The notes under the pieces were generated by a model that worked only from the letters and a program-made list of their open reading frames with translations, ran no database searches and had not been told where the DNA came from. A DNA stretch of 64,000 bases from Actinocatenispora comari (GTDB lineage Bacteria; Actinomycetota; Actinomycetes; Mycobacteriales; Micromonosporaceae), in NCBI RefSeq assembly GCF_017312725.1, contig NZ_BOPO01000002.1, forward strand, positions 1-64,000. The letters run 5' to 3'. The translations under genes were made by a program, and so were the position numbers. This document shows, one piece after another, positions 1 to 64,000 of this stretch (position 1 is its first letter; each line of letters opens with the position of its first letter).

Positions 1-236
1 CGGCGGTGGGGTGCGCTGGGCCGGTCGAGTAGACCGGCTGGTCCTTCGGCCTGGTAACGGCGTTTCCACTTGGTCAAGCAGGCGCGAGACACGCCGGCTT
101 CCGCGGCAACGTGGGCCAGCGGTCGGGTGGCGCACCGCTGGATCAGACGCAGCCTTCCGGCCGGTGTGAGTGGGGCGTTAGCGTGGGTCACGAGGGGTAG
201 GTCCTTGCTGGCAGAGACGGTTGGTCGCACTTCCAT
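1..236 (-). CDS. IS481-family transposase, N-terminal part (partial)
   Basis: Reading leftwards from an ATG at 234-236, the frame stays open to the window edge for about 78 residues. It begins MEVRPTVSASKDLP and continues through a helix-turn-helix (LTPAGRLRLIQRCATRP, then HVAAEAGVSRACLTKWKRRY). This is the usual first domain of IS481/IS30-like integrase-type transposases, which binds the element ends. The DDE catalytic core would lie to the left of the window. Whether the element is intact cannot be judged. The gene points away from the regulator at 394. Confidence 0.8.
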   Translation of the reverse strand, partial: MEVRPTVSASKDLPLVTHANAPLTPAGRLRLIQRCATRPLAHVAAEAGVSRACLTKWKRRYQAEGPAGLLDRPSAPHR

Positions 237-303
237 CCTGCCGCCGGGACCTACCCCTCCCTCATCGCCAGGCCGGTGTCAACAACCTCACGAACCACAA
301 CAT
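1..303 (-). mobile_element. IS481-family insertion sequence, 5' end, cut by window edge
   Basis: The minus strand of this stretch holds the start of an IS481-type transposase gene preceded by about 65 bp of untranslated sequence. That leader contains a segment reading TGTGGTTCGTGAGGTTGTTG on the minus strand, which looks like the terminal inverted repeat of this family. A CTAG tetramer follows at 304-307, and IS481-type elements are known to target sites with a CTAG core. The outer boundary is therefore placed at about 303. The other end lies outside the window, so neither the second inverted repeat nor a target duplication can be checked. Confidence 0.6.
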
Positions 304-334
304 CTAGTGGTTCCATTCGGAACGAACGCCATAC

Positions 335-364
335 TTGGCACGGTTTGCGCCCGCTTCCTAGCAT
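335..364 (+). promoter_or_regulatory. Candidate sigma-70-like promoter of the SARP gene
   Basis: TTGGCA at 335-340 and TAGCAT at 359-364 are separated by 18 bp. They lie 30 bp upstream of the GTG start at 394, giving a leader of only about 20 nt. GGAG at 388-391 is a close-set ribosome binding site. The promoter lies 30 bp from the inferred insertion-sequence end, so the insertion may have removed or altered upstream control sequences. The call rests on box matches alone. Confidence 0.35.
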
Positions 365-393
365 GATGCTCCGCGCGTACGGACCGCCGGAGA

Positions 394-3300
394 GTGATCG
401 TGGCCCCAGCCCCGAGAACGACGTTCGGTCTGCTCGGGCCGCTACGGGTCCGGGCGGGCGGGGTCGACGTGCCCGTGCCCGGCGCCAAGCGCCGCATGGT
501 CCTCGCCCACCTGCTGCTGCACGCGAACCGGGTGGTCAGCGCGGACGAGCTGACCGCGACGCTGTGGGCGGACGACCCGCCGCGCACCGCCCGGGACAAC
601 CTCTACACGTACCTGTCCGGGTTGCGGCACTGCCTGCCGCCCGGCCCGGAACCGGCCCGGATCAGCACCACGCCGCACGGGTACCAGCTGCACGTCGCCG
701 ACGACGAGCTGGACGCCGCCGTGTTCGCGACGCTGCTGCGCCAGGCCGCCGCGCATCGGCACGCCGGCCGCTGGCGACCCGCCCTCGACCTGCTCGACGA
801 GGCACTGCGGCTCTGGCGCGGCGCGCCGCTGGCCGATCTGCCGGCCCGACCGGCCTGGTCGGCGCCGCTGGGCCGGCTGACCGAGCTGCGGCTCGACGCC
901 CGGGAACAGCACGCCGTCGCGCACGTACGGCTCGGCGAGCACGGTGCCGGCATCGGTGAGCTGCGCGAGCTGGCCACCGACCACCCGTTCCGGGAGAGCC
1001 TGTGGCTGCACCTGATGACCGCGCTGGCCGCGGCCGGCCGGCGCGCCGATGCGCTCGCCGCCTACCGGCAGGCCCGCGACCTGCTGGTCGGCGAGCTCGG
1101 CGTGGAACCCGGCGCGGCGCTGGTCGAGGCGCACCGTGCGATCCTCGCCGGCTCCGACCACCTCGCCCCGGCGCCAGCCGGGGCAGCCACGCCGGACGCG
1201 CCGGACGCCGCGCAGCCCGTACCGGTGTCGGCCACCACGCCCGCAGCGGCCGCGCCGTCCCCCGCCACGGCGCCGGCGGCAGCGGACCCGCCGTCCGGGG
1301 TGCCGGAACCGCCGGTGGCCGTGCCGCACCAGCTGCCCGCCTACCCCGCCGACTTCGTCGGCCGCCAGGTCGAACTGGACCGGCTCGACGCGCTGCTGCG
1401 ACCGGACCCCGCCGGGCCGCCGACCGTCGCCTGCCTGGTCGGCATGGCCGGCGTCGGCAAGACCGCCCTCGCCGCCCGCGCCGGCAGCCGGGTCACCGAC
1501 CGCTTCCCCGACGGCCAGCTGTACGCGCAGCTGCACGGCTCCACCGACCGGCCGCGCGGCGCCGGCCAGGTGCTCGGGGAACTGCTCCGCGCTCTCGGCG
1601 TACCCCGGCCACAGCTGCCCCGGCGCACCGCCGAACGGGCCGCGCAGTACCGGTCGCTGTTGGCCGGGCGGCGCGTGCTGGTGGTGCTCGACGACGCCGC
1701 CGGCGTCGACCAGATCGAACCGCTCCTGCCGGCCACCGGTACCGCCGCGGTGCTGGTCACCTGCCGGCGCACGGTGACCACGTTGCCCGGCGCGCACCTG
1801 CTCAGCGTGCCGGCACTGACCCCCGACGACGCCCGGACGCTGCTGGCCCGGATCGTGCCGGACGGACGCATCGAGCACGACCCCGCGGCCGCCGGACGCA
1901 TCACCCGCGCCTGCGGGTACCTGCCGCTCGCGGTACGGCTGGCCGGGGCCCGGCTCGCCGCGCACCCGCACCAGTCCGTCGCGCAGTTCGCCGCGCTGCT
2001 GGCACCCGGACCGGGGCGGCTGGACCAGCTGCACGCCGACGGCCGGTCGGTGCGCGAGGCGCTGCTGCCCAGCCTGCGGCGGTTACCGGACGACGCCGTC
2101 CTCGCCGTCACCCGCTGGGGCCTGTTCGCCAGCGAAACCCAACCGGACTGGGTGGTGCGGTCGCTGTTCGACCTGCCCCGGTCCGACCGCGCGCTGGACG
2201 CGCTGGTCGAGGCCAACCTGCTGCGCCCGGTCGCCGATCCGGTCGCGGGCGAGCTGCGCTACCGGCTGCCGGAACTGCTGCACTGTCACGCCACCGAAGC
2301 GGCCGGCCAACTGCCACCGGACGAGCGGCGCGGCGTCGCCGGGCGCGTCAGCGCCGGCTGGCTGGCCCGTGCCGAGGACGCGACCACCGCGCTGCCGCAC
2401 TGCGTGTTCCTGCCCCGACCCGGTACCGCCGACCGCTCCGCCCCGGGCGCGCCGACGCCCCCGCGCACCGCACCGCTGGCCTGGTTCGACCAACGGCTCG
2501 GCGCGCTGGTCGACGCGGTCGACGTCGCCGCCGCGGCCGACCTGCACGAGCCTGCCTGGGAACTCGCCGTCGCGCTGACCCCCTACTTCGACCACTCCAA
2601 CCGGTACGACGAGTGGCGGCGCTCGCACCGGTCCGCGCTGGCCGCCGCGCGTCGGGCCGGCAATCGGCACGGTGAGGCGGCGCTGCTGCGCGGCCTCGGT
2701 CAGATCCTGCTCTACCAGGACCGCTACGGCGAAGCGCGCGAGCTGCTGCTCCGCTCGTACCAGCTGAGCCGGGAGCTGGGCGACGTGCGTGGCGCGGCGG
2801 TCGCCGCCTCCGGGCTCGGCTCGGTCGAACGCCTCGCCGTACCGCGGGGCAACGCGACCCGCTGGTTCCGCCGGTCGTTGGAGGGGTTCGTCGCGCTCGG
2901 CGACGAGAACGCGCAGGCCCAGGTGCACAACAACCTCGGCATGATCAACCGCGACCGCGGCCGGTACGACCAGGCGCACGACCGGTTCCAGCAGGCGCTG
3001 CAGACCGCGCGGCGGCTCGGGGACCGGCACCGCGAGGCGAACGTGCTGCGCGAGATCGGTGCGCTCAACCTCACCGTGCGCCGGCCCACCGCCGCGCTGC
3101 GTCAGCTCACCGCCGCCGTCGAGATCTTCGACCAGCTCGGCGACACGCACTGCGCGGGGTACGCGATCCAGACCATGGGCCGGGTACTGCTGACCACGGG
3201 GGACGAACGGCGCGCGCACCGCTCGCTCGGCCGGGCGCTCGGGGTGTTCCGCCGGCTGGGCGACCGCAGCGGCGAGGCCACCGCGATGGAGGGCCTCGCC

Positions 3301-3417
3301 GAGGTCTACGCGGCCCAGCGCCGCAGCCGCGATGCCGCCAGTTCACGGGAGAAGGCGCTCGAACTTCGCCGGCAGATCACCGGCGACACCGAGGCCACCC
3401 GCCTGCCGCACCGCTGA
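394..3417 (+). CDS. AfsR/SARP-family transcriptional regulator (SARP-NB-ARC-TPR)
   Basis: The protein has 1007 residues. Residues 1-95 form an OmpR-like winged helix (FGLLGPLRVRAGG start, KRRMVLAHLLL). Residues about 100-245 are a bacterial transcriptional activator domain ending in the typical QARDLLVGELGVEPG stretch. A Pro/Ala-rich linker (245-310) leads to an NB-ARC STAND ATPase with P-loop GMAGVGKTA at about 350 and VLVVLDDA as Walker B, and residues about 700-1000 are tetratricopeptide repeats. Large SARPs of this layout activate antibiotic clusters by binding direct repeats just upstream of -10 boxes. Such repeats occur before the two genes at 4305 and 4496, and looser versions occur before panD. 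It is the obvious candidate pathway regulator for the NRPS/PKS genes starting at 6283. The GTG at 394 is the first start in the frame. The signal sensed by the ATPase/TPR part is unknown. Confidence 0.93.
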   Translation: MIVAPAPRTTFGLLGPLRVRAGGVDVPVPGAKRRMVLAHLLLHANRVVSADELTATLWADDPPRTARDNLYTYLSGLRHCLPPGPEPARISTTPHGYQLHVADDELDAAVFATLLRQAAAHRHAGRWRPALDLLDEALRLWRGAPLADLPARPAWSAPLGRLTELRLDAREQHAVAHVRLGEHGAGIGELRELATDHPFRESLWLHLMTALAAAGRRADALAAYRQARDLLVGELGVEPGAALVEAHRAILAGSDHLAPAPAGAATPDAPDAAQPVPVSATTPAAAAPSPATAPAAADPPSGVPEPPVAVPHQLPAYPADFVGRQVELDRLDALLRPDPAGPPTVACLVGMAGVGKTALAARAGSRVTDRFPDGQLYAQLHGSTDRPRGAGQVLGELLRALGVPRPQLPRRTAERAAQYRSLLAGRRVLVVLDDAAGVDQIEPLLPATGTAAVLVTCRRTVTTLPGAHLLSVPALTPDDARTLLARIVPDGRIEHDPAAAGRITRACGYLPLAVRLAGARLAAHPHQSVAQFAALLAPGPGRLDQLHADGRSVREALLPSLRRLPDDAVLAVTRWGLFASETQPDWVVRSLFDLPRSDRALDALVEANLLRPVADPVAGELRYRLPELLHCHATEAAGQLPPDERRGVAGRVSAGWLARAEDATTALPHCVFLPRPGTADRSAPGAPTPPRTAPLAWFDQRLGALVDAVDVAAAADLHEPAWELAVALTPYFDHSNRYDEWRRSHRSALAAARRAGNRHGEAALLRGLGQILLYQDRYGEARELLLRSYQLSRELGDVRGAAVAASGLGSVERLAVPRGNATRWFRRSLEGFVALGDENAQAQVHNNLGMINRDRGRYDQAHDRFQQALQTARRLGDRHREANVLREIGALNLTVRRPTAALRQLTAAVEIFDQLGDTHCAGYAIQTMGRVLLTTGDERRAHRSLGRALGVFRRLGDRSGEATAMEGLAEVYAAQRRSRDAASSREKALELRRQITGDTEATRLPHR

Positions 3418-3603
3418 TCCGGCCCAACCACGCCGATCCACCACCTTCTCGCCCCGGCAGTCCACCGTGGACACGCCGGTACCGGGTCTTCGATTGCCGA
3501 CCGGATCGATGTCAGGCGCGGGGTGCGAACCTCGCGGCGCCGGCCCGGACGCCGCGAGGCCCGTGCTACCCGGCGGGCAGTGATGCTCAGTGCCCCCGGA
3601 CGG

Positions 3604-3740
3604 CCGTGGTGCCCCCGGGACCCGGGGTGCCCCGAGACCCGTGGTGCCCCGAGACCTGTGGTGCCCCGAGACCCGTGGTGTCCCGGGACCCGGGGTGCCC
3701 CGAGACCCGTGGTGCCCCGAGACCCGTGGTGCTTCGACGG
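3604..3740. repeat. 17-bp tandem repeat, eight copies
   Basis: Eight head-to-tail copies of a 17-bp unit close to CCGTGGTGCCCCGAGAC lie here. The first copy is 18 bp and the last diverges to CCGTGGTGCTTCGACGG. The unit length is not a multiple of three, so long reading frames across it are shadows rather than genes. It fills most of the 348-bp gap between the SARP gene and the secreted protein on the opposite strand. The rest of the gap (3418-3603) shows nothing recognisable. Such minisatellites vary in copy number by slippage. A terminator role for the two convergent genes is possible but not shown. Confidence 0.9.
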
Positions 3741-3765
3741 CCGCGCCGGGCGCACGAGAGACCGG

Positions 3766-4305
3766 CTACACCAGTTTGCGGGCCCGGCGGATCAGGCTGC
3801 GCGCCTTCTCCTTCGAGTCGGAGTACCGGTGCCGGTACTGCTTCGCCGGCTGCTGCACGTACCAGGAGACGTGCCCGGAGGTCCAGTCGGGATGCGCCTT
3901 GTTGACCGCGATCGCGCGGTCCAGGAAGGCGTTGGTGGCGTGCTTGACGTTCATGCACTGCTTCTTGGTGCCCCAGCCGGCACTCGGCCGCTGCTGGAAC
4001 ACGCCGACCGAGTCGGCGTCGCCGCACGGCAGGTTGTTCGCGTGCGACTCCACCCAGGCGGTCTCGAACTCGGCGAACGTCACCTTGATGTTGATGTGCC
4101 GGCTGCGGCCGATCGTCAGCAGCTTCTTCAGTACCGCGTCGTCCGCCTTGGCCGGTACGTGGCAGGCCATCGGCGCCACCGCGGTCGCCGGTACGTGCGC
4201 GGCGCCGGACGCCGACGCGGGTACCGCGGTGGCCAGGCCGGCGAGGCCCAGCACCGGCACGCTGGCCGCGAGTACCGCGAGGCGTCTGGTACGGATCGAT
4301 GTCAT
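3766..4305 (-). CDS. Secreted transglycosylase-like protein
   Basis: The product has 179 residues. It opens with a signal peptide (MTSIRTRRLAVLAASVPVLG, then a hydrophobic run and an AxA-type cleavage site near residue 35). The mature part carries FETAWVESHANNLPCGDADS followed by VGVFQQRPSAGWG, a pattern shared by secreted actinomycete proteins with a lysozyme/soluble lytic transglycosylase-like fold. Two or three cysteines may form disulphides. The start at 4305 is preceded by GGGAGGAACC, whereas an in-frame ATG 25 codons upstream has no signal peptide and would overlap the promoter. It is divergent from the NlpC/P60-like gene at 4496 and shares its mirrored regulatory repeats. A cell-wall role is inferred, and the catalytic Glu (FEFETAWVE region) is not proven. 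Confidence 0.7.
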   Translation of the reverse strand: MTSIRTRRLAVLAASVPVLGLAGLATAVPASASGAAHVPATAVAPMACHVPAKADDAVLKKLLTIGRSRHINIKVTFAEFETAWVESHANNLPCGDADSVGVFQQRPSAGWGTKKQCMNVKHATNAFLDRAIAVNKAHPDWTSGHVSWYVQQPAKQYRHRYSDSKEKARSLIRRARKLV

Positions 4306-4364
4306 CGGTGGTTCCTCCCGAGATCGAGGGGCGGTGCCACGGCTCCGATGCCGTGCTGGCGACG

Positions 4365-4395
4365 AAGCTAGGCACCCCACCTACACGTGACCTAC
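4365..4395 (-). promoter_or_regulatory. SARP-type promoter, leftward
   Basis: On the minus strand, GTAGGT (4390-4395) and GTAGGT (4379-4384) form direct repeats with an 11-bp period. After exactly 8 bp they are followed by TAGCTT (4365-4370), a good -10 box with no matching -35. Direct repeats of one helical turn, 8 bp before the -10, are the known signature of SARP activators and of some OmpR-type regulators. The predicted transcript starts near 4358 and serves the gene at 3766-4305. A mirror copy serves the opposite gene. Confidence 0.65.
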
Positions 4396-4428
4396 AGGCC
4401 GACCACCGGCCCGGAGCCAGCCGAACGT

Positions 4429-4459
4429 GTAGGTGACGAGTAGGTGTGCCGCCTAGCGT
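4429..4459 (+). promoter_or_regulatory. SARP-type promoter, rightward
   Basis: GTAGGT at 4429-4434 and GTAGGT at 4440-4445 have an 11-bp period, then 8 bp, then TAGCGT at 4454-4459. Spacing and sequence match the leftward promoter at 4365-4395 base for base in every conserved position, so the two genes are almost certainly co-regulated. The adjacent SARP (394-3417) is the likely activator. The start site would be near 4466, about 30 nt before the GTG at 4496. Confidence 0.65.
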
Positions 4460-4495
4460 CTGCCGCACCGATCCGCTGAAACGAAGGAGACCCCC

Positions 4496-5026
4496 GTGAG
4501 GCGTCCATCCCGTACGTTCGGCCGGCTGCTGGCCGGCGCGGCGCTGGCCGTGGCCGCCGTCGCCGCGCCGATCGCCGCGAGCGCACCGGCGCAGGCACAC
4601 ACCGGCGACCCGATCACCCGGCACGAGGTCATGCTGCGCGCGCACAACTGGATGAACCGCAACATCCAGTACAGCCAGGGCGGCACCGCGACCGGGCCGA
4701 AGGGCAAGGTGACGTACCGCCGGGACTGCAGCGGCTTCGTCTCGATGGCCTGGAAGCTGAAGCCGACCGGCATGAGCGCGCCGGTCACGACCACGCTGTC
4801 GACGTCGAAGTACACCCACAAGATCGCCAAGAAGAACCTCAAGAAGGGCGACATCCTCGACAGCGCGGCGCACGTCGTGCTGTTCGAGAAGTGGGCGAAC
4901 AAGGCCCACACGAGGATCTGGCTGTACGAGGAGGCCAACCCCAGCGAGGACATGAACCACTACTCCGCGCCGCTGTCGAAGTACAGCGGCTTCAAGGCCT
5001 ACCGCTACAACAAGATCAAGGACTGA
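4496..5026 (+). CDS. Secreted NlpC/P60-like (C40) peptidase
   Basis: The product has 176 residues. An Arg-rich start and a hydrophobic segment ending APAQAHT form a Sec signal peptide (cleavage near residue 34). The mature protein has RRDCSGFVSMAW, the catalytic-cysteine motif of NlpC/P60 and CHAP-like peptidases, and AAHVVLFEKW, which supplies the usual histidine. The family cleaves peptidoglycan stem peptides or other amide bonds outside the cell. The GTG start at 4496 sits 7 nt after AAGGAGA. A hairpin with a TTCG loop lies just downstream. It is divergent from the transglycosylase-like gene and shares its control elements. Confidence 0.75.
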   Translation: MRRPSRTFGRLLAGAALAVAAVAAPIAASAPAQAHTGDPITRHEVMLRAHNWMNRNIQYSQGGTATGPKGKVTYRRDCSGFVSMAWKLKPTGMSAPVTTTLSTSKYTHKIAKKNLKKGDILDSAAHVVLFEKWANKAHTRIWLYEEANPSEDMNHYSAPLSKYSGFKAYRYNKIKD

Positions 5027-5054
5027 ACCGTCCACACAGGACGATCCGGCGCGG

Positions 5055-5078
5055 CCGGCGGTGCTTCGGCACCGCCGG
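5055..5078. terminator. Hairpin with UUCG tetraloop downstream of the NlpC/P60-like gene
   Basis: CCGGCGGTGC (5055-5064), loop TTCG, then GCACCGCCGG (5069-5078): a perfect 10-bp stem closed by an extra-stable tetraloop, 29 bp after the stop codon. There is no T-tract, as is common in high-G+C actinomycetes. It probably ends or weakens transcription before the phospholipase D-like gene at 5133. Confidence 0.6.
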
Positions 5079-5132
5079 TCGCACCTCGGTGTCCGCCGGC
5101 GGCGACGCGGGCGGCGGAACGAAGGTGAGTCG

Positions 5133-6257
5133 ATGAAGAAGTCACTGCTACACCGGGCGATCGGTCTCGGCGTGACCGCGGTAGCCGCGCTCGGGTTCGT
5201 TGCCGCACCGGCGATGCCGGCGCGGGCGACCACCCTGTCCGGCTGCCACAGCGACGGCAAGCACTACGAGGTCTGCTTCACCGACCCGTTGCACGACAAG
5301 GGGACGGTGATCGAGGACCGGCTGGGGCAGCTGGTCGACTCGGCGCACGACGGCGACACCATCCGGCTCGCCTGGTACATGTGGACCCGTACCCCGCTGG
5401 CGAAGAAGATGGTCGCGGCGAAGAACCGCGGAGTGCACGTGTCACTGGTGCTCGACGACAAGATCAAGGGCTCGGCCGCCTACGACACGCTGCACGCCGG
5501 CAAGGTGCCGATCACCTGGTGCACCACCGGTCACGGCAGCTGCCTGTCCACGCACATCAACCACAACAAGTTCTTCCTGTTCGACCTCGGCGGCACCAAG
5601 TCGGTCGTGCAGACCTCGTTCAACGACACCGGTGTGCAGCTCAAGCTCTACAACAACATGGTGCGCGTCGTCGGCGACACCAAGCTGTACGACTACTACC
5701 TCGCCTACTGGAACCGGCTGCACGATCACGACTGGCACGGCTGGACCAGCGACGACGACCGGCACGGCGCCGGCTCGCTCGGCACCAAGGCGTACGTGTT
5801 CCCGCGCCGCAGCGGCGATCCCGTGCTCGGCGTGCTGAACAACGTGACCGACTGCCGCAGCGGCGACTCCACGATCTACGTCGCGGAGAGCAAGTTCACC
5901 TCGGCGCGGGCGAGCGTCAAGCACCGGCTGGCGTACCTGCACGACACGCTGCACTGCACGGTCAAGGTCGTCACCCAGCAGGCCGCCGACGAGAACTGGG
6001 TGCAGGCACCGACCTCCGACGGCTACAACCTGCCCGACACCGCAGTACGCCACCTCAAGCTGCACCACAAGTTCATCCTGATCGACGCGAAGTACGCCGG
6101 GCACTGGCAGCGGATGGTGTTCACCGGCTCGCACAACCTGAACGAGAACTCGTTGCGGCACAACGACGAGGCGCTGTTGCGGGTGCACGACGCCTTCGTC
6201 TACGACCAGTTCCACCGGCACTTCCTGGACATCTACGGCATCGCCGCCGGCGCCTGA
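5133..6257 (+). CDS. Secreted phospholipase D-like protein
   Basis: The protein has 374 residues with a Sec signal peptide (MKKSLLHRAIGLGVTAVAAL, cleavage after ARA near residue 32). Two HKD-type half sites are visible: HINHNKFFLFD near residue 147 and HHKFILID near residue 311, each followed by GSHNLNENS-like or SFNDTGV-like sequence. Two such motifs form one active site in the PLD superfamily, which hydrolyses phosphodiesters. The first motif is slightly relaxed but keeps H-x-K-x4-D. The start at 5133 follows GAAGGTGAG; an upstream in-frame ATG would add 24 Arg-rich residues ahead of the signal peptide and is rejected. The substrate (phospholipid, teichoic acid or nucleic acid) cannot be told. 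It ends 25 bp from the convergent NRPS gene. Confidence 0.85.
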   Translation: MKKSLLHRAIGLGVTAVAALGFVAAPAMPARATTLSGCHSDGKHYEVCFTDPLHDKGTVIEDRLGQLVDSAHDGDTIRLAWYMWTRTPLAKKMVAAKNRGVHVSLVLDDKIKGSAAYDTLHAGKVPITWCTTGHGSCLSTHINHNKFFLFDLGGTKSVVQTSFNDTGVQLKLYNNMVRVVGDTKLYDYYLAYWNRLHDHDWHGWTSDDDRHGAGSLGTKAYVFPRRSGDPVLGVLNNVTDCRSGDSTIYVAESKFTSARASVKHRLAYLHDTLHCTVKVVTQQAADENWVQAPTSDGYNLPDTAVRHLKLHHKFILIDAKYAGHWQRMVFTGSHNLNENSLRHNDEALLRVHDAFVYDQFHRHFLDIYGIAAGA

Positions 6258-6263
6258 CCCGCT

Positions 6264-6304
6264 CCGCCGCCGCCAACCCCGGTCAGCGGGGGTTGGGGCG
6301 GCGG
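6264..6304. terminator. Bidirectional hairpin between convergent PLD and NRPS genes
   Basis: The left arm is rich in CCGCCGCCAACCCC and pairs with GGGGTTGGGGCGGCGG around a short GGTCAG loop. The structure spans the 25-bp gap and the last codons of the minus-strand NRPS gene, including its stop at 6283. It has no T-tract. A shared terminator for both transcripts is the simplest reading. Confidence 0.5.
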
Positions 6305-9300
6305 GCGGTGTTGCGGCGGCGCAGCGCGGAGCGTTGCCGGGCGCGGGTGAGCGCGGAGGTGTCGGCGGAGCCGTCCAGGTGCTCGGCGAGCGCCCGGATG
6401 TTGGGGAACCGGAACAGGTCGACCACCGGTACCGGCCGGCCGATGCGCTCCGCGATCCGGCTGCTGGCCTCGACCATCGCCATCGACGTCGCGCCGAGTT
6501 CGAAGAAGTTGTCGGTGGCGCCCAGCTCCGCCCGGTCCAGCAGCGCCTGCCACACCTCGGCGACCAGCCGTTCGGTGTCGGTGGCCGGCGCGACCGATCC
6601 TCCGGTACGGGCCGGGGCGGCCGCGGGCGCGTCGGTGACGCCGGTGGTGTCGAACCGCGGTCCCGCCGCGGCGGTGGCCGCCTCCGGCGCCGCGGCCAGC
6701 ACGCCGATCAGCTGCACCAGGCCGTCGAGCAGCGCCCGCATCCGCTCCGGCCGGTACAGGTCGGTGTTGTAGGCGGCCTCCAGCACGAACCGGCCGTCGC
6801 GCTCGGTCAGGTACAGGGTGAGGTCGAACGGCGAGCCGGGCACCGGCAGCGGCACCCGGGTGACGTCCAGGCCGGGCAGCTCCAGCCGCGGCTCGGCGAA
6901 GTTGAACACGTTGAACAGCACCTGCACCAGCGGGGCGCGGGACGCCTCACGCGCCACCCCGAGCGCGGCGACGATCTCCTCCAGCGGGGCGCCCGGGTGC
7001 GCCTCGGCGGCGAGCACCTCGCCCAGGCAGTACCGGATGTCGTCGGCGAAGCTGCCGCCGGTGTCGCCGCGCAGCCGCAGCGGCACGATGTCGACGAAGA
7101 ACCCGACCAGGTCGGTGAACGCGGTGCGCCGGCGGTCGGCGACGACGGCGCCGACGACGTGGTCGGTGCGGCCGGTCAACCGGCCCAGCGCCACCCCGAT
7201 CGCGGCGAGGACCACCACCGACGGGGTGGCGCCGTGCCGCGCGGCGGCGGCCCGTACGTCGGCGTCGGCCGCGGGCGGCAGCGGCGCGGCGAGCACCGCG
7301 CCGGCGTAGGTCTGTACCGGCGGGCGCGGTCGGTCGCGGGGCAGGTCAAGTGCGGTCGGGGCGCCGGCCAGGTGTTCGGTCCACCAGGCCAGATCGGCCT
7401 TGCCGCGCTCGGCGTCCCGGTCGGCGCGCCAGGCGGCGTAGTCGGCGTAGCTGGCCGGCAGCGGCGGCACCTCGGCGCCGGCGTACCCGGCGGCGATCTC
7501 CCGGTACAGCACCGACTGGGACCAGCCGTCCGCGACGGCGTGGTGCAGCACCAGGCACAGCACGTGCTCGGTCGGTCCCAACCGCAACAGTTCGGCCCGC
7601 CAGGCGGGGCCGGCGGCGAGGTCGACGACGGTACCGGCGCGGTCGCGCAGCGCGGCCGCCAGGTCGGCCTCGGTGACGTCGGTGACCGGCAGCGGCACGT
7701 CCCCGCTGGGGTCGCACACCGGCCGCGGCACGCCGTCGTGCTGCTCGATGCGCCAGCACAGCACGTCGTGCCGGTCGGCGACCCGGCGCAGCGCCGCGGC
7801 CAGCGCCGGTACGTCCAGCGGGCCGCGGATGCGTTCCGCGAAGGCGATGTTGTAGGCGGCGGAGTCGGGGGCGAGCTGGTCGACGAACCACAGCCGGCGC
7901 TGCGACGGCGACAGCGTGGGCGGGTTGCCGGTGGTCGGTTCCGGACCGGTCAGCGGCCCGGCGGCGGCGACCCGGGCGGCGATGCCGGCCGGGGTGCGGC
8001 CGGTGAACACGTCCTCGACGGTGACGTCGCGGGCGAACAGGTCGCGCAGCTCGGCGACCAGCCGCATGGCGGCGAGCGAGTGGCCGCCGTGGGCGAAGAA
8101 GTCGTCGTCCGGGCCGGGACTGCCGCCCAGCACCCGGGACCAGGCGGCGGCGACCGGATCGGTCGGGGTCGGCCCCGGGCCGAGCGGCGCCAGCGCCGCG
8201 AGCGCATCCCGGTCCACCTTGCCGACCACGGTGAACGGCAGCGAGTCGAGCCGCACGTACCGGCGGGGCACCATCGCGTCGGTCAGCCGCCGGGCGGCGT
8301 GCGCGACGAGTTCGTCGTCGGCGGGGGCGGTCGCGGGGGCGAGGTAGGCGACCAGTTCGGGGCCGATGGGGCCGGGCAGGGCGAGCACCGCGGCCTGGGT
8401 CACGTCCGGATGCGCCTGCAGTACCGCCTCGATCTCGCCGGTCTCGACCCGCTGCCCGCGGATCTTCACCTGGCCGTCGCGGCGGCCGAGGAACTCCAGC
8501 TGGCCGTCCGGACGCCGCCGGGCCAGGTCACCGGTGCGGTACAGCCGCTCGCCGGGCCGGCCGGACAGCGCGTCCGGGACGAACCGGGCGGCGGTCAGCC
8601 GCGGCGCGTCGAGATACCCGTACGCCACGCCGGGGCCGCCGATCAGCAGCTCACCGAGCTCGCCGTCCGGGACCGGCCGGAGCGCCTCGTCGACCAGGTA
8701 CGCCGCGTGCGCCCCCACCGGCGCCCCGATCGGCGGTTCCCCGTCCGGGGCTCCGTGCAGGTCGGCGGCCAGCACGAACACGGTGGTCTCGGTCGGCCCG
8801 TACACGTTGAACAGGTGCCGGTCGCGCCAGCGTTGCACCAGCCGCGGCGGGAGCGCCTCGCCGCCGACCACGATCGTGCGCAGCGTCGGCAGCGCCACCG
8901 GGTCGAGCAGCGCCAGTACCGGCGGGGTGCACACGCACCAGGTGGTCTCGTGTGCGGCCGCGAAGGCGACCAGCCGGGCCGGGTCGATCCGGTCCCGGTG
9001 TCCGACCAGCGCGACGGTGGCGCCGGTGGTCAGCGTCAGGAACAGGTCCATCACCGAGGCGTCCCAGCTCAGCGAGGTGAGGCCGAGCAGCCGGTCGGCG
9101 GCGGTGGCGCCGGTCAGCGCCCGGCACGCGTCGACGAACTCCAGCACGCTGCGCTGGCTGACCAGCACACCCTTCGGGGTACCGGTGGAGCCGGAGGTGT
9201 AGGCGACGTAGGCGAGGCGGTCCCGCCCGGGCGGCCCGGCCGGCACGACGGCCAGCGGCAGCGGCGTGGCCGGGACTTCCACCAGCGGTACGTCGACGGG

Positions 9301-9639
9301 GCCCAGCGCCGCCCGGCCGGCCGCGTCGACCACGATCGCGTCCACCCGCGACTCGGTCAGCAGGTGCCGCAACCGATCCCGCGGATGCGCCGGGTCCAGC
9401 GGCAGGTAGCCGGCACCGGAACCCAGCACGCCGAGCACCGCGACGACCATCTCGACGCTGCGCTCGGTGCACACCCCGATCAGCCCGGTACCGCCGGCCG
9501 GCAGCGTCGCCGCGAGCGCGCCGGCGCGGCCGAGCAGCGACGCGTAGCTCTCCGCCCGGTCCCACTGCCGTACCGCGACCGCCGCGGGTGTGGCCCGCGC
9601 CTGCGCCAGGACCAGCGCGAACAGGCTCTCATCAGCCAT
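6283..9639 (-). CDS. Non-ribosomal peptide synthetase, A-PCP-C-PCP
   Basis: The protein has 1118 residues. The adenylation domain (1-490) has YTSGSTGTPKG near 150, NVYGPTETT, YRTGDL and a GKVDRDAL lysine. PCP1 has GGHSL with Ser521. The condensation domain (about 560-990) has an intact HHAVADG. PCP2 has LGATSM with Ser1052. There is no second A domain and no thioesterase, so PCP2 must be loaded in trans, perhaps by the A-PCP protein at 19899-22985 or by transfer. By-eye specificity positions read D-A-M-C-V-G-V-V-F-K, which I cannot assign (a hydrophobic residue is likely). Its start overlaps the end of the TE-LanB gene by 8 bp. It is the last gene of the leftward operon. Confidence 0.93.
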   Translation of the reverse strand: MADESLFALVLAQARATPAAVAVRQWDRAESYASLLGRAGALAATLPAGGTGLIGVCTERSVEMVVAVLGVLGSGAGYLPLDPAHPRDRLRHLLTESRVDAIVVDAAGRAALGPVDVPLVEVPATPLPLAVVPAGPPGRDRLAYVAYTSGSTGTPKGVLVSQRSVLEFVDACRALTGATAADRLLGLTSLSWDASVMDLFLTLTTGATVALVGHRDRIDPARLVAFAAAHETTWCVCTPPVLALLDPVALPTLRTIVVGGEALPPRLVQRWRDRHLFNVYGPTETTVFVLAADLHGAPDGEPPIGAPVGAHAAYLVDEALRPVPDGELGELLIGGPGVAYGYLDAPRLTAARFVPDALSGRPGERLYRTGDLARRRPDGQLEFLGRRDGQVKIRGQRVETGEIEAVLQAHPDVTQAAVLALPGPIGPELVAYLAPATAPADDELVAHAARRLTDAMVPRRYVRLDSLPFTVVGKVDRDALAALAPLGPGPTPTDPVAAAWSRVLGGSPGPDDDFFAHGGHSLAAMRLVAELRDLFARDVTVEDVFTGRTPAGIAARVAAAGPLTGPEPTTGNPPTLSPSQRRLWFVDQLAPDSAAYNIAFAERIRGPLDVPALAAALRRVADRHDVLCWRIEQHDGVPRPVCDPSGDVPLPVTDVTEADLAAALRDRAGTVVDLAAGPAWRAELLRLGPTEHVLCLVLHHAVADGWSQSVLYREIAAGYAGAEVPPLPASYADYAAWRADRDAERGKADLAWWTEHLAGAPTALDLPRDRPRPPVQTYAGAVLAAPLPPAADADVRAAAARHGATPSVVVLAAIGVALGRLTGRTDHVVGAVVADRRRTAFTDLVGFFVDIVPLRLRGDTGGSFADDIRYCLGEVLAAEAHPGAPLEEIVAALGVAREASRAPLVQVLFNVFNFAEPRLELPGLDVTRVPLPVPGSPFDLTLYLTERDGRFVLEAAYNTDLYRPERMRALLDGLVQLIGVLAAAPEAATAAAGPRFDTTGVTDAPAAAPARTGGSVAPATDTERLVAEVWQALLDRAELGATDNFFELGATSMAMVEASSRIAERIGRPVPVVDLFRFPNIRALAEHLDGSADTSALTRARQRSALRRRNTARRPNPR

Positions 9640-12600
9640 CTGTCGCCTCCGCGTCGGTGATCTGCAGCCGCAGCTCGCTGAAGTACCGCTGGCCGGCGGC
9701 GTCGGGCACCCAGCACTCGTCGGGGGTGGGCAGCATCTCGGTGACCGTCACCGGTACGTCCCGGCCGGCGCGGGTGCGCGCCCCACGGGCCGCGTTGCAC
9801 AGCGCCACCGCGTACTGCGGGCTGGTCAGGTCGACGAAGAACGGCTTGATCTCGGTGTCGACCTTGACGTACACCCGTTCCGGCAGTCCCAGCTCGGCGC
9901 GCCACCGCCGTACCGCGAGGTAGCGCGCCGCGTCGCCGCGGGCGGCGGCGAGGCCGCTGCGATCCACCGTGGTACGCCAGGTCTCCCGGCTGACCACCAG
10001 CCGGTCGATGGACAGCCGGGCGGTGTGCTCGGCCGGTGCGAGCAGTTTGAACCCGTCCACCGCGTGCATCGCCAGCAGCGCCGAGAACACCTCCACCAGC
10101 GGCCGCTGCCGGCCGGACGGGTCGGTGGCGACCAGCGCGCCATCGGTCTCGGTGACCAGCATGCCGCTCGCGGGTACGTGCCCGGCGGTCGCGGCGACCG
10201 GGCCCGGCGCGACGCCCAGGTGCACGTCGTCGGCGTCGGCGAGGCTGTGCGCGACCCGGCCGGTGTGCCGCGGCCAGTCCGGCGGGTACAGCAGCCGCAC
10301 CCGGCCCGGCCCGAGATCGGCGGCGAGCGCGGCACGCAGCGCGTCGGCGTCCCGGTGCCACTCGGTGAACACCGCGCAGTCGAACGTCGGCCAGGCGACG
10401 TGCATCTCGCCCAGCACGACCTGGTAGTCGCCGCGCCGCAGTGCGGCCACGTCGGTCGCGCAGATCTGCAGGTCCGGGCTGTGCACGAAGCCGGCCGACC
10501 AGCCCGGGGCGTCGGCGGGGAACGCCGCCGCCACCGCGGGCGCGAGTTCCGCCGCGCGGCGCCGTACCGGGCCGTCGCCGGTGGCGCCGAACAGGCCGGC
10601 CCAGCGCGCCGCGAACTGCGCCGCGACCGCGTCGACCGGCCGGTCCCCGCCGCCCCACAGCGGCCCCTGCGCCAGGTACCACAGGTCCGACAGCCGCACC
10701 GGGCCCGGCTCGGCGGCCAGCTCCCGGTACAGCTCGTGCAGCGCCTGCCCGTACGCGTCGGCCAGCGCCACGGTGAGCCAGCGTGCCGCCCGCAGCAGGA
10801 TGTCCAGCGGGCCGGCCAGCTCGTCGAGCAGCGGGCGGCCGAACACCACGGTCAGGTCGCGGTCGGTGTCCTCGTAGCACAGCGACCGGCCGGCGTAGGT
10901 CTGCCCGGCCCGGCGCTGCGCCTCCTGCCCGGTCACCGCCTCGAACGTCTCGGCGAGCACACCGAGCGCGTCGCGCAGCGCGTCCGGGTCGCCGGCCGCG
11001 GCGGCAACCGCGTCGCGGGCTGCGTCGAGCCGGTCCAGCCCGCGCTGCGCGGCGGTCCGTTCCGGTTCGGTGCCGATCGCCGCGATCCGTTGCCGCAGCA
11101 CGCGCTCGGCGTCCGGATGCAGCGGCAGGTCGGCACCCCAGCGCAGCAACCCCTGCCGGGCCAGGCCGTCGAGCAGCAGGTACCCGTCCTCGTCCCGGCG
11201 CAGGCCCAGCTCCGGCGCGGTCGACAGCTCGGCCACCAGCTCGACGGCGGGCCGGCCGTCGGCGGCCGACAGCGCCGCCGCGGCCGCCGCGGACAGCGGC
11301 ACCGGCGGTTGCGCCGGCCGGTACGCGAGCCGCCCGTCCTGGTGGATCTCCGGCGAGACGACCACCGGCAGCCAGCGCCGGGTGGCCGGATCGTCGGCCA
11401 GCCGCTGCGCGTACGCGTCGAGGGCCCAGGTCTCGTAGTGCACCCGGCGGCGGCGGGTCAACCCGCGGCCCGGCTTGACGGTGGCCACCTCGGCGAGGTC
11501 GGGATCGACGGTGACCCAACAGGTCGGGCCGAAGAAGCCGATCGTGTCGTTCTTCCCGCAGTACCGCTGCCAGTAGCGGATCAGCGCGGTCTCCCGCTCC
11601 CGCCGCTTCGACGGGCGTCCGGTACCGCGGCCGGGCAGCAGGTGGTCCAGGCCGGTCAGCGCGTTGCGGTTCTGCCAGCCGACCGCCTCGCGCAGCAACG
11701 GATCCGCCGCCAGCTCGGCCGCCACCCGCGAGCCGCGTTCCACCGCATCCTGGTACGCGGCAACGAAACCGGCGTCGGTGACCGCCTGCTGCGGATCGAC
11801 CTTACCGAGCGCGTCGGCGGTCACGGCGAGCTCCGGCGCGGCGAACCGGTTCAGCCCCGCCGCCGGGAAGCCGGTGCCGCGCAGCAGCGCGTCCCGCCAC
11901 ACCGACCAGCCGGTCTCCCCCAGCGGAACGCGATGCGCCGCCGACGCCGCACCCGGGCCCGGCGCGCCGGGAAACGCCACAGCGCCAGCCGAAGCCGCGC
12001 CGGACCGGACCGCCCTGGACGGGGCCGTGGCGAACGAAGGTGTGCGGGGCGGGGCCGTGTCGGGTGGGGACGGCGCCGGGCTCGCGGCACGGTCGGTGTG
12101 CAGGTCGGCCCGGATCAGCGCGGCGAGCCGGTCGAGCGTGTCGTGCAGGAAGAAGTGGCCACCGGGCAACCGGTGCGCCCGGACCTCGGTGTCGGTGTGC
12201 CGCTGCCAGCCGGCCAGCTGCCCCAGCGGTACGGCCACGTCGGACTCACCGGCGAACGTGGTCACCGGGACCGGCAGCGGCGCCCGCGGCTCGTACCGGT
12301 ACACCTCCAGCCAGGCCAGGTCGGCCCGCAGCACCGGCAGCAGCAGGTCGATCAGGTCCGGTGCGTCGAGCAGCTCGGTGGGCATCCCGCCGGCCGCGAC
12401 GACCCGGGCCACCAGCCGGTCGCGGGGCAGCCCGGCGATGTTGTCCAGCGGCCCGTCGCCGCGCTCGTCCGGCGGCCGGGCGGCGGCCGCGAACAGCCGC
12501 TCCGGCAACCGGTCACCCCGCTCGGCCAGTACCCGGGCCACCTCGTAGCCCAGCCGGGCGCCCAGCGAGTGCCCGTACAGCGCGAACCGCGGGCCGGCGT

Positions 12601-12841
12601 CGGCCACGATCGCGTCCGCCATCGCGACCGGATCCAGCTCCAGCGGCTCGCCGTACCGGCCCTCCCGGCCGGGGAGCTTGACCGGCACCACCTCCACCTC
12701 GGCGCCGAACGCGGCCGGCCAGCGGCGGAAGACACTGGCACCGGCGCCGGCGTAGGGCAGGCAGTACAGCTGCCAGGTGGCGTCGGCGCGGCGCACCGGT
12801 CGCGGGAACCAGCCGTCCGCCGGGCCGCCCGTCCCGGTCAT
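9632..12841 (-). CDS. Type II thioesterase fused to LanB-like lantibiotic dehydratase N-terminal domain
   Basis: The protein has 1069 residues. Residues 1-240 are an editing-type (type II) thioesterase: LPYAGAG near 25, GHSLG with Ser92, GESDVAV near 200 and GGHFFLHD near 229. A Pro/Ala/Ser linker (240-305) leads to about 760 residues matching the lantibiotic dehydratase N-terminal (glutamyl-tRNA-using) domain: NALTGLDHLLPGRGTGRPSK, GKNDTIGFFGPT near 435, GRSLCYEDTDRD near 650 and a C-terminal AGQRYFSELRL. Full LanB enzymes add a C-terminal elimination domain, which is absent here. Proteins with only this domain include thiopeptide split dehydratases and peptide aminoacyl-tRNA ligases (PEARLs). 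No LanC or C-terminal elimination partner lies in the window. Inferred role: tRNA-dependent aminoacylation or glutamylation on an assembly-line or ribosomal peptide substrate. It overlaps the PKS gene by ATGA and the next NRPS by 8 bp, so it is translated with the assembly line. Confidence 0.85.
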   Translation of the reverse strand: MTGTGGPADGWFPRPVRRADATWQLYCLPYAGAGASVFRRWPAAFGAEVEVVPVKLPGREGRYGEPLELDPVAMADAIVADAGPRFALYGHSLGARLGYEVARVLAERGDRLPERLFAAAARPPDERGDGPLDNIAGLPRDRLVARVVAAGGMPTELLDAPDLIDLLLPVLRADLAWLEVYRYEPRAPLPVPVTTFAGESDVAVPLGQLAGWQRHTDTEVRAHRLPGGHFFLHDTLDRLAALIRADLHTDRAASPAPSPPDTAPPRTPSFATAPSRAVRSGAASAGAVAFPGAPGPGAASAAHRVPLGETGWSVWRDALLRGTGFPAAGLNRFAAPELAVTADALGKVDPQQAVTDAGFVAAYQDAVERGSRVAAELAADPLLREAVGWQNRNALTGLDHLLPGRGTGRPSKRRERETALIRYWQRYCGKNDTIGFFGPTCWVTVDPDLAEVATVKPGRGLTRRRRVHYETWALDAYAQRLADDPATRRWLPVVVSPEIHQDGRLAYRPAQPPVPLSAAAAAALSAADGRPAVELVAELSTAPELGLRRDEDGYLLLDGLARQGLLRWGADLPLHPDAERVLRQRIAAIGTEPERTAAQRGLDRLDAARDAVAAAAGDPDALRDALGVLAETFEAVTGQEAQRRAGQTYAGRSLCYEDTDRDLTVVFGRPLLDELAGPLDILLRAARWLTVALADAYGQALHELYRELAAEPGPVRLSDLWYLAQGPLWGGGDRPVDAVAAQFAARWAGLFGATGDGPVRRRAAELAPAVAAAFPADAPGWSAGFVHSPDLQICATDVAALRRGDYQVVLGEMHVAWPTFDCAVFTEWHRDADALRAALAADLGPGRVRLLYPPDWPRHTGRVAHSLADADDVHLGVAPGPVAATAGHVPASGMLVTETDGALVATDPSGRQRPLVEVFSALLAMHAVDGFKLLAPAEHTARLSIDRLVVSRETWRTTVDRSGLAAARGDAARYLAVRRWRAELGLPERVYVKVDTEIKPFFVDLTSPQYAVALCNAARGARTRAGRDVPVTVTEMLPTPDECWVPDAAGQRYFSELRLQITDAEATDG

Positions 12842-15800
12842 CGCGGCCGGGCCAGGCGCGGGATCGCCGGGGCGGGCGCCGCGGCGGCGGTGTCGCGGCG
12901 CTGCTCGACCAGCTCGGCCATGCCGGCCACGGTCGTCGTCTCGAACAGGCTGCGCATCGGCAGCTTCACCCCGGTCGCGGTGCGTACCTTGCCGATCAGC
13001 TGCACCGCGACCAGCGAGTTGCCGCCCAGGTCGAAGAAGTCGTCGTCGCGGCCGACCACCGGCACGCCGAGCACGTCGGCCCAGATCCCCGCCAGCTGCG
13101 CCTCCAGCTCGGTACCGGGTGCCGCTCCGTCGCCGAGCGCTTCGGCGGCATCGTCGGCGACCGGGCCGGTGAGCGTCTCGATGGTCGCCGCGGCCGCCAC
13201 GAACTGCTCGTCCATCGGCCGTACCGACACCGCGACCTGCGGCCCGAGCCCACCGGCGAGCAGCCGCCACAGCACCTCGGCCCCGTCGGCCGGCGCGATC
13301 CCGCCCGCCGAGCCTCCCCCACCGGTACCGCCGGGCCCGGCGACGTCCGCGACCACACCGCCGGCCGACGCGCCCACGGCCGGCGCGGCGGTCGGCGCGG
13401 GGGAAGCGGTCGGCGCGGCGGATGCGGTCGGGGTGGCGCGGACGGCGGTGGCCATCGCGGTCGGGTCGACCCGGCGCAGCATGAAGTCGGCGATGTCGAC
13501 CAGCACCCGGCCGTCGTCGTCGACCAGCTGGATGTCGGCGGTGGTGATCTCGTCGCCGGGCTGCCCGACCAGGTGCGCCCACAGCCGCGGGGGCAGCGGC
13601 GCGTGCACGGTGATCCGGCCGTACCCGAGGGGCAGGAACGATCCGCCGTCGACATCGAGCAGGCTGGTCGCCTCGTCCAGCAGCGCCGGATGCAACGGCC
13701 AGTCGGCCAGCTCGGCCGCCACCTCGGCCGGCGCGACCAGCCGGGCCAGCACCTCGCCGGGGCCGCGGTGGGTGGTGCGCAGGTTCTGCCACCGGCCGCC
13801 GAACTCGACCAGCCCGGACCGGGACCGGTGGCTCGTCACCTCGGTACCGGCTCCCAGCCGCTCGCGCAGCGGCGGCAGCGCGACCGGCGCCGGCGCGGCG
13901 AACCGCACCCACGCGGCGGTCCCGCGCACGTGCGTGGTGGCGCCGGTGACGATCTGCACGTCGTACCCGTCGTCGCCGGGCGTCAGCCGGACCGTCACCG
14001 TCGTGTCGGTACCGTCCGGCACCGCCAGCGGCGCCACGAACGCCACGTCGCGCAGCTCCACCACGGCCTGCTCGTCGGGCGCCGGTACCGCCGCGGCGAA
14101 CGCGGCCCGGGCCAGCTCCAGGTGCCCAGTGCCGGGCAGCACCGGCACGCCGGCGATCCGGTGCTCGCCCAGCACCCAGTGGCTGCCGGGCCCGAACCGC
14201 CCGCGCACCACCCGGCTCGTGCCGTCGTCGACCCGTTCGGTCAGTACCGGATGCGTCACCGTGACCGCCGCGCCGCCCGAACCGGCCGCGGCGGAGCCGC
14301 CCCCGCTCGCTGCGATGCCGGAGCCGCCTTCGGTTGCTCTGGCGCCGGTGCCGGCTCCGGTTGCCGCGGTGCCGGCTCCGGTTGCCGCGGTGCCGGCTCC
14401 CGTTGCTGCGGTGCCGGCTTCGGTTGCCGCGGTGCCGGGGCCGCCGAGGGCGGCCGGGCGCGCGGTCTCCACGGCCATGCCGACCTCGCTCCAGGCGCCC
14501 CAGTCGACGCTGAGCACCGGGCAGCCGAAACCGCCGCCGTGCTGGGCCACCGCGTCGAGGTAGGCGTTGGCCGCCGCGTAGTCGACCTGACCGAGCCCAC
14601 CGACCACACCGGTCACCGACCCGCACAGCGCCACGAAACTCAGCTCGTCCGCGCCGAACACCTCGGCCAGCGCCCGGGTGCCGGCGATCTTGGGCGCCAG
14701 GACCGCGTCGACCGCCTCGCGGGTCTTCATCGCGATCAGCCCACCGCCGGGCACGCCGGCGGCGTGCACGATGCCGTCCAGCCGGCCGTACTGGTCGAGG
14801 ATCCGCTCGCGCACCGCCCGCAGCGCAGCCACGTCGGTGACGTCGGCGGCGACCGGCAGCACCTGCCCGCCGGCGGCCTCGATCCGCTCGATCGCGGCGA
14901 TGGTGCGCCCGACCCGGTCGGTACCACCGGCCAGCGCCGGCCACTGCTCGCGCGGCGGCAGCGGGGTACGGGCCAGCAGCACGATCCGGGCCCGGCAGCG
15001 GCGGGCCAGGTCCGCGGCGACGGTGCCGCCGATCCCGCCGGTACCGCCGGTGATCAGGTACACGCCGCCGTCGGGCAGCTGGTCGGTGCGCGCCGGCAGC
15101 GGCACCGGCTCGAACTCGGGCGCCCAGCGCCGGCCGCGGCGCAGCGCCACCGTCTGCGCGTACTCGCCGGACGGCGGTACCCGCAGCTCGGCGGCGATCG
15201 CGGCGACGTCCGACGGGTGCGCCGCGTCGACGTGCCGGACGGTGACGACGCCGGGCAGCTCGGTCGGCAGCGACCAGGCGGCCGCCGCGGTACCGGCCGC
15301 GAGCGGGTCGGTCACGTCGTCGCCCAGCACCGCGCGGGTACCGGCGGTGACCACGTCCAGGTGCACCGGGCCGGGCAGCGCCGCCTCGGCGAGCGCCTGG
15401 CCGAGCGCGACGACGCTGTGCACCGCCTCGTCCACGCCAGCGTCCGGGGACAGCGTCCAGGCGTGCACGATCCGTTGCGGGACACCGGAACCGGCCGCCA
15501 GCTCGGCGAGCAGCGCGGCGAGGCCGGCGCGATCGGCCGGATCCAGCACCGGCGCCCGAACGGTGTCCGGGCCGAGCGCGCCGGCGAGCGCGTCGCCGGA
15601 CTCGCCGGCGGCCAGCAGCAGGCAGCGCGGCGCGGCCGGCGCGTCGACCGCGGGCGGCAGCTGCCGCCACACCGGGACGCTGCACCACTGCGCCATGCCG
15701 CGGTCCACCGGCGCCGGCGGGACGGGCGCCGGCGCGGCCGACGGCGCCGGGTCGACCCAGTGGTAGCTGCGCTCGTACGGGTAGGTCGGCAGCGGGATCC

Positions 15801-18339
15801 GCCGCCCCGGCGTGCCGAACCCGGGCAGTTCGACGCCGGCCGCCCAGAGCCGGCCGGCCGCCGCGTAGAGGGTGGCGAGGTCGCCCTGCCGGGCGTCCGG
15901 GCCGGGCAGGCTCGGGACCGGCAGCCGGGCCTCGCGCGGGGTCTGCATCCGGGCCAGCCCGACCAGCTGGCTGCCCGGCCCGCACTCGACCGCGAGCCAG
16001 TCGCCGTCGGCCCGCAGCCGGGCCACGCAGTCGCCGAACCGGACCGGCTCGCGCAGGTGCGCCGCCCAGTACGCCGGGTCGGTGGCCTGCTCGGCGGTGA
16101 TCCAGTCGCCGGTGCGGTTGGACAGGTACCGGCGCTGCGGCGCGTGCCGTTCGACCGCGGCCACCAGCTCGGTGAACTCGGCCAGTACCGGCTCCATCGA
16201 GGCGGAGTGGAACGCGTGCGAGGTGCGCAGCCGCCGGCGGCCGATGCCCTGCCCGGTCAGCGACTCGGCGTAGGCGTCGATCAGCTCGGTCGGCCCGGAC
16301 ACCACGCAGGTGCGCGGCCCGTTCACCGCGGCGATGTCCAGCCCCGCCGGCAGCGCCGCGGCCACCTCGTCGGCGGACAGCTGCACGGCGAGCATCGAAC
16401 CCGGCGACACCGACTGCATCAGCCGGCCGCGGGCGGCGACCAGCCGCAGCGCGTCGGCCGGCGCGAACACGCCGGCCAGGGTCGCCGCCACGTACTCGCC
16501 GATGGAGTGGCCGATCATCGCCGCGGGCGTGACACCCCAGGACTCCCAGAGCCTCGCCAGCGCGTACTCGACGGTGAACAGCGCCGGCTGCGCGTGCCGG
16601 GTCTGCTGCAGCGTCTCGGCGTCGGCGGCGAGCGGGTCGGCGCCCAGTACCGCGGCGCACTCGGCCACCGCGGCGGCGAACACCGGCTCGGTGGCGCGCA
16701 GCTGCGCGGCCATTCCGGCGTACTGCGCGCCCTGGCCGGAGAACAGGAACGCCACCTGCGGCGCAGACTTGCCGACGTGATCGGTGTGCCGCTTGCGATC
16801 GGCCAGCGCCCGCACCGCGCCGGCGGCGTCCTCGGCGACCACAACGGTGCGGTACGGGTGCGGTTCGCGGCCGACCCGCAGCGTGTACGCGACGTCGGCC
16901 AGCGGCGTGTCCGGCGCCTCGGTCAGCCGGCTGGACAGCTGGTCGACCACGGTCGCCAGCGCCGCCTCCGACCGGGCCGACAGCTGGATCAGCTCGACCC
17001 GCTCCGGCGCCGCTGGCCTCGGGTCGGCCTGCGCAGGCGCCTCCTCCAGCACCACGTGCGCGTTGGTACCGCCGATGCCGAACGAGCTGACCCCGGCGCG
17101 GCGCGGCCCGTCGCCGGGCTGCCAGCCGGACAGCACCGCGTTGACGTAGAACGGGCTGGTCGCGAAGTCGATCGCCGGGTTCGGCGTCTCGTAGTTGATG
17201 CTCGCCGGGATCAGCTTGTGCTGCAACGCAAGTACCGTCTTGATCACCGCGGCGACCCCGGCGCCCTGGGACAGGTGGCCGATGTTCGACTTGACCGAGC
17301 CCAGGGCGCACCAGCCGGTGTCGTCGGCCTGCGCGCCGTACGCGGCGGACAGCGCCGCCACCTCGATCGGATCACCGAGCGCGGTCGCGGTGCCGTGTGC
17401 CTCCACATAGGACACGGTGCGCGGGTCGATGTCGGCCATCGCGAGCGCCTGCGCGACCACGTCGGTCTGCCCATCGACGCTGGGCGCCGAGAAACCGACC
17501 TTGGCCGCGCCGTCGTTGTTGATCGCGTTGCCCAGGATCACCGCACGCACGTCGTCGCCGTCGGCCAGCGCGTCGGACAGCCGCTTGAGCACGATCACCC
17601 CGCCGCCGCTGCCCCACAGGGTGCCGGCGCCGCGGGCGTCGAACGGCCGGCAGTGCCCGTCCGGCGCGGTGATCCCGCCGTCCTGCGCGATGTAGCCGCC
17701 GCCGTGCGGCAGCTCGATGCACACCCCGCCGGCCAGCGCCATGTCGCACTCGCCGTTACGCAGCGCCTCGCACGCCAGATGGATCGCCACCATCGAGGTG
17801 GAGCAGGCGGTGTGCAGGGTGAAGCTCGGCCCGCGCAGGTTCAGCTTGTACGAGACCAGGGTGGCGACGTAGTCGGGGTTGTTGCCGATGTTGACGGCGA
17901 GGTTGCCGGCCGAGTCGGCCAACCGCGGGTTGGCCCGGACGTTCTTCCACAGGTAGTCGGTGGCACCGGTACCGGCGTAGACGCCGACCAGCCCGTCGTA
18001 GCGCGCCGGGTCGTACCCGGCGTCCTGCAGCGCGGTGTGCGACAGCTCCAGGAACAGCCGGTGCTGCGGGTCGGCGACGTCCGCCTCGCGGCGGCTCATC
18101 CCGAACAGGCCGGGATCGAAGTACTCGATGTCGTCGATCACCGGCGCGGCGGCGACGAAGTCGGGATGGTCGACCATCTCGACCGGCAGCCCCAGTTTCA
18201 GCTGCTCGTCCCGGTTGGAGAACCGGATCGACTCGACGCCGTCGACCAGGTTCGACCAGAACTGGCCGGCGTCCCGGGCACCCGGCACCCGGCAGGCCAG
18301 GCCCACCAGCGCGATGCGTTCGACGTTGTCATCGGTCAT
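12838..18339 (-). CDS. Type I polyketide synthase module KS-AT-KR-DH-ACP
   Basis: The protein has 1833 residues. KS: TACSTSM with Cys179, EAHGTAT and NIGHLSQGAG, so it is fully catalytic. AT: GHSIGEY with Ser612 and HAFH, the malonyl-CoA signature. KR: GGTGGIGG near 1098, then CGSVTG and DYAAANAY as Ser/Tyr of the active site. DH: HRIAGVPVLP near 1390 (HxxxGxxxxP) and HPALLDEA as the second half. Carrier protein: LGGNSL with Ser1775. Predicted chemistry is one malonyl extension, ketoreduction and dehydration to an alpha,beta-unsaturated acyl unit. The DH lies after the KR instead of before it, an unusual order for cis-AT synthases. A 21-bp DNA repeat makes the KR-DH linker. The start overlaps the upstream KS gene by 11 bp and the end overlaps the TE-LanB gene by ATGA. 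Confidence 0.93.
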   Translation of the reverse strand: MTDDNVERIALVGLACRVPGARDAGQFWSNLVDGVESIRFSNRDEQLKLGLPVEMVDHPDFVAAAPVIDDIEYFDPGLFGMSRREADVADPQHRLFLELSHTALQDAGYDPARYDGLVGVYAGTGATDYLWKNVRANPRLADSAGNLAVNIGNNPDYVATLVSYKLNLRGPSFTLHTACSTSMVAIHLACEALRNGECDMALAGGVCIELPHGGGYIAQDGGITAPDGHCRPFDARGAGTLWGSGGGVIVLKRLSDALADGDDVRAVILGNAINNDGAAKVGFSAPSVDGQTDVVAQALAMADIDPRTVSYVEAHGTATALGDPIEVAALSAAYGAQADDTGWCALGSVKSNIGHLSQGAGVAAVIKTVLALQHKLIPASINYETPNPAIDFATSPFYVNAVLSGWQPGDGPRRAGVSSFGIGGTNAHVVLEEAPAQADPRPAAPERVELIQLSARSEAALATVVDQLSSRLTEAPDTPLADVAYTLRVGREPHPYRTVVVAEDAAGAVRALADRKRHTDHVGKSAPQVAFLFSGQGAQYAGMAAQLRATEPVFAAAVAECAAVLGADPLAADAETLQQTRHAQPALFTVEYALARLWESWGVTPAAMIGHSIGEYVAATLAGVFAPADALRLVAARGRLMQSVSPGSMLAVQLSADEVAAALPAGLDIAAVNGPRTCVVSGPTELIDAYAESLTGQGIGRRRLRTSHAFHSASMEPVLAEFTELVAAVERHAPQRRYLSNRTGDWITAEQATDPAYWAAHLREPVRFGDCVARLRADGDWLAVECGPGSQLVGLARMQTPREARLPVPSLPGPDARQGDLATLYAAAGRLWAAGVELPGFGTPGRRIPLPTYPYERSYHWVDPAPSAAPAPVPPAPVDRGMAQWCSVPVWRQLPPAVDAPAAPRCLLLAAGESGDALAGALGPDTVRAPVLDPADRAGLAALLAELAAGSGVPQRIVHAWTLSPDAGVDEAVHSVVALGQALAEAALPGPVHLDVVTAGTRAVLGDDVTDPLAAGTAAAAWSLPTELPGVVTVRHVDAAHPSDVAAIAAELRVPPSGEYAQTVALRRGRRWAPEFEPVPLPARTDQLPDGGVYLITGGTGGIGGTVAADLARRCRARIVLLARTPLPPREQWPALAGGTDRVGRTIAAIERIEAAGGQVLPVAADVTDVAALRAVRERILDQYGRLDGIVHAAGVPGGGLIAMKTREAVDAVLAPKIAGTRALAEVFGADELSFVALCGSVTGVVGGLGQVDYAAANAYLDAVAQHGGGFGCPVLSVDWGAWSEVGMAVETARPAALGGPGTAATEAGTAATGAGTAATGAGTAATGAGTGARATEGGSGIAASGGGSAAAGSGGAAVTVTHPVLTERVDDGTSRVVRGRFGPGSHWVLGEHRIAGVPVLPGTGHLELARAAFAAAVPAPDEQAVVELRDVAFVAPLAVPDGTDTTVTVRLTPGDDGYDVQIVTGATTHVRGTAAWVRFAAPAPVALPPLRERLGAGTEVTSHRSRSGLVEFGGRWQNLRTTHRGPGEVLARLVAPAEVAAELADWPLHPALLDEATSLLDVDGGSFLPLGYGRITVHAPLPPRLWAHLVGQPGDEITTADIQLVDDDGRVLVDIADFMLRRVDPTAMATAVRATPTASAAPTASPAPTAAPAVGASAGGVVADVAGPGGTGGGGSAGGIAPADGAEVLWRLLAGGLGPQVAVSVRPMDEQFVAAAATIETLTGPVADDAAEALGDGAAPGTELEAQLAGIWADVLGVPVVGRDDDFFDLGGNSLVAVQLIGKVRTATGVKLPMRSLFETTTVAGMAELVEQRRDTAAAAPAPAIPRLARPR
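14350..14433. repeat. 21-bp tandem repeat inside the PKS gene, four copies
   Basis: Four copies of a 21-bp unit beginning GCCGGCTCCGGTTGCCGCGG lie at 14350, 14371, 14392 and 14413. Read on the coding strand they give a seven-residue Thr-Ala-Ala-Thr-Gly-Ala-Gly repeat in the linker between KR and DH. The unit keeps frame, so copy number changes only alter linker length. Confidence 0.9.
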
Positions 18340-19768
18340 CGTCGACCTCCGATCTCGGCTCGGTCCCCGTTGCCGCTCGATCCCGTTGCGTGTCGTCCCC
18401 GGCGGCGGTTCGATCCCGCTGCCGCCGTACCGGTTCGATCCAGTGCCGCTGGCGGTGGAACTGCTGTGGCGGCAGCGGCGCGCGGCGCGGCGTGCCGGCC
18501 GGTGCCGGCTCGCCCAGCACCACGTGTGCGGTGGTGCCGCCCAGCCCGATCGCGCTGACCCCGGCGTACCGCGGGCCGGGCGTCGGCCACTCCCGGGTGT
18601 CGGCGGCGATCTCGAACCGGCCGGCGGACAGGTCGACGTCCGGGTGCGGCGCGTCGAAGTGCAGGCTCGCCGGCACGACCCCGTCGCGTACCGCCAGCGC
18701 GGCCTTGATCAGCCCGGCCACGCCGGCGGCCGCGTCCAGGTTGCCGATGCTCGGCTTGACCGAGCCGAGCAGGCAGGTCCGCGCTGCGCCGGCGAACACC
18801 GAGCCGAGCGCCCGAACCTCGATCGCGTCGCCCAGCGGGGTGCCGCTGCCGTGCGCCTCGACGTACCCGATGTCCGCCGGCAACAGGTCCGCGGTGGCCA
18901 GCGCCTCGGCGACCGCGTCGGCCAGCCCGGCCACCCCCGGTACCGCGAAGCCGCCGCGGCGCGCGCCGTCGTTGCTGACCGCCCAGCCGCGCAGCACCGC
19001 GTACACCCGGTCGTCGGTGACGTCCTCGCAGCGCTTGAGGACCACGCCGGCGGCGCCGCTGGCGTACCGGGTGCCCTGCGCCTTGGCGTCGAACGCGCGG
19101 ATCGTGCCGTCCGGCGACAGCCCGGCGCGGGCCAGGTAGCCCGACGGCGTGGTCGCCGCCACCGACGATCCGCCCGCGATCGCCAGATCGCACCGGAAGT
19201 CGAGCAGGCTCTGCGCCGCCAGGCAGACCGCGACCAGCGACGACGCGCACGCCGCCTGCGTCGCCACGGCCGGCCCGGTCAACCCCAGCTTGTACGCGGT
19301 GCGCAGCGGCAGGTAGTCCGGCGCGTGGCCGGGCGGCATCGGCTCGTCCGCCGCGCCCAGCAGCTCCGGCCGGTACAGGTGCCGCAGGAAGTACCGGTTG
19401 ACCGAGGTGCCGGTGAACACCCCGACCGGCCCGTCGAGCCGCCCCGGCTGCTCGCCGGCGTCCTGCAGCGCGTGCCAGGCCACCTCCAGGAACAGCCGGT
19501 GCTGCGGGTCGATCTCCGCCGCCTCGGCCGGGGTGTAGCCGAAGAACTCGGCGTCGAAGTCCTCGATGCCGGGCAGGTAACCGCCGGCCGGCACGTACCG
19601 CGGGTCGGCCAGCAGGTCGTCGCCGACCCCGGCGGCGCGCAGCTCGGCGGCGGAGTACCGGTGCATGGTGTCGATGCCGGCGCACAGGTTGTCCCAGTAC
19701 GCCGCGACGTCGGCGGCGCCGGGCAGCCGGGCCGCCATGCCGACGATCGCGATCCCGTCGTCGCTCAT
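18329..19768 (-). CDS. Stand-alone ketosynthase of non-elongating (KS0) type
   Basis: The protein has 479 residues with a single modular-type KS domain and a short basic tail, and no AT, ACP or docking domain. The acylation site AACASSL (Cys174) and the first histidine motif EAHGSGT are present. The second histidine motif, normally NIGHLEAAAG, reads SIGNLDAAAG with Asn343 in place of His. Loss of this histidine abolishes malonyl decarboxylation and marks non-elongating KS0 domains in trans-AT synthases, which only transfer acyl chains. A separate gene for such a domain suggests a transacylase passing the chain between the A-PCP protein and the PKS module, or a non-standard C-N or C-O bond former. 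The start at 19768 follows AAGGAG by 8 nt. Confidence 0.88.
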   Translation of the reverse strand: MSDDGIAIVGMAARLPGAADVAAYWDNLCAGIDTMHRYSAAELRAAGVGDDLLADPRYVPAGGYLPGIEDFDAEFFGYTPAEAAEIDPQHRLFLEVAWHALQDAGEQPGRLDGPVGVFTGTSVNRYFLRHLYRPELLGAADEPMPPGHAPDYLPLRTAYKLGLTGPAVATQAACASSLVAVCLAAQSLLDFRCDLAIAGGSSVAATTPSGYLARAGLSPDGTIRAFDAKAQGTRYASGAAGVVLKRCEDVTDDRVYAVLRGWAVSNDGARRGGFAVPGVAGLADAVAEALATADLLPADIGYVEAHGSGTPLGDAIEVRALGSVFAGAARTCLLGSVKPSIGNLDAAAGVAGLIKAALAVRDGVVPASLHFDAPHPDVDLSAGRFEIAADTREWPTPGPRYAGVSAIGLGGTTAHVVLGEPAPAGTPRRAPLPPQQFHRQRHWIEPVRRQRDRTAAGDDTQRDRAATGTEPRSEVDDDR

Positions 19769-19902
19769 CGGCCACGCTCCTTCGCCGGAGGCCCGACGAG
19801 GCAGGACACGCCGTGCCCCTGGTTCGCTCGTCGACGCTCACGCCTACTGCGGCAGACGCACGACGGGGCTCGGCGCGTGGCAACCACGGTCCGCTCGTTC
19901 AT
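19765..19902 (-). CDS. Candidate 45-residue ORF tiled by ATGA overlaps
   Basis: The ATG overlaps the stop of the A-PCP gene (ATGA) and the TGA overlaps the ATG of the ketosynthase gene (ATGA), so the 130-bp junction is filled exactly. The peptide begins MNERTVVATRRAPSCVCRSR and is Arg-rich with three cysteines. GGAG lies 6 nt before the start. It might be a ribosomal peptide substrate for the LanB-like domain, or merely an open leader segment giving translational coupling; the 3' end contains the AAGGAG of the next gene. No homologue is recognised. Confidence 0.3.
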   Translation of the reverse strand: MNERTVVATRRAPSCVCRSRRERRRANQGHGVSCLVGPPAKERGR

Positions 19903-22900
19903 CGGGCGCTCCGCCGGGCGGCCCGGCGGGCCATCCGCGTCGCGAGCCGGTCCGCGCCGACGCTCGTGGCCACCCCGCCCCGTCGCGCCATCTCGACATC
20001 CACCGTCGGTGGTTCGGTGGCGGCGTCGTCCACTATGGACGACGCCGACGCGTCCGCGGTGGCCGCCCGGGCCGCCGGTATGCGCACGTCGTCCACAGTG
20101 GACAGAACTGCGGCGTCGCCACGAACCTCGGCGCAGCGAGCGGCGAGTGCCGTCACGGTCGGGTACTCGAACAGGTCGAGCAGCGGCAGCCGCACCCCGA
20201 GGTCGCGTTCCAGCCGGCGCTGCACCCCGGCCAGCGCCAGCGAGTGCCCGCCCAGGTCGAAGAAGTTGCGGTCCGGTTCCACCGACGGCACGCCCAGCTC
20301 CGCGCACCACGCGGCGGCCACCGTACGTACCAGCGGATCGTCCGGCAGCTCCGCCGCCACGGTGGCGACCGGCGCCGCGGGCAGCGCGGCGACGTCCACC
20401 TTGCCGGTCGGCGTGGTCGGCAACTCGTCGAGCACCACCACCGCCCGTGGCACCAGGTAGTGCGGCAGCCGCTGCGACAGCCCGGCGAGCAGCTGGTCCG
20501 GGTCGAGCCCGCCCGCACCGGCCGCGTAGCAGACCAGCTCCCGCTCCGCCGGCAACCCGCCGGCGGTGAGCCGCTCGCGAGCCACCGCGACGGCCTGGCG
20601 GACGCCGGGCAGCTCGGCCAGTACCGCCTCGATCTCGCCGAGTTCCACCCGATAGCCGCGGATCTTCACCTGCCGGTCCACCCGGCCCAGGTGCACCAGC
20701 CGGCCGTCGGACAGCCGCCGGGCCAGATCGCCGGTGCGGTAGGTGCGGACCTCGCCGACGGCCGGGAACGGTCGACCGACGTACCCGAGCGCGAGATGCC
20801 GGCTGCGCACCACGATCTCACCGACCAGCGCGGCCGGCGCACCCTCGGGCGTGCACAGCGTCACGTCGATGCCGGGCAGCGGGTGCCCCACCGGCACCAC
20901 CCCGCCGACCGGCGGCGCGGTCAGGTGGTCCTGCGCGATGAAGCTGATCTCGGTGGCCCCGTAGCCGTTGACGAACACGCCGTCCGGCGCGAAGTGCCGC
21001 CAGTAGGCGACCGCGTCGGCGGCGTGCACCGCCTCACCGCCCAGCAGTACCACCCGGATCGCCGGCAGCCGCCCGCCCTCCAGCGCCGCGACCAGGTGCC
21101 GGTACACCGTCGGCGTCGAGTGGTAGACGCTGACCTTCCGGTCCCGCAACGCTTCCACCAGGTGCAGCAACCCGTGGCGGCGGATGTCCACCGGCACCGC
21201 CGCCGCCCCGGACAGCAGCGCCGAGAACAGGTCGGTGATCGCCATGTCGAAGCTGAACGAGCTGAGCACCGAGACCCGGTCGGCCGGATCGATGCGGGAG
21301 TTGTCGATGTGGTTGCCGGCGGCGAACAGCACGTTGCGGTGGCTCTGCACCACGCCCTTGGGCAGCCCGGTCGACCCGGACGTGTACAGCACGTACGCCT
21401 CGGCGTCCAGGTCGGTGTCGGGCACCGGCAACGGCGCCGCGGGCAACCCGGACACGTCGACCACCCGGACCGCGGGTCGGAGAGTGCCCGGCGCCGGCTG
21501 CCCGCCCGCCGCCTCGGCGACCAGCTCCGCAGCGAGGCCGCGGGTACCGGCGTCGACCAGCACGGTGTGCACGCCGGAGTCGCGCAGCAGGTGCGCCAGC
21601 CGCGCCCGCGGGTAGGACGGGTCGGCCGGCACGTACGCGGCGCCGGCGGCGAGCGTGCCGAGGATCGCCGCGACCGTACCGGCGCCGTGGTCGAGCAGCA
21701 CCGCGACCCGACCACCGACCGGCGCCCCCGCTCCGAGCGCGACCCGGCCAGCAACCGCCCCGCCGGCGATCGAAGCTTGGCCGGCGACCGCCGCCCCGCC
21801 GGCGATCGGAGCCCGAGCGGGGGCCGCCCCGCCGGCCGCGATGGCCTGCGCGACGCCGCCCGCCGCGGCCGCCAGCTCGGCGTAGCTGAGGGTGCCGTCG
21901 TCGGCCAGTACGGCGGGGCGATCGGGCTGCGCGGCGACCAGCTCGGCGAACCTGCCGAGCACCGTGCCGGTGCGCTGCGCGGGGCGCCATGCGGCCGAGG
22001 GCCGGTGCCGGTCACCGAGCTCCGGCGGCTGCCGGCGCTCGATCGTCATCCGGTCGGGTAGCTCGCCGGTGTCCAGCGTGGTGGCGAGGTCGGCGGCCAG
22101 GCACTCGGCGAGCGCGTCGTCGACCACCTGCCGGTCGTGGCCCAGCCAGACCCGGTTCCCGGTGGCCACCACGACCAGGTCGCACGGGTACCAGCCGGCG
22201 GCCAGGACCAGTTCGGCCACGTCGTCGGTGCACCCCGGCAGCACCGCGTCGCCGGTCACCAGCCAGATCGACGCCGCCGCCGGCGCCTCCCGGTACGGCA
22301 CGCCCGCCCCCGGCCCGATCGCCCCGGCCGTACCGGCATCACCCGTACCGGCGTCACCCGTACCGGCGTCACCCGTACCGGCGTCACCCGTACCGGCATC
22401 GCCCGGCTCGACGGCACCGGCATCGACGGCACCGCTCGGATCGGCCGCGGCGGGTTCGTCGGCACCGGTCAGGATCAGCCGCAGCCCGGACTCGCCGGCG
22501 ACCGCGCGGGCGATCGGAAACCCGACGGTACCGGTGTAGCGGGTCAGCACCGCCCGCAGCGCGTGCTGCACCTGGTGCGCCGAGCCGGCGCGATCGGCGC
22601 GCACCGCACACCAGCCGTCCACGCCGCACCGTGACTCGACCACCCGCCCCGGCGCCAGTTCCGGCGTCACCCAGTCGTGCCGCACCGCCGGCACCGGCGG
22701 CTCGGGCCCGGCCGAGATCGCGGGCGGGCGTGGCCGGCCGAGGAGTTCCGACCAGGCCTCGGCGAGCGACCGGTGGTCGAACCCGCCGTCGGGATCGACG
22801 TCGAGCTGCTCCGCGCCGGGGCCGGCCTGCCAGGCGGGATGCGCGTCGCTCCACGAGATCCGCCATCCGGGGTGCGTCTCGTGCCAGGCCGGCAACCGCG

Positions 22901-22985
22901 GTGTCACCGTCGCCGGTTCGACGATCGCGGTGCGCCGCAACGTATCCGGCGGTACCGACGGGTAGCGGGAGCCGATCGTGGTCAC
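19899..22985 (-). CDS. NRPS A-PCP protein with degenerate condensation-like N-terminus
   Basis: The protein has 1028 residues. Residues 1-345 have no clear domain. The end of this part (LAAGWYPCDLVVVATGNRVW) resembles the C-terminal strand-helix part of condensation domains, but no HHxxxDG is present, so it is probably non-catalytic. The A domain (about 345-850) has YTSGSTGLPKG near 530, NGYGATEISF instead of the usual YGPTE, YRTGDL and GKVDVAAL. The PCP has LGGHSL with Ser915, followed by a long Ala/Arg tail. By-eye specificity positions read D-M-T-H-L-G-G-F-I-K, which I cannot assign. The neighbouring panD makes beta-alanine a candidate substrate, though the code lacks features of known beta-alanine domains. 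The GTG start overlaps the upstream gene (GTGA). Confidence 0.88.
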   Translation of the reverse strand: MTTIGSRYPSVPPDTLRRTAIVEPATVTPRLPAWHETHPGWRISWSDAHPAWQAGPGAEQLDVDPDGGFDHRSLAEAWSELLGRPRPPAISAGPEPPVPAVRHDWVTPELAPGRVVESRCGVDGWCAVRADRAGSAHQVQHALRAVLTRYTGTVGFPIARAVAGESGLRLILTGADEPAAADPSGAVDAGAVEPGDAGTGDAGTGDAGTGDAGTGDAGTAGAIGPGAGVPYREAPAAASIWLVTGDAVLPGCTDDVAELVLAAGWYPCDLVVVATGNRVWLGHDRQVVDDALAECLAADLATTLDTGELPDRMTIERRQPPELGDRHRPSAAWRPAQRTGTVLGRFAELVAAQPDRPAVLADDGTLSYAELAAAAGGVAQAIAAGGAAPARAPIAGGAAVAGQASIAGGAVAGRVALGAGAPVGGRVAVLLDHGAGTVAAILGTLAAGAAYVPADPSYPRARLAHLLRDSGVHTVLVDAGTRGLAAELVAEAAGGQPAPGTLRPAVRVVDVSGLPAAPLPVPDTDLDAEAYVLYTSGSTGLPKGVVQSHRNVLFAAGNHIDNSRIDPADRVSVLSSFSFDMAITDLFSALLSGAAAVPVDIRRHGLLHLVEALRDRKVSVYHSTPTVYRHLVAALEGGRLPAIRVVLLGGEAVHAADAVAYWRHFAPDGVFVNGYGATEISFIAQDHLTAPPVGGVVPVGHPLPGIDVTLCTPEGAPAALVGEIVVRSRHLALGYVGRPFPAVGEVRTYRTGDLARRLSDGRLVHLGRVDRQVKIRGYRVELGEIEAVLAELPGVRQAVAVARERLTAGGLPAERELVCYAAGAGGLDPDQLLAGLSQRLPHYLVPRAVVVLDELPTTPTGKVDVAALPAAPVATVAAELPDDPLVRTVAAAWCAELGVPSVEPDRNFFDLGGHSLALAGVQRRLERDLGVRLPLLDLFEYPTVTALAARCAEVRGDAAVLSTVDDVRIPAARAATADASASSIVDDAATEPPTVDVEMARRGGVATSVGADRLATRMARRAARRSAR
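22331..22405. repeat. 15-bp tandem repeat in the A-PCP gene, five copies
   Basis: Five copies of TACCGGCGTCACCCG (first and last slightly changed) encode a Gly-Asp-Ala-Gly-Thr repeat on the minus strand. The repeat sits in the unrecognised N-terminal part, where it acts as a flexible insert. Its presence inside the condensation-like remnant supports the view that this part is no longer a constrained enzyme. Confidence 0.9.
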
Positions 22986-24331
22986 GAGGTGCCCAGCAGG
23001 ACCTTGGCGATGTCGTCCACGCTGCGCACCGGCACCGTGTCGGCCGCGGTGAGTGGCGGGTAGTCGTCGACGGTGTAGCTGCCGGAGGCGTGCACGACGA
23101 TCTCGGTACCGTCCGGAACCAGCCCGCGCTGCACCGCATTCAGGACACCGGTCAGCGCCATCACCAGGGAGAACTCCCGCAGCCGGCGCGGGTCGGCGGG
23201 CACCGGCCGGTCGGTCGCGGCCAGCAGCTCGCGGATCTGCGGGTAGCGCTGCAGGCACTCGTAGAGCGAGACGACGATGCCGTCGCCGCCGTACCGGGCG
23301 ATCAGCTCGTTCATCGCCGGCGAGGTGGCCGGCGCGTGCGAGTAGAACGTCGGGTCCAGCACCTCGTCCGGGTCGAACGTGGCGGCCGGGAAGTGCGGAT
23401 CGGCCTCCTGCCGGTGCAGCCCGCCGCCGTAGCGGTAGGTCGGCAGCAGGCTGCGGTCGAACCCGCCGCGGCGCAGGCTGAGCACCATGTCCGGGGTGTC
23501 GAGGTGCTGCACCAGAAGGAACCCGGGCCGCTGGGCCGCGTCGGCCATGCCGCGCTCCTCCAGCACGTCGCGGCCCAGGTTGTAACCGAGCAGCCCGAAC
23601 GCGCTGGACACCGCGTGCGCGTGCCAGCGTGGTGCGGCACCGACGGTGGGCGCCACGTCGTGCTCGAAGAACGCCCGCGCCGCGTCCGCGACCAGGTAGT
23701 TGCGAAGTTCTAGGGAAAACCACAGATGTGCGCCGACCTTGCCCGCGTACCGGTCGGCGAACTCGCGCGCCAGCGCCTTGACCCCCTCCGGGCTCTCCCC
23801 GTCGTACAGGAAGATCGGGTTGCGGTGCGGGTCGAGCGCCGCGTCGCCGGTGGACAGGCCGCCGCGCAGCTTGGGCAGGCAGCTGGCCGGCGCCACGATC
23901 GCGATCCGCAGCTGGTCGGGGGTGACCAGGCCGCAACGGATGGCCCGCTGCACCGCGTCACGCAGCGCGGTGCCCTTGTTCGCCGAGGTCGGGGTGAAGA
24001 TCAGCACCGGCTCGCCGGTCTGCCGGATGAACTCCACCGCGCGCGCCACGATCAGCAACGAGGCCAGCGTCTTGGTCGTACGGGTGCCGGGGGCGCGGGT
24101 GAGATCCAGCAGCTGCAGCCGATGCGAGTCGTGCTCGCCCAACTGCCACCAGCACGCGTTCGCCACCGAGAAGAACTCGCGCAGCCCGTCGTCGAGCTCC
24201 GGGAACCGGAACCCGGGCGAGAACGCGACCGGGTCGGCGACCGGCGACGGGTCGTGCACCCGGGCGGCCACCACCTCGGGCAGCCGGTCGTAGTAGTCGA
24301 GGATCAGGTTCGCGGTCGGCGGGTGCGACAT
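22982..24331 (-). CDS. PLP-dependent (fold type II-like) enzyme, DUF6002-like
   Basis: The protein has 449 residues and no signal peptide. It has TRTTKTLASL near residue 87 and FTPTSANKGTALRDAV near 115-130. This pattern of an N-terminal Lys and a Ser-x-Asn-x-Gly loop is seen in threonine synthase and cysteine-synthase-like PLP enzymes, where the lysine holds the cofactor and the loop binds the carboxylate. Later parts (YRYGGGLHRQEADPHFP, SPAMNELI) are not recognised. It resembles the uncharacterised family I recall as DUF6002, found beside NRPS genes, but I cannot search to confirm this. Likely role: making or modifying an amino-acid building block by beta-replacement or elimination. It lies 53 bp after panD and overlaps the A-PCP gene by GTGA. 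Confidence 0.6.
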   Translation of the reverse strand: MSHPPTANLILDYYDRLPEVVAARVHDPSPVADPVAFSPGFRFPELDDGLREFFSVANACWWQLGEHDSHRLQLLDLTRAPGTRTTKTLASLLIVARAVEFIRQTGEPVLIFTPTSANKGTALRDAVQRAIRCGLVTPDQLRIAIVAPASCLPKLRGGLSTGDAALDPHRNPIFLYDGESPEGVKALAREFADRYAGKVGAHLWFSLELRNYLVADAARAFFEHDVAPTVGAAPRWHAHAVSSAFGLLGYNLGRDVLEERGMADAAQRPGFLLVQHLDTPDMVLSLRRGGFDRSLLPTYRYGGGLHRQEADPHFPAATFDPDEVLDPTFYSHAPATSPAMNELIARYGGDGIVVSLYECLQRYPQIRELLAATDRPVPADPRRLREFSLVMALTGVLNAVQRGLVPDGTEIVVHASGSYTVDDYPPLTAADTVPVRSVDDIAKVLLGTS

Positions 24332-24384
24332 CGTTGGCGTCTCCCGTGCAGGCGGGCCGGTGGATCGTTCGGCGGGGCGGAAAC

Positions 24385-24744
24385 TCAGTCGCTCGGGGCC
24401 GGGTCGACGATCCGGTTGGCGGCGTCCACGTGCACGATGCGCGGCTCGACCTTCTCGCCGTCGGCGACGATGCCGTAGGCGATGATGATGATCAGGTCGC
24501 CGGGCTGGATCAGCCGGGCCGCGGCGCCGTTCATCCCGATCTCGCCGGAGCCGGCGGCGCCCTCGATCACGTAGGTTTCCAGCCGCGCACCGTTGTTGAT
24601 GTCCACGACGTGCACCAGCTCGTTGGGCGCCAGGTCGGCCGCCGCCATCAGATCGGCGTCCACGGTGATCGATCCGACGTAGTGCAGGTCGGCCCGGGTG
24701 ACGGTGGCTCGATGGATCTTGGCTCGCAGCATCGTCCGGAACAT
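24385..24744 (-). CDS. panD: Aspartate 1-decarboxylase (pyruvoyl enzyme)
   Basis: The product has 119 residues, normal length for PanD. It has [16 protein letters not shown] at the start and HYVGSITVD, where self-cleavage between Gly and Ser produces the pyruvoyl cofactor. [14 protein letters not shown] contains the conserved Asn/Tyr of the active site, and [10 protein letters not shown] is near the end. The enzyme converts aspartate to beta-alanine, normally for pantothenate. Placed first in a biosynthetic operon, it more likely supplies beta-alanine as a building block or raises phosphopantetheine for the many carrier proteins. The ATG at 24744 is preceded by GGGGAG. It is the leading gene of the leftward operon. 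Confidence 0.95.
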
Positions 24745-24881
24745 GCGCCAGTTCACTCCCCGTCGAATGGCAACGGCGCAGCGCAGACCGGCATCCGTTT
24801 CGCCGGAATGATGCGGCACCCGTCGGTCGGACCGAGTCGCTAGGAAATCGGTCATCGTGGATCTCGCGGTGACCTGCGGCG

Positions 24882-24920
24882 ATCGTAGGTACGGTGTCAA
24901 GCAGTGGCAACCCCTGTCAA
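24882..24920 (-). promoter_or_regulatory. Candidate SARP-type promoter of the leftward operon
   Basis: On the minus strand, TTGACA (24915-24920), TTGCCA (24905-24910) and TTGACA (24895-24900) form direct repeats with a 10-bp period. They are followed after 7 bp by TACGAT (24882-24887), a fair -10 box. The layout resembles the repeats before 4305 and 4496, although the repeat sequence and the spacing (7 rather than 8) differ. TTGACA could instead be read as an ordinary -35, but no -10 lies 16-18 bp away. It would give a leader of about 130 nt before panD. Confidence 0.4.
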
Positions 24921-24954
24921 CACATCAGGCGCAAACCCCTGGGACATAACGGAT

Positions 24955-24990
24955 TTGGCCCGTTTTGGTCTTGCGCTGGTCGGCTATCGT
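24955..24990 (+). promoter_or_regulatory. Candidate promoter region of the rightward NRPS operon
   Basis: TTGGCC (24955-24960), TTGGTC (24965-24970) and CTGGTC (24976-24981) repeat with 10- and 11-bp periods, and TATCGT (24985-24990) could be a -10. The 3-bp gap between the last repeat and the -10 does not match the usual activator layout, so this is weak. The 297-bp region 24745-25041 is the only divergent control region of the core cluster. Confidence 0.25.
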
Positions 24991-25041
24991 CTGCATGCCC
25001 GGTAGCGGTGCGTACGGGACGAGACGAGTCAGGAGTTGGCC

Positions 25042-25248
25042 ATGACCAACGAGTTGCACAGCGTGGTGCACAACGACGAAGGTCAGTACTCGACCTGGCC
25101 GACCGACCGCGAGCTGCCGTCCGGCTGGCACCGGTCGGACGTCACCGGCTCGTTGGACGACTGCCTGGATCACATCGAGAAGGTCTGGACCGACCTGCGG
25201 CCGGCCAGCCTGCGGGCGGCGACCGACCAGGCCGGCGACCGTGGCTGA
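25042..25248 (+). CDS. MbtH-like protein
   Basis: The product has 68 residues matching the MbtH family over its whole length: VVHNDEGQYSTWP, LPSGWH, and CLDHIEKVWTDLRPASL with the conserved tryptophans. These small proteins bind the N-terminal subdomain of adenylation domains and are needed for their solubility and activity. The ATG at 25042 is chosen because AGGAG ends 6 nt upstream; the TTG two codons earlier overlaps that spacing. It overlaps the GTG of the following NRPS by 8 bp and is the first gene of the rightward operon. Confidence 0.97.
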   Translation: MTNELHSVVHNDEGQYSTWPTDRELPSGWHRSDVTGSLDDCLDHIEKVWTDLRPASLRAATDQAGDRG

Positions 25249-28200
25249 CCCGTTCGTCACCACGGCGTCGTACGCGCAGGAACGGGTCTGGCTGGCCAAC
25301 CAGCTCGACCCGGAATCCCCGGTGTACCACGTCATCGCGCCGCTGCCGCTGCCCGCCGAGGCCGACCCGGCCGCCGTCGTCACGGCGCTGCGCGGGCTGG
25401 CCGACCGGCACGAGCCGCTGCGCACCGCGCTGCGGTTGACCACCGAGGGCCTGGTCCAGGAGATCGCACCGACCGTGCCGGTCGAATGCCCGACGCTGTC
25501 CATCGGCCCGGACGAGGACGCGTTCACCGAGGCGGTCCGCGGCCTGGTCGCCCGGCCGATGCCGATCGACAGGGCGCCGCTGTGGCACGCCACCGTGCTC
25601 GACCGGGGCGCGTCCGGCCGCCTGCTGCTGATGGTCGTGCACCACGCCGTGTTCGACGCCGGCTCGCTCGCGGTGCTGCGCACCGACCTCACCGAGCTGC
25701 TCGCCGCGGCCACCGCCGGCCGCGCCCCGGCGCTGCCGGAACTGGCCATCCAGTACGCGGACTGGGCGGCGTGGCAACGTGAGCAGGTCACCGGCGCCAC
25801 GGACTCGGTCGGCTACTGGCTCGACCGGCTCGCCGGCCTGCCCGCCGTGCACGAGCTGCCCACCGACCGGCCCCGCCCGCAACACGCGTCCTTCGTCGGC
25901 GCCGAGCACCGGTTCACGCTGACCGACGGCGTCACCGGCCGGCTCGCCGACACCGCCCGGGCGCTGTCGGCGACCGAGGCGATGGTTCTGCTGGCGGGCT
26001 ACATCGCGGTGCTGGCCCGGCTTTCCGGCCGCACCGACATCGTGGTCGGGCTGCCCGTCGACGGCCGGGACCGGCCCGAGCTGGCCCCGCTGATCGGGAT
26101 GTTCGTCAACCCGGTGGTGATCCGGGTCGACGCCGGCGGCGACCCCAGCTTCGCCGAGCTGGTGGGCCGGGTCCGCGACGCGGTGCTCGGCGCGCACGAG
26201 CACGCCGAGGTGCCGGTACAGCTGCTGGTCGACCGGCTCGGGTTGGACCGCGACCCGGCGGTGCGCCCGCTCTACCAGCTGTCGTTCAACCACCTGCCGC
26301 ACTCCGGCCTGGACGCCAGCTACGGCACCGCCCGCGACGACCTGCTGCTGGAGCTGGCCACGACGACCGGCCGGATCGAGTACCGCACCGACCTGTTCGA
26401 CGCCGCCACCGTCGCGACGTTCGCCGACCGGTGGCAGCGACTGCTCGCCGCCGGGCTGGCCACGCCGCGGCAGCGCATCGGGGCGCTGCCGTTGCTCACC
26501 GACGAGGAGTTCGCCGCGGCCACCGCCCCGCCGGTCGCGGTCGCCTACCCCGACAGCACGCTCGACGAGCTGATCGGCGCGCAGGTGCGGCGCAGTCCCG
26601 AGGCGACCGCCGTGGTCACCGAGCACGCCGAGCTGAGCTACGCGCAGCTGTGGCGGCGGGCCGGCGGGCTCGCCGCCGAGCTCACCGCGGCCGGCGTCGG
26701 GCCGGGCGTGCCGGTCGCGGTCTGCGCCGACCGCGGACCGAACCTGCTGGTCGCGCTGCTCGCGGTGCTGCGCGCCGGCGGCCACTACCTGCCCGTCGAC
26801 CCCGGCTATCCGACCGAGCGGATCCGGTTCATGCTCGACGACGCCACGGCGCCGGTGCTGCTCGCCGACCGCGCCCGGCTCGACCGGCTGCCGGCCACCG
26901 GCGCCCGGATCCGCTGCCTGGACGACCCGATCGCGTCACCCGACGGCACCCCGGGCGAGCCCGGTTCGCACCGCGGCTCGGGAGATCCCGACGCCGGAGC
27001 GGACCCCGGCCCCGCGGTCCCCGGCGCCGGAGCGGGCGCCGATCCGGCGCGACCCGGCTCCGGAGCGGGCCGGGATCCGGGCGACGCCGCGTACCTGATC
27101 TACACGTCCGGCTCGACCGGCCGACCCAAGGGCGTGCTGACCAGCCACCGCGCCATCGTCAACCGGTTGTGCTGGATGCAGCGCCGGTTCGGGCTCGGCG
27201 CCGACGACGCCGTCCTGCAGAAGACGCCGATCAGCTTCGACGTGTCGGTGTGGGAACTGTTCTGGCCGCTGCTGGCCGGGGCGCGGGTGGTGTTCGCCCG
27301 GCCCGACGGGCACCGCGATCCCGGCTACCTGGCCGAGCTGATCGACCGGGCCGGGGTGACCACCGCGCACTTCGTCCCGTCGATGCTCGCCCCGTTCCTC
27401 GACGCGGTGTCGGCGACCGCCGGCCCGGAACCACTCCCGGCCGTTGCCGGGCGCAGCCTGCGGCGGATCGTCACCAGCGGCGAGGAGCTGCCGGTGGCGC
27501 TGGCGCGGCGCTGCGTGGCCACCCTGCCCGCCGCCGCCCTGCACAACCTGTACGGCCCGACCGAGGCCGCGGTGGACGTCACCGCCTGGCACTGCGCGCC
27601 CGACGCGCTGGCCGGGCTGGCCACCGTCCCGCTCGGCACCCCGATCGACAACGTCGCGGTGTACGTGCTCGACGAGCAGCTCCGGCCGGTACCGCCGGGC
27701 ACCGTCGGCGAGATCTGCCTCGGCGGCGTCGCGCCGGCGATCGGCTACCTGCACCGCCCGGCCGCGACAGCGGCCAGCTTCGTGCCCGACCCGTACGGGC
27801 CGCCCGGGTCCCGGCTCTACCGCACCGGAGACCTGGGGCGGTGGCGGCCGGACGGCAGCGTGCTGGAGTTCCGCGGCCGCCGGGACGGGCAGGTGAAGAT
27901 CCGCGGCCAGCGGATCGAGCTGGGCGAGGTCGAGGCGGCGCTGCGGGCCGTGCCGGGGGTGCGCGCCGCGGCCGCCGACCTGCGCCCGGACGCGACCGGC
28001 GAGCGGGTCCTGGTCGGCTGGGTGGTCGGCACCGCACCGGACCGGGCCACGCTGCGGGCGACGCTGCCGGAGGCCGCGGTGCCGGCCGTGATCACGACCG
28101 TCGACCGGTTGCCGGTCTCGCCCAGCGGCAAGCTCGACCGGGCCGCGCTGCCCACCCCGACCGGCCCGTCCGGTACCGAGCAGGTGCGCTACCGCAGCAC

Positions 28201-31200
28201 CGACGAGGAGGCGGTGGCCGGCATCTGGGCGCAGGTGCTCGGGGTGGCCGCGATCGGGCCGGACGACGACTTCTTCGCGCTCGGCGGCCACTCGCTGCGC
28301 GCCGCGGCGATCCTGGCCCGGGTCCGCGCCGTGCTGGGCGTGGAGGTGACGCTGGGCGCGATGTTCGCCGACCCGACCGTCGCCGGGCTGGCCCGCGCGG
28401 TGGCCGCCGCCCGTGCCGGTTCCGGCAGCATCGCGGTGCCGCACACCGACGAGCTCGGCGAGCTGCCGCTGTCGGCCGGGCAGCAGCGGCTGTGGTTCCT
28501 GCACCAGCTCGACCCGGCCGACCCGGCGTACAACGTGCCGATCGTGCGGCGGCTACACGGCCCGCTCGACCGGGACGCGCTGCACCGCGCGCTGGACACC
28601 GTGGTCGCCCGGCACGCGCCGCTGCGCACCCGGTTCGTCGACCACGACGGGCAGGGCCGGCAGCTGGTGGCGCCGCCCGCACCGGTCGACTGGGAACACC
28701 TCGACTGCCGCGGCGAAGCCGACCCCGCCGGCGCCGCCGCGGCCGCGGTGGCCGACCGGCTGCGCCGCCCGTTCGACCTGACCGCCGGCCCGCTGCTGCG
28801 GCCCAGCCTGTTCACCGTCGCCGACGACGAGCACGTGCTGTGCCTGGTGCTGCACCACATCGTCGCCGACGGCTGGTCGATGACGGTACTGCTGGACGAG
28901 CTGGCCGCCGCCTACTCGGGCCGCGCGCTGCCGGCGTTGCCGCATCACTACGGCGACCACGTCGCCTGGCAGCAGGCCGTACTGACGGGAGCGGACGCCG
29001 AGGCGTCACTCGCGCACTGGCGCGACTCGCTGGCCGACCCGCCGACGCTGGAGCTGCCGACCGACCGGCCCCGGCCCGCGGTGCGCGGTTCGGCCGGCGG
29101 CCGGGTGGTGCGCGATCTCGACCCGCAGCTGACCGACCGGCTCGCCGAGCTGGCCGCGGCCGAGCAGAGCACCATGTTCATGCTGCTGCTGGCCGCCTAC
29201 CAGGTGCTGCTCGGCCGGCACGCCGGGCAGGACGACGTGCTGGTCGGCGCGCCGATCGCCGGCCGGGACCGGCTGGAGTTCGAACCGCTGATCGGCTACT
29301 TCACCAACACCCTGGTGCTGCGCGGCGAGCTGCGCGGCGACCCGACCTTCGTCGACGTGCTGCGCCGCACCCGGGCCACGACGCTCGCCGCCTACCAGCA
29401 CCAGCACGTGCCGTTCGAGACGCTGACCGCGGAGCTGAAGCTGCCCCGCGACACCAGCCGCACCCCGGTGTTCCAGGCGGTGTTCACGTTCCAGAACCAA
29501 GGCACCTCGCGGGCCGAGTTCGCCGGCCTGACCACCAGTTCGTACGACGAGGGCGACCACCCGGCCACCTGCGACCTGACCCTGGAAGCGTGGCGGGAGG
29601 CGGGTGGCGGGCTGCACACCCGGTTCACCTACGCCGCCGAGCTGTTCGACCGGTCCACCATCGACCGGCTCGCCGCCCGGTTCGAGGTGCTGCTGCGCGC
29701 CGTCGCCGGCGCACCGGGCGCAGCACTGTCCACAGTGGATCTTCTGACCGACGACGAGCGGGAACGGCTCCGTGCAGCCGAACAGGGCCCGGCCCTGCCG
29801 CCGTACGAGCTGGTCCCGGCGCGGGTGGCGGCGGCCGACCCGGCGCGGGTCGCGATCCGGCACGCCGGCCGCGACGTGCGCTACGCGGAGCTGTTCGGCC
29901 AGGCCGACCGGCTCGCCGCCCGGCTCGTCGACGCCGGCGTGACACCCGGCGCGGTGGTGGGCGTGCACCTGCGGCCGGGCCCGGACGCGATCGCCGGGAT
30001 GCTCGCCTGCTGGCGGGCCGGCGCCGGCTACCTCGCGCTGGACCCGCACTACCCCGCCGCCCGGCTGGCGTACATGGTCGCCGACAGCGGGGTGCGGCAC
30101 GTGATCGGCACCGACGACACCTGGCCCGAGGTCACGGTCGTCCGACCGGACGAGGCGGGCACCGCGCCGCTGCCGGCCGCCAGCGGGCCGGACGAGCTCG
30201 CCTACGTCTGCTATACCTCCGGCTCCACCGGCGCGCCCAAGGCGGTCGGCGTGCCGCACCGGGCGCTCGCCGCCCGCGTCGCCTGGATGACCGAGCACTA
30301 CCGGATCACCGGCGACGACCGCGTCGTCCAGTTCGCCTCCACCAGCTTCGACACGCATGCCGAGGAGCTGTGGCCGGCGCTGTCGTGCGGCGCCACCACG
30401 CTGGTACCCGACGGCCCCGCCGCCGAGCTGCCCGACTACCTGCGCGGCGGCGACGGCGCGAGCGCGACGGTGCTGGACCTGCCCACCTCGTACTGGCACG
30501 AGCTGGTCGGCACCGAGCTGGTCGACTGGCCGGCCGGGCTGCGGCTGCTGATCCTCGGCGGCGACCAGGCCGGTACCGAGGCGCTCGCGGCCTGGCGGCG
30601 GGTCGGTGACCGGGTGCGGGTGCTCAACACGTACGGGCCGACCGAGGCGACGATCATCGCCACGGCGGCCGACCTGACCGACGTCGAGCTGTCGCACCGG
30701 CTGCCGATCGGCCGGCCGGTCGGCGACACCCGGGTCACCGTGCTCGACCCGACCGGCCGGCGGGTCCCGATCGGCGTCGCGGGCGAGCTGTACCTCGGCG
30801 GCGCCGGCGTCGCCCGCGGTTACCTCGGCCGGGCCGCGGCGACCGCCGCCGCCTTCGTGCCGGCGCCGAACGGCGAGCGCTGGTACCGCACCGGCGACCG
30901 GGTCCGCTGGCGCGCCGACGGCCAGCTGGAGTTCCTCGGCCGGTTCGACGAGCAGGTCAAGGTGCGCGGCCACCGGGTCGAACCGGGCGAGGTCGAGGCG
31001 GCGCTGGCCGCCCGGCCGGGCGTCGCGCAGGCCGCGGTGCTCGTCCACCGCGACCCCGGCGACCAGCCCTACCTGGTCGGCTACGTCGTCGGTACCGTCG
31101 ACGCGACGGCGCTGCGGGCCGACCTGGCCACCGTGCTGCCGGCCCACCTGCTGCCCGCCGCGATCGTGGTGCTCGACCGGCTTCCGTTGACCGCCAACGG

Positions 31201-31537
31201 AAAGCTTGACCGTGCCGCGCTCCCCGCACCGGACGCGCCGGACGCCGCCGACGCGGTACCGCCGGACGGCGACGCCGAGGAGCTGGTCGCGCAGGTGTGG
31301 GCCGAGACGCTCGGCCGCGGCTCGCTCGCCGCCACCGACAACTTCTTCGACCTCGGCGGCCACTCGCTGCTCGCCACCCGCGCGGTGGCCCGGCTCAGCG
31401 CCGCGGTCGAGCTGCCGATCCCGATCCGTACCCTGTTCGGTCATCCGACCGTGCGCGAGTTCGCCGCCGAGCTGGAACGGCTGCTGCTCGACGACATCGA
31501 CGAGCTGGCCGACGCCGAACTCGCCGAGCCCCGATGA
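25241..31537 (+). CDS. Non-ribosomal peptide synthetase, C-A-PCP-C-A-PCP
   Basis: The protein has 2098 residues. C1 has HHAVFDAGS near 134, where the glycine of HHxxxDG is Ala. A1 ([11 protein letters not shown] near 620) gives by-eye code D-V-W-H-V-S-L-V-D-K, the serine pattern. PCP1 Ser1018. C2 has HHIVADG near 1204. A2 ([11 protein letters not shown] near 1657) gives D-T-E-D-I-G-T-I-I-K. The acidic Glu and Asp suggest a basic or polar residue, and I cannot assign it further. PCP2 Ser2042. The C-terminus ends in an acidic helix ([18 protein letters not shown]), a likely donor docking element for the next protein, whose start is basic. C1 at the N-terminus means it receives an upstream chain. 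The GTG start overlaps mbtH by 8 bp. Confidence 0.95.
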
Positions 31538-31610
31538 CCGCGCCAGATCCGTTGCGGCGGCGGGGATTCATCCGGTCGGATCACGGGTGGACGATCAGGG
31601 AGGTGCGCCG

Positions 31611-31614
<4 letters not shown>
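31534..31614 (+). CDS. Candidate 26-residue ORF tiled by ATGA overlaps
   Basis: The ATG overlaps the stop of the preceding NRPS and the TGA overlaps the ATG of the following one, filling the 73-bp gap exactly. The peptide starts [16 protein letters not shown] and is basic. It lacks a clear ribosome binding site of its own. Its 3' end contains the AGGGAGG of the next gene, so it may simply keep ribosomes on the mRNA between the two synthetases. Confidence 0.2.
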
Positions 31615-37136
<5,522 letters not shown>

Positions 37137-37151
37137 GCCGTACGGTCCCGG

Positions 37152-38099
37152 TCACGGCTCGGGGCGCAGGACGACCTTGCCGTGCGGGCGGCCGGACCTG
37201 CTGAGCTCGACGGCGGCCCGCCACTCGGCGAGCGGGTAGGTCCGGGCGATCGGAAGGCCGAACGCGCCGTCGGCTGCGAGCGCGGCGTAGCGGGGCAGGA
37301 ACGTACCGGCCGGAGCCGGCGCGGCGAGGTGGTCGAGGTTGACGCGGGCACCGAGCTGCCGCGCCTCGTCGTGGTTGCTGATGGTCATGACCCGCTGCGG
37401 GTCGCCCACCAGGCCGATCAGTTCGGGCAGCGTCCCCGGGCTGGGCGGCGGGGCGTCGAGCACGAGATCGACCGCGCCGGCGAGTTCGCGGACCCGGTCG
37501 GCCATGCCGGGACCGTAGCCGGTGACCCGGGCGCCCATCGCGGTCAGTTCCGCGGCGAAGGTCGAGCCGGCGGTGGCGACGACCCGGGCGCCGCGGCGCA
37601 GGGCGATCTGGGCCGCGGCGAACCCGACCATCGCCCCCGCGCCGTTGACCAGCAGGGTGGTCCCGGGCTCGACGTTCATCGCGTCGAGGGTCCAGACCGC
37701 GGTCTGGACCGCCATCGGCAGCACGGCGGCCCGGGCCGGATCGAGGCCGTCGGGCACCCGGTACCAGCTGTCCAGGATCGCGACGTCGGCGGCGCCGGCG
37801 CTGGGCTGCCCGAGGAAGTCCGCGGTACCGAAGACGAGATCGCCGACCGCGACGTCGTCGACGCCGGTACCCGACGCCTCGATCACCCCGGCGACGTCGT
37901 AGCCGACGCCGCGCGGCAGGCTCCTCGCCCGGAAACCGCGGCAGAGCTCCCAGTCGGCCGGGTTGAGCCCGACCGCGGTGACGCGGACCCGGACGCGGCC
38001 GGCGGCGGGGTCGGCGACCTCGATGGTGTCCAGGCGCAGCACGTCGGCCGGTTCGCCGTACTCGTGGAAGCGCAGTGCGGTGGCTGGAACGGGACTCAT
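37152..38099 (-). CDS. NADPH:quinone oxidoreductase-like (zinc-independent MDR family)
   Basis: The protein has 315 residues. It has the GroES-like N-terminal part (VGLNPADWELCRG, GVGYDVAGVI), then a Rossmann part with LLVNGAGAMVGFAAAQIA as nucleotide-binding loop. No zinc-binding Cys cluster is seen. The family reduces quinones or enones with NADPH. It ends 15 bp from the convergent NRPS-MFS gene. It is divergent from a TetR-type regulator with a palindromic operator between them, a layout usual for a locally controlled detoxification pair, so membership of the biosynthetic cluster is doubtful. Confidence 0.9.
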   Translation of the reverse strand: MSPVPATALRFHEYGEPADVLRLDTIEVADPAAGRVRVRVTAVGLNPADWELCRGFRARSLPRGVGYDVAGVIEASGTGVDDVAVGDLVFGTADFLGQPSAGAADVAILDSWYRVPDGLDPARAAVLPMAVQTAVWTLDAMNVEPGTTLLVNGAGAMVGFAAAQIALRRGARVVATAGSTFAAELTAMGARVTGYGPGMADRVRELAGAVDLVLDAPPPSPGTLPELIGLVGDPQRVMTISNHDEARQLGARVNLDHLAAPAPAGTFLPRYAALAADGAFGLPIARTYPLAEWRAAVELSRSGRPHGKVVLRPEP

Positions 38100-38120
38100 G
38101 GCTGCTCCTCGCGGCGTCCG

Positions 38121-38161
38121 TAGCGTCAGTCACTGACGCTACCATAACGTCAGTGACCGAC
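38121..38161. promoter_or_regulatory. TetR operator between the oxidoreductase and its regulator
   Basis: TAGCGTCAGT (38121-38130), a central C and ACTGACGCTA (38132-38141) form a perfect 21-bp palindrome. A degenerate second copy, CGTCAGTGACCGAC, lies at 38148-38161. Both sit in the 80 bp between the two divergent starts, so the regulator probably represses both genes. Confidence 0.75.
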
Positions 38162-38179
38162 ACTACGTACGATGGGCGC

Positions 38180-38740
38180 ATGCCCAGAGACGGATCGCCG
38201 GCGCGCGCCCGGCTGCGCGCGGCGGCCCTCGATCTGTACCGCGAGCACGGCTACGACGAGACCACCACCGCGCAGATCGCCGCGCGGGCCGGTGTGACCG
38301 AGCGCACCTACTTTCGCCACTTCGCCGACAAGCGTGAGGTGCTCTTCGACGGCGAGGCCGAGCTGCGCGCGATCCTCGTCGACGCCATCGCCGCCGCGCC
38401 GGACGGGCTGGCGCCGCTGCACCTGGTCGTCCGGGCATTCACCGCCGCCGTACCGCTGATCGTGGCCAACCGCACGGTGGCGCGGCAGCGGGCCGAGGTG
38501 ATCGCCGTGACCCCTGCCCTGCAGGAACGCGCCCACGCCAAGACCGCGGGCCTCGTCGACGCGCTGACCGACGCGCTCGCCGAGCGCGGGATCTCTCGCC
38601 CGACCGCACGCCTGACCGCGCAGGTCGGCATGGCGGTCTTCGAGCGCGCCAACCGTTCCTGGTCCGGGAGCCCCCGGCACGACCTGGCCGACCTGATCGT
38701 CCGGGCAGCGGACGAGGTACGCACCCTCGGCGGCAACTGA
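38180..38740 (+). CDS. TetR-family transcriptional regulator
   Basis: The product has 186 residues. It has an N-terminal helix-turn-helix (ALDLYREHGYDETTTAQIAA, then RAGVTERTYFRHFADKREVL), followed by an all-helical ligand-binding part. The ATG at 38180 is taken because the upstream in-frame ATG would translate through the operator. It is divergent from the quinone oxidoreductase and the likely repressor of both. The ligand is unknown. Confidence 0.92.
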   Translation: MPRDGSPARARLRAAALDLYREHGYDETTTAQIAARAGVTERTYFRHFADKREVLFDGEAELRAILVDAIAAAPDGLAPLHLVVRAFTAAVPLIVANRTVARQRAEVIAVTPALQERAHAKTAGLVDALTDALAERGISRPTARLTAQVGMAVFERANRSWSGSPRHDLADLIVRAADEVRTLGGN

Positions 38741-39146
38741 GGCCCGCCCACCGCACCGCACCGCACCGCCCCGCCCGGCGGCCTGTCGAGCTCCGGGCGG
38801 GTTGCGGTGCCGGCATACCGTGTCGGCGTCCGCACCTGTTGACGAACACGGCGCATCGAGCCACCGCGGTCCGGCGGGCTCGTCTTCCGGGGATTCCCCG
38901 GCGGCGCAGCCCCTAGCGTGACGGAAGGTCTCCCACTCGCGCGGAACGCGAGTGGGTGGGCGACCGCGAAACGACGCACACCTGGTGCCGTCGGTGCCGT
39001 GCGTGCGCAGCGGATCGGGACCGACGGACGATGCGACGAACAGCGCGGTCCGACACGTGTGCTCAACCCCAGGAGGCCGCGACGGAAAGGCGCTCGCACC
39101 GATCTGCCTTCCGGTCCCGACCTCCGCGGCGATCGGAGGCTGCCCG
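38741..39146. other. 406-bp intergenic region with three inverted repeats
   Basis: No gene is supported here. Three symmetric elements are visible. CCCGCCCGG (38770-38778) pairs with CCGGGCGGG (38793-38801) and is a likely terminator of the TetR gene. CCGGGGA-T-TCCCCGG (38887-38901) is a perfect palindrome. CCCACTCGCG (38932-38941) pairs with CGCGAGTGGG (38947-38956) around a 5-nt loop. The last two may be operators or leader structures of the ATP-grasp gene, since about 190 bp separate them from its start. Confidence 0.6.
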
Positions 39147-40457
39147 ATGGAGGGTTTCTCGTCCTCGCGGACGCGAGGTGTGGTGCTGGTTTCCAGTCAC
39201 GGTCCCGGAATCTCGATGCTGCCGGAGGCGGTACGCGACGCGGGACTGGCGCCGATGGCGGTGCTGGGGCGGGCCGCGGCGCCCGACGTGGTGACGCGGT
39301 TGCGGCCACAGCTCGACAAGTTGTCCCAGATCGACGATCCGACCGATCCGCAGGCGGTCGCCGACGCCGCGACCGCGCTGTGCGGCGGTACACCGGCCGC
39401 CGTCCTGTCGGTACACGACGGCACGATCGTCGCCGCGGCGGCCGCGGCCACGCTGCTCGGCCTGCCGGCCGCGCCACCCGCCGCGCTGGCCCGCGCGCGG
39501 CACAAGTACGCGGCGCGGCGCGCCCTGGCCGCCGCGGGTCTCACCGGCCCGCGCTTCGCGCTGCTGGACTCCGCCGAGGCCGCGGCCGCGGTGGCCGAAC
39601 AGGTCGGGTTGCCCGCGGTGCTGAAGCCGGTCAACGGCAGCGGCAGCAACCTGGTGCGCCGGGTCTCGGACGTCGCCGGCCTGGCCGCCGCGTACCGGGA
39701 GCTCGCCGCGGCCGCACCCGGCGCGCTGGGCGGCATGTACGACCAGAAGCTGGTCGACCCGGACACCGAGACGCGGCTGGATCCGACCCGGGTGTTCCTG
39801 GTCGAGTCGATGCTGACCGGTCGGGAGTACAGCGTCGAGCTGGTGCTGCGCGACGGCGAGCCGGAACCGGTGCTGGTGCTGGACAAGTTCCTGGTCGACG
39901 GCGACCACTTCGAGTGCGGGTTCTGTTGGCCGCCACTGGAACTGGCCGCCGACCGGGTCACCGCGCTGGCCGACACGGCGGTCGCCGCGGCGCGGGCCCT
40001 CGGGCTCGACCGCACCCTGGCGCACGTCGAGCTGTACGACGATCCGCGGCTCGGGCCGACCGTGGTCGAGGTCAACGCCGGTCGTGGCGGCGGCCAGCTG
40101 ATCGGCCCGCTGACCGCGGTGGCGACCGGCGTCGACCCGCGGGCCGAGCTGATCGCGCTCGCCACCGGTGGGCCGCGGCCGCAGCGATCGGCGCCCACGC
40201 TGCCGCCACCGCTCGCCACCCTCACCGTCTTCGGCCGCGAGTCCGGTCGGCTGGTGGCGATCGAGGGGCTGGACGAGGCACGCATCCACCCGGACGTGAT
40301 CAGCACCGTGGTCGCCACCGCCATCGGCGAACACCTCGACCACAGCTACGAGACGTTCCCGATCAACTTCCTGGTCGCCGGGCTGGAGACGCGCGACGAG
40401 CTGGCCCAGACGTACCAGGAACTCGCCGACACCGTGCACCTCGTCGTCGAGCCGTGA
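39147..40457 (+). CDS. ATP-grasp ligase
   Basis: The protein has 436 residues. An N-terminal pre-ATP-grasp domain is followed by ATP-grasp sequence: ARARHKYAARRALAAAGL, AVLKPVNGSGSNLVRRVSD (ATP-binding Lys and loop), ESMLTGREYSVELV, and VEVNAGRGGGQL with the metal-binding Glu and Asn. The family ligates a carboxylate to an amine or thiol through an acylphosphate, for example in dipeptide or amino-acid ligation. The ATG at 39147 follows GGAGGC; the 65 upstream in-frame residues look like translated leader. It is convergent with the dehydrogenase at 40776. Its proximity suggests it may tailor the NRPS product or build an amino-acid unit. Confidence 0.9.
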   Translation: MEGFSSSRTRGVVLVSSHGPGISMLPEAVRDAGLAPMAVLGRAAAPDVVTRLRPQLDKLSQIDDPTDPQAVADAATALCGGTPAAVLSVHDGTIVAAAAAATLLGLPAAPPAALARARHKYAARRALAAAGLTGPRFALLDSAEAAAAVAEQVGLPAVLKPVNGSGSNLVRRVSDVAGLAAAYRELAAAAPGALGGMYDQKLVDPDTETRLDPTRVFLVESMLTGREYSVELVLRDGEPEPVLVLDKFLVDGDHFECGFCWPPLELAADRVTALADTAVAAARALGLDRTLAHVELYDDPRLGPTVVEVNAGRGGGQLIGPLTAVATGVDPRAELIALATGGPRPQRSAPTLPPPLATLTVFGRESGRLVAIEGLDEARIHPDVISTVVATAIGEHLDHSYETFPINFLVAGLETRDELAQTYQELADTVHLVVEP

Positions 40458-40489
40458 CGCCCCGGCCGTGGGCGCCCCGGGACCCGCGC

Positions 40490-40720
40490 TCACGGCCGCA
40501 CACCTATGGCAGCGCCCGCCGCGCCCCACCAGCGAGCGCCATCGACGTCGTCGAGGAGCCAGCGCGCCACGGCGGCCGCGGTCGCGACGGCAGCGCCGTC
40601 GCTCGCGAACTCCCGTCGTACCGCGAGCCGACGTTCCCGCGCATCCCGGACGGCGCCGTCCATCTGGTCGGCCGGCCAGCCGCGGGCGGCGAGGCGCGCC
40701 CGCCGGTGTCGTTCCGCCAC
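40490..40720 (-). CDS. Possible small hypothetical protein
   Basis: A GTG-started frame of 76 residues (VAERHRRARLAARGWPADQM onwards, ending WWGAAGAAIGVRP) lies in the gap between the ATP-grasp and dehydrogenase genes. The composition is protein-like (GWPADQMDGAVRDARERRLA), but the GGGAGG lies immediately against the start, and no family is recognised. It may be noncoding. Nothing else is seen in 40458-40775. Confidence 0.25.
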   Translation of the reverse strand: MAERHRRARLAARGWPADQMDGAVRDARERRLAVRREFASDGAAVATAAAVARWLLDDVDGARWWGAAGAAIGVRP

Positions 40721-40775
40721 CCTCCCGCGTCGCCTCGTTGCCACGCCGGCCGGTCGAACGGCAAGCGTTCGGGGA

Positions 40776-41840
40776 TCACTCGGGCCGGGGTGGTCGGGCG
40801 CGAAGAGCGGCGCGCAGGGCGGACAGCGCGGTGTGCGCGTCGTCGAGGGCGGCGGCCGGGAAACCGGCGGCGAGATCCGGAGCGTGGCCGGCGAGCGCGG
40901 CGGCGACGCGCTGGCCGTACACCACCTGGGATCCGTCGACCCAGACGCCGTCGCGGCGGCTCCAGTCCTCGTTGAGGGCGACGGCCCCGGCCCGGTCGAG
41001 GGCCGGCGGCAGGTCGAGGGCGACGGTGCCGCGGCCCAGCCGTACCGGATAGCCCCCGGGCAGGCCCAGCGGGCCGGGCACGCTCGCCGTCGACTCGGTG
41101 GCACCGAGCAGGCCCAGCAGTACCCGGGCCGAGGCGAGCCCGGTGACCTCGTTGAGCATCTCCCGGGGGGTGCCACGCTGCCCGGCGAGCCGGGCCGACA
41201 CGTCCGGGATCCGTTCGGTACCAACGAAGGCCCGTGCCTCGGCGGTGGGGTCGTCCGGCGCGTGCAGGTGCCAGTGGTGCCCGACCACGCGCAGCGGCCC
41301 GCCGGCGGGCAGCGTCGCGGCCAGCGAGGCGGCGAGGATGCCGACGTTCCCGACCCCGCACAGCGGCGCGGTGCCACGGGCGGCGAGCAGCGGATTGACC
41401 GCATCGGGCAGGCTCGCGTTGACCAGCCAGCCGCCGTGCTCGGCGAGCGCCTCGGCGACCCGCGCGGCGACCACCGCCTGGAACGGTACGGTGAGTGCGA
41501 AGCCGGCGTCCGCCAGCAGATCCGTCCAGGCCGACCGGGCCCGCTGCGGCTCCCACGGCGACTGCGGCGAGGTGATCGAGGCGACGCCGACCGGCCGGTA
41601 CCGGGTGGCCAGCCGGTCCAGCGTCGCCCGGTCGGTGGCGTCACCGACCTCGACCTGCACGGTCACCGGTCGGCCCGCGAGCCGCGCGCGGGTGGCGGTC
41701 AGGTAGCCCAGCCGGGCGGCCCGGTCCGGGTCGCGGCCGACCAGCACCAGCCGCAGCGGTTCCGGTGCGAGCACGGCGATCGAGCCGCACACCGAACCCG
41801 CCAGCGAACCGGTACCGAGGATCACCAGCGTGTCGGTCAC
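40776..41840 (-). CDS. Rossmann-fold NAD(P)-dependent dehydrogenase-like protein
   Basis: The protein has 354 residues. It starts VTDTLVILGTGSLAGSVCGS, with the Gly-rich dinucleotide-binding turn and an acidic/Arg region (LVGRDPDRAARL) typical of NAD(P)-binding. The middle (GGWLVNASLPDAVNPLL, GVGNVGILAASLA) resembles saccharopine- or shikimate-dehydrogenase-type proteins, but no family can be named. The GTG start has GGAGGAG 8 nt upstream and overlaps by GTGA the small ORF that follows the aminotransferase. With the aminotransferase it probably forms a two-step amino-acid pathway. Confidence 0.7.
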   Translation of the reverse strand: MTDTLVILGTGSLAGSVCGSIAVLAPEPLRLVLVGRDPDRAARLGYLTATRARLAGRPVTVQVEVGDATDRATLDRLATRYRPVGVASITSPQSPWEPQRARSAWTDLLADAGFALTVPFQAVVAARVAEALAEHGGWLVNASLPDAVNPLLAARGTAPLCGVGNVGILAASLAATLPAGGPLRVVGHHWHLHAPDDPTAEARAFVGTERIPDVSARLAGQRGTPREMLNEVTGLASARVLLGLLGATESTASVPGPLGLPGGYPVRLGRGTVALDLPPALDRAGAVALNEDWSRRDGVWVDGSQVVYGQRVAAALAGHAPDLAAGFPAAALDDAHTALSALRAALRARPPRPE

Positions 41841-41938
41841 CCGGTCTCCTCCGCATCGTCGGACACGCCATCGGGCAAGTCGTCGGACACGCCGTCGGAC
41901 ACGCCGTCGAGCACGTCGTCGGGCACGTCGTCGGTCAT
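41837..41938 (-). CDS. Candidate 33-residue acidic repeat peptide
   Basis: ATG at 41938 overlaps the stop of the preceding 16-residue ORF; the TGA overlaps the GTG of the dehydrogenase. The peptide is Met-Thr followed by seven tetrapeptides of the form Asp-[Asp/Gly]-[Val/Leu/Ala]-X (DDVP, DDVL, DGVS, DGVS, DDLP, DGVS, DDAE) and ETG. The DNA is a degenerate 12-bp tandem repeat. It has no strong ribosome binding site and would depend on coupling. It could be a ribosomal scaffold or precursor peptide for the LanB-like enzyme, or only a slippage-made spacer carrying the GGAGGAG of the next gene. Confidence 0.3.
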   Translation of the reverse strand: MTDDVPDDVLDGVSDGVSDDLPDGVSDDAEETG

Positions 41939-41985
41939 TCCGCCGCCGCGACGAGCAACGCGGTCATGACGAACAGCGCGGTCAT
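41935..41985 (-). CDS. Candidate 16-residue ORF after the aminotransferase
   Basis: The ATG overlaps the aminotransferase stop and the TGA overlaps the next ATG, both as ATGA. The peptide is MTALFVMTALLVAAAE, hydrophobic and partly repeated (MTALFV/MTALLV). It is more likely a coupling element than a functional peptide. Confidence 0.15.
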   Translation of the reverse strand: MTALFVMTALLVAAAE

Positions 41986-43319
41986 CCGGTCACGTACTCG
42001 TCGGCCACGGCCAGTGCCTCGTCGACCGCGGCCAGCCCCTCCGCCAGGTCGGCCTCGTCGATGATCAGCGGCGGGGCCAGCTGCAGCCGGTTGAAGTGGG
42101 TGAACGGCCAGACCCCGCGCCGCTTGCAGGCCGCGAGCACCCGCGACATCGGCTCCGCGGCCGGCCCGGATGCGTTGTACGGCACCAGCATCCGCCGGCT
42201 GTCCCGATCGGCGACCAGCTCGATCGCCCAGAACAGGCCGCGCCCGCGAACCTCGCCGACCGACGGGTGCGCCGCGGCGATCTTCGCCAGCGCCGGCGCC
42301 ACCACGGTCTCGCCCAGCCGGCGGGCCCGGGCCGGGATGTCGTCGTCCTCGAACACCCGCACCGACTCGGCGGCCACCGCGCACGCCAGCGGATGCCCCG
42401 AGTACGTCAGGCCGCCCGGGTACGCGTGGTCGGCGAAACTCGCCGCGATCGCCGGGGACAGCACCACCCCGCCGAGCGGCACGTAGCCGGAGTTGACGCC
42501 CTTGGCGAAGGTCAGCAGGTCGGGCACGACGTTCCAGGCGTCGACCGCGAACCACTCCCCGACCCGACCGAACCCGACCATCACCTCGTCGGCGACCAGC
42601 AGGATCCCGTACCGGTCGCACAGCTCCCGGACGCCGGCCAGGTAGCCGTCCGGCGGGACCAGCACGCCGTTGGTACCGACCACCGGCTCCAGCAGGATGG
42701 CCGCCACCTGGTCCGGCCCCTCGAAGCAGATCACCTGCTCCAGGTGCTCCAGCGCCCGGTCCCGCTCCTCCGCCTCGGTGGTGGCATGGAACGCCGAGCG
42801 GTAGAGGTAGGGCCCGAAGAAGTGCACCACGCCGGGGATGCCGGGCTCGCTGGCCCAGCGCCGCGGCTCGCCGGTGGCGGTGACCGCGCCGGCGGTCGCC
42901 CCGTGGTACGAGCGGTACGCGGCGAGGATCTTGTGCCGCCCGCTGTGCAGCCGGGCCAGCCGGATCGCGTTCTCCACCGCCTCGGCGCCGCCGGTGGTGA
43001 AGAAGACGGTGTCCAGCTCACCCGGGGCGTGCGTGGCGATCAGCCGGGCCGCCTCGGCCTTAACGTCGGTGGCGTGGTTGGGCGACACCGTGCACAGCCG
43101 GTCGGCCTGCCGGTGGATCGCGGCCACCAGGCGCGGATGCTGCAGGCCGAGGTTGGCGTGCACCAGCTGCGAGGCGAAGTCCAGGTAGCTGGCGCCGGTG
43201 TCGTCGGTGAACCGGGCGCCGGCACCGCCGGTCACCACGACCGGCTCGATCCGCGCCTGCGCGGCCCACGGATAGAACACGTGTCGGCGATCGATCTCGC
43301 GGCTGGTCCGGTCCACCAT
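41982..43319 (-). CDS. Class III (omega) aminotransferase
   Basis: The protein has 445 residues, the usual length. It has TTGGAEAVENAIRLAR (PLP phosphate site), the YRSYHGATAGAV motif, LLVADEVMVGFGR (Asp holding the pyridine nitrogen), TFAKGVNSGYVPLGG with the Schiff-base lysine, and YSGHPLACA. Relatives use beta-alanine, taurine, diamines or other omega-amino groups with pyruvate or 2-oxoglutarate. The start at 43319 follows GGGAGG; an ATG 16 codons upstream has no such site. It is the first gene of a leftward operon with two tiny ORFs and the dehydrogenase. A role in making or consuming beta-alanine-type units fits panD nearby but is inference. Confidence 0.93.
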   Translation of the reverse strand: MVDRTSREIDRRHVFYPWAAQARIEPVVVTGGAGARFTDDTGASYLDFASQLVHANLGLQHPRLVAAIHRQADRLCTVSPNHATDVKAEAARLIATHAPGELDTVFFTTGGAEAVENAIRLARLHSGRHKILAAYRSYHGATAGAVTATGEPRRWASEPGIPGVVHFFGPYLYRSAFHATTEAEERDRALEHLEQVICFEGPDQVAAILLEPVVGTNGVLVPPDGYLAGVRELCDRYGILLVADEVMVGFGRVGEWFAVDAWNVVPDLLTFAKGVNSGYVPLGGVVLSPAIAASFADHAYPGGLTYSGHPLACAVAAESVRVFEDDDIPARARRLGETVVAPALAKIAAAHPSVGEVRGRGLFWAIELVADRDSRRMLVPYNASGPAAEPMSRVLAACKRRGVWPFTHFNRLQLAPPLIIDEADLAEGLAAVDEALAVADEYVTG

Positions 43320-43452
43320 GCGCCCTCCCCGGCTCGACGGTGCCCCCACGGTAACGACCTGCGCCACCGCGGGCAGCCCCGTGACCTCGGAACGGCCCGA
43401 AACAGGGCAATCGTCGGACCCGCAACGCTTCCCGGCGTACGACGGCGCCCCG

Positions 43453-44628
43453 TCAGCGCGCGGCCGGTGCCGGTGCGCCGGTCATCGCCGCGCGGTACAG
43501 GGCGGGCAGCGCGTCGTCGAGCGGATGGTGCCGCGGGCGGCCGGCGGCGTCGAGTCGGTTGGGGCGCATCAGGTTGACCGCGATCGACAGTTGCCGGCCA
43601 CCGTCGGCTCGGGTCAGCGAGATCGCCCCGCCGCCCCAGACCGAACCGTCGTGGCCCCAGAACGTGCCGTGCCCGGGCACCTCGACCCGGTGCAGGCCCA
43701 GCCCGTACCGGATCGTCCTGCCCTCGAAGGAGATCACCGGGCCGGTGCGCTGCATCTGCGCCAGCGACGACGGGGCGACGATCGCACCGGCCAGCAGCAG
43801 ACCGAAGAACCGGTTCAGGTCGGCCATGGTGGCGATCAGCGACGCGGCCGGGCCGACCCACGACATGTCGAACACGCTGTAGTCGCGGGGCGGGTCGATC
43901 ATGCCGAACCAGGACTCGTAGAGCCTCGAGTGCGGCCCGTCGATGCCGGTGCCGGCCGGCAGTACGGTGTCGCGCAGCCCGGCACGCTCGATCACCTGCT
44001 CGGTGATGTAGCGCTCGGCGCTGGTGCCGGTGACGTGCCCGAGCAGCTCGCACAGCAGCAGGTAGTTGGTGTTCGAGTACACGCCGGGCGAGCCGCCCGG
44101 CGCGCCCACCGGCGGCGCCGCCACACCCATCCCGATCAGCTCGACCGGATCGAACCGGGTGAACCGGTGCTCGTCCAGGCTGGCCGGGCTCGTCTCGCCG
44201 ATCGCCGGGAACGCCCGCAGCGACGGGTACGCGTACGGCAGGTAGTCGCGCAGGCCGCTGGTGTGGCCGAGCAGCATCCGCACCGTGATCGCCTCGCCGC
44301 GGGCGCCCGGCACGAGCCGGGGCAGGTAGTGGCCGATCGGCGTGTCCAGGCCGAGCTGGCCCTGCTCGACCTGCTGGAGCACCGCGGCGGCGGTGAAGGT
44401 CTTGGTGATGCTGCCGACCCGGTGCCGCAGGTCGGGGCTGGCCGGGCGGCCGGTGTCGAGGTCGGCGACGCCGGCGGCGCCACGCCACACCTGGTCGCCG
44501 TCACGTACCTCGGCGAACACGCCGGGCATGCCGGCGCGATGCACCTCGTCCAGGGCGGCCTGCAGCGTGGCGCCCATCGTCGCCGCGTCGTTGCCGGAGC
44601 GCACCCGCGGCGCCGTCTGCTCGGTCAT
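43453..44628 (-). CDS. Serine hydrolase, beta-lactamase/D-Ala-D-Ala carboxypeptidase family
   Basis: The protein has 391 residues with no signal peptide. The SxxK motif is VGSITKTF near residue 72, the YxN motif is YSNTNY near 186, and the third motif is the His form GHDGSVWGG near 323. These define class C-like serine hydrolases, which act on peptides or esters. It is preceded by GGGGGAGAG and is divergent from a TetR-type regulator with a shared operator, so it is probably induced by the regulator's ligand. Confidence 0.9.
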   Translation of the reverse strand: MTEQTAPRVRSGNDAATMGATLQAALDEVHRAGMPGVFAEVRDGDQVWRGAAGVADLDTGRPASPDLRHRVGSITKTFTAAAVLQQVEQGQLGLDTPIGHYLPRLVPGARGEAITVRMLLGHTSGLRDYLPYAYPSLRAFPAIGETSPASLDEHRFTRFDPVELIGMGVAAPPVGAPGGSPGVYSNTNYLLLCELLGHVTGTSAERYITEQVIERAGLRDTVLPAGTGIDGPHSRLYESWFGMIDPPRDYSVFDMSWVGPAASLIATMADLNRFFGLLLAGAIVAPSSLAQMQRTGPVISFEGRTIRYGLGLHRVEVPGHGTFWGHDGSVWGGGAISLTRADGGRQLSIAVNLMRPNRLDAAGRPRHHPLDDALPALYRAAMTGAPAPAAR

Positions 44629-44645
44629 CTCTCCCCCTGATTTCG

Positions 44646-44688
44646 CTACTTCGAGTTTCGATACCTAAGGTAGCGCAACTCGAGGTAG
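44646..44688. promoter_or_regulatory. TetR operator between serine hydrolase and regulator
   Basis: Inverted repeats lie between the divergent starts. CTACTTCGAGTT (44646-44657) pairs with AACTCGAGGTAG (44677-44688), one mismatch, and the centre TACCT-A-AGGTA (44662-44672) is itself symmetric. The nested symmetry suggests two TetR dimers or a dimer plus a core promoter. Confidence 0.7.
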
Positions 44689-44697
44689 GGTGCAGCC

Positions 44698-45330
44698 ATG
44701 ACGCCGACCACAGCCCGTCGATCACCAGGCCGACCCCGCGCCGGCGTCAACCAGGCGGTGTACGCCGCGACCCTGCGCACGGTGCACGACGTCGGCTACG
44801 CCCGCGCCACCGTCGAGCGCATCGCCGCCGCCGCCGGCATCGCCAAGACCACCGTCTACCGGCGCTGGCCGACCAAGGGCGCGCTGATCGTCGACTGCCT
44901 GCTCGACGCGTTCGGCCCGGCACCGCTGGGCGCCACCGACCCGGGCACCGCGACCGGCACCGCCGGGGGCAACACCGAGTCGGGCACGGATCTCGGTTCC
45001 GCCGAGCGGGGTGCGCTGATCGAGTCCGGCATCCGCTGGATCGCCGGCAGGATCGGCCAACCGGGTGTCGGCGACGCGTTCGCCGGCGTGTTCAGTGACG
45101 CGGTGAGCGACCCCGCGCTGCGCGAGCTCCTCGCCAGCCGCTTCCAGGACCCGTACCGGCAGGCCCTGCAGGAGGCGCTCGGCGAGCCCGAGCAGCGCGT
45201 GCTGTTCCTCATCGACACCGTCGTCGGCACCCTGCTGCACCGGCTGGGCATGACCGGCGAACCGATGTCCGACACCGACGTCGACGCGCTGGTCGCCATG
45301 GTCCGCCGCTTCTTCGCCGCGCCGGAGTGA
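44698..45330 (+). CDS. TetR-family transcriptional regulator
   Basis: The protein has 210 residues. The N-terminal helix-turn-helix includes HDVGYARATVERIAAAAGIA and KTTVYRRWPTKGAL, typical of TetR proteins with a C-terminal TetR_C-like domain (FLIDTVVGTLLHRL). ATG at 44698. It is divergent from the serine hydrolase and convergent with the hydrolase at 45346; a small GGGCG/CGCCC hairpin lies in the 15-bp gap. Confidence 0.92.
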   Translation: MTPTTARRSPGRPRAGVNQAVYAATLRTVHDVGYARATVERIAAAAGIAKTTVYRRWPTKGALIVDCLLDAFGPAPLGATDPGTATGTAGGNTESGTDLGSAERGALIESGIRWIAGRIGQPGVGDAFAGVFSDAVSDPALRELLASRFQDPYRQALQEALGEPEQRVLFLIDTVVGTLLHRLGMTGEPMSDTDVDALVAMVRRFFAAPE

Positions 45331-45345
45331 GGGCGGTACGCCCGT

Positions 45346-46266
45346 TCAGCGGTGCAGCAGATCGCCGCAGAACGAGCGGATGGACCGGTTGACCAGTTCG
45401 GCGCGCTCCCACGGCAGGAAGTGGCCGGCCCCGTTGACCCAGAACGGCCCGACCGCCTCGGGGAACGCGATCGCGCACCGCTGCTCGGCGTGCTCGCCCC
45501 GGGTCACCTGGTCCGCGCCGATCAGCACCAGGGCCGGCTGCCGTACCGGCCGGTCGATCAGCTCCGGCGCGGACACCGGCCGCGTGCCCGCCAGCACCTC
45601 GTAGTCGGCGAACGCGGCGCGCAGCCGGGCCGCGTCGGCGTACGGCTCGGTCAGGAACGCCAGGTCCGCCTCGTCGAACGCGTCCGGCGGGCACCAGAGC
45701 CGATGGCCGTAGAACTCCCCGACGTACCGGCGGCGCCGCTCCGGTGTGTTCAGCTCGGCGACGAGCTCGTCCGCGTGGTGCCCCTGCCGGCGCTGGTAGT
45801 CGTACACGGCCGGCTTCGGCGGGCTCGGCGGGATCCCGGCCGCGGCGTACGCCTCCGGCAGGTCGGGCATCGAGTCGTCCAGGATCACCAGCCGATCGAC
45901 CCGGTCCGGGTACCGGTTGGCCAGGTCGATGGCGACCATCGCGCCCAGGTCATGCCCGGCGACCACCGCCGAGCGCCAGCCGAGCCGGTCGAACAGGGCG
46001 GTGAGGTCGGCGTCGAACGCGGCGAAGTCGTACCAGCCGTCGGGCGCGAAGTCCGAGTCGCCGTAGCCGCGCAGATCCGGCGCCACCACGTCGAACCCGG
46101 CGGCCGCCAGCGGCAGCAGGTTGTGCGACCAGATCCGGCTGGTGCACGGAAAGCCGTGCACCAGCAGCAACGGCACCCCGCCCGCGCCGCGGCGGCGCAC
46201 GGCGAGCCGGTGCCCCTCGCGTACCTCGATCCGGACCGGCGCGACGACCTCGGTGGGAACGACCAT
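45346..46266 (-). CDS. Alpha/beta hydrolase, epoxide hydrolase/haloalkane dehalogenase-like
   Basis: The protein has 306 residues. It has LLLVHGFPCTSRIW (oxyanion hole HGFP), DLRGYGDSD, and VVAGHDLGAMVA, where an Asp nucleophile replaces Ser as in epoxide hydrolases and haloalkane dehalogenases. VNGAGHFLPWERAE holds the catalytic His. It probably hydrolyses epoxides or haloalkanes by an alkyl-enzyme ester. It lies 35 bp downstream of the MFS gene in a leftward arsR-MFS-hydrolase set. Confidence 0.88.
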   Translation of the reverse strand: MVVPTEVVAPVRIEVREGHRLAVRRRGAGGVPLLLVHGFPCTSRIWSHNLLPLAAAGFDVVAPDLRGYGDSDFAPDGWYDFAAFDADLTALFDRLGWRSAVVAGHDLGAMVAIDLANRYPDRVDRLVILDDSMPDLPEAYAAAGIPPSPPKPAVYDYQRRQGHHADELVAELNTPERRRRYVGEFYGHRLWCPPDAFDEADLAFLTEPYADAARLRAAFADYEVLAGTRPVSAPELIDRPVRQPALVLIGADQVTRGEHAEQRCAIAFPEAVGPFWVNGAGHFLPWERAELVNRSIRSFCGDLLHR

Positions 46267-46301
46267 GCCACTGGTGTACCCGATCGCCGGCCGGTTCGCG
46301 A

Positions 46302-47561
46302 TCAGTCCAGCTCGGCCAGCGCGCGCAGGCGTACGAACGGGCTGGCCAACAGCCAGAGCACCGACAGCGCGCCGAGCAGGCCGGCGCCGACCAGGACCGG
46401 GGTCAGGCCGAGCCGTGCGGCGGCGACACCGCCGACCAGCGCACCGACCGGCCGGATGCCGTAGTTGACGGTCGAGTACGCGCCGGCGACCCGGGCCCGC
46501 ATGTCGTCGCGGGTGACGGTGGTGCGTACCGCGTTGTTGTTGACGTCGAACAGCATCACCCCGAAGCTCGACACCGCCTCGACGCCGGCCAGTACCAGCA
46601 GGCCGGGCAGGCCGGGGCTGGCCAGCGCCAGGCCGGCGAACGGCAGGCAGTAGAGCACGGCACCCAGCCCGATGGTGCGTCCGGTGCCCAGCAGCGCGGC
46701 GATCCGGCCGGACACCAGCGCGCCGAGCAGTCCGCCGATCGCGCCGACGGCGAGCGCGCCGCCGATCGGCCCGGCGCCCAGGTGCAGCCCGCGGGTCGCG
46801 TACAGCACCAGCAGCGCCTGCACCACGAACGCGGCGAAGTTCATCGTGGTCGAGCAGCCGAGGCTGGCCCGCAGGTACGGATGGCGTCGCAGGTAGCGCA
46901 CGCCGGCGCGCAGCCGCCGCAGGTACGGCTCGGAGTCGGCGGCGCCGGCGCCGGCGTCCGCGACCGGCACGGTACCGATCGCGACCGCCGAGACCAGGAA
47001 CGTCACCGCGTCGGCGAGCATCGCGAACGGCGCGGTCAGCAGCTGGACCAGCGCGCCGCCGAGCGCCGGACCGGCGATGTTCGCGGCCGAGTTCGTGGTG
47101 GACAGCAGCGAGTTCGCGGTGACGTACTGGCTGCGCGGCACCACCCGGACGAAGAACCGCTGGTGCGAGGTGCCGTACAGGACCGCGCCGGCACCCAGCA
47201 CCAGCCCCACCCCGTACAGCAGCGGCATCGATAGCAGGCCGAACGCCGCGGCGACCGGTACCGCCGCGACGGTCAGGCACTGCGCCACGTTCGCCACGAT
47301 CAGCGGGCGGCGCACCCGGCGCAGCCGGTCCACCCCGGTACCCACCAGCAGCGACAGCAGCTGCGGGGCCCAGAGCACCGCGGTCAGCACACCGAGTTGC
47401 CCGGAGCCCGCGTGCAGCGTGGTCGCCGCGAGGTACGGCATCGCCAGCGCGGAGATCTGGTCGCCGAACATGGACGTGGCGTGCCCGACCCAGTAGCGCA
47501 GGAACCGCCCGTTGCGGCGGATCGGCCCCGCCTCGACGGTCGCCACGGCGGGTGGGCTCAC
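46302..47561 (-). CDS. MFS transporter
   Basis: The protein has 419 residues with about 12 hydrophobic helices. It begins with RFLRYWVGHATSMFGDQISA and carries SLLVGTGVDRLRRVRRPL, the family's loop 2-3 motif. It is of the enterobactin-exporter-like MFS_3 type and likely exports drugs or metabolites. The GTG at 47561 overlaps the stop of the ArsR gene by GTGA, so the two are translationally coupled; exporter expression is thus probably under the palindrome at 48141. Confidence 0.92.
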   Translation of the reverse strand: MSPPAVATVEAGPIRRNGRFLRYWVGHATSMFGDQISALAMPYLAATTLHAGSGQLGVLTAVLWAPQLLSLLVGTGVDRLRRVRRPLIVANVAQCLTVAAVPVAAAFGLLSMPLLYGVGLVLGAGAVLYGTSHQRFFVRVVPRSQYVTANSLLSTTNSAANIAGPALGGALVQLLTAPFAMLADAVTFLVSAVAIGTVPVADAGAGAADSEPYLRRLRAGVRYLRRHPYLRASLGCSTTMNFAAFVVQALLVLYATRGLHLGAGPIGGALAVGAIGGLLGALVSGRIAALLGTGRTIGLGAVLYCLPFAGLALASPGLPGLLVLAGVEAVSSFGVMLFDVNNNAVRTTVTRDDMRARVAGAYSTVNYGIRPVGALVGGVAAARLGLTPVLVGAGLLGALSVLWLLASPFVRLRALAELD

Positions 47562-48133
47562 CGCTCGCCGCCGGGATCGGCGGAGGGCAGCAGGTACAGC
47601 AGCAGCCTGGTCTTGCGCGCGTCCGGCGGCGCCTCCGCGGGGTCGCGCCGGGCCAGCGGCAGCAGCAGCTGCTCGATCGCGTCGTCGAGGGCGCGCAGTT
47701 CCTCGGCGGTGGCCAGCAGGCCGGTGTTGCGGCGGCTGGCGGCCGACATCCAGTCGGCGTCCAGGTGCGGGCGCACCTGCTCGCGCCAGCGCCCGACCAG
47801 GTCGCCCTCGGTGGCCTCCAGCACGTCGAACAGCCGGCTCGCCGCCTCCGGGTCGGCCGGGTCGACCTGGTACCGGAAGCCGCGGCCGACCGCGCGCCAC
47901 CACCGGCTGCGGCCGCCACCGTCGTGCGGCGCGTCCTCGACCAGCCCGTGTTCGGCCAGGTGCCGCAGGTGCCAGCTGGTCACCGACGGGCTGGCACCGA
48001 CCAGTGGCGCCAGCCGGGTCGCGGTGGAGGGGCCGCGTTCCCGCAGCGTGCGCAGGATCGCCAGCCGCACCGGGTGCGCGAGTGCGCGCATCCCGCGGGC
48101 GTCGAGTTCGACGTCGCCGAGCCTGTTCGCCAT
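47558..48133 (-). CDS. ArsR-type helix-turn-helix regulator
   Basis: The protein has 191 residues. A winged-helix domain fills residues about 10-95 (MRALAHPVRLAILRTLRERG, then LVGASPSVTSWHLRHLAEHG). The rest is a helical extension rather than a metal site; no Cys metal motif is seen. It probably represses its own operon (arsR-MFS-hydrolase) through the perfect inverted repeat just upstream. Confidence 0.9.
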   Translation of the reverse strand: MANRLGDVELDARGMRALAHPVRLAILRTLRERGPSTATRLAPLVGASPSVTSWHLRHLAEHGLVEDAPHDGGGRSRWWRAVGRGFRYQVDPADPEAASRLFDVLEATEGDLVGRWREQVRPHLDADWMSAASRRNTGLLATAEELRALDDAIEQLLLPLARRDPAEAPPDARKTRLLLYLLPSADPGGER

Positions 48134-48140
48134 GCCGCTC

Positions 48141-48176
48141 CTTTGAGAGAACTGTATCGATAGTGTTCTCTCAAAG
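48141..48176. promoter_or_regulatory. 36-bp perfect inverted repeat, ArsR operator
   Basis: CTTTGAGAGAAC (48141-48152) is matched by GTTCTCTCAAAG (48165-48176). The 12-bp centre contains TATCGATA. It lies 7 bp upstream of the ATG of the ArsR gene, where binding would block transcription or translation initiation. The low G+C content makes it stand out from its surroundings. Confidence 0.85.
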
Positions 48177-48283
48177 CAGGGCTGTCAACCGGTGCGCGAA
48201 CCGGCCGAGTCCGTTCCGTGGGTACCTGCCCGGATTCCGCCGGCCCGCCCCGGCAGCGGGCGACGGTGCGCGCCGGGGACCGG

Positions 48284-48733
48284 CTAGGAGCCGTCGCGCA
48301 GCGAGTGGACCATGCTTCGCAGCAGCCGGAACGCCTCCGACCGGTCGGCCTCGGTCATCCCGGCGAGCATCCTGACCTCGACGGACCGGACCGCGGCACT
48401 GGCCTTCGCCAGGCTCCGCCGGCCCCGTGGCGTCAGCCGGGCAGGCAGCGCCTTGCCCACCGGCGCCGCCGCGGGCCTGGTCACGTAGCCGTCCCGTTCC
48501 AGCGCCTGGAGCAGCACGTTCATCGACTGCCGGGTGACGAACGCGCCCCGCGCGAGCTCGGAGTTCGACAGACCGGGCCGCTGCGCGAGCAGTTCGAGGC
48601 AGGAGTAGTGGGTCACGCTCATCCCGAGCGGTCGCAGCACCTCCTCCATCGCGATCCGGAGCGCGCTCGACGCCTCCTTCAGCAGGTAGCCCAGTGATCT
48701 GTCCAGGTCGACGCCGGTGCCGTCTTGACTCAT
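48284..48733 (-). CDS. MarR-family transcriptional regulator
   Basis: The protein has 149 residues. It has the winged-helix core of MarR proteins: SVTHYSCLELLAQRPGLSNS, ELARGAFVTRQSMNVLLQAL and a DGYVTRPAA wing. It is divergent from the glyoxalase-like gene with two identical-type palindromes between, and probably represses both. The ligand is unknown. Confidence 0.92.
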   Translation of the reverse strand: MSQDGTGVDLDRSLGYLLKEASSALRIAMEEVLRPLGMSVTHYSCLELLAQRPGLSNSELARGAFVTRQSMNVLLQALERDGYVTRPAAAPVGKALPARLTPRGRRSLAKASAAVRSVEVRMLAGMTEADRSEAFRLLRSMVHSLRDGS

Positions 48734-48776
48734 GTCAGCATTCTGACATACATTGCTTCATGTCAGAAGACTGACA
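48733..48776. promoter_or_regulatory. Two MarR operators, TGTCAG-N4-CTGACA
   Basis: TGTCAGCATTCTGACA (48733-48748, inner six bases of each arm TGTCAG with TCTGACA) and TGTCAGAAGACTGACA (48761-48776) have centres 28 bp apart. The first touches the MarR start codon and the second lies just before the glyoxalase gene. Two dimers on one face of the helix are typical for autoregulated MarR pairs. Confidence 0.8.
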
Positions 48777-48796
48777 CGAGATAGAGGAGTACCAGC

Positions 48797-49165
48797 ATGC
48801 CCGTCACCGGTCCCGACTTCATCTCGCTCCAGGTCAGCGACCTCGGCGCCTCGCAGGCGTTCTACGAGCGCTACCTCGGCCTCGTCCGCTCGCCGGCCGG
48901 ACCCGCGCACGCCGTCGTGTTCGACACCAAACCGATCGCCTTCGCGCTGCGCGACGTCGTTCCCGGCACCGATCTCGATGCCGCGCCGCGGCCCGGCATC
49001 GGCACCGCGATCTGGCTGCACGCCACCGACGTCCAGGCCATCCACGACGCTCTCGCCGCCGACGGGCACCCGATCGTCGCCGCGCCGATCGACGGCCCCT
49101 TCGGGCGGACGTTCACCTTCGCCGACCCCGACGGCTACCACGTCACGCTGCACGATCGCGCCTGA
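48797..49165 (+). CDS. Glyoxalase/VOC-family protein
   Basis: The product has 122 residues with the beta-alpha-beta-beta-beta repeats of the vicinal oxygen chelate fold: FISLQVSDLGASQAFYERYLG at the start and FTFADPDGYHVTLHD at the end. Such single-domain proteins dimerise and act as dioxygenases, isomerases or drug-binding resistance proteins. ATG at 48797 follows GAGGAG. It is divergent from the MarR gene and probably induced with it. Confidence 0.9.
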   Translation: MPVTGPDFISLQVSDLGASQAFYERYLGLVRSPAGPAHAVVFDTKPIAFALRDVVPGTDLDAAPRPGIGTAIWLHATDVQAIHDALAADGHPIVAAPIDGPFGRTFTFADPDGYHVTLHDRA

Positions 49166-49730
49166 CGCCGCACGAGCACCACGCTGGAGCCGGCGCCACG
49201 CCGCGCGAACACCGCCAGCGGCCCGGCCCTCGCACCGGTCCGGGCCGCGGCGGTGCAGGCGGCCAGCAAGAACCGTGGCGAGATCCGCCCGTCCGCCACG
49301 CGAGCCCGTCGTTCCAGGTCGGCGACCCCCGCGGGCGCGTTCTCGGTGACGATCCACACGCTGCGGGGATTCCGAGAAAGCAGCCCTCCGTCAGCCGGTC
49401 CGCGGCATGCTGCTGCCATGAGTCGGCCGGATCCACCGTGCCGAGGGCGGCGTCGATGCCGCCCGCGGCGAGCGTGGAGCGCGCGCCGGAACCGGGACGT
49501 TCACCCACCAGCCGGACGTCGACGCCGCGCTCGGCCGATCGGATCGCCGCGCGCAGGCCGGACCCGCCGGTACCGATCACGAGTACCGCGGTGGCGAGGT
49601 GCTGCTCGCCGAACCGCACCGCGCCCGCCCTCGGGTCGTACCGTCCGGAGCTCGCCGCTGTCACAAAGCGCGCCGCCGCACTGTCTCCCCTGACGAGGAA
49701 CCGTCGCACGGCCGCGACGGAAACAACCAC
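49166..49730 (-). pseudogene. Remnant of a fumarate reductase/succinate dehydrogenase flavoprotein
   Basis: The first part reads VLVIGTGGSGLRAAIRSA, then ERGVDVRLVGERPGSGA, AAGGIDAALGTVDPADSWQQ and HAADRLTEGCFL, which is the FAD-binding start of the SdhA/FrdA family. Near 49380 the match moves to another frame (RNPRSVWIVTENAPAGVADL, then RVADGRISPRF) and stops soon after. Most of the protein (about 400 residues including the catalytic domain) is missing. It is a frameshifted and truncated gene fragment filling the gap between the glyoxalase and NAD(P)-binding genes. Confidence 0.75.
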
Positions 49731-49747
49731 GGAGAAGAGGGAACATC

Positions 49748-50494
49748 GTGAAGGTCGTTGTGATCGGTGGTACCGGGCTGATCGGCTCGAAGGTGGTCAC
49801 CAAGCTCGGTGAGCACGGCCACGAGGCGGTCGCCGCCGCCCCGAGCACGGGCGTCGACACCCTGACCGGCGAGGGCCTCGCCGACGCGTTGGACGGCGCC
49901 GACGTCCTGGTGGACGTGTCGAACTCGCCGTCGTTCGACGACGAGCCGGCGATGGAGTTCTTCCGGACCGCCACCACGAACCTGCTGGAACAGTCGGCGA
50001 AGGCGAACGTCGGGCACTACGTCGCGCTCTCGGTGGTGGGTACCGACCGGCTGCTGGACTCCGGCTACTTCCGGGCGAAGCAGGCGCAGGAGGACATGAT
50101 CGCCGCGTCCGGCCGGCCGTACTCGATCGTGCACGCCACCCAGTTCTTCGAGTTCGTCCGTTCCATCTCGGACTTCAGTACCGTCGACGGGGAGGTGCAC
50201 CTCCCGCCGGTGCTGTTCCAGCCGATGGCCGCCGACGACGTGGCCGCCGGCGTCGCCCGCACCGCGGCCGGTGCGCCGCTGAACGCGGTCCGCGAGATCG
50301 CCGGGCCGGAGCAGTTCCGGCTGGACGAGATGGTGCGTACCGCGCTGGCCGACAGGGGCGACCCGCGCCCGGTCGTCGCCGACGAGCAGGCACCGTACTT
50401 CGGCGTCCAGGTCACCGAGCGGAGCCTGGTGCCGGGCGACGACGCCCAGCTCGGCGCCGTCACGTACGCCCAGTGGGCCGCGCAGCAGAAGTGA
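49748..50494 (+). CDS. NmrA-like NAD(P)-binding protein (atypical SDR)
   Basis: The protein has 248 residues. MKVVVIGGTGLIGSKVVTKL is the Rossmann dinucleotide loop. The rest fits NmrA/isoflavone-reductase-like atypical short-chain dehydrogenases (DVLVDVSNSP, HYVALSVVG, YFRAKQAQEDMI), which often lack catalytic Tyr and act as redox sensors or reductases. ATG at 49748 follows GAAGAGGGA. It lies 32 bp before an alpha/beta hydrolase, likely one transcript. Confidence 0.9.
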   Translation: MKVVVIGGTGLIGSKVVTKLGEHGHEAVAAAPSTGVDTLTGEGLADALDGADVLVDVSNSPSFDDEPAMEFFRTATTNLLEQSAKANVGHYVALSVVGTDRLLDSGYFRAKQAQEDMIAASGRPYSIVHATQFFEFVRSISDFSTVDGEVHLPPVLFQPMAADDVAAGVARTAAGAPLNAVREIAGPEQFRLDEMVRTALADRGDPRPVVADEQAPYFGVQVTERSLVPGDDAQLGAVTYAQWAAQQK

Positions 50495-50526
50495 CCCGAA
50501 ACCCGGTACCAGCAAGGAGAGACGTC

Positions 50527-51252
50527 ATGTCGGACCAACCCACCGTCGTGCTGGTGCACGGCGCGTTCGCCGAGTCGGCGAGCTGGAACCCGGTGATCGC
50601 GCAGCTGCACGCACGGTCGGTGGACGTCGTCGCGGCGGCCAACCCGCTGCGCAGCGTCACCGACGACGCCGCCTACCTGCGCGACGTCGTCACCGGCCTC
50701 GGCCGCCCCGTGCTGCTGGTCGGCCACTCGTACGGCGGGATGGTGATCACCGAGGCCGGCGCCGACAACGACCAGGTGACCGGGCTCGTCTACGCCTCCG
50801 CGTTCACCCCGGACCACGGCGAGAACGCGCTCGAACTGTCGGCGAGGTTCCCGGGCAGCACGCTCGGCGACGCGCTCGTGCCCTCGCCGGTACCGGGCGG
50901 TGGCACCGAGTTCCGGATCCGGCCGGAGCTGTTCCACCACCAGTTCGTCGCGGACGCCTCGGCGGACGAGGCGGAACTGATGGCGGTGACCCAGCGGCCG
51001 GTCACCCAGGCCGCGCTGACCGAGCCGCTGCCCACCGAGACGCCGGCGTGGCGGCAGCTGCCGTCCTGGTTCGTCTTCGGCGACCGGGACCTGAACATCC
51101 CGCCGGCGCTGCTGCGGTTCTTCGCCGAACGCGCCGGGTCGAAGGGCACCCGCGAGGTCGCCGGCGCCTCGCACGCCATCAGCGTCGGGGCGGCCGGCGC
51201 GGTGACCGAGACGATCGTCGAGGCGCTCGCCGCGGTGTCCGACCGGGCCTGA
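50527..51252 (+). CDS. Alpha/beta hydrolase (hydroxynitrile-lyase/esterase type)
   Basis: The protein has 241 residues. It has TVVLVHGAFAESASW, LLVGHSYGGMVI with the nucleophilic Ser, WFVFGDRDLNIP with Asp, and GASHAISVG with His, all in order. It matches small esterase-like hydrolases. The start at 50527 follows AAGGAGA; upstream residues belong to the preceding gene's tail region. It ends before a strong hairpin. Confidence 0.9.
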   Translation: MSDQPTVVLVHGAFAESASWNPVIAQLHARSVDVVAAANPLRSVTDDAAYLRDVVTGLGRPVLLVGHSYGGMVITEAGADNDQVTGLVYASAFTPDHGENALELSARFPGSTLGDALVPSPVPGGGTEFRIRPELFHHQFVADASADEAELMAVTQRPVTQAALTEPLPTETPAWRQLPSWFVFGDRDLNIPPALLRFFAERAGSKGTREVAGASHAISVGAAGAVTETIVEALAAVSDRA

Positions 51253-51263
51253 CGTCCCGGGCC

Positions 51264-51301
51264 ACGGCCGCCGCCCAGCGAAGCACAGGGGCGGCGGCCG
51301 T
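51264..51301. terminator. Bidirectional intrinsic terminator
   Basis: ACGGCCGCCGCCC (51264-51276) and GGGCGGCGGCCGT (51289-51301) form a perfect 13-bp stem with a 12-nt loop, followed by TTCC on the plus strand. It lies between the stop of the alpha/beta hydrolase and the stop of the convergent DoxX gene and probably ends both transcripts. Confidence 0.75.
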
Positions 51302-51307
51302 TCCTCC

Positions 51308-51730
51308 TCACCCGGGGTCGGCGGCGGGGCGCCGGCGCACGTCGCGCCACAACCGGCGGGTACTCGGCCGGCGGCCCCAGGCGATCACCGCCGAGGTCAC
51401 CAGCAACACCAGTGCCGGTACCGGGCTGCCGCCGGTGCCGAGCTGGGTGGCCACCGCGCCCACCGCGAGCGCGGTGAACGCCAACCCGGCCAACCCGGCC
51501 AGCCGCGGTACGCACAGCGCGGCGGCACCGAGCAGTTCGAGCACCGCGAGCAGGTAGCGGAACCAGCTGCCCAGCCCGATCGCCTGGAACGTGGCCATCA
51601 CCTGCTCCGCACCGGTGAGCTTCTGTACCGCCGCGCCGGCGAAGCCGAGTGCGGTCACCACCTGCAGCACCCACAGGATGCGGTTGCCGGCGCGGGACAC
51701 CTCGGCGCGCGGCGCGGTCGTCTGGCTCAT
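51308..51730 (-). CDS. DoxX-like membrane protein
   Basis: The product has 140 residues with four hydrophobic helices: WVLQVVTALGFAGAAVQKL, FRYLLAVLELLGAAALCV, GLAFTALAVGAVAT and ALVLLVTSAVIAW. The AAVQKLTG motif and helix pattern fit DoxX/SURF4-related proteins, of unclear function, sometimes linked to redox or thiol stress. ATG at 51730, with GAGGGGAAA upstream. It may be cotranscribed with the membrane protein at 51786. Confidence 0.8.
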   Translation of the reverse strand: MSQTTAPRAEVSRAGNRILWVLQVVTALGFAGAAVQKLTGAEQVMATFQAIGLGSWFRYLLAVLELLGAAALCVPRLAGLAGLAFTALAVGAVATQLGTGGSPVPALVLLVTSAVIAWGRRPSTRRLWRDVRRRPAADPG

Positions 51731-51785
51731 CACGGTTTCCCCTCTTCTCGGTCGTGCTGGCATCCCGCGCGCCGGCTGCGACGGC

Positions 51786-52529
51786 TCAACACGGGACGGT
51801 TCCGGTGCGGTGGTCGGGCGCGATCTCGTCCCGGGGCCGCCGAACCGCGGCACGGGCGCCGGGCAGGAACGCGGCGAGCCGGGGCGAGCGGCGAACGGCC
51901 CGGGTGAGGTACCCGAGGTTCCAGCCGCCGATCCCGACCAGGGTCACGACCGGCAGCGCGGCGGTGAGCCCGACCGCGACGTCGAGCGGCAGCAGGTACG
52001 CGACCGCGATCCGCACCGCGGCGTCGGCGACCAGGCCGACACCCCACCCGACGGCGCTGCCCCGGAAGGCCCGCCGCACCGCCGGCTCGTCCCGGTACGC
52101 CGCGGTCAGGGCCGCGGCCCGACCGGGCCGCCAGGTCTGCGCGGCCGACAGCGTCAGCGGGCGGCCGGCGGCGACGCTGGCCAGGAAGACCACGCCGACC
52201 GCGCCGGTGGCCGCGGAGTCCTTCCACAGCAGGAAACGCGGATCGCCGCCGACGAACGCCAGCGCGAGGCCGACGCCGAACACGGCGAGCGTCAGCGTGC
52301 CGAACCAGGTGATCCGCCGCGATCGGAGCGCCACCACCAGCAGCCGCAGCCCGGCCGCCACCGTGCCGGCGAGCAGCGCCGTCCAGTCGGAGAGGCCGAA
52401 CGATCGCAGCAGGTAGTAGGCAGCGACGGGGAGGGCGACGTCGACGAGCTGGCCGAGCCAGGGGCCGACCGACCGGGCGCCGGCGGCGCGGTCGTGCGAC
52501 GGCGTGGCGGTGGTCCGTCGTGGTTTCAT
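51786..52529 (-). CDS. VC0807-like integral membrane protein
   Basis: The protein has 247 residues with five to six membrane segments (LVDVALPVAAYYLLRSFG, FGTLTLAVFGVGLALAFVGG, AVGVVFLASVAAG, VGLTAALPVVTLVGIGGW). The motif GGDPRFLLWKDS and the overall layout match the uncharacterised VC0807-type membrane family, which is frequently placed beside TetR regulators in actinomycetes. It is divergent from a TetR gene. Confidence 0.7.
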   Translation of the reverse strand: MKPRRTTATPSHDRAAGARSVGPWLGQLVDVALPVAAYYLLRSFGLSDWTALLAGTVAAGLRLLVVALRSRRITWFGTLTLAVFGVGLALAFVGGDPRFLLWKDSAATGAVGVVFLASVAAGRPLTLSAAQTWRPGRAAALTAAYRDEPAVRRAFRGSAVGWGVGLVADAAVRIAVAYLLPLDVAVGLTAALPVVTLVGIGGWNLGYLTRAVRRSPRLAAFLPGARAAVRRPRDEIAPDHRTGTVPC

Positions 52530-52540
52530 ATCACTGTTAT

Positions 52541-52558
52541 ATACCGGCGTTATGGTAT
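52541..52558. promoter_or_regulatory. Possible TetR operator
   Basis: ATACC (52541-52545) and GGTAT (52554-52558) are inverted around 8 bp in an A/T-rich stretch (TGTTATATACC) between the divergent membrane-protein and TetR starts. The arms are short, so this is tentative, but the local drop in G+C supports a shared promoter-operator. Confidence 0.45.
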
Positions 52559-52567
52559 GGTCAACCG

Positions 52568-53185
52568 GTGAGCCCCCGATCCGCTGACCCCGCCATCCGC
52601 ACCGCGCTGATCGACGCGGCCGCCCGGATCCTCGCCGCCGACGGGCCCGGTGCGCTGAGCACCCGCCGGCTCGCGGCCGAGGTCGGCGCCTCGACGATGG
52701 CCGTCTACACCCACTTCGGCAGCATGGACCAGGTGCGGCAGGCGGTCCGGCGAGACGGCTTCGCCCGGCTCGGCGCCGAGCTCGACGCGCTCGAGCGCAC
52801 CGACGACCCGGTCGCCGACCTCACCGCCGACGCCCTGGCCTACCTCGACTTCGGCCTGCGCAGCCCCGAGCTGTACCGGGCGATGTTCGTCGACCGCCCG
52901 CCGGCCGGCGCCGAGGACCCGGGCGCCGCGCAGTTCCAGCGGCTGCTCGACACGGTGCGCCGGTGCATCGACGCCGGCCGGTTCGACGCCGTCGACGACC
53001 CGCTGCCGCCGGTCTGGGCGGCCGAGCTCTGGACGATGCAGCACGGCATGGTGGTGCTCGCGCTCGGCGAGGTCGTCCCCGGCGCGCAGATCCGCTTCCT
53101 GCTGGCCGACATGGCCTACCGGCTCGCCGTCGGGTTCGGCGACGACCCCGCCGCCGCGCGCCGCTCCACCGGGTCCGCCGGCTGA
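52568..53185 (+). CDS. TetR-family transcriptional regulator
   Basis: The protein has 205 residues. The helix-turn-helix region is ARILAADGPGALSTRRLAAE, then VGASTMAVYTHFGSMDQVRQ, followed by a helical TetR_C-type domain with a WAAELWTMQHGMVVLALG stretch common in this subgroup. The GTG at 52568 is taken as start; earlier in-frame codons run through the promoter. It is divergent from the membrane protein. Confidence 0.92.
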   Translation: MSPRSADPAIRTALIDAAARILAADGPGALSTRRLAAEVGASTMAVYTHFGSMDQVRQAVRRDGFARLGAELDALERTDDPVADLTADALAYLDFGLRSPELYRAMFVDRPPAGAEDPGAAQFQRLLDTVRRCIDAGRFDAVDDPLPPVWAAELWTMQHGMVVLALGEVVPGAQIRFLLADMAYRLAVGFGDDPAAARRSTGSAG

Positions 53186-53283
53186 CCCGGCCCGACCGGA
53201 TTCGTTGCGCAGCAACGAGACCGGGCCACCACCTGACCCGGCTCAGCTGGACTCGTTGCGCAGCAACGGGATCAGTCCGCCGG
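53182..53283. repeat. 51-bp imperfect tandem duplication
   Basis: Two copies with a 51-bp period start TGACCCGGC at 53182 and 53233. Each contains the palindrome CGTTGCGCAGCAACG (53203-53217 and 53254-53268). The second copy holds the last codons of the aconitase gene and the first is noncoding beyond the TetR stop. Duplication of a gene end is the likely origin; the palindrome may form a stem acting as terminator. Confidence 0.8.
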
Positions 53284-55192
53284 CGAGGACCATCCGGACC
53301 TGCCGGTCGGAGAGCCGGTGCCGGACCGTGAAGTCGGCGTCGGCGTCGACGTCGTGCACCGTCAGCGGGTCGCCGGCGGCCAGCGCATCGCGCAACCCGG
53401 TCAACCGCAGGGTGGTACCGACCCGGATCCCGGCGGCGTCGTCCGGCTCGGCGAACTCCAGCGCCAACACTCCGAAGTTGGCCAGGTTCTGCGCGTGGAT
53501 CCGCGCGTACGAGCGGGCCAGCACCACCCGCATCCCCAGGTACCGGGGGGTGATCGCGGCATGCTCGCGGGACGAGCCCTGGCCGTAGTTCGCGCCGGCC
53601 ACCACGAGGTGGGTACCGGTCTCGCGGGCCCGGCTCGGGTAGTCCGGGTCGAGCCGAGTGAAGGTGAAGTCGGCCAGCTTCGGGATGTTCGACCGGTACG
53701 GCAGGGCCGCGGCGCCGGCCGGCGACACCTCGTCGGTGGACACGTCGTCGCCGAGCACCAGCAGTACCGGCGCCTCGATGGTGTCCGGCAGCGGATCCAG
53801 CTCGGGCAGCTCGGAGATGTTCGGGCCGCGCACCGGTTCGATCGCGAGCGCCTGCTCCCGCGGCGGCGGTGCCACGACCATCCCGGTGTCGACGCTGGCG
53901 TGTGCGGGCGGGTGCAGCTCCGGGTAGGCCAGCCCGAGCCGGTCGGCCAGCTCGCGCGGATCGGTGATGGTGCCGGTCAGCGCCGACGCGGCGGCGGTCT
54001 CCGGCGAGCACAGCCATACCTGGTCGTCGGGGGTGCCGGAGCGGCCCGGGAAGTTGCGCGGGAAGGTGCGCAGCGAGTTGGTGCCGGCCGCGGGCGCCTG
54101 CCCCATCCCGATGCAGCCGAGGCAACCCGTCTGGTGCAGCCGCGCGCCGGCCTGGATCAGCCGGGCGACCACTCCCATCCGGGTCAGGTCGACGAGGATC
54201 TCCCGCGAGGTCGGGTTGACGTCGAACGAGACGGACTCGGCGATGCGCCGGCCGGACACGATCGCACCGGCCACCGCGTAGTCGCGCAGCCCGGGGTTGG
54301 CCGACGACCCCAGCACCACCTGCCCCACCGGGGTACCGGCGGCCGCACGCACCGGTACCACGTCGCCGGGCGAGGACGGCCGAGCCACCAACGGTTCCAC
54401 AGTGGACAGATCGAGCTGCTCGTCGAGGTCGTACCGGGCATCGGGATCGGCCGCGATCGCGACGAAGTCGTCCGCCCGGTCCTCGGCGCGCAGGAACTCC
54501 CGAACCGCGTCGTCGGCCGGGAACACCGTGGTGGTGGCGCCCAGCTCGGCGCCCATGTTCGCCATGACGTGCCGGTCCATCGCGGTCAGCCCGGCCAGCC
54601 CGGGCCCGTGGTACTCGATGATCCGGTGCACGCCGCCGGCGACCCCGTGCCGGCGCAGCAGTTCCAGGATCACGTCCTTGGCCGACACCCACGGCGGCAG
54701 TTCACCGGTCAGCTCGACGCCCCAGATCTGCGGCATGCGCAGGTACAGCGGTTCACCGGCGATCGCCCGCGCCACGTCCAGGCCGCCGACGCCGATCGCG
54801 AGCATGCCGAGCGACCCGGCCGCGCAGGTGTGCGAGTCGGAGCCGGCGAGCGTCTTGCCCGGTATCCCGAAGCGCTGCATGTGCGTGGGGTGCGAGACGC
54901 CGTTGCCGGGCCGGGAGTACCACAGGCCGAAGCGCTGCGCCGCGGTACGCAGGAACTCGTGGTCCTCGGCGTTGCGCTCGTCGGCCTGCAGCAGGTTGTG
55001 GTCCACGTACTGGACGCTGCGCTCGGTGCGGGCCCGGTCCAGGCCCAGCGCCGCCAGCTCCTGCATCACCAGGGTGCCGGTGGCGTCCTGGGTCAGCGTC
55101 TGGTCCACCCGGATGCCGATCTCGGCACCGGGTGTCGCCTCGCCGTCGACCAGGTGGTCGGCGATCAGCTTCTCCGCCACGGTTCCGCTCAT
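53243..55192 (-). CDS. Aconitate hydratase family protein
   Basis: The protein has 649 residues, shorter than AcnA (about 900) and close to the mitochondrial/bacterial short aconitase type. It has SDSHTCAAGSLG, the cysteine motif HQTGCLGCIGMGQ and SPETAAASALTG for the 4Fe-4S cluster, RTFPRNFPGRSG, and the swivel domain with ANYGQGSSREHAA. It interconverts citrate and isocitrate, or a related hydroxy-acid pair. It may replace or supplement the housekeeping enzyme. It is 49 bp from the convergent TetR stop. Confidence 0.92.
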   Translation of the reverse strand: MSGTVAEKLIADHLVDGEATPGAEIGIRVDQTLTQDATGTLVMQELAALGLDRARTERSVQYVDHNLLQADERNAEDHEFLRTAAQRFGLWYSRPGNGVSHPTHMQRFGIPGKTLAGSDSHTCAAGSLGMLAIGVGGLDVARAIAGEPLYLRMPQIWGVELTGELPPWVSAKDVILELLRRHGVAGGVHRIIEYHGPGLAGLTAMDRHVMANMGAELGATTTVFPADDAVREFLRAEDRADDFVAIAADPDARYDLDEQLDLSTVEPLVARPSSPGDVVPVRAAAGTPVGQVVLGSSANPGLRDYAVAGAIVSGRRIAESVSFDVNPTSREILVDLTRMGVVARLIQAGARLHQTGCLGCIGMGQAPAAGTNSLRTFPRNFPGRSGTPDDQVWLCSPETAAASALTGTITDPRELADRLGLAYPELHPPAHASVDTGMVVAPPPREQALAIEPVRGPNISELPELDPLPDTIEAPVLLVLGDDVSTDEVSPAGAAALPYRSNIPKLADFTFTRLDPDYPSRARETGTHLVVAGANYGQGSSREHAAITPRYLGMRVVLARSYARIHAQNLANFGVLALEFAEPDDAAGIRVGTTLRLTGLRDALAAGDPLTVHDVDADADFTVRHRLSDRQVRMVLAGGLIPLLRNESS

Positions 55193-55333
55193 GCCACCTC
55201 CGCCCGAGCGCGTTCGGCCCGGCCGTCGACCGGTACGGGCGGGTGTCCAGGTCCCGGCGCGGCCGGCCCACCGGGCGGGTACCCGGTCCCGGCGGGCCGA
55301 AACCCGGAGCCGGGACGAACCGCCGGCCGGCGC

Positions 55334-56398
55334 TCAGCGGCGGGTCAGGTCGATGATGTGCCGGGCGGCGGCCAGCGCGTCCGGGTCACCGGTGCGTTCG
55401 TAGACCTCCACCGCGGTGTCGGTGAACTTCATGACGTGCTCGTCACCGTGGTCGGTGGCGCGCTCGACGATCGTCGGCACCGGGTCGTCGCCGCGCGGCG
55501 CGGCCGGCAGGTCGGCACGCGGCAGCGGCCGCGCCGGCTCGTACGCCGAGACGATCGCGGCCGACGCGGACCACACGGCGGCGAGGCTCGGCGCCCACAG
55601 CTCGGCGGGCAGCAGCGGCAGCGTGTGCAGCACCGCGTTCGGCGCGGTCGCCGTGTGTACCAGCAGCACCGGGCTGCCGTGGCCGCGGGACAGGTACCGC
55701 AGCGTCGCGGCGTCGACGAGCCGCTCCAGCAGGCCCGGTACGTCGGCCGGTCCGGCCGGTGCGCGCAGCGCGGCCTGCGCGGCCGGCCACCCGGGCAGTT
55801 CGGCGAGCCGGCCGAGCCGCTGCACGATCAACCCGCTCTGGTCGGCCAGATGCGGGACGCCGGCGAGCGCCCGGTCGGGCTCCAGCCGCCCGGCCGGCCG
55901 CCGCGCCCCCGGTACCGGACGCGACCGCGCCGCCCAGAACGCGAGCCCGTGCCCGAACTCGTCCAGCCCGGCCGGGCCGGCCACGCCGCCCTGCAACGCC
56001 CGTACCGCGTGGCCGACCCGGATCAAGCCGTGGGTGGACCCGGCCACGACCCCGGGCAGCAGCCGCGGCCACCACTCCACCAGCACCTGCTGCCACGGCC
56101 GGTGCGCCAGCTCCCGCCGGAAGTGGTCGACCCAGTCGGCGACCCGGCTGCCGTCGCCGAGCGCGGCGGTCCAGTTCGCCGCGCTGATCGGCCGCCGGGC
56201 GGCGGGCAGTTCGACCAACCGCGGCAGGTACCCGTCGACCCAGCGACCGATCCGGTCGCCGTACCCGCGCCGGGCCAGCACTTCCGCTGCCATCGGACCA
56301 TGATTAGTCAGCCCGTTGTTGCCGCGGGCGTCCCCCTCGTACTCCGGGCCCATCCGATGCAGCCGCTCGTACGCGTCGTCCAGCTCTCCGCCGCTCAC
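55334..56398 (-). CDS. Questin oxidase-like (DUF4243) protein
   Basis: The protein has 354 residues. GLTNHGPMAAEVLARRGY near the start and HGLIRVGHAVRAL, PVLLVHTATAPNAVLHTLPL and KFTDTAVEVYERTGDPDALA are typical of the questin-oxidase-like family, whose fungal members open anthraquinone rings. Bacterial members are uncharacterised. The GTG at 56398 follows GGAGGGAGA; the frame continues upstream without a better start. It lies 141 bp downstream of the aconitase start and reads the same way. Confidence 0.8.
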   Translation of the reverse strand: MSGGELDDAYERLHRMGPEYEGDARGNNGLTNHGPMAAEVLARRGYGDRIGRWVDGYLPRLVELPAARRPISAANWTAALGDGSRVADWVDHFRRELAHRPWQQVLVEWWPRLLPGVVAGSTHGLIRVGHAVRALQGGVAGPAGLDEFGHGLAFWAARSRPVPGARRPAGRLEPDRALAGVPHLADQSGLIVQRLGRLAELPGWPAAQAALRAPAGPADVPGLLERLVDAATLRYLSRGHGSPVLLVHTATAPNAVLHTLPLLPAELWAPSLAAVWSASAAIVSAYEPARPLPRADLPAAPRGDDPVPTIVERATDHGDEHVMKFTDTAVEVYERTGDPDALAAARHIIDLTRR

Positions 56399-56752
56399 CG
56401 CGATCTCCCTCCGCCTCGCTGCCCAGGCTCGTTCGCCCACGGCGGCTCGAACAGGGCCATCGCCGGCAAATCCAACCGGACCAATCCCGCGCGCCCACCG
56501 GGCCACGGCAGGCGCGCCGAGCCGCCCGGCAGCCTCCGGTTTGTCCGCCGCTCCGCGCGGTACGGCACCGGTGCCCGGTGTCACGTACCGGCCCCGGCCG
56601 GTGGCTGGTAGGTGGGTGGGGCGGCGCGGTTCGGGCGGCCCGGCGCGCCCGAGCGGCGGAGGGTACGGGCTGAGTGGTGGATGTCTGCGGACCCGGCCGG
56701 TGCCGATACTCGGGGCGGGTTCGCGCCCGGCACCACGACGAGAAGAGGCATC
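56399..56752. other. 354-bp divergent intergenic region
   Basis: No gene is supported here. It separates the leftward questin-oxidase-like gene from the rightward polysaccharide operon and should hold both promoters. I see no convincing -35/-10 pair, operator or hairpin. GAAGAGG at 56741-56747 is the ribosome binding site of the next gene. Confidence 0.6.
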
Positions 56753-57562
56753 GTGGCAGACCAGCCTGGCCCGGCCACGCTGCCGGTGCTGATGTACCAC
56801 TCGGTGTCCACGGTGCCGCCGGGACCGCTCGCCGAGCTGGGCGTCCCGCAACGGCGGCTGCGCGAACACCTCGCCGCGCTGGCCTCCGCCGGGTACCGGT
56901 TGGTCGGGCTCAGCGACGCGCTCGACCTGGTGTCCGGCGGGTTCACCGACCCGGTGGTCGCGGTGACGTTCGACGACGGGTACGCGGACTTCCTCGACGC
57001 GCTGCCGATCCTGCGTGCGGTCGGCGCCGGCGCCACCCTGTACCCGGTGGTGGGGCAGGTCGGCCGCGAGGCGGACTGGCTCGGCGAGCGGGCCGGGCTG
57101 TTCGGCCGGCTGCTGGACTGGCCGGAGCTGGACGAGGTGGCCGCGGCCGGCGTCGAGATCGGCTGCCACGGCCTCACCCACCGGCCGCTGGACGTCCTGC
57201 CACGCGGCCAGGTCGACGAGGAACTGCGGATCGCCCGCGAGCGGCTGACCGACCGGTACGGGCGGCGCATCCGGTCGTTCTGCTACCCGCACGGGTACCA
57301 GGACGCCGCGGTGCGCGCCGCGGTGGCGCGGCACGGCTACGACAACGCCTGCGTCGTCGGCCGTCAACTGCACACCGTCGGTGCCGACCGGTTCGCCGTA
57401 CCGCGGCTGCTGCCCACCCCGGAGCAGACCGGCGAGCAGGTGGTGGAGCTGGTGGAGACCGGCGGCCCGGCGTGGGCGGCCCGGCTGCGGGCGCTGGCCC
57501 AGCCGGCCTGGCGGCTCGCCCGGCGGCAGGTCTTCCGCATCTCCGGGCGGACGCTGACATGA
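56753..57562 (+). CDS. Polysaccharide deacetylase family protein
   Basis: The protein has 269 residues with no signal peptide. PVLMYHSVS and AVTFDDGYADFLDALPIL are the first NodB-homology motifs (the two Asp of TFDDG), GCHGLTHRPLD carries the metal His residues, and SFCYPHGYQD the third motif. The fold removes N-acetyl groups from polysaccharides. The GTG at 56753 follows GAAGAGG; 47 upstream in-frame residues look noncoding. It overlaps the next gene by ATGA and opens the polysaccharide operon. Confidence 0.92.
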   Translation: MADQPGPATLPVLMYHSVSTVPPGPLAELGVPQRRLREHLAALASAGYRLVGLSDALDLVSGGFTDPVVAVTFDDGYADFLDALPILRAVGAGATLYPVVGQVGREADWLGERAGLFGRLLDWPELDEVAAAGVEIGCHGLTHRPLDVLPRGQVDEELRIARERLTDRYGRRIRSFCYPHGYQDAAVRAAVARHGYDNACVVGRQLHTVGADRFAVPRLLPTPEQTGEQVVELVETGGPAWAARLRALAQPAWRLARRQVFRISGRTLT

Positions 57563-58554
57563 CCGGCCGTACCGGACGGTTGCGCGCGACGCTCGCCGCG
57601 CTGCTGGCGGCCGTCCTGGTGCTGTCCGGCTGCGGTACCGGTGGGTCCGGTGGCGGTGCGGCCGAACCGTCGGGCCGGGACGGCGGCTCGTCGGCGGCGG
57701 CGCGGCGGTCGCCGTCCGCGTCCCCCAGCCCGAAGGCGCCGCAGCGGGTGATGCTCGGCGCGTACCTGGATCTGTCCGGGCACACGCACGCGCAGGCCGA
57801 AGCGTTGCGGCGCCGGCAGCTGGGCCACCCGTACCGGATCGACCAGGAGTTCTTCGCCTGGAAGGACTCGCTGCTGGTCGGCTCGCCCGAGCCCGAACCC
57901 GGCCAGCTGCTGATGGTGTCGTGGCGCGGCACGTACTACCGGCAGATCCTGGACGGGTCGCAGGACACCTGGATCGCCGAGCAGGCCGACCGGCTCCGGC
58001 GGTACGGCAAACCGGTGCTGCTGCGCTGGGGGTGGGAGATGAACGGCGACTGGTTCCTCTGGGGCGGCGCGGCCAACGGCAGGAACCCGGCCGGCTTCGT
58101 CGCCGCCTGGCGGCACCTGCACGCGATCTTCGCCCAGCAGGGCGCGACGAACGTGCGGTGGGTGTGGGGCCCCAACCGCAACTCCAACCCGGACGCGGCC
58201 TGGAACGACGTGCGCCGCTACTACCCCGGCGACCGGTACGTGGACTGGATCGCGGTGTCCGGCTACAGCTACGGCACCAAGTCGCCGGATCAGCTGTTCG
58301 ACCAGGTGTACGGCCTCGGTACGGACAAGCCGTTCATGCTCGCCGAGACCGGGGTCCGGGCCGACGGGAGGTTCGCCGCGCGCTGGGTCGGGCAGTTGCG
58401 GCAGTGGGTGGCGGAGCATCCCCGCACCCGGGCGGTGATCTGGTTCGACACCGACACCTCCCAGGGCACGGCGCTGAGCTGGCGGATCGACGCCACGCCG
58501 CAGCTGCTCGCCGCGGTCCGGGCGATGGCCGCCGATCCGAGGTTCCAGGGATGA
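57559..58554 (+). CDS. Lipoprotein GH26-like glycoside hydrolase
   Basis: The protein has 331 residues. The N-terminus has a lipobox (LAAVLVLSGCGTG) with the lipidation Cys near residue 25, then a Ser/Pro linker. The catalytic part has VLLRWGWEMNGDWFLWGG, the acid/base Glu motif of GH26-type mannanase/lichenase folds, VRWVWGPNRNSN, and FMLAETGVRADG for the nucleophile Glu. It would cleave beta-glycans at the cell surface, possibly trimming or releasing the polymer made by this operon. It overlaps both neighbours by ATGA. Confidence 0.85.
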   Translation: MTGRTGRLRATLAALLAAVLVLSGCGTGGSGGGAAEPSGRDGGSSAAARRSPSASPSPKAPQRVMLGAYLDLSGHTHAQAEALRRRQLGHPYRIDQEFFAWKDSLLVGSPEPEPGQLLMVSWRGTYYRQILDGSQDTWIAEQADRLRRYGKPVLLRWGWEMNGDWFLWGGAANGRNPAGFVAAWRHLHAIFAQQGATNVRWVWGPNRNSNPDAAWNDVRRYYPGDRYVDWIAVSGYSYGTKSPDQLFDQVYGLGTDKPFMLAETGVRADGRFAARWVGQLRQWVAEHPRTRAVIWFDTDTSQGTALSWRIDATPQLLAAVRAMAADPRFQG

Positions 58555-59780
58555 GCACGCACCAGGCCGGCGGCGGGCGCCGGGTCGCCTACCGCGACCG
58601 GGCCTGGACCGCGGTACGGATGGTGCGGCTGATCGGCCCGCTGCACGGGCTGTGCCCGGCCGACCTGCGCACCGCGTTGATCCGCCGGCAGGCCGCGGAC
58701 CCGTACTGGCCGCCGCTGTGCCGGCTGGTCGACGGCCGGCGCTGGGTGCCGCGTACCGGGCTCGGGGTCGCCGCCCAGGTGGCCGCGCTCGTCTCGACCC
58801 CGGCACCGGCCGGCGACCCGGCCGGGCAGGCGCTCGCCGCCGTACTGGCCGCCGACGTGGACGAGGCACCGCTGCGGCTCGCGGTCTGCGGCGGGTACCT
58901 GGCCGCCGCGGTCAACCACTGCGTCGCCGACGGCCGCGGCTTCAACACCCTGCTCGGCGTGCTCGCGGCCGACGCGACCGGCGGCGACCCGGACCACTCC
59001 ACCACTCCGCTGGGCGCACCGCTGGCCCGGGCGCTGCTGGGCCACTTCGGGCGCCACCCGCGGTCGGTACCCGCGGCGCTGCGGCTGGCGCGCCCACCGG
59101 TACCGCGGCAGCAGCTGCCGGCGGGGTGGCGGCCGGAACCGAGCCACGCCTCGGTACGGTCCGCGCGGCTGCTGCCGGCGCTGCGGGAGTGGCGCTCGAC
59201 CGCCGCGCCGGCGGTGAGCACCGCGTCGGCGCTGTTCGCGGCGATCCTGCGGGCGTTCGCCGCCGCCGGGCTGCCCGCCCGCGGGCCGGGCGTGACGATC
59301 CTGGTGGACGCCCGCCGCTACCTGCCCGCCACCACGGTGGTCAGCGGCAACTTCGCCTTCGGCCAGTACCTGCGGCCCGATCCGCTGGACGATCCGGTCG
59401 CCATCGACACCGCGGTACGCGCGGAGCTCGCCGCCGGCCGCACCCTGTCGATGATGGCCGCCCGTACCGCGCACGTCATGCTCGCGCCGCACGCGTCCCG
59501 GGCCGCCGACCGCTGGGCGGGCGCTCCCGCCATCACCCTCACCCACTTCGGCCGGGCGGAGCCGCTGGTGTCGCTGCCCTGGGCGGCGCCACCACCGGAC
59601 CGGCGCAACGTGACGGCGCTGTCGCCGGCCGGGCCGGACGCCGTCACGGTCTCGGTGGCCGAACTGTCCGGCGTGCTGCACCTGGACGCGTCGTTCCACG
59701 CCACCAGCTTCGCCGCCGCCGACGTGCGGCACGCGCTGGAGCTGGTCCGCGACCGGGCGGTCGAGCTGCTGCCGCGGTGA
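58551..59780 (+). CDS. Condensation-domain-like acyltransferase
   Basis: The protein has 409 residues of one condensation/CoA-dependent acyltransferase-type domain. The active-site motif is NHCVADGRG (HxxxDG) near residue 124, followed by a second-half region with VSGNFAFGQYL and LTHFGRAEPL, which match the floor loop of this fold. No A or carrier domain is attached. In a polysaccharide operon it probably acylates a sugar or glycolipid rather than forming peptides. It overlaps the GH26-like gene by ATGA. Confidence 0.75.
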   Translation: MSTHQAGGGRRVAYRDRAWTAVRMVRLIGPLHGLCPADLRTALIRRQAADPYWPPLCRLVDGRRWVPRTGLGVAAQVAALVSTPAPAGDPAGQALAAVLAADVDEAPLRLAVCGGYLAAAVNHCVADGRGFNTLLGVLAADATGGDPDHSTTPLGAPLARALLGHFGRHPRSVPAALRLARPPVPRQQLPAGWRPEPSHASVRSARLLPALREWRSTAAPAVSTASALFAAILRAFAAAGLPARGPGVTILVDARRYLPATTVVSGNFAFGQYLRPDPLDDPVAIDTAVRAELAAGRTLSMMAARTAHVMLAPHASRAADRWAGAPAITLTHFGRAEPLVSLPWAAPPPDRRNVTALSPAGPDAVTVSVAELSGVLHLDASFHATSFAAADVRHALELVRDRAVELLPR

Positions 59781-60125
59781 CCGGCCGCGGCGCTTCCCGT
59801 TGCGGGACCGCCGAAAGGGCACCGGCGCGGACGGTCCGCCGCGGGTCCGTCCCGAGCCGGGGCGGCCGGATCGGCCGGCGGCAACCGCTTCCCGCGGGAC
59901 TACCGACGGGTACCGGCAACCACGCGGTGCCGGCCGCGCCCCGTCGGGCCGGCACCGGCCACCGGTCGGTGCCGGCGGCTGGCGAGACGCCGGCCAACGG
60001 TGGCCATTTGGTGGATTCTTGCAGGTCAGGCTGGGGATAGCTTCTGGGTGTCGGAACGGCTGCGCTACGTCGATACCCGTCGCGGCAGTGCATCGGGAGC
60101 CGCGCGGCGCCGACACGGGGGAACC
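59781..60125. other. 345-bp intergenic region in the polysaccharide operon
   Basis: No gene is supported here. The first 160 bp are very G+C-rich with several short inverted repeats but no clear terminator. The last 100 bp drop in G+C (GGTGGATTCTTGCAGGTCAG, GGATAGCTTC) and could hold a promoter for the glycosyltransferase genes, which would make them a second transcript. Confidence 0.5.
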
Positions 60126-60998
60126 ATGGCATTGCCTACTGCCATCAACGGCCGCAGCCAGCCGTCACCGGCCGGCGCGCCGCGGGTTAGCGTCGTGATC
60201 CCCACGCTCAACGAGTCGAGGAACCTGCCGTACGTGTTCGCCCGGCTGCCTCCCGGCCTCGCCGAGGTGGTCCTCGTCGACGGCGGTTCGGTCGACGACA
60301 CGGTCGAGGTGGCGCGGACGCTGCGGCCCGACATCCGGATCGTCCGGCAGACCCGTACCGGCAAGGGAAACGCGCTGGCGTGCGGGTTCGCGGTCTGTTC
60401 CGGCGACGTGGTGGTGATGATCGACGCGGACGGCTCGACCGATCCGATGGAGATCCCGGCGTTCGTCGCCGCGTTGCGCGGCGGCGCCGACTACGCCAAG
60501 GGTTCCCGGTTCCGCTCGGGCGGCGGCAGCGAGGACATCACCCCGGTACGCCGGCTGGGCAACGCGGTCCTCAACGGCATCGTCAACCGGCTGTTCGGCA
60601 CCCGCTTCACCGACCTGTGCTACGGCTACAACGCGTTCTGGCGGGACGTGATCCCCGGGCTGGAACTGCCCGACGTGCAGCTCGCCACCGCCGACGGGCA
60701 GCGGGTCTGGGGCGACGGGTTCGAGATCGAGACGCTGCTCAACATCCGCGCCGCCTGCACCGGACTGTCCATCCAGGAGGTGTCCAGTGTGGAGGCACGC
60801 CGGCTGCACGGGGAGAGCAACCTGCACGTGTTCGCCGACGGCCGGCGCATCCTCGGTACGATCGTCACCGAGTACCGGCGGGCTCGCCGTGCGGCGCGGC
60901 CACCGCGGCACCGGCGCTCGACCGCGGTGGCGGTCGCCGTGGCGGCGCGGTTCGCCTCGGAGGCACCGTCCGGCGACCGCGACCCGGGCGAGCGCTGA
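60126..60998 (+). CDS. Family 2 glycosyltransferase
   Basis: The protein has 290 residues. It has VSVVIPTLNESRNLPYVFAR, EVVLVDGGSVDDT, GKGNALACGFA and VVMIDADGSTD with the DxD metal site, and ADYAKGSRF. This matches polyprenyl-phosphate mannose/glucose synthase-like GT2 enzymes, which make lipid-linked sugars. No membrane helices are seen. The ATG at 60126 follows GGGGGAACC; earlier in-frame sequence is the leader. Confidence 0.92.
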   Translation: MALPTAINGRSQPSPAGAPRVSVVIPTLNESRNLPYVFARLPPGLAEVVLVDGGSVDDTVEVARTLRPDIRIVRQTRTGKGNALACGFAVCSGDVVVMIDADGSTDPMEIPAFVAALRGGADYAKGSRFRSGGGSEDITPVRRLGNAVLNGIVNRLFGTRFTDLCYGYNAFWRDVIPGLELPDVQLATADGQRVWGDGFEIETLLNIRAACTGLSIQEVSSVEARRLHGESNLHVFADGRRILGTIVTEYRRARRAARPPRHRRSTAVAVAVAARFASEAPSGDRDPGER

Positions 60999-60999
60999 G

Positions 61000-61956
61000 A
61001 TGTCCACGAGGGACGCCGAGATCGGCGTCGTGGTGCCCTGCCACCACGACCGGCAGTGGCCACTGCTGCGCCGATCGATCGAATCGGTACTGGCGCAACG
61101 GCCCGCGCCCGCCCGGGTGATCGTCGCCGTCGACCACAACGAACCGCTGCGCGCCCGGCTGCGGGACACTTACCCGCAGGTCACCGTGGTCGCCAACCGG
61201 TACCCGCGGCGCGGCGTCTCGGGCAACCGGAACAGCGGCGCCAGGCTGCTCGACACCCCGCTGATCGCGCTGCTGGACGGCGATGCGGCCGCCGAACCCG
61301 GCTGGCTCGCCGCGCTGACCGCACCGTTCACCGACCCGTCCGTGTGCGGGGTCGGCGGTGCCATCACCCCGGTCTGGGCCGGGCCGCGACCCCGGTGGGT
61401 ACCGGAGGAGTTCCTGTGGGCGTGGGGCGGCGCCTACGCCGGACTGCCGACCGCCGCCGGTCCGGTGCGCAACGTCTGGTCGGCCAGCATGGCGGTACGC
61501 ACCGCGGCGTTCCGCGCGGTCGGCGGGTTCCGGGTCGATTTCGGCAAGGTCGGCGACCTCGCCCGACCCGAGGACACCGACCTGTGCCTGCGGATGAGCC
61601 ACGCCACCGGCGGAACCTGGTGGTACGCACCGGATGCGCGGGTGCGGCACCCGGTCGGCGCGGACAAGGCGCTGCTGCGCTACTTCCTCGGCCGCTGCTA
61701 CCAGGAGGGCCGCGGGAAGATCGCGCTGGCCCGGCTCAACCGCGGCCCCGCCAGCCTCTCCAGCGAGCGCGGCTACCTGCTCGGCACGGTACCGCGGGCG
61801 GTGCTGCGCGGCGCGACCGCACCGCTGCGCGGCAACGCCGCCGCGCTGCTGCCGACCGCCGCGATGCTCGCCGGGGTCGGCGCCGCCGGCTGCGGCGCGC
61901 TGGTCGAGCTGACCGGTGGCCGACGGGTCGCCGCGACCCGCGGGCGGCGGCGATGA
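61000..61956 (+). CDS. Family 2 glycosyltransferase
   Basis: The protein has 318 residues. It has IGVVVPCHHDRQWPLLRRSI, VTVVANRYPRRGVSGNRNSG and LIALLDGDAAAEPGWL (DxD site), plus ARPEDTDLCLRM as the acceptor-loop ED motif. It probably transfers a sugar to a lipid-linked or polymer acceptor. It starts 1 bp after the previous stop and overlaps the next gene by ATGA. Confidence 0.9.
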   Translation: MSTRDAEIGVVVPCHHDRQWPLLRRSIESVLAQRPAPARVIVAVDHNEPLRARLRDTYPQVTVVANRYPRRGVSGNRNSGARLLDTPLIALLDGDAAAEPGWLAALTAPFTDPSVCGVGGAITPVWAGPRPRWVPEEFLWAWGGAYAGLPTAAGPVRNVWSASMAVRTAAFRAVGGFRVDFGKVGDLARPEDTDLCLRMSHATGGTWWYAPDARVRHPVGADKALLRYFLGRCYQEGRGKIALARLNRGPASLSSERGYLLGTVPRAVLRGATAPLRGNAAALLPTAAMLAGVGAAGCGALVELTGGRRVAATRGRRR

Positions 61957-63356
61957 CCGGCCTCGCCCCCCGGGACACGGCGACGACCGGGCCGGCGCGC
62001 ATCCCCGCCGTGGTACGGGATGTCGAGCTGTCCGACCCGCTGCCCGCCCTGCCGCCCCGGGACGCGACCGGGCGCCGCGCCGACCGGGCCTTCCTGCTGC
62101 TGCGAAGCCACACCGCACCGCTGGCGCTGGTACCGGTCGAGGTGCCCGACGGCGGGCTCGCACCGGCGCGGCTGGCCGCGGCGCTGACCACCGCGCTGGG
62201 CCCCGGATGCATCGCCGACGCCGTCGTCGCGGCGGCCCCGCCGCCCGATCACACCGGCCATTCCGTTGCGGACCAACCCGTCCCGCCGGTCACCGATCCG
62301 TCCACTGTGGATGGCCAGCAGTACCTGCGGCGGCGGGCCGAGGTGCTGCGCGCGGCACCGGAACTGACGGTGGCGATCTGCACCCGGGACCGGGCCGAGC
62401 TGCTGGCGCAGTGCCTGGAAGCCGTTGCCGTGCAACACCACCCCCGGTTCCGGGTGCTGGTGGTCGACAACGCCCCCCGCACCGACGCCACCCGCCGCTG
62501 CGTCGACGCCGCCCGCTCTCGGTACCCGGTCGAGATCGAGTATCTGGTCGCCCCGCGCGGCGGGGCGTCGAACGCCCGCAACGTGGCCCTGGCGGCGACC
62601 CGGGGCCGGACGGTGGCGTTCGTCGACGACGACGCGCAACCCGACCCGTACTGGCTCGCCGAGATCGCCCGGGCGTTCGCCGACCACCCGACGGCGGACG
62701 CGGTCACCGGCCCCGTCGTACCGCTGGTGCTCGACAGCCCCGCGCAGCTGTGGTTCGAGCAGTACGGCGGGCTCAGCAAGGGCCGCGGCTTCCGCGAGTG
62801 GGTGTTCGGCCCGAACGGCGCCGACCGGCAGCATCCGCTCTACCCGCTGCCGCCGGTCGGCAGCGGCGTCAACATGACGCTGCGGCCGACCGCGGTGGCG
62901 CGCATCGGCCGGTTCGACCCCGCGCTCGGCGGTGGCACGCCGGCGCTGGGCGGCGAGGACACGTTGGCGTTCATGACGCTGCTCGCCGCCGGCGGCACCG
63001 TCGTCTACCATCCCGGCGCGCTGGTCCGGCACCGGCACCGGGACGACCTCGCCGGGCTGCGCAGCCAGCTGGTCGGCTACGGCTCGGGCCTGACCGCCGC
63101 GTACACCGCGCTGGTGTGCCGGCACCCGGCGAGCCTGCTCACCCTGGCCCGGCTGGCGCCGAGGGCGCTGCACGACCTGTTCGCCACCGACAGCCCGCGG
63201 GTCGCCACGATCGGTCCGGACTTCCCGCGCGAGCTGCTCACCGCCAACCGGCACGGCATGCTCCGCGGCCCGCTCTGGTACCTGCGGGGCCGGCGGGACC
63301 GGTCGCCGGCGGCAGGCACGGTGGACGTGAAGCAGGCGGTGGGCGGGGCACCATGA
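61953..63356 (+). CDS. Family 2 glycosyltransferase with N-terminal extension
   Basis: The protein has 467 residues. The first 135 residues are of unknown function. The GT2 domain follows: LTVAICTRDRAELLAQCLEA, FRVLVVDNAPRTD, GGASNARNVALAATRG and VAFVDDDAQPDPYW with the DDD site, then GGEDTLAFMTLL and a VRHRHRDDL loop. It overlaps its neighbours by ATGA on both sides. The N-terminal part may bind an acceptor or partner. Confidence 0.9.
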   Translation: MTGLAPRDTATTGPARIPAVVRDVELSDPLPALPPRDATGRRADRAFLLLRSHTAPLALVPVEVPDGGLAPARLAAALTTALGPGCIADAVVAAAPPPDHTGHSVADQPVPPVTDPSTVDGQQYLRRRAEVLRAAPELTVAICTRDRAELLAQCLEAVAVQHHPRFRVLVVDNAPRTDATRRCVDAARSRYPVEIEYLVAPRGGASNARNVALAATRGRTVAFVDDDAQPDPYWLAEIARAFADHPTADAVTGPVVPLVLDSPAQLWFEQYGGLSKGRGFREWVFGPNGADRQHPLYPLPPVGSGVNMTLRPTAVARIGRFDPALGGGTPALGGEDTLAFMTLLAAGGTVVYHPGALVRHRHRDDLAGLRSQLVGYGSGLTAAYTALVCRHPASLLTLARLAPRALHDLFATDSPRVATIGPDFPRELLTANRHGMLRGPLWYLRGRRDRSPAAGTVDVKQAVGGAP

Positions 63357-64000
63357 CGCTGACCGCCGACCGGCACCGGGACACGGTGGCGCCCGCCGTA
63401 CCGCGGGCGCCGGCCCTCGGGCACGCGCCGGTGACGCTGACGGTCTGCGCGGTCGGCGTGGCGCTGGTCGCGGTCTCGTACGCGCAGGGCTGGGCCGGCG
63501 CCGACGGCAGCGTCGCGTACTGGTGCGGCCAGCTGCTGGTGTTCGTGCCGGTCGCGGTGCGGCTGCTCGCAGCCCGCACGGTCGGTACCGCCGAGGCCGG
63601 CACCCTGGTGCTCGGGTTGGCGGTGCTGCAGTACCTGCTGAAGTGGATGTACAGCCCGGACCGGTTCCGGTTTCCTGACGAGCTGCAGCACTGGGCCGGC
63701 ACCACCGACCTGCTGCACACCGGTCAGCTGTACCGGCCCAACGAGGCGTTGCCGATCGCCGCGCACTATCCCGGCATCGCCGAGGTCGGCGCCGCGGTGG
63801 CCGGGCTCACCGGGCTGCCGGCCACCGTGGCGGGTCTGCTGGTCGCCGGCGTCTGCCATCTGGCGTTCGTGGCGGCGCTGTTCGTCCTGGCGCGACGGAC
63901 CGGCGCCGGCCCGCGCACCGCGGCGCTCGCCTGCGTGCTGTACGCGACCGGCCTGCACTACCTGTTCTTCGACTCGATGTACCTGTACCAGACCGTCGCG
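63353..64000 (+). CDS. Multi-pass membrane protein (partial), polysaccharide operon
   Basis: The frame is open to the window edge (216 residues seen). It has at least five hydrophobic segments, including VTLTVCAVGVALVAVSYAQG, AYWCGQLLVFVPVAVRLLA and VAGLLVAGVCHLAFVAALFV, and the loop RFRFPDELQHWAGTTDLL with an Asp-Glu pair. That pattern fits GT-C-type glycosyltransferases or polysaccharide polymerases, but the family cannot be fixed from the part visible. ATGA overlap with the preceding gene. Confidence 0.7.
   Translation, partial: MTLTADRHRDTVAPAVPRAPALGHAPVTLTVCAVGVALVAVSYAQGWAGADGSVAYWCGQLLVFVPVAVRLLAARTVGTAEAGTLVLGLAVLQYLLKWMYSPDRFRFPDELQHWAGTTDLLHTGQLYRPNEALPIAAHYPGIAEVGAAVAGLTGLPATVAGLLVAGVCHLAFVAALFVLARRTGAGPRTAALACVLYATGLHYLFFDSMYLYQTVA

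Follow-up and report, generated by a model that had tools for sequence, protein, structure and literature searches.

The window analyzed here is a stretch of 64,000 nucleotides from Actinocatenispora comari, in which a gene set among polyketide synthase (PKS) and nonribosomal peptide synthetase (NRPS) genes encodes a thioesterase (TE) fused to a domain that resembles the N-terminal part of lantibiotic dehydratases (LanB). What would such a protein do on an assembly line? The first-pass annotation of this DNA favored the addition of an amino acid from tRNA over lanthipeptide dehydration and offered either a carrier-bound chain or a ribosomal scaffold as the acceptor. The existence of TE fusions of this type is already known (PMC11212132), and a literature search conducted largely at the listing level found no functional or comparative account of them. 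New here are the spread of the fusion, a test of its residues against those of PEARLs, the lack of a ureido mark, a tandem PEARL gene, and a separate clade.

The fused gene and its neighbors

Both domains of the fusion matched Pfam profiles above the curated cut-offs, as seen in Table 1, and an NCBIfam search of the protein assigned no family. As first annotated, the thioesterase and the LanB-like domain share one frame, the nucleophile motif GHSLG with Ser92 is present, and the estimate of about 760 residues for the LanB-like part fits the PEARL region. The profile check proposed with that annotation found Lant_dehydr_N and no C-terminal SpaB-type domain in the protein. The overlaps read from the letters are also there, with ATGA shared with the PKS gene and eight bases, ATGGCTGA, shared with the NRPS gene. 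The TE-PEARL protein was the sole PF04738 match in the source genome (7.96 Mb).

The fusion is not a frame error, because 40 of the 69 loci found in a genome scan, of the kind suggested earlier, carry both domains in one frame. A frame error or chimera was ruled out by these loci together with six more in which the two are adjacent and the same fusion in a second genome of the genus (G050).

Table 1. Features of the TE-PEARL locus, in window coordinates
Feature	Coordinates	Strand	Basis
NRPS A-T-C-T; condensation motif HHAVADG, not ureido type	6283..9639	-	Pfam; motif
TE-PEARL fusion gene, 1069 aa	9632..12841	-	single open frame; overlaps with both neighbor genes
Predicted PEARL-type domain, residues 301-1069 (Y423, R426, D790, E812, E1056, R1058)	9635..11941	-	Lant_dehydr_N PF04738 over 379-1010, E 1.6e-25; residues; TbtB/MibB/NisB fold
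Ala/Pro-rich linker, about residues 250-303	11933..12094	-	pLDDT <50 over 250-326; length differs among orthologues
Type II thioesterase domain, residues 24-245 (Ser92, Asp201, His229)	12107..12772	-	Thioesterase PF00975 over 24-245, E 1.8e-28; RifR closest solved chain; triad 48/48 rows
PKS KS-AT-KR-DH-ACP	12838..18339	-	Pfam
Stand-alone ketosynthase, Asn for second catalytic His (KPSIGN)	18329..19768	-	Pfam; sequence; relatives
Stand-alone A-T protein, start codon picked by hand	19899..22985	-	Pfam
DUF6002 protein, threonine-synthase-like PLP fold (predicted, low-confidence model)	22982..24331	-	PF19465 E 3.2e-182; Foldseek
Aspartate 1-decarboxylase (PanD) homologue	24385..24900	-	PF02261 E 2e-47; also by cluster in G050, G070
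MbtH-like protein	25036..25248	+	PF03621
NRPS C-A-T-C-A-T	25241..31537	+	Pfam
NRPS C-A-T-TE + MFS transporter in one frame, terminal module	31611..37136	+	Pfam
Rossmann-type protein (by eye, without Pfam hit)	40776..41840	-	with DUF6002 in 9/47 core loci; outer cluster limit uncertain

The Pfam scan behind the table covered a subset of the window ORFs. The fused TE sits outside the terminal module, where the last NRPS ends in a TE of its own with GHCGVG at the nucleophile position; with this other TE present, final release does not require the fused one. The stand-alone A domain has a conserved code, D(A/M)(P/T/S)HLGGF(A/V/I) in 40 rows, and that of the A-T-C-T NRPS is not conserved among relatives (code positions were placed by hand after the GrsA scheme). 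A condensation-dead stand-alone ketosynthase was rejected as a general feature: at the position of the second catalytic His, the relatives have His in 37 of 47, Asn in 8, and no motif there in 2. There is a hint that DUF6002 and a second PEARL gene are mutually exclusive, a pattern that holds only within the DNA around the loci (47 of the 69 were used for the count) and is confounded by ancestry. In the genome of L039, a locus with two PEARL genes, DUF6002 is encoded outside the locus.

Residues and predicted fold

The closest solved chain to the TE domain is RifR (E 1.6e-37). A Ser-Asp-His triad and a RifR-like fold mark the domain as a type II thioesterase, one that is fused to a PEARL rather than standing alone. 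The main known role of type II thioesterases is the editing of stalled carriers.

The second domain was compared with published PEARL residues. At the ATP site, TglB has Asp542, Glu801, and Arg803 (PMC11117183) and BhaBCTrp has Asp558, Glu575, Glu813, and Arg815, and Tyr205 and Arg208 contact the CCA end of tRNA (PMC11962472). Mapped onto this pattern by motif and spacing, D790 (SPD) and E1056-x-R1058 of the window protein fit the TglB residues, E812 (LGE) agrees with the second Mg-binding Glu in BhaBCTrp, and Y423-x2-R426 fits the CCA-binding pair. The D-to-E spacing is 22 residues in the window protein and 17 in BhaBCTrp, and by plain spacing the Gln201 position is not kept. All 28 rows of alignment A1 have D790, E812, E1056, and R1058. 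Among rows longer than 600 aa, D790, E812, Y423, and R426 are kept in 101 of 102, E1056 and R1058 in 100 of 102, and the TE triad in all 48. Six proteins of multi-PEARL loci in other genomes (L106, L110, L111) all have the Asp; Asp replaces Glu812 in four of them, and E-x-R is present in all five visible rows (L110_3694 left out).

The ATP-site Asp and Glu-x-Arg of PEARLs are reportedly absent from split LanBs, and TbtB is reported to have neither the Asp nor the Arg (PMC11117183). The LanB rows compared here were classed as split or full by score and size only. The four presumed split LanBs (L113-L116) have E-x-F, T, T, and N instead of E-x-R, and one (L116) has Asp in the D790 column. Six full LanBs lack D790 and E812, and their E1056 region is not clearly alignable; they keep the Tyr/Arg pair, so the pair alone is not diagnostic of a PEARL.

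A class I dehydratase would be expected to contain the elimination domain PF14028 itself or to have it encoded nearby. Pfam found none in the TE-PEARL protein, and the source genome gave no match in a search in which no control matched either. The absence of LanC, part of the earlier argument against ordinary lanthipeptide dehydration, stands among the scanned window genes, but five LANC_like matches lie elsewhere in the genome, on different contigs. The argument itself holds through the PEARL ATP-site residues and the lack of an elimination domain in the protein, and lanthipeptide dehydration was rejected on these two grounds. The protein thus combines homology to the LanB glutamylation domain (PF04738) with the ATP-site Asp and Glu-x-Arg and the CCA-binding Tyr/Arg of PEARLs. 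The second domain is strongly predicted to be a PEARL-type ligase, which would couple a free carboxylate to aminoacyl-tRNA in an ATP-dependent manner. Two details of the first-pass annotation have to be given up: the PEARLs described in the literature consulted, including PMC11962472, are each given one amino acid instead of any aminoacyl-tRNA, and direct transfer onto a carrier-bound thioester is at odds with ATP activation of a free carboxylate by PEARLs, whose ATP-site residues are kept here.

An AlphaFold2 model of the protein (17 rows) had a mean pLDDT of 75 and a pTM of 0.62, with several stretches of the PEARL part, like the linker, below a pLDDT of 50. Structure comparison of the model found the TbtB, MibB, MadB, and NisB fold and separately matched the type II thioesterases RifR, RedJ, and others.

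Occurrence in relatives and the ureido mark

GTDB species genomes were scanned with short peptide patterns, which detect close relatives. The 69 loci found are chiefly from Micromonospora, so counts are not independent; further genera include Nonomuraea, Bailinhaonella, Microtetraspora, Actinokineospora, Actinophytocola, Catellatospora, Actinomadura, and Rhodococcus, among others. Besides the 40 loci with both domains in one frame and the 6 with unfused adjacent genes, 2 have the TE elsewhere or unclear and 21 have no TE match in the DNA around the locus, mostly 10 kb to either side, to which statements on missing TE or Curea domains refer. The Catellatospora locus L079 keeps the core without a TE match within 10 kb. 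The TE-PEARL gene is directly followed by a second PEARL gene, 51-55% identical to the window domain, in 34 of the 40 fused loci.

Of three other genomes of the genus, G050 carries the fusion too, G070 encodes the gene with an open PEARL frame and a TE part that lies in two frames, and G012 lacks a PF04738 match. Over the DNA examined, G050 and G070 share the window's neighbors (aspartate decarboxylase, DUF6002, A-T, KS, PKS, A-T-C-T, and others) at 75-97% identity. In the window's family, the PEARL profile matched at E<=1e-100 in at least 56 of 150 genomes and 26 of 44 genera, own genome counted, a lower bound from seven scored candidates per genome. The core, consisting of KS, PEARL with or beside TE, A-T-C-T, and PKS, was found in loci of Micromonosporaceae, Streptosporangiaceae, and Pseudonocardiaceae. 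With carrier domains of relatives left unmapped, the Micromonospora order is A-T, KS, TE-PEARL, PEARL2, A-T-C-T, KS-AT-KR-DH, and it continues in G122 with MbtH, C-A, C-A, TE, and MFS. A scan of viral contigs, which detects close relatives only, found no relative of the protein, and phage records matched the TE part only. Eight plasmid records covered at least 80% of the query; those listed were rejected as fusions, because the search tool had joined what are individual genes (LanB, ABC transporter, hydrolase).

The characterized case found is SnaE of the threopeptin cluster of Stackebrandtia nassauensis, an annotated lantibiotic dehydratase in an NRPS-PKS cluster that adds Thr by an amide bond. 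The carboxylate for SnaE is left by a Curea domain, the thioesterase SnaD is separate, and the cluster was expressed heterologously in laboratory Streptomyces; the same source mentions such enzymes fused to thioesterase and to thiolation domains (PMC11212132). EHHxxHDG is the published mark of ureido-forming condensation domains. Neither the window nor any TE-PEARL locus showed it over the DNA examined, and among 163 sequences it occurred only in ten short loci fetched for the motif and in L152. A codon pattern for EHH(L/I/V/M/F)VHDG matched in 9 of 397 genomes of the order; it found nothing in G000, G122, G082, and G115, all with mapped TE-PEARL clusters, or in the whole source genome; this pattern is narrower than EHHxxHDG. 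The A-T-C-T condensation motif reads HHAVADG in the window and L071, and the remaining core loci listed have HHAVFDG. As no ureido motif was seen, a chain reversal of the sna kind was set aside.

A tree was built from 53 rows, which represent 26 of the 69 loci and some further ones; SnaE was not among them, and label counts omit 29 unlabelled rows. All 13 TE-fused rows fall in a 34-row clade (100/100) apart from the ureido/carrier-fused clade, in which the four carrier-fused PEARLs group together (100/100). PEARL2 copies also form one clade (100/100) and nest among the TE-fused rows, which partly accounts for the four changes of the TE-fused label on the tree relative to other labelled rows. 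The carrier-fused PEARLs include the C-A-T-PEARL proteins of G513 and G067 and a single 2457-aa protein of G358 (L152), A-T-Curea-A-T-PEARL, which would in effect be a fusion of two sna activities (domains were assigned by similarity and motif and T domains from position). In G358, a TE-PEARL pair lies on another contig, and a third contig carries an A-T-PEARL cut by the contig end. L078 apparently belongs to G358 and L061 to G115, so that L153 and L123 do not count as independent.

In the 34-row clade, PEARL genes at the sampled loci L080, L082 (scanned for its sulfotransferase only), and L093 lie near genes for AMP-binding, KAS III, AT, ACP, KS, or sulfotransferase proteins by Pfam. Its Actinomadura and Rhodococcus loci gave no condensation-domain match, and L002 has one. 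These are hints, no more, that members of the clade may act on small acyl carboxylates.

Proposed function and comparison with known systems

We tentatively propose, at slightly less than even confidence, that TE-PEARL is a two-step off-loading and amidating enzyme, in which the TE would free a carrier-bound chain and the PEARL would amidate the acid. The N-terminal TE would hydrolyze the chain from a neighboring PKS or NRPS carrier to give a free carboxylate. The PEARL, as predicted from its residues and homology, would then phosphorylate the carboxylate with ATP, the amino group of aminoacyl-tRNA would attack the activated carboxylate, and hydrolysis of the tRNA ester would leave a chain longer by one amino acid. 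A flexible linker would let both active sites share one substrate, and in the 34 of 69 loci with a second PEARL gene two tRNA-derived residues may be added. The TE is proposed as the substrate source because PEARLs need a free carboxylate, no Curea domain was seen, and a TE makes a carboxylate. The frequent joining or adjacency of TE and PEARL and the lack of an EHHxxHDG domain to explain a free carboxylate argue for this coupling. A wider reading, held with more reserve, is release and reload: the chain, partial or finished, would leave its carrier as an acid and be extended from charged tRNAs, with a second residue through the tandem PEARL in many Micromonospora, and with neither a C/A domain for the added residues nor ureido reversal.

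The coupling is about level with a fused editing thioesterase. The PEARL could act like SnaE on a carboxylate elsewhere in the assembly-line product, for example that of a side chain or of the starter end; the TE could then be an ordinary type II editing enzyme that happens to be fused, an explanation that we regard as plausible if short of probable. It has a precedent in SnaE, which shares its cluster with the stand-alone SnaD (PMC11212132), and it agrees with the RifR-like window TE and with the TE being separate or not found in some of the 69 loci. However, the EHHxxHDG condensation domain of such a system was missing from the window and every TE-PEARL locus examined, the ureido/carrier-fused PEARLs form their own clade apart from the TE-fused one (in a tree without SnaE), and the repeated pairing of TE and PEARL in 46 of 69 loci, although these share ancestry, may point to a common task. 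On the side of the TE, its separability in relatives, its likeness to RifR, and the two frames of the G070 TE part count against coupling.

The ribosomal scaffold named in the first-pass annotation is disfavored as the acceptor, nothing in the analysis having pointed to one. It is very unlikely that the PEARL extends a scaffold peptide as in pearlin pathways, with the assembly line separate or a later stage, since its reading frame overlaps the PKS and NRPS genes and other genera show a similar gene order. The enzyme family is nevertheless the same, and the profile gives a weak match to a PqqD-type domain (E 0.041), a type that can bind leader peptides. PMC11962472 calls such domains vestigial and leader binding non-essential. 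We give least credence to a LanB-like glutamyltransferase that would esterify Glu onto Ser/Thr of the nonribosomal chain for dehydration. The Pfam name Lant_dehydr_N would suit it, as would the two downstream A domains, which look Ser-like by a code assigned by hand; the PEARL ATP-site residues and the elimination domain missing from the protein, and not found in the genome search that lacked a matching control, speak against it.

If the off-loading and amidating reading is true, one fused enzyme would off-load a nonribosomal chain and extend it from charged tRNAs, by a route that does not need the ureido chain reversal behind the single characterized case found. Under the release-and-reload reading, assembly lines would have a second and general route to aminoacyl-tRNA. 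Since the core recurs across families, one product structure would explain many clusters now annotated with a lantibiotic dehydratase, and the fusion offers a simple test of whether the TE makes the PEARL substrate.

Like SnaE as described, the window protein is a PEARL-like enzyme in an NRPS-PKS cluster with predicted use of ATP and aminoacyl-tRNA, but SnaE is separate from SnaD and works on the carboxylate that a Curea domain leaves, whereas the window protein includes its TE and a Curea motif was not found. The carrier-fused PEARLs (C-A-T-PEARL of L155 and L157, and L152) are also joined to assembly-line parts; they differ in having the PEARL at the NRPS C-terminus and in their separate clade. 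TglB, BhaBC, and AmmB share the ATP-site Asp, Glu-x-Arg, and tRNA-site Tyr/Arg, judged from the published residue pattern, but extend ribosomal scaffold peptides. NisB, MibB, and TbtB have the same fold, with TbtB found by profile (E 2.1e-13); in contrast, they use Glu-tRNA for Ser/Thr dehydration, and TbtB is reported without the PEARL Asp and Arg (PMC11117183). RifR and other type II thioesterases resemble the TE domain in fold, triad, and sequence, although RifR stands alone. Finally, the livipeptin system also has a tRNA-using enzyme that works with an NRPS, with fusions reported, but this enzyme belongs to the leucyl/phenylalanyl transferase family and works with a C-minus NRPS (PMC10548850), whereas the window protein carries a PEARL.

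DUF6002, the Rossmann-type protein and second PEARLs

In the 47 core loci, the DUF6002 protein and the Rossmann-type protein occurred together in nine, and a second PEARL (peptide aminoacyl-tRNA ligase) was present in 33. The pair and a second PEARL were never found together within the locus DNA examined. One two-PEARL genome also encodes DUF6002, away from its PEARL locus. The DUF6002 fold is predicted to be of the threonine-synthase-like PLP type from a model with a pLDDT of only 63.

Features of the window and of locus L152
Feature	Coordinates	Strand	Remarks
Stand-alone KS	18329-19768	-	KPSIGN motif
DUF6002 protein	22982-24331	-	threonine-synthase-like PLP fold predicted
NRPS C-A-T-TE + MFS transporter, one frame	31611-37136	+	Pfam
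ATP-grasp / L-amino acid ligase-like gene	38952-40457	+	adjoins cluster
Rossmann-type protein	40776-41840	-
A-T-Curea-A-T-PEARL, single 2457-aa protein	L152 10244-17614	-

Ketosynthase, exporter and ligase-like gene

The second catalytic His of the stand-alone KS is replaced by Asn, as in 8 of 47 matches in relatives. Pfam matches place an MFS transporter in the reading frame of the terminal NRPS module, and in genome G122 (L122) an MFS match likewise adjoins a TE match. Judged from sequence, this gene is an assembly line fused with its own exporter. The ATP-grasp gene possibly provides a further amide-forming step.

PEARL arrangements in relatives

The same-genus genome G070 carries a TE-PEARL copy (L120 1-1214) with an open PEARL frame and a TE part divided over two frames, reflecting either a real split or a sequencing error. 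In L108, L109 and L112, two PEARL genes flank an A-domain-like gene, with MFS or aminotransferase-like genes close by; no condensation-domain matches were found in these loci. The L152 protein unites a ureido-forming NRPS and a PEARL, both of the sna (threopeptin) type, in one chain.
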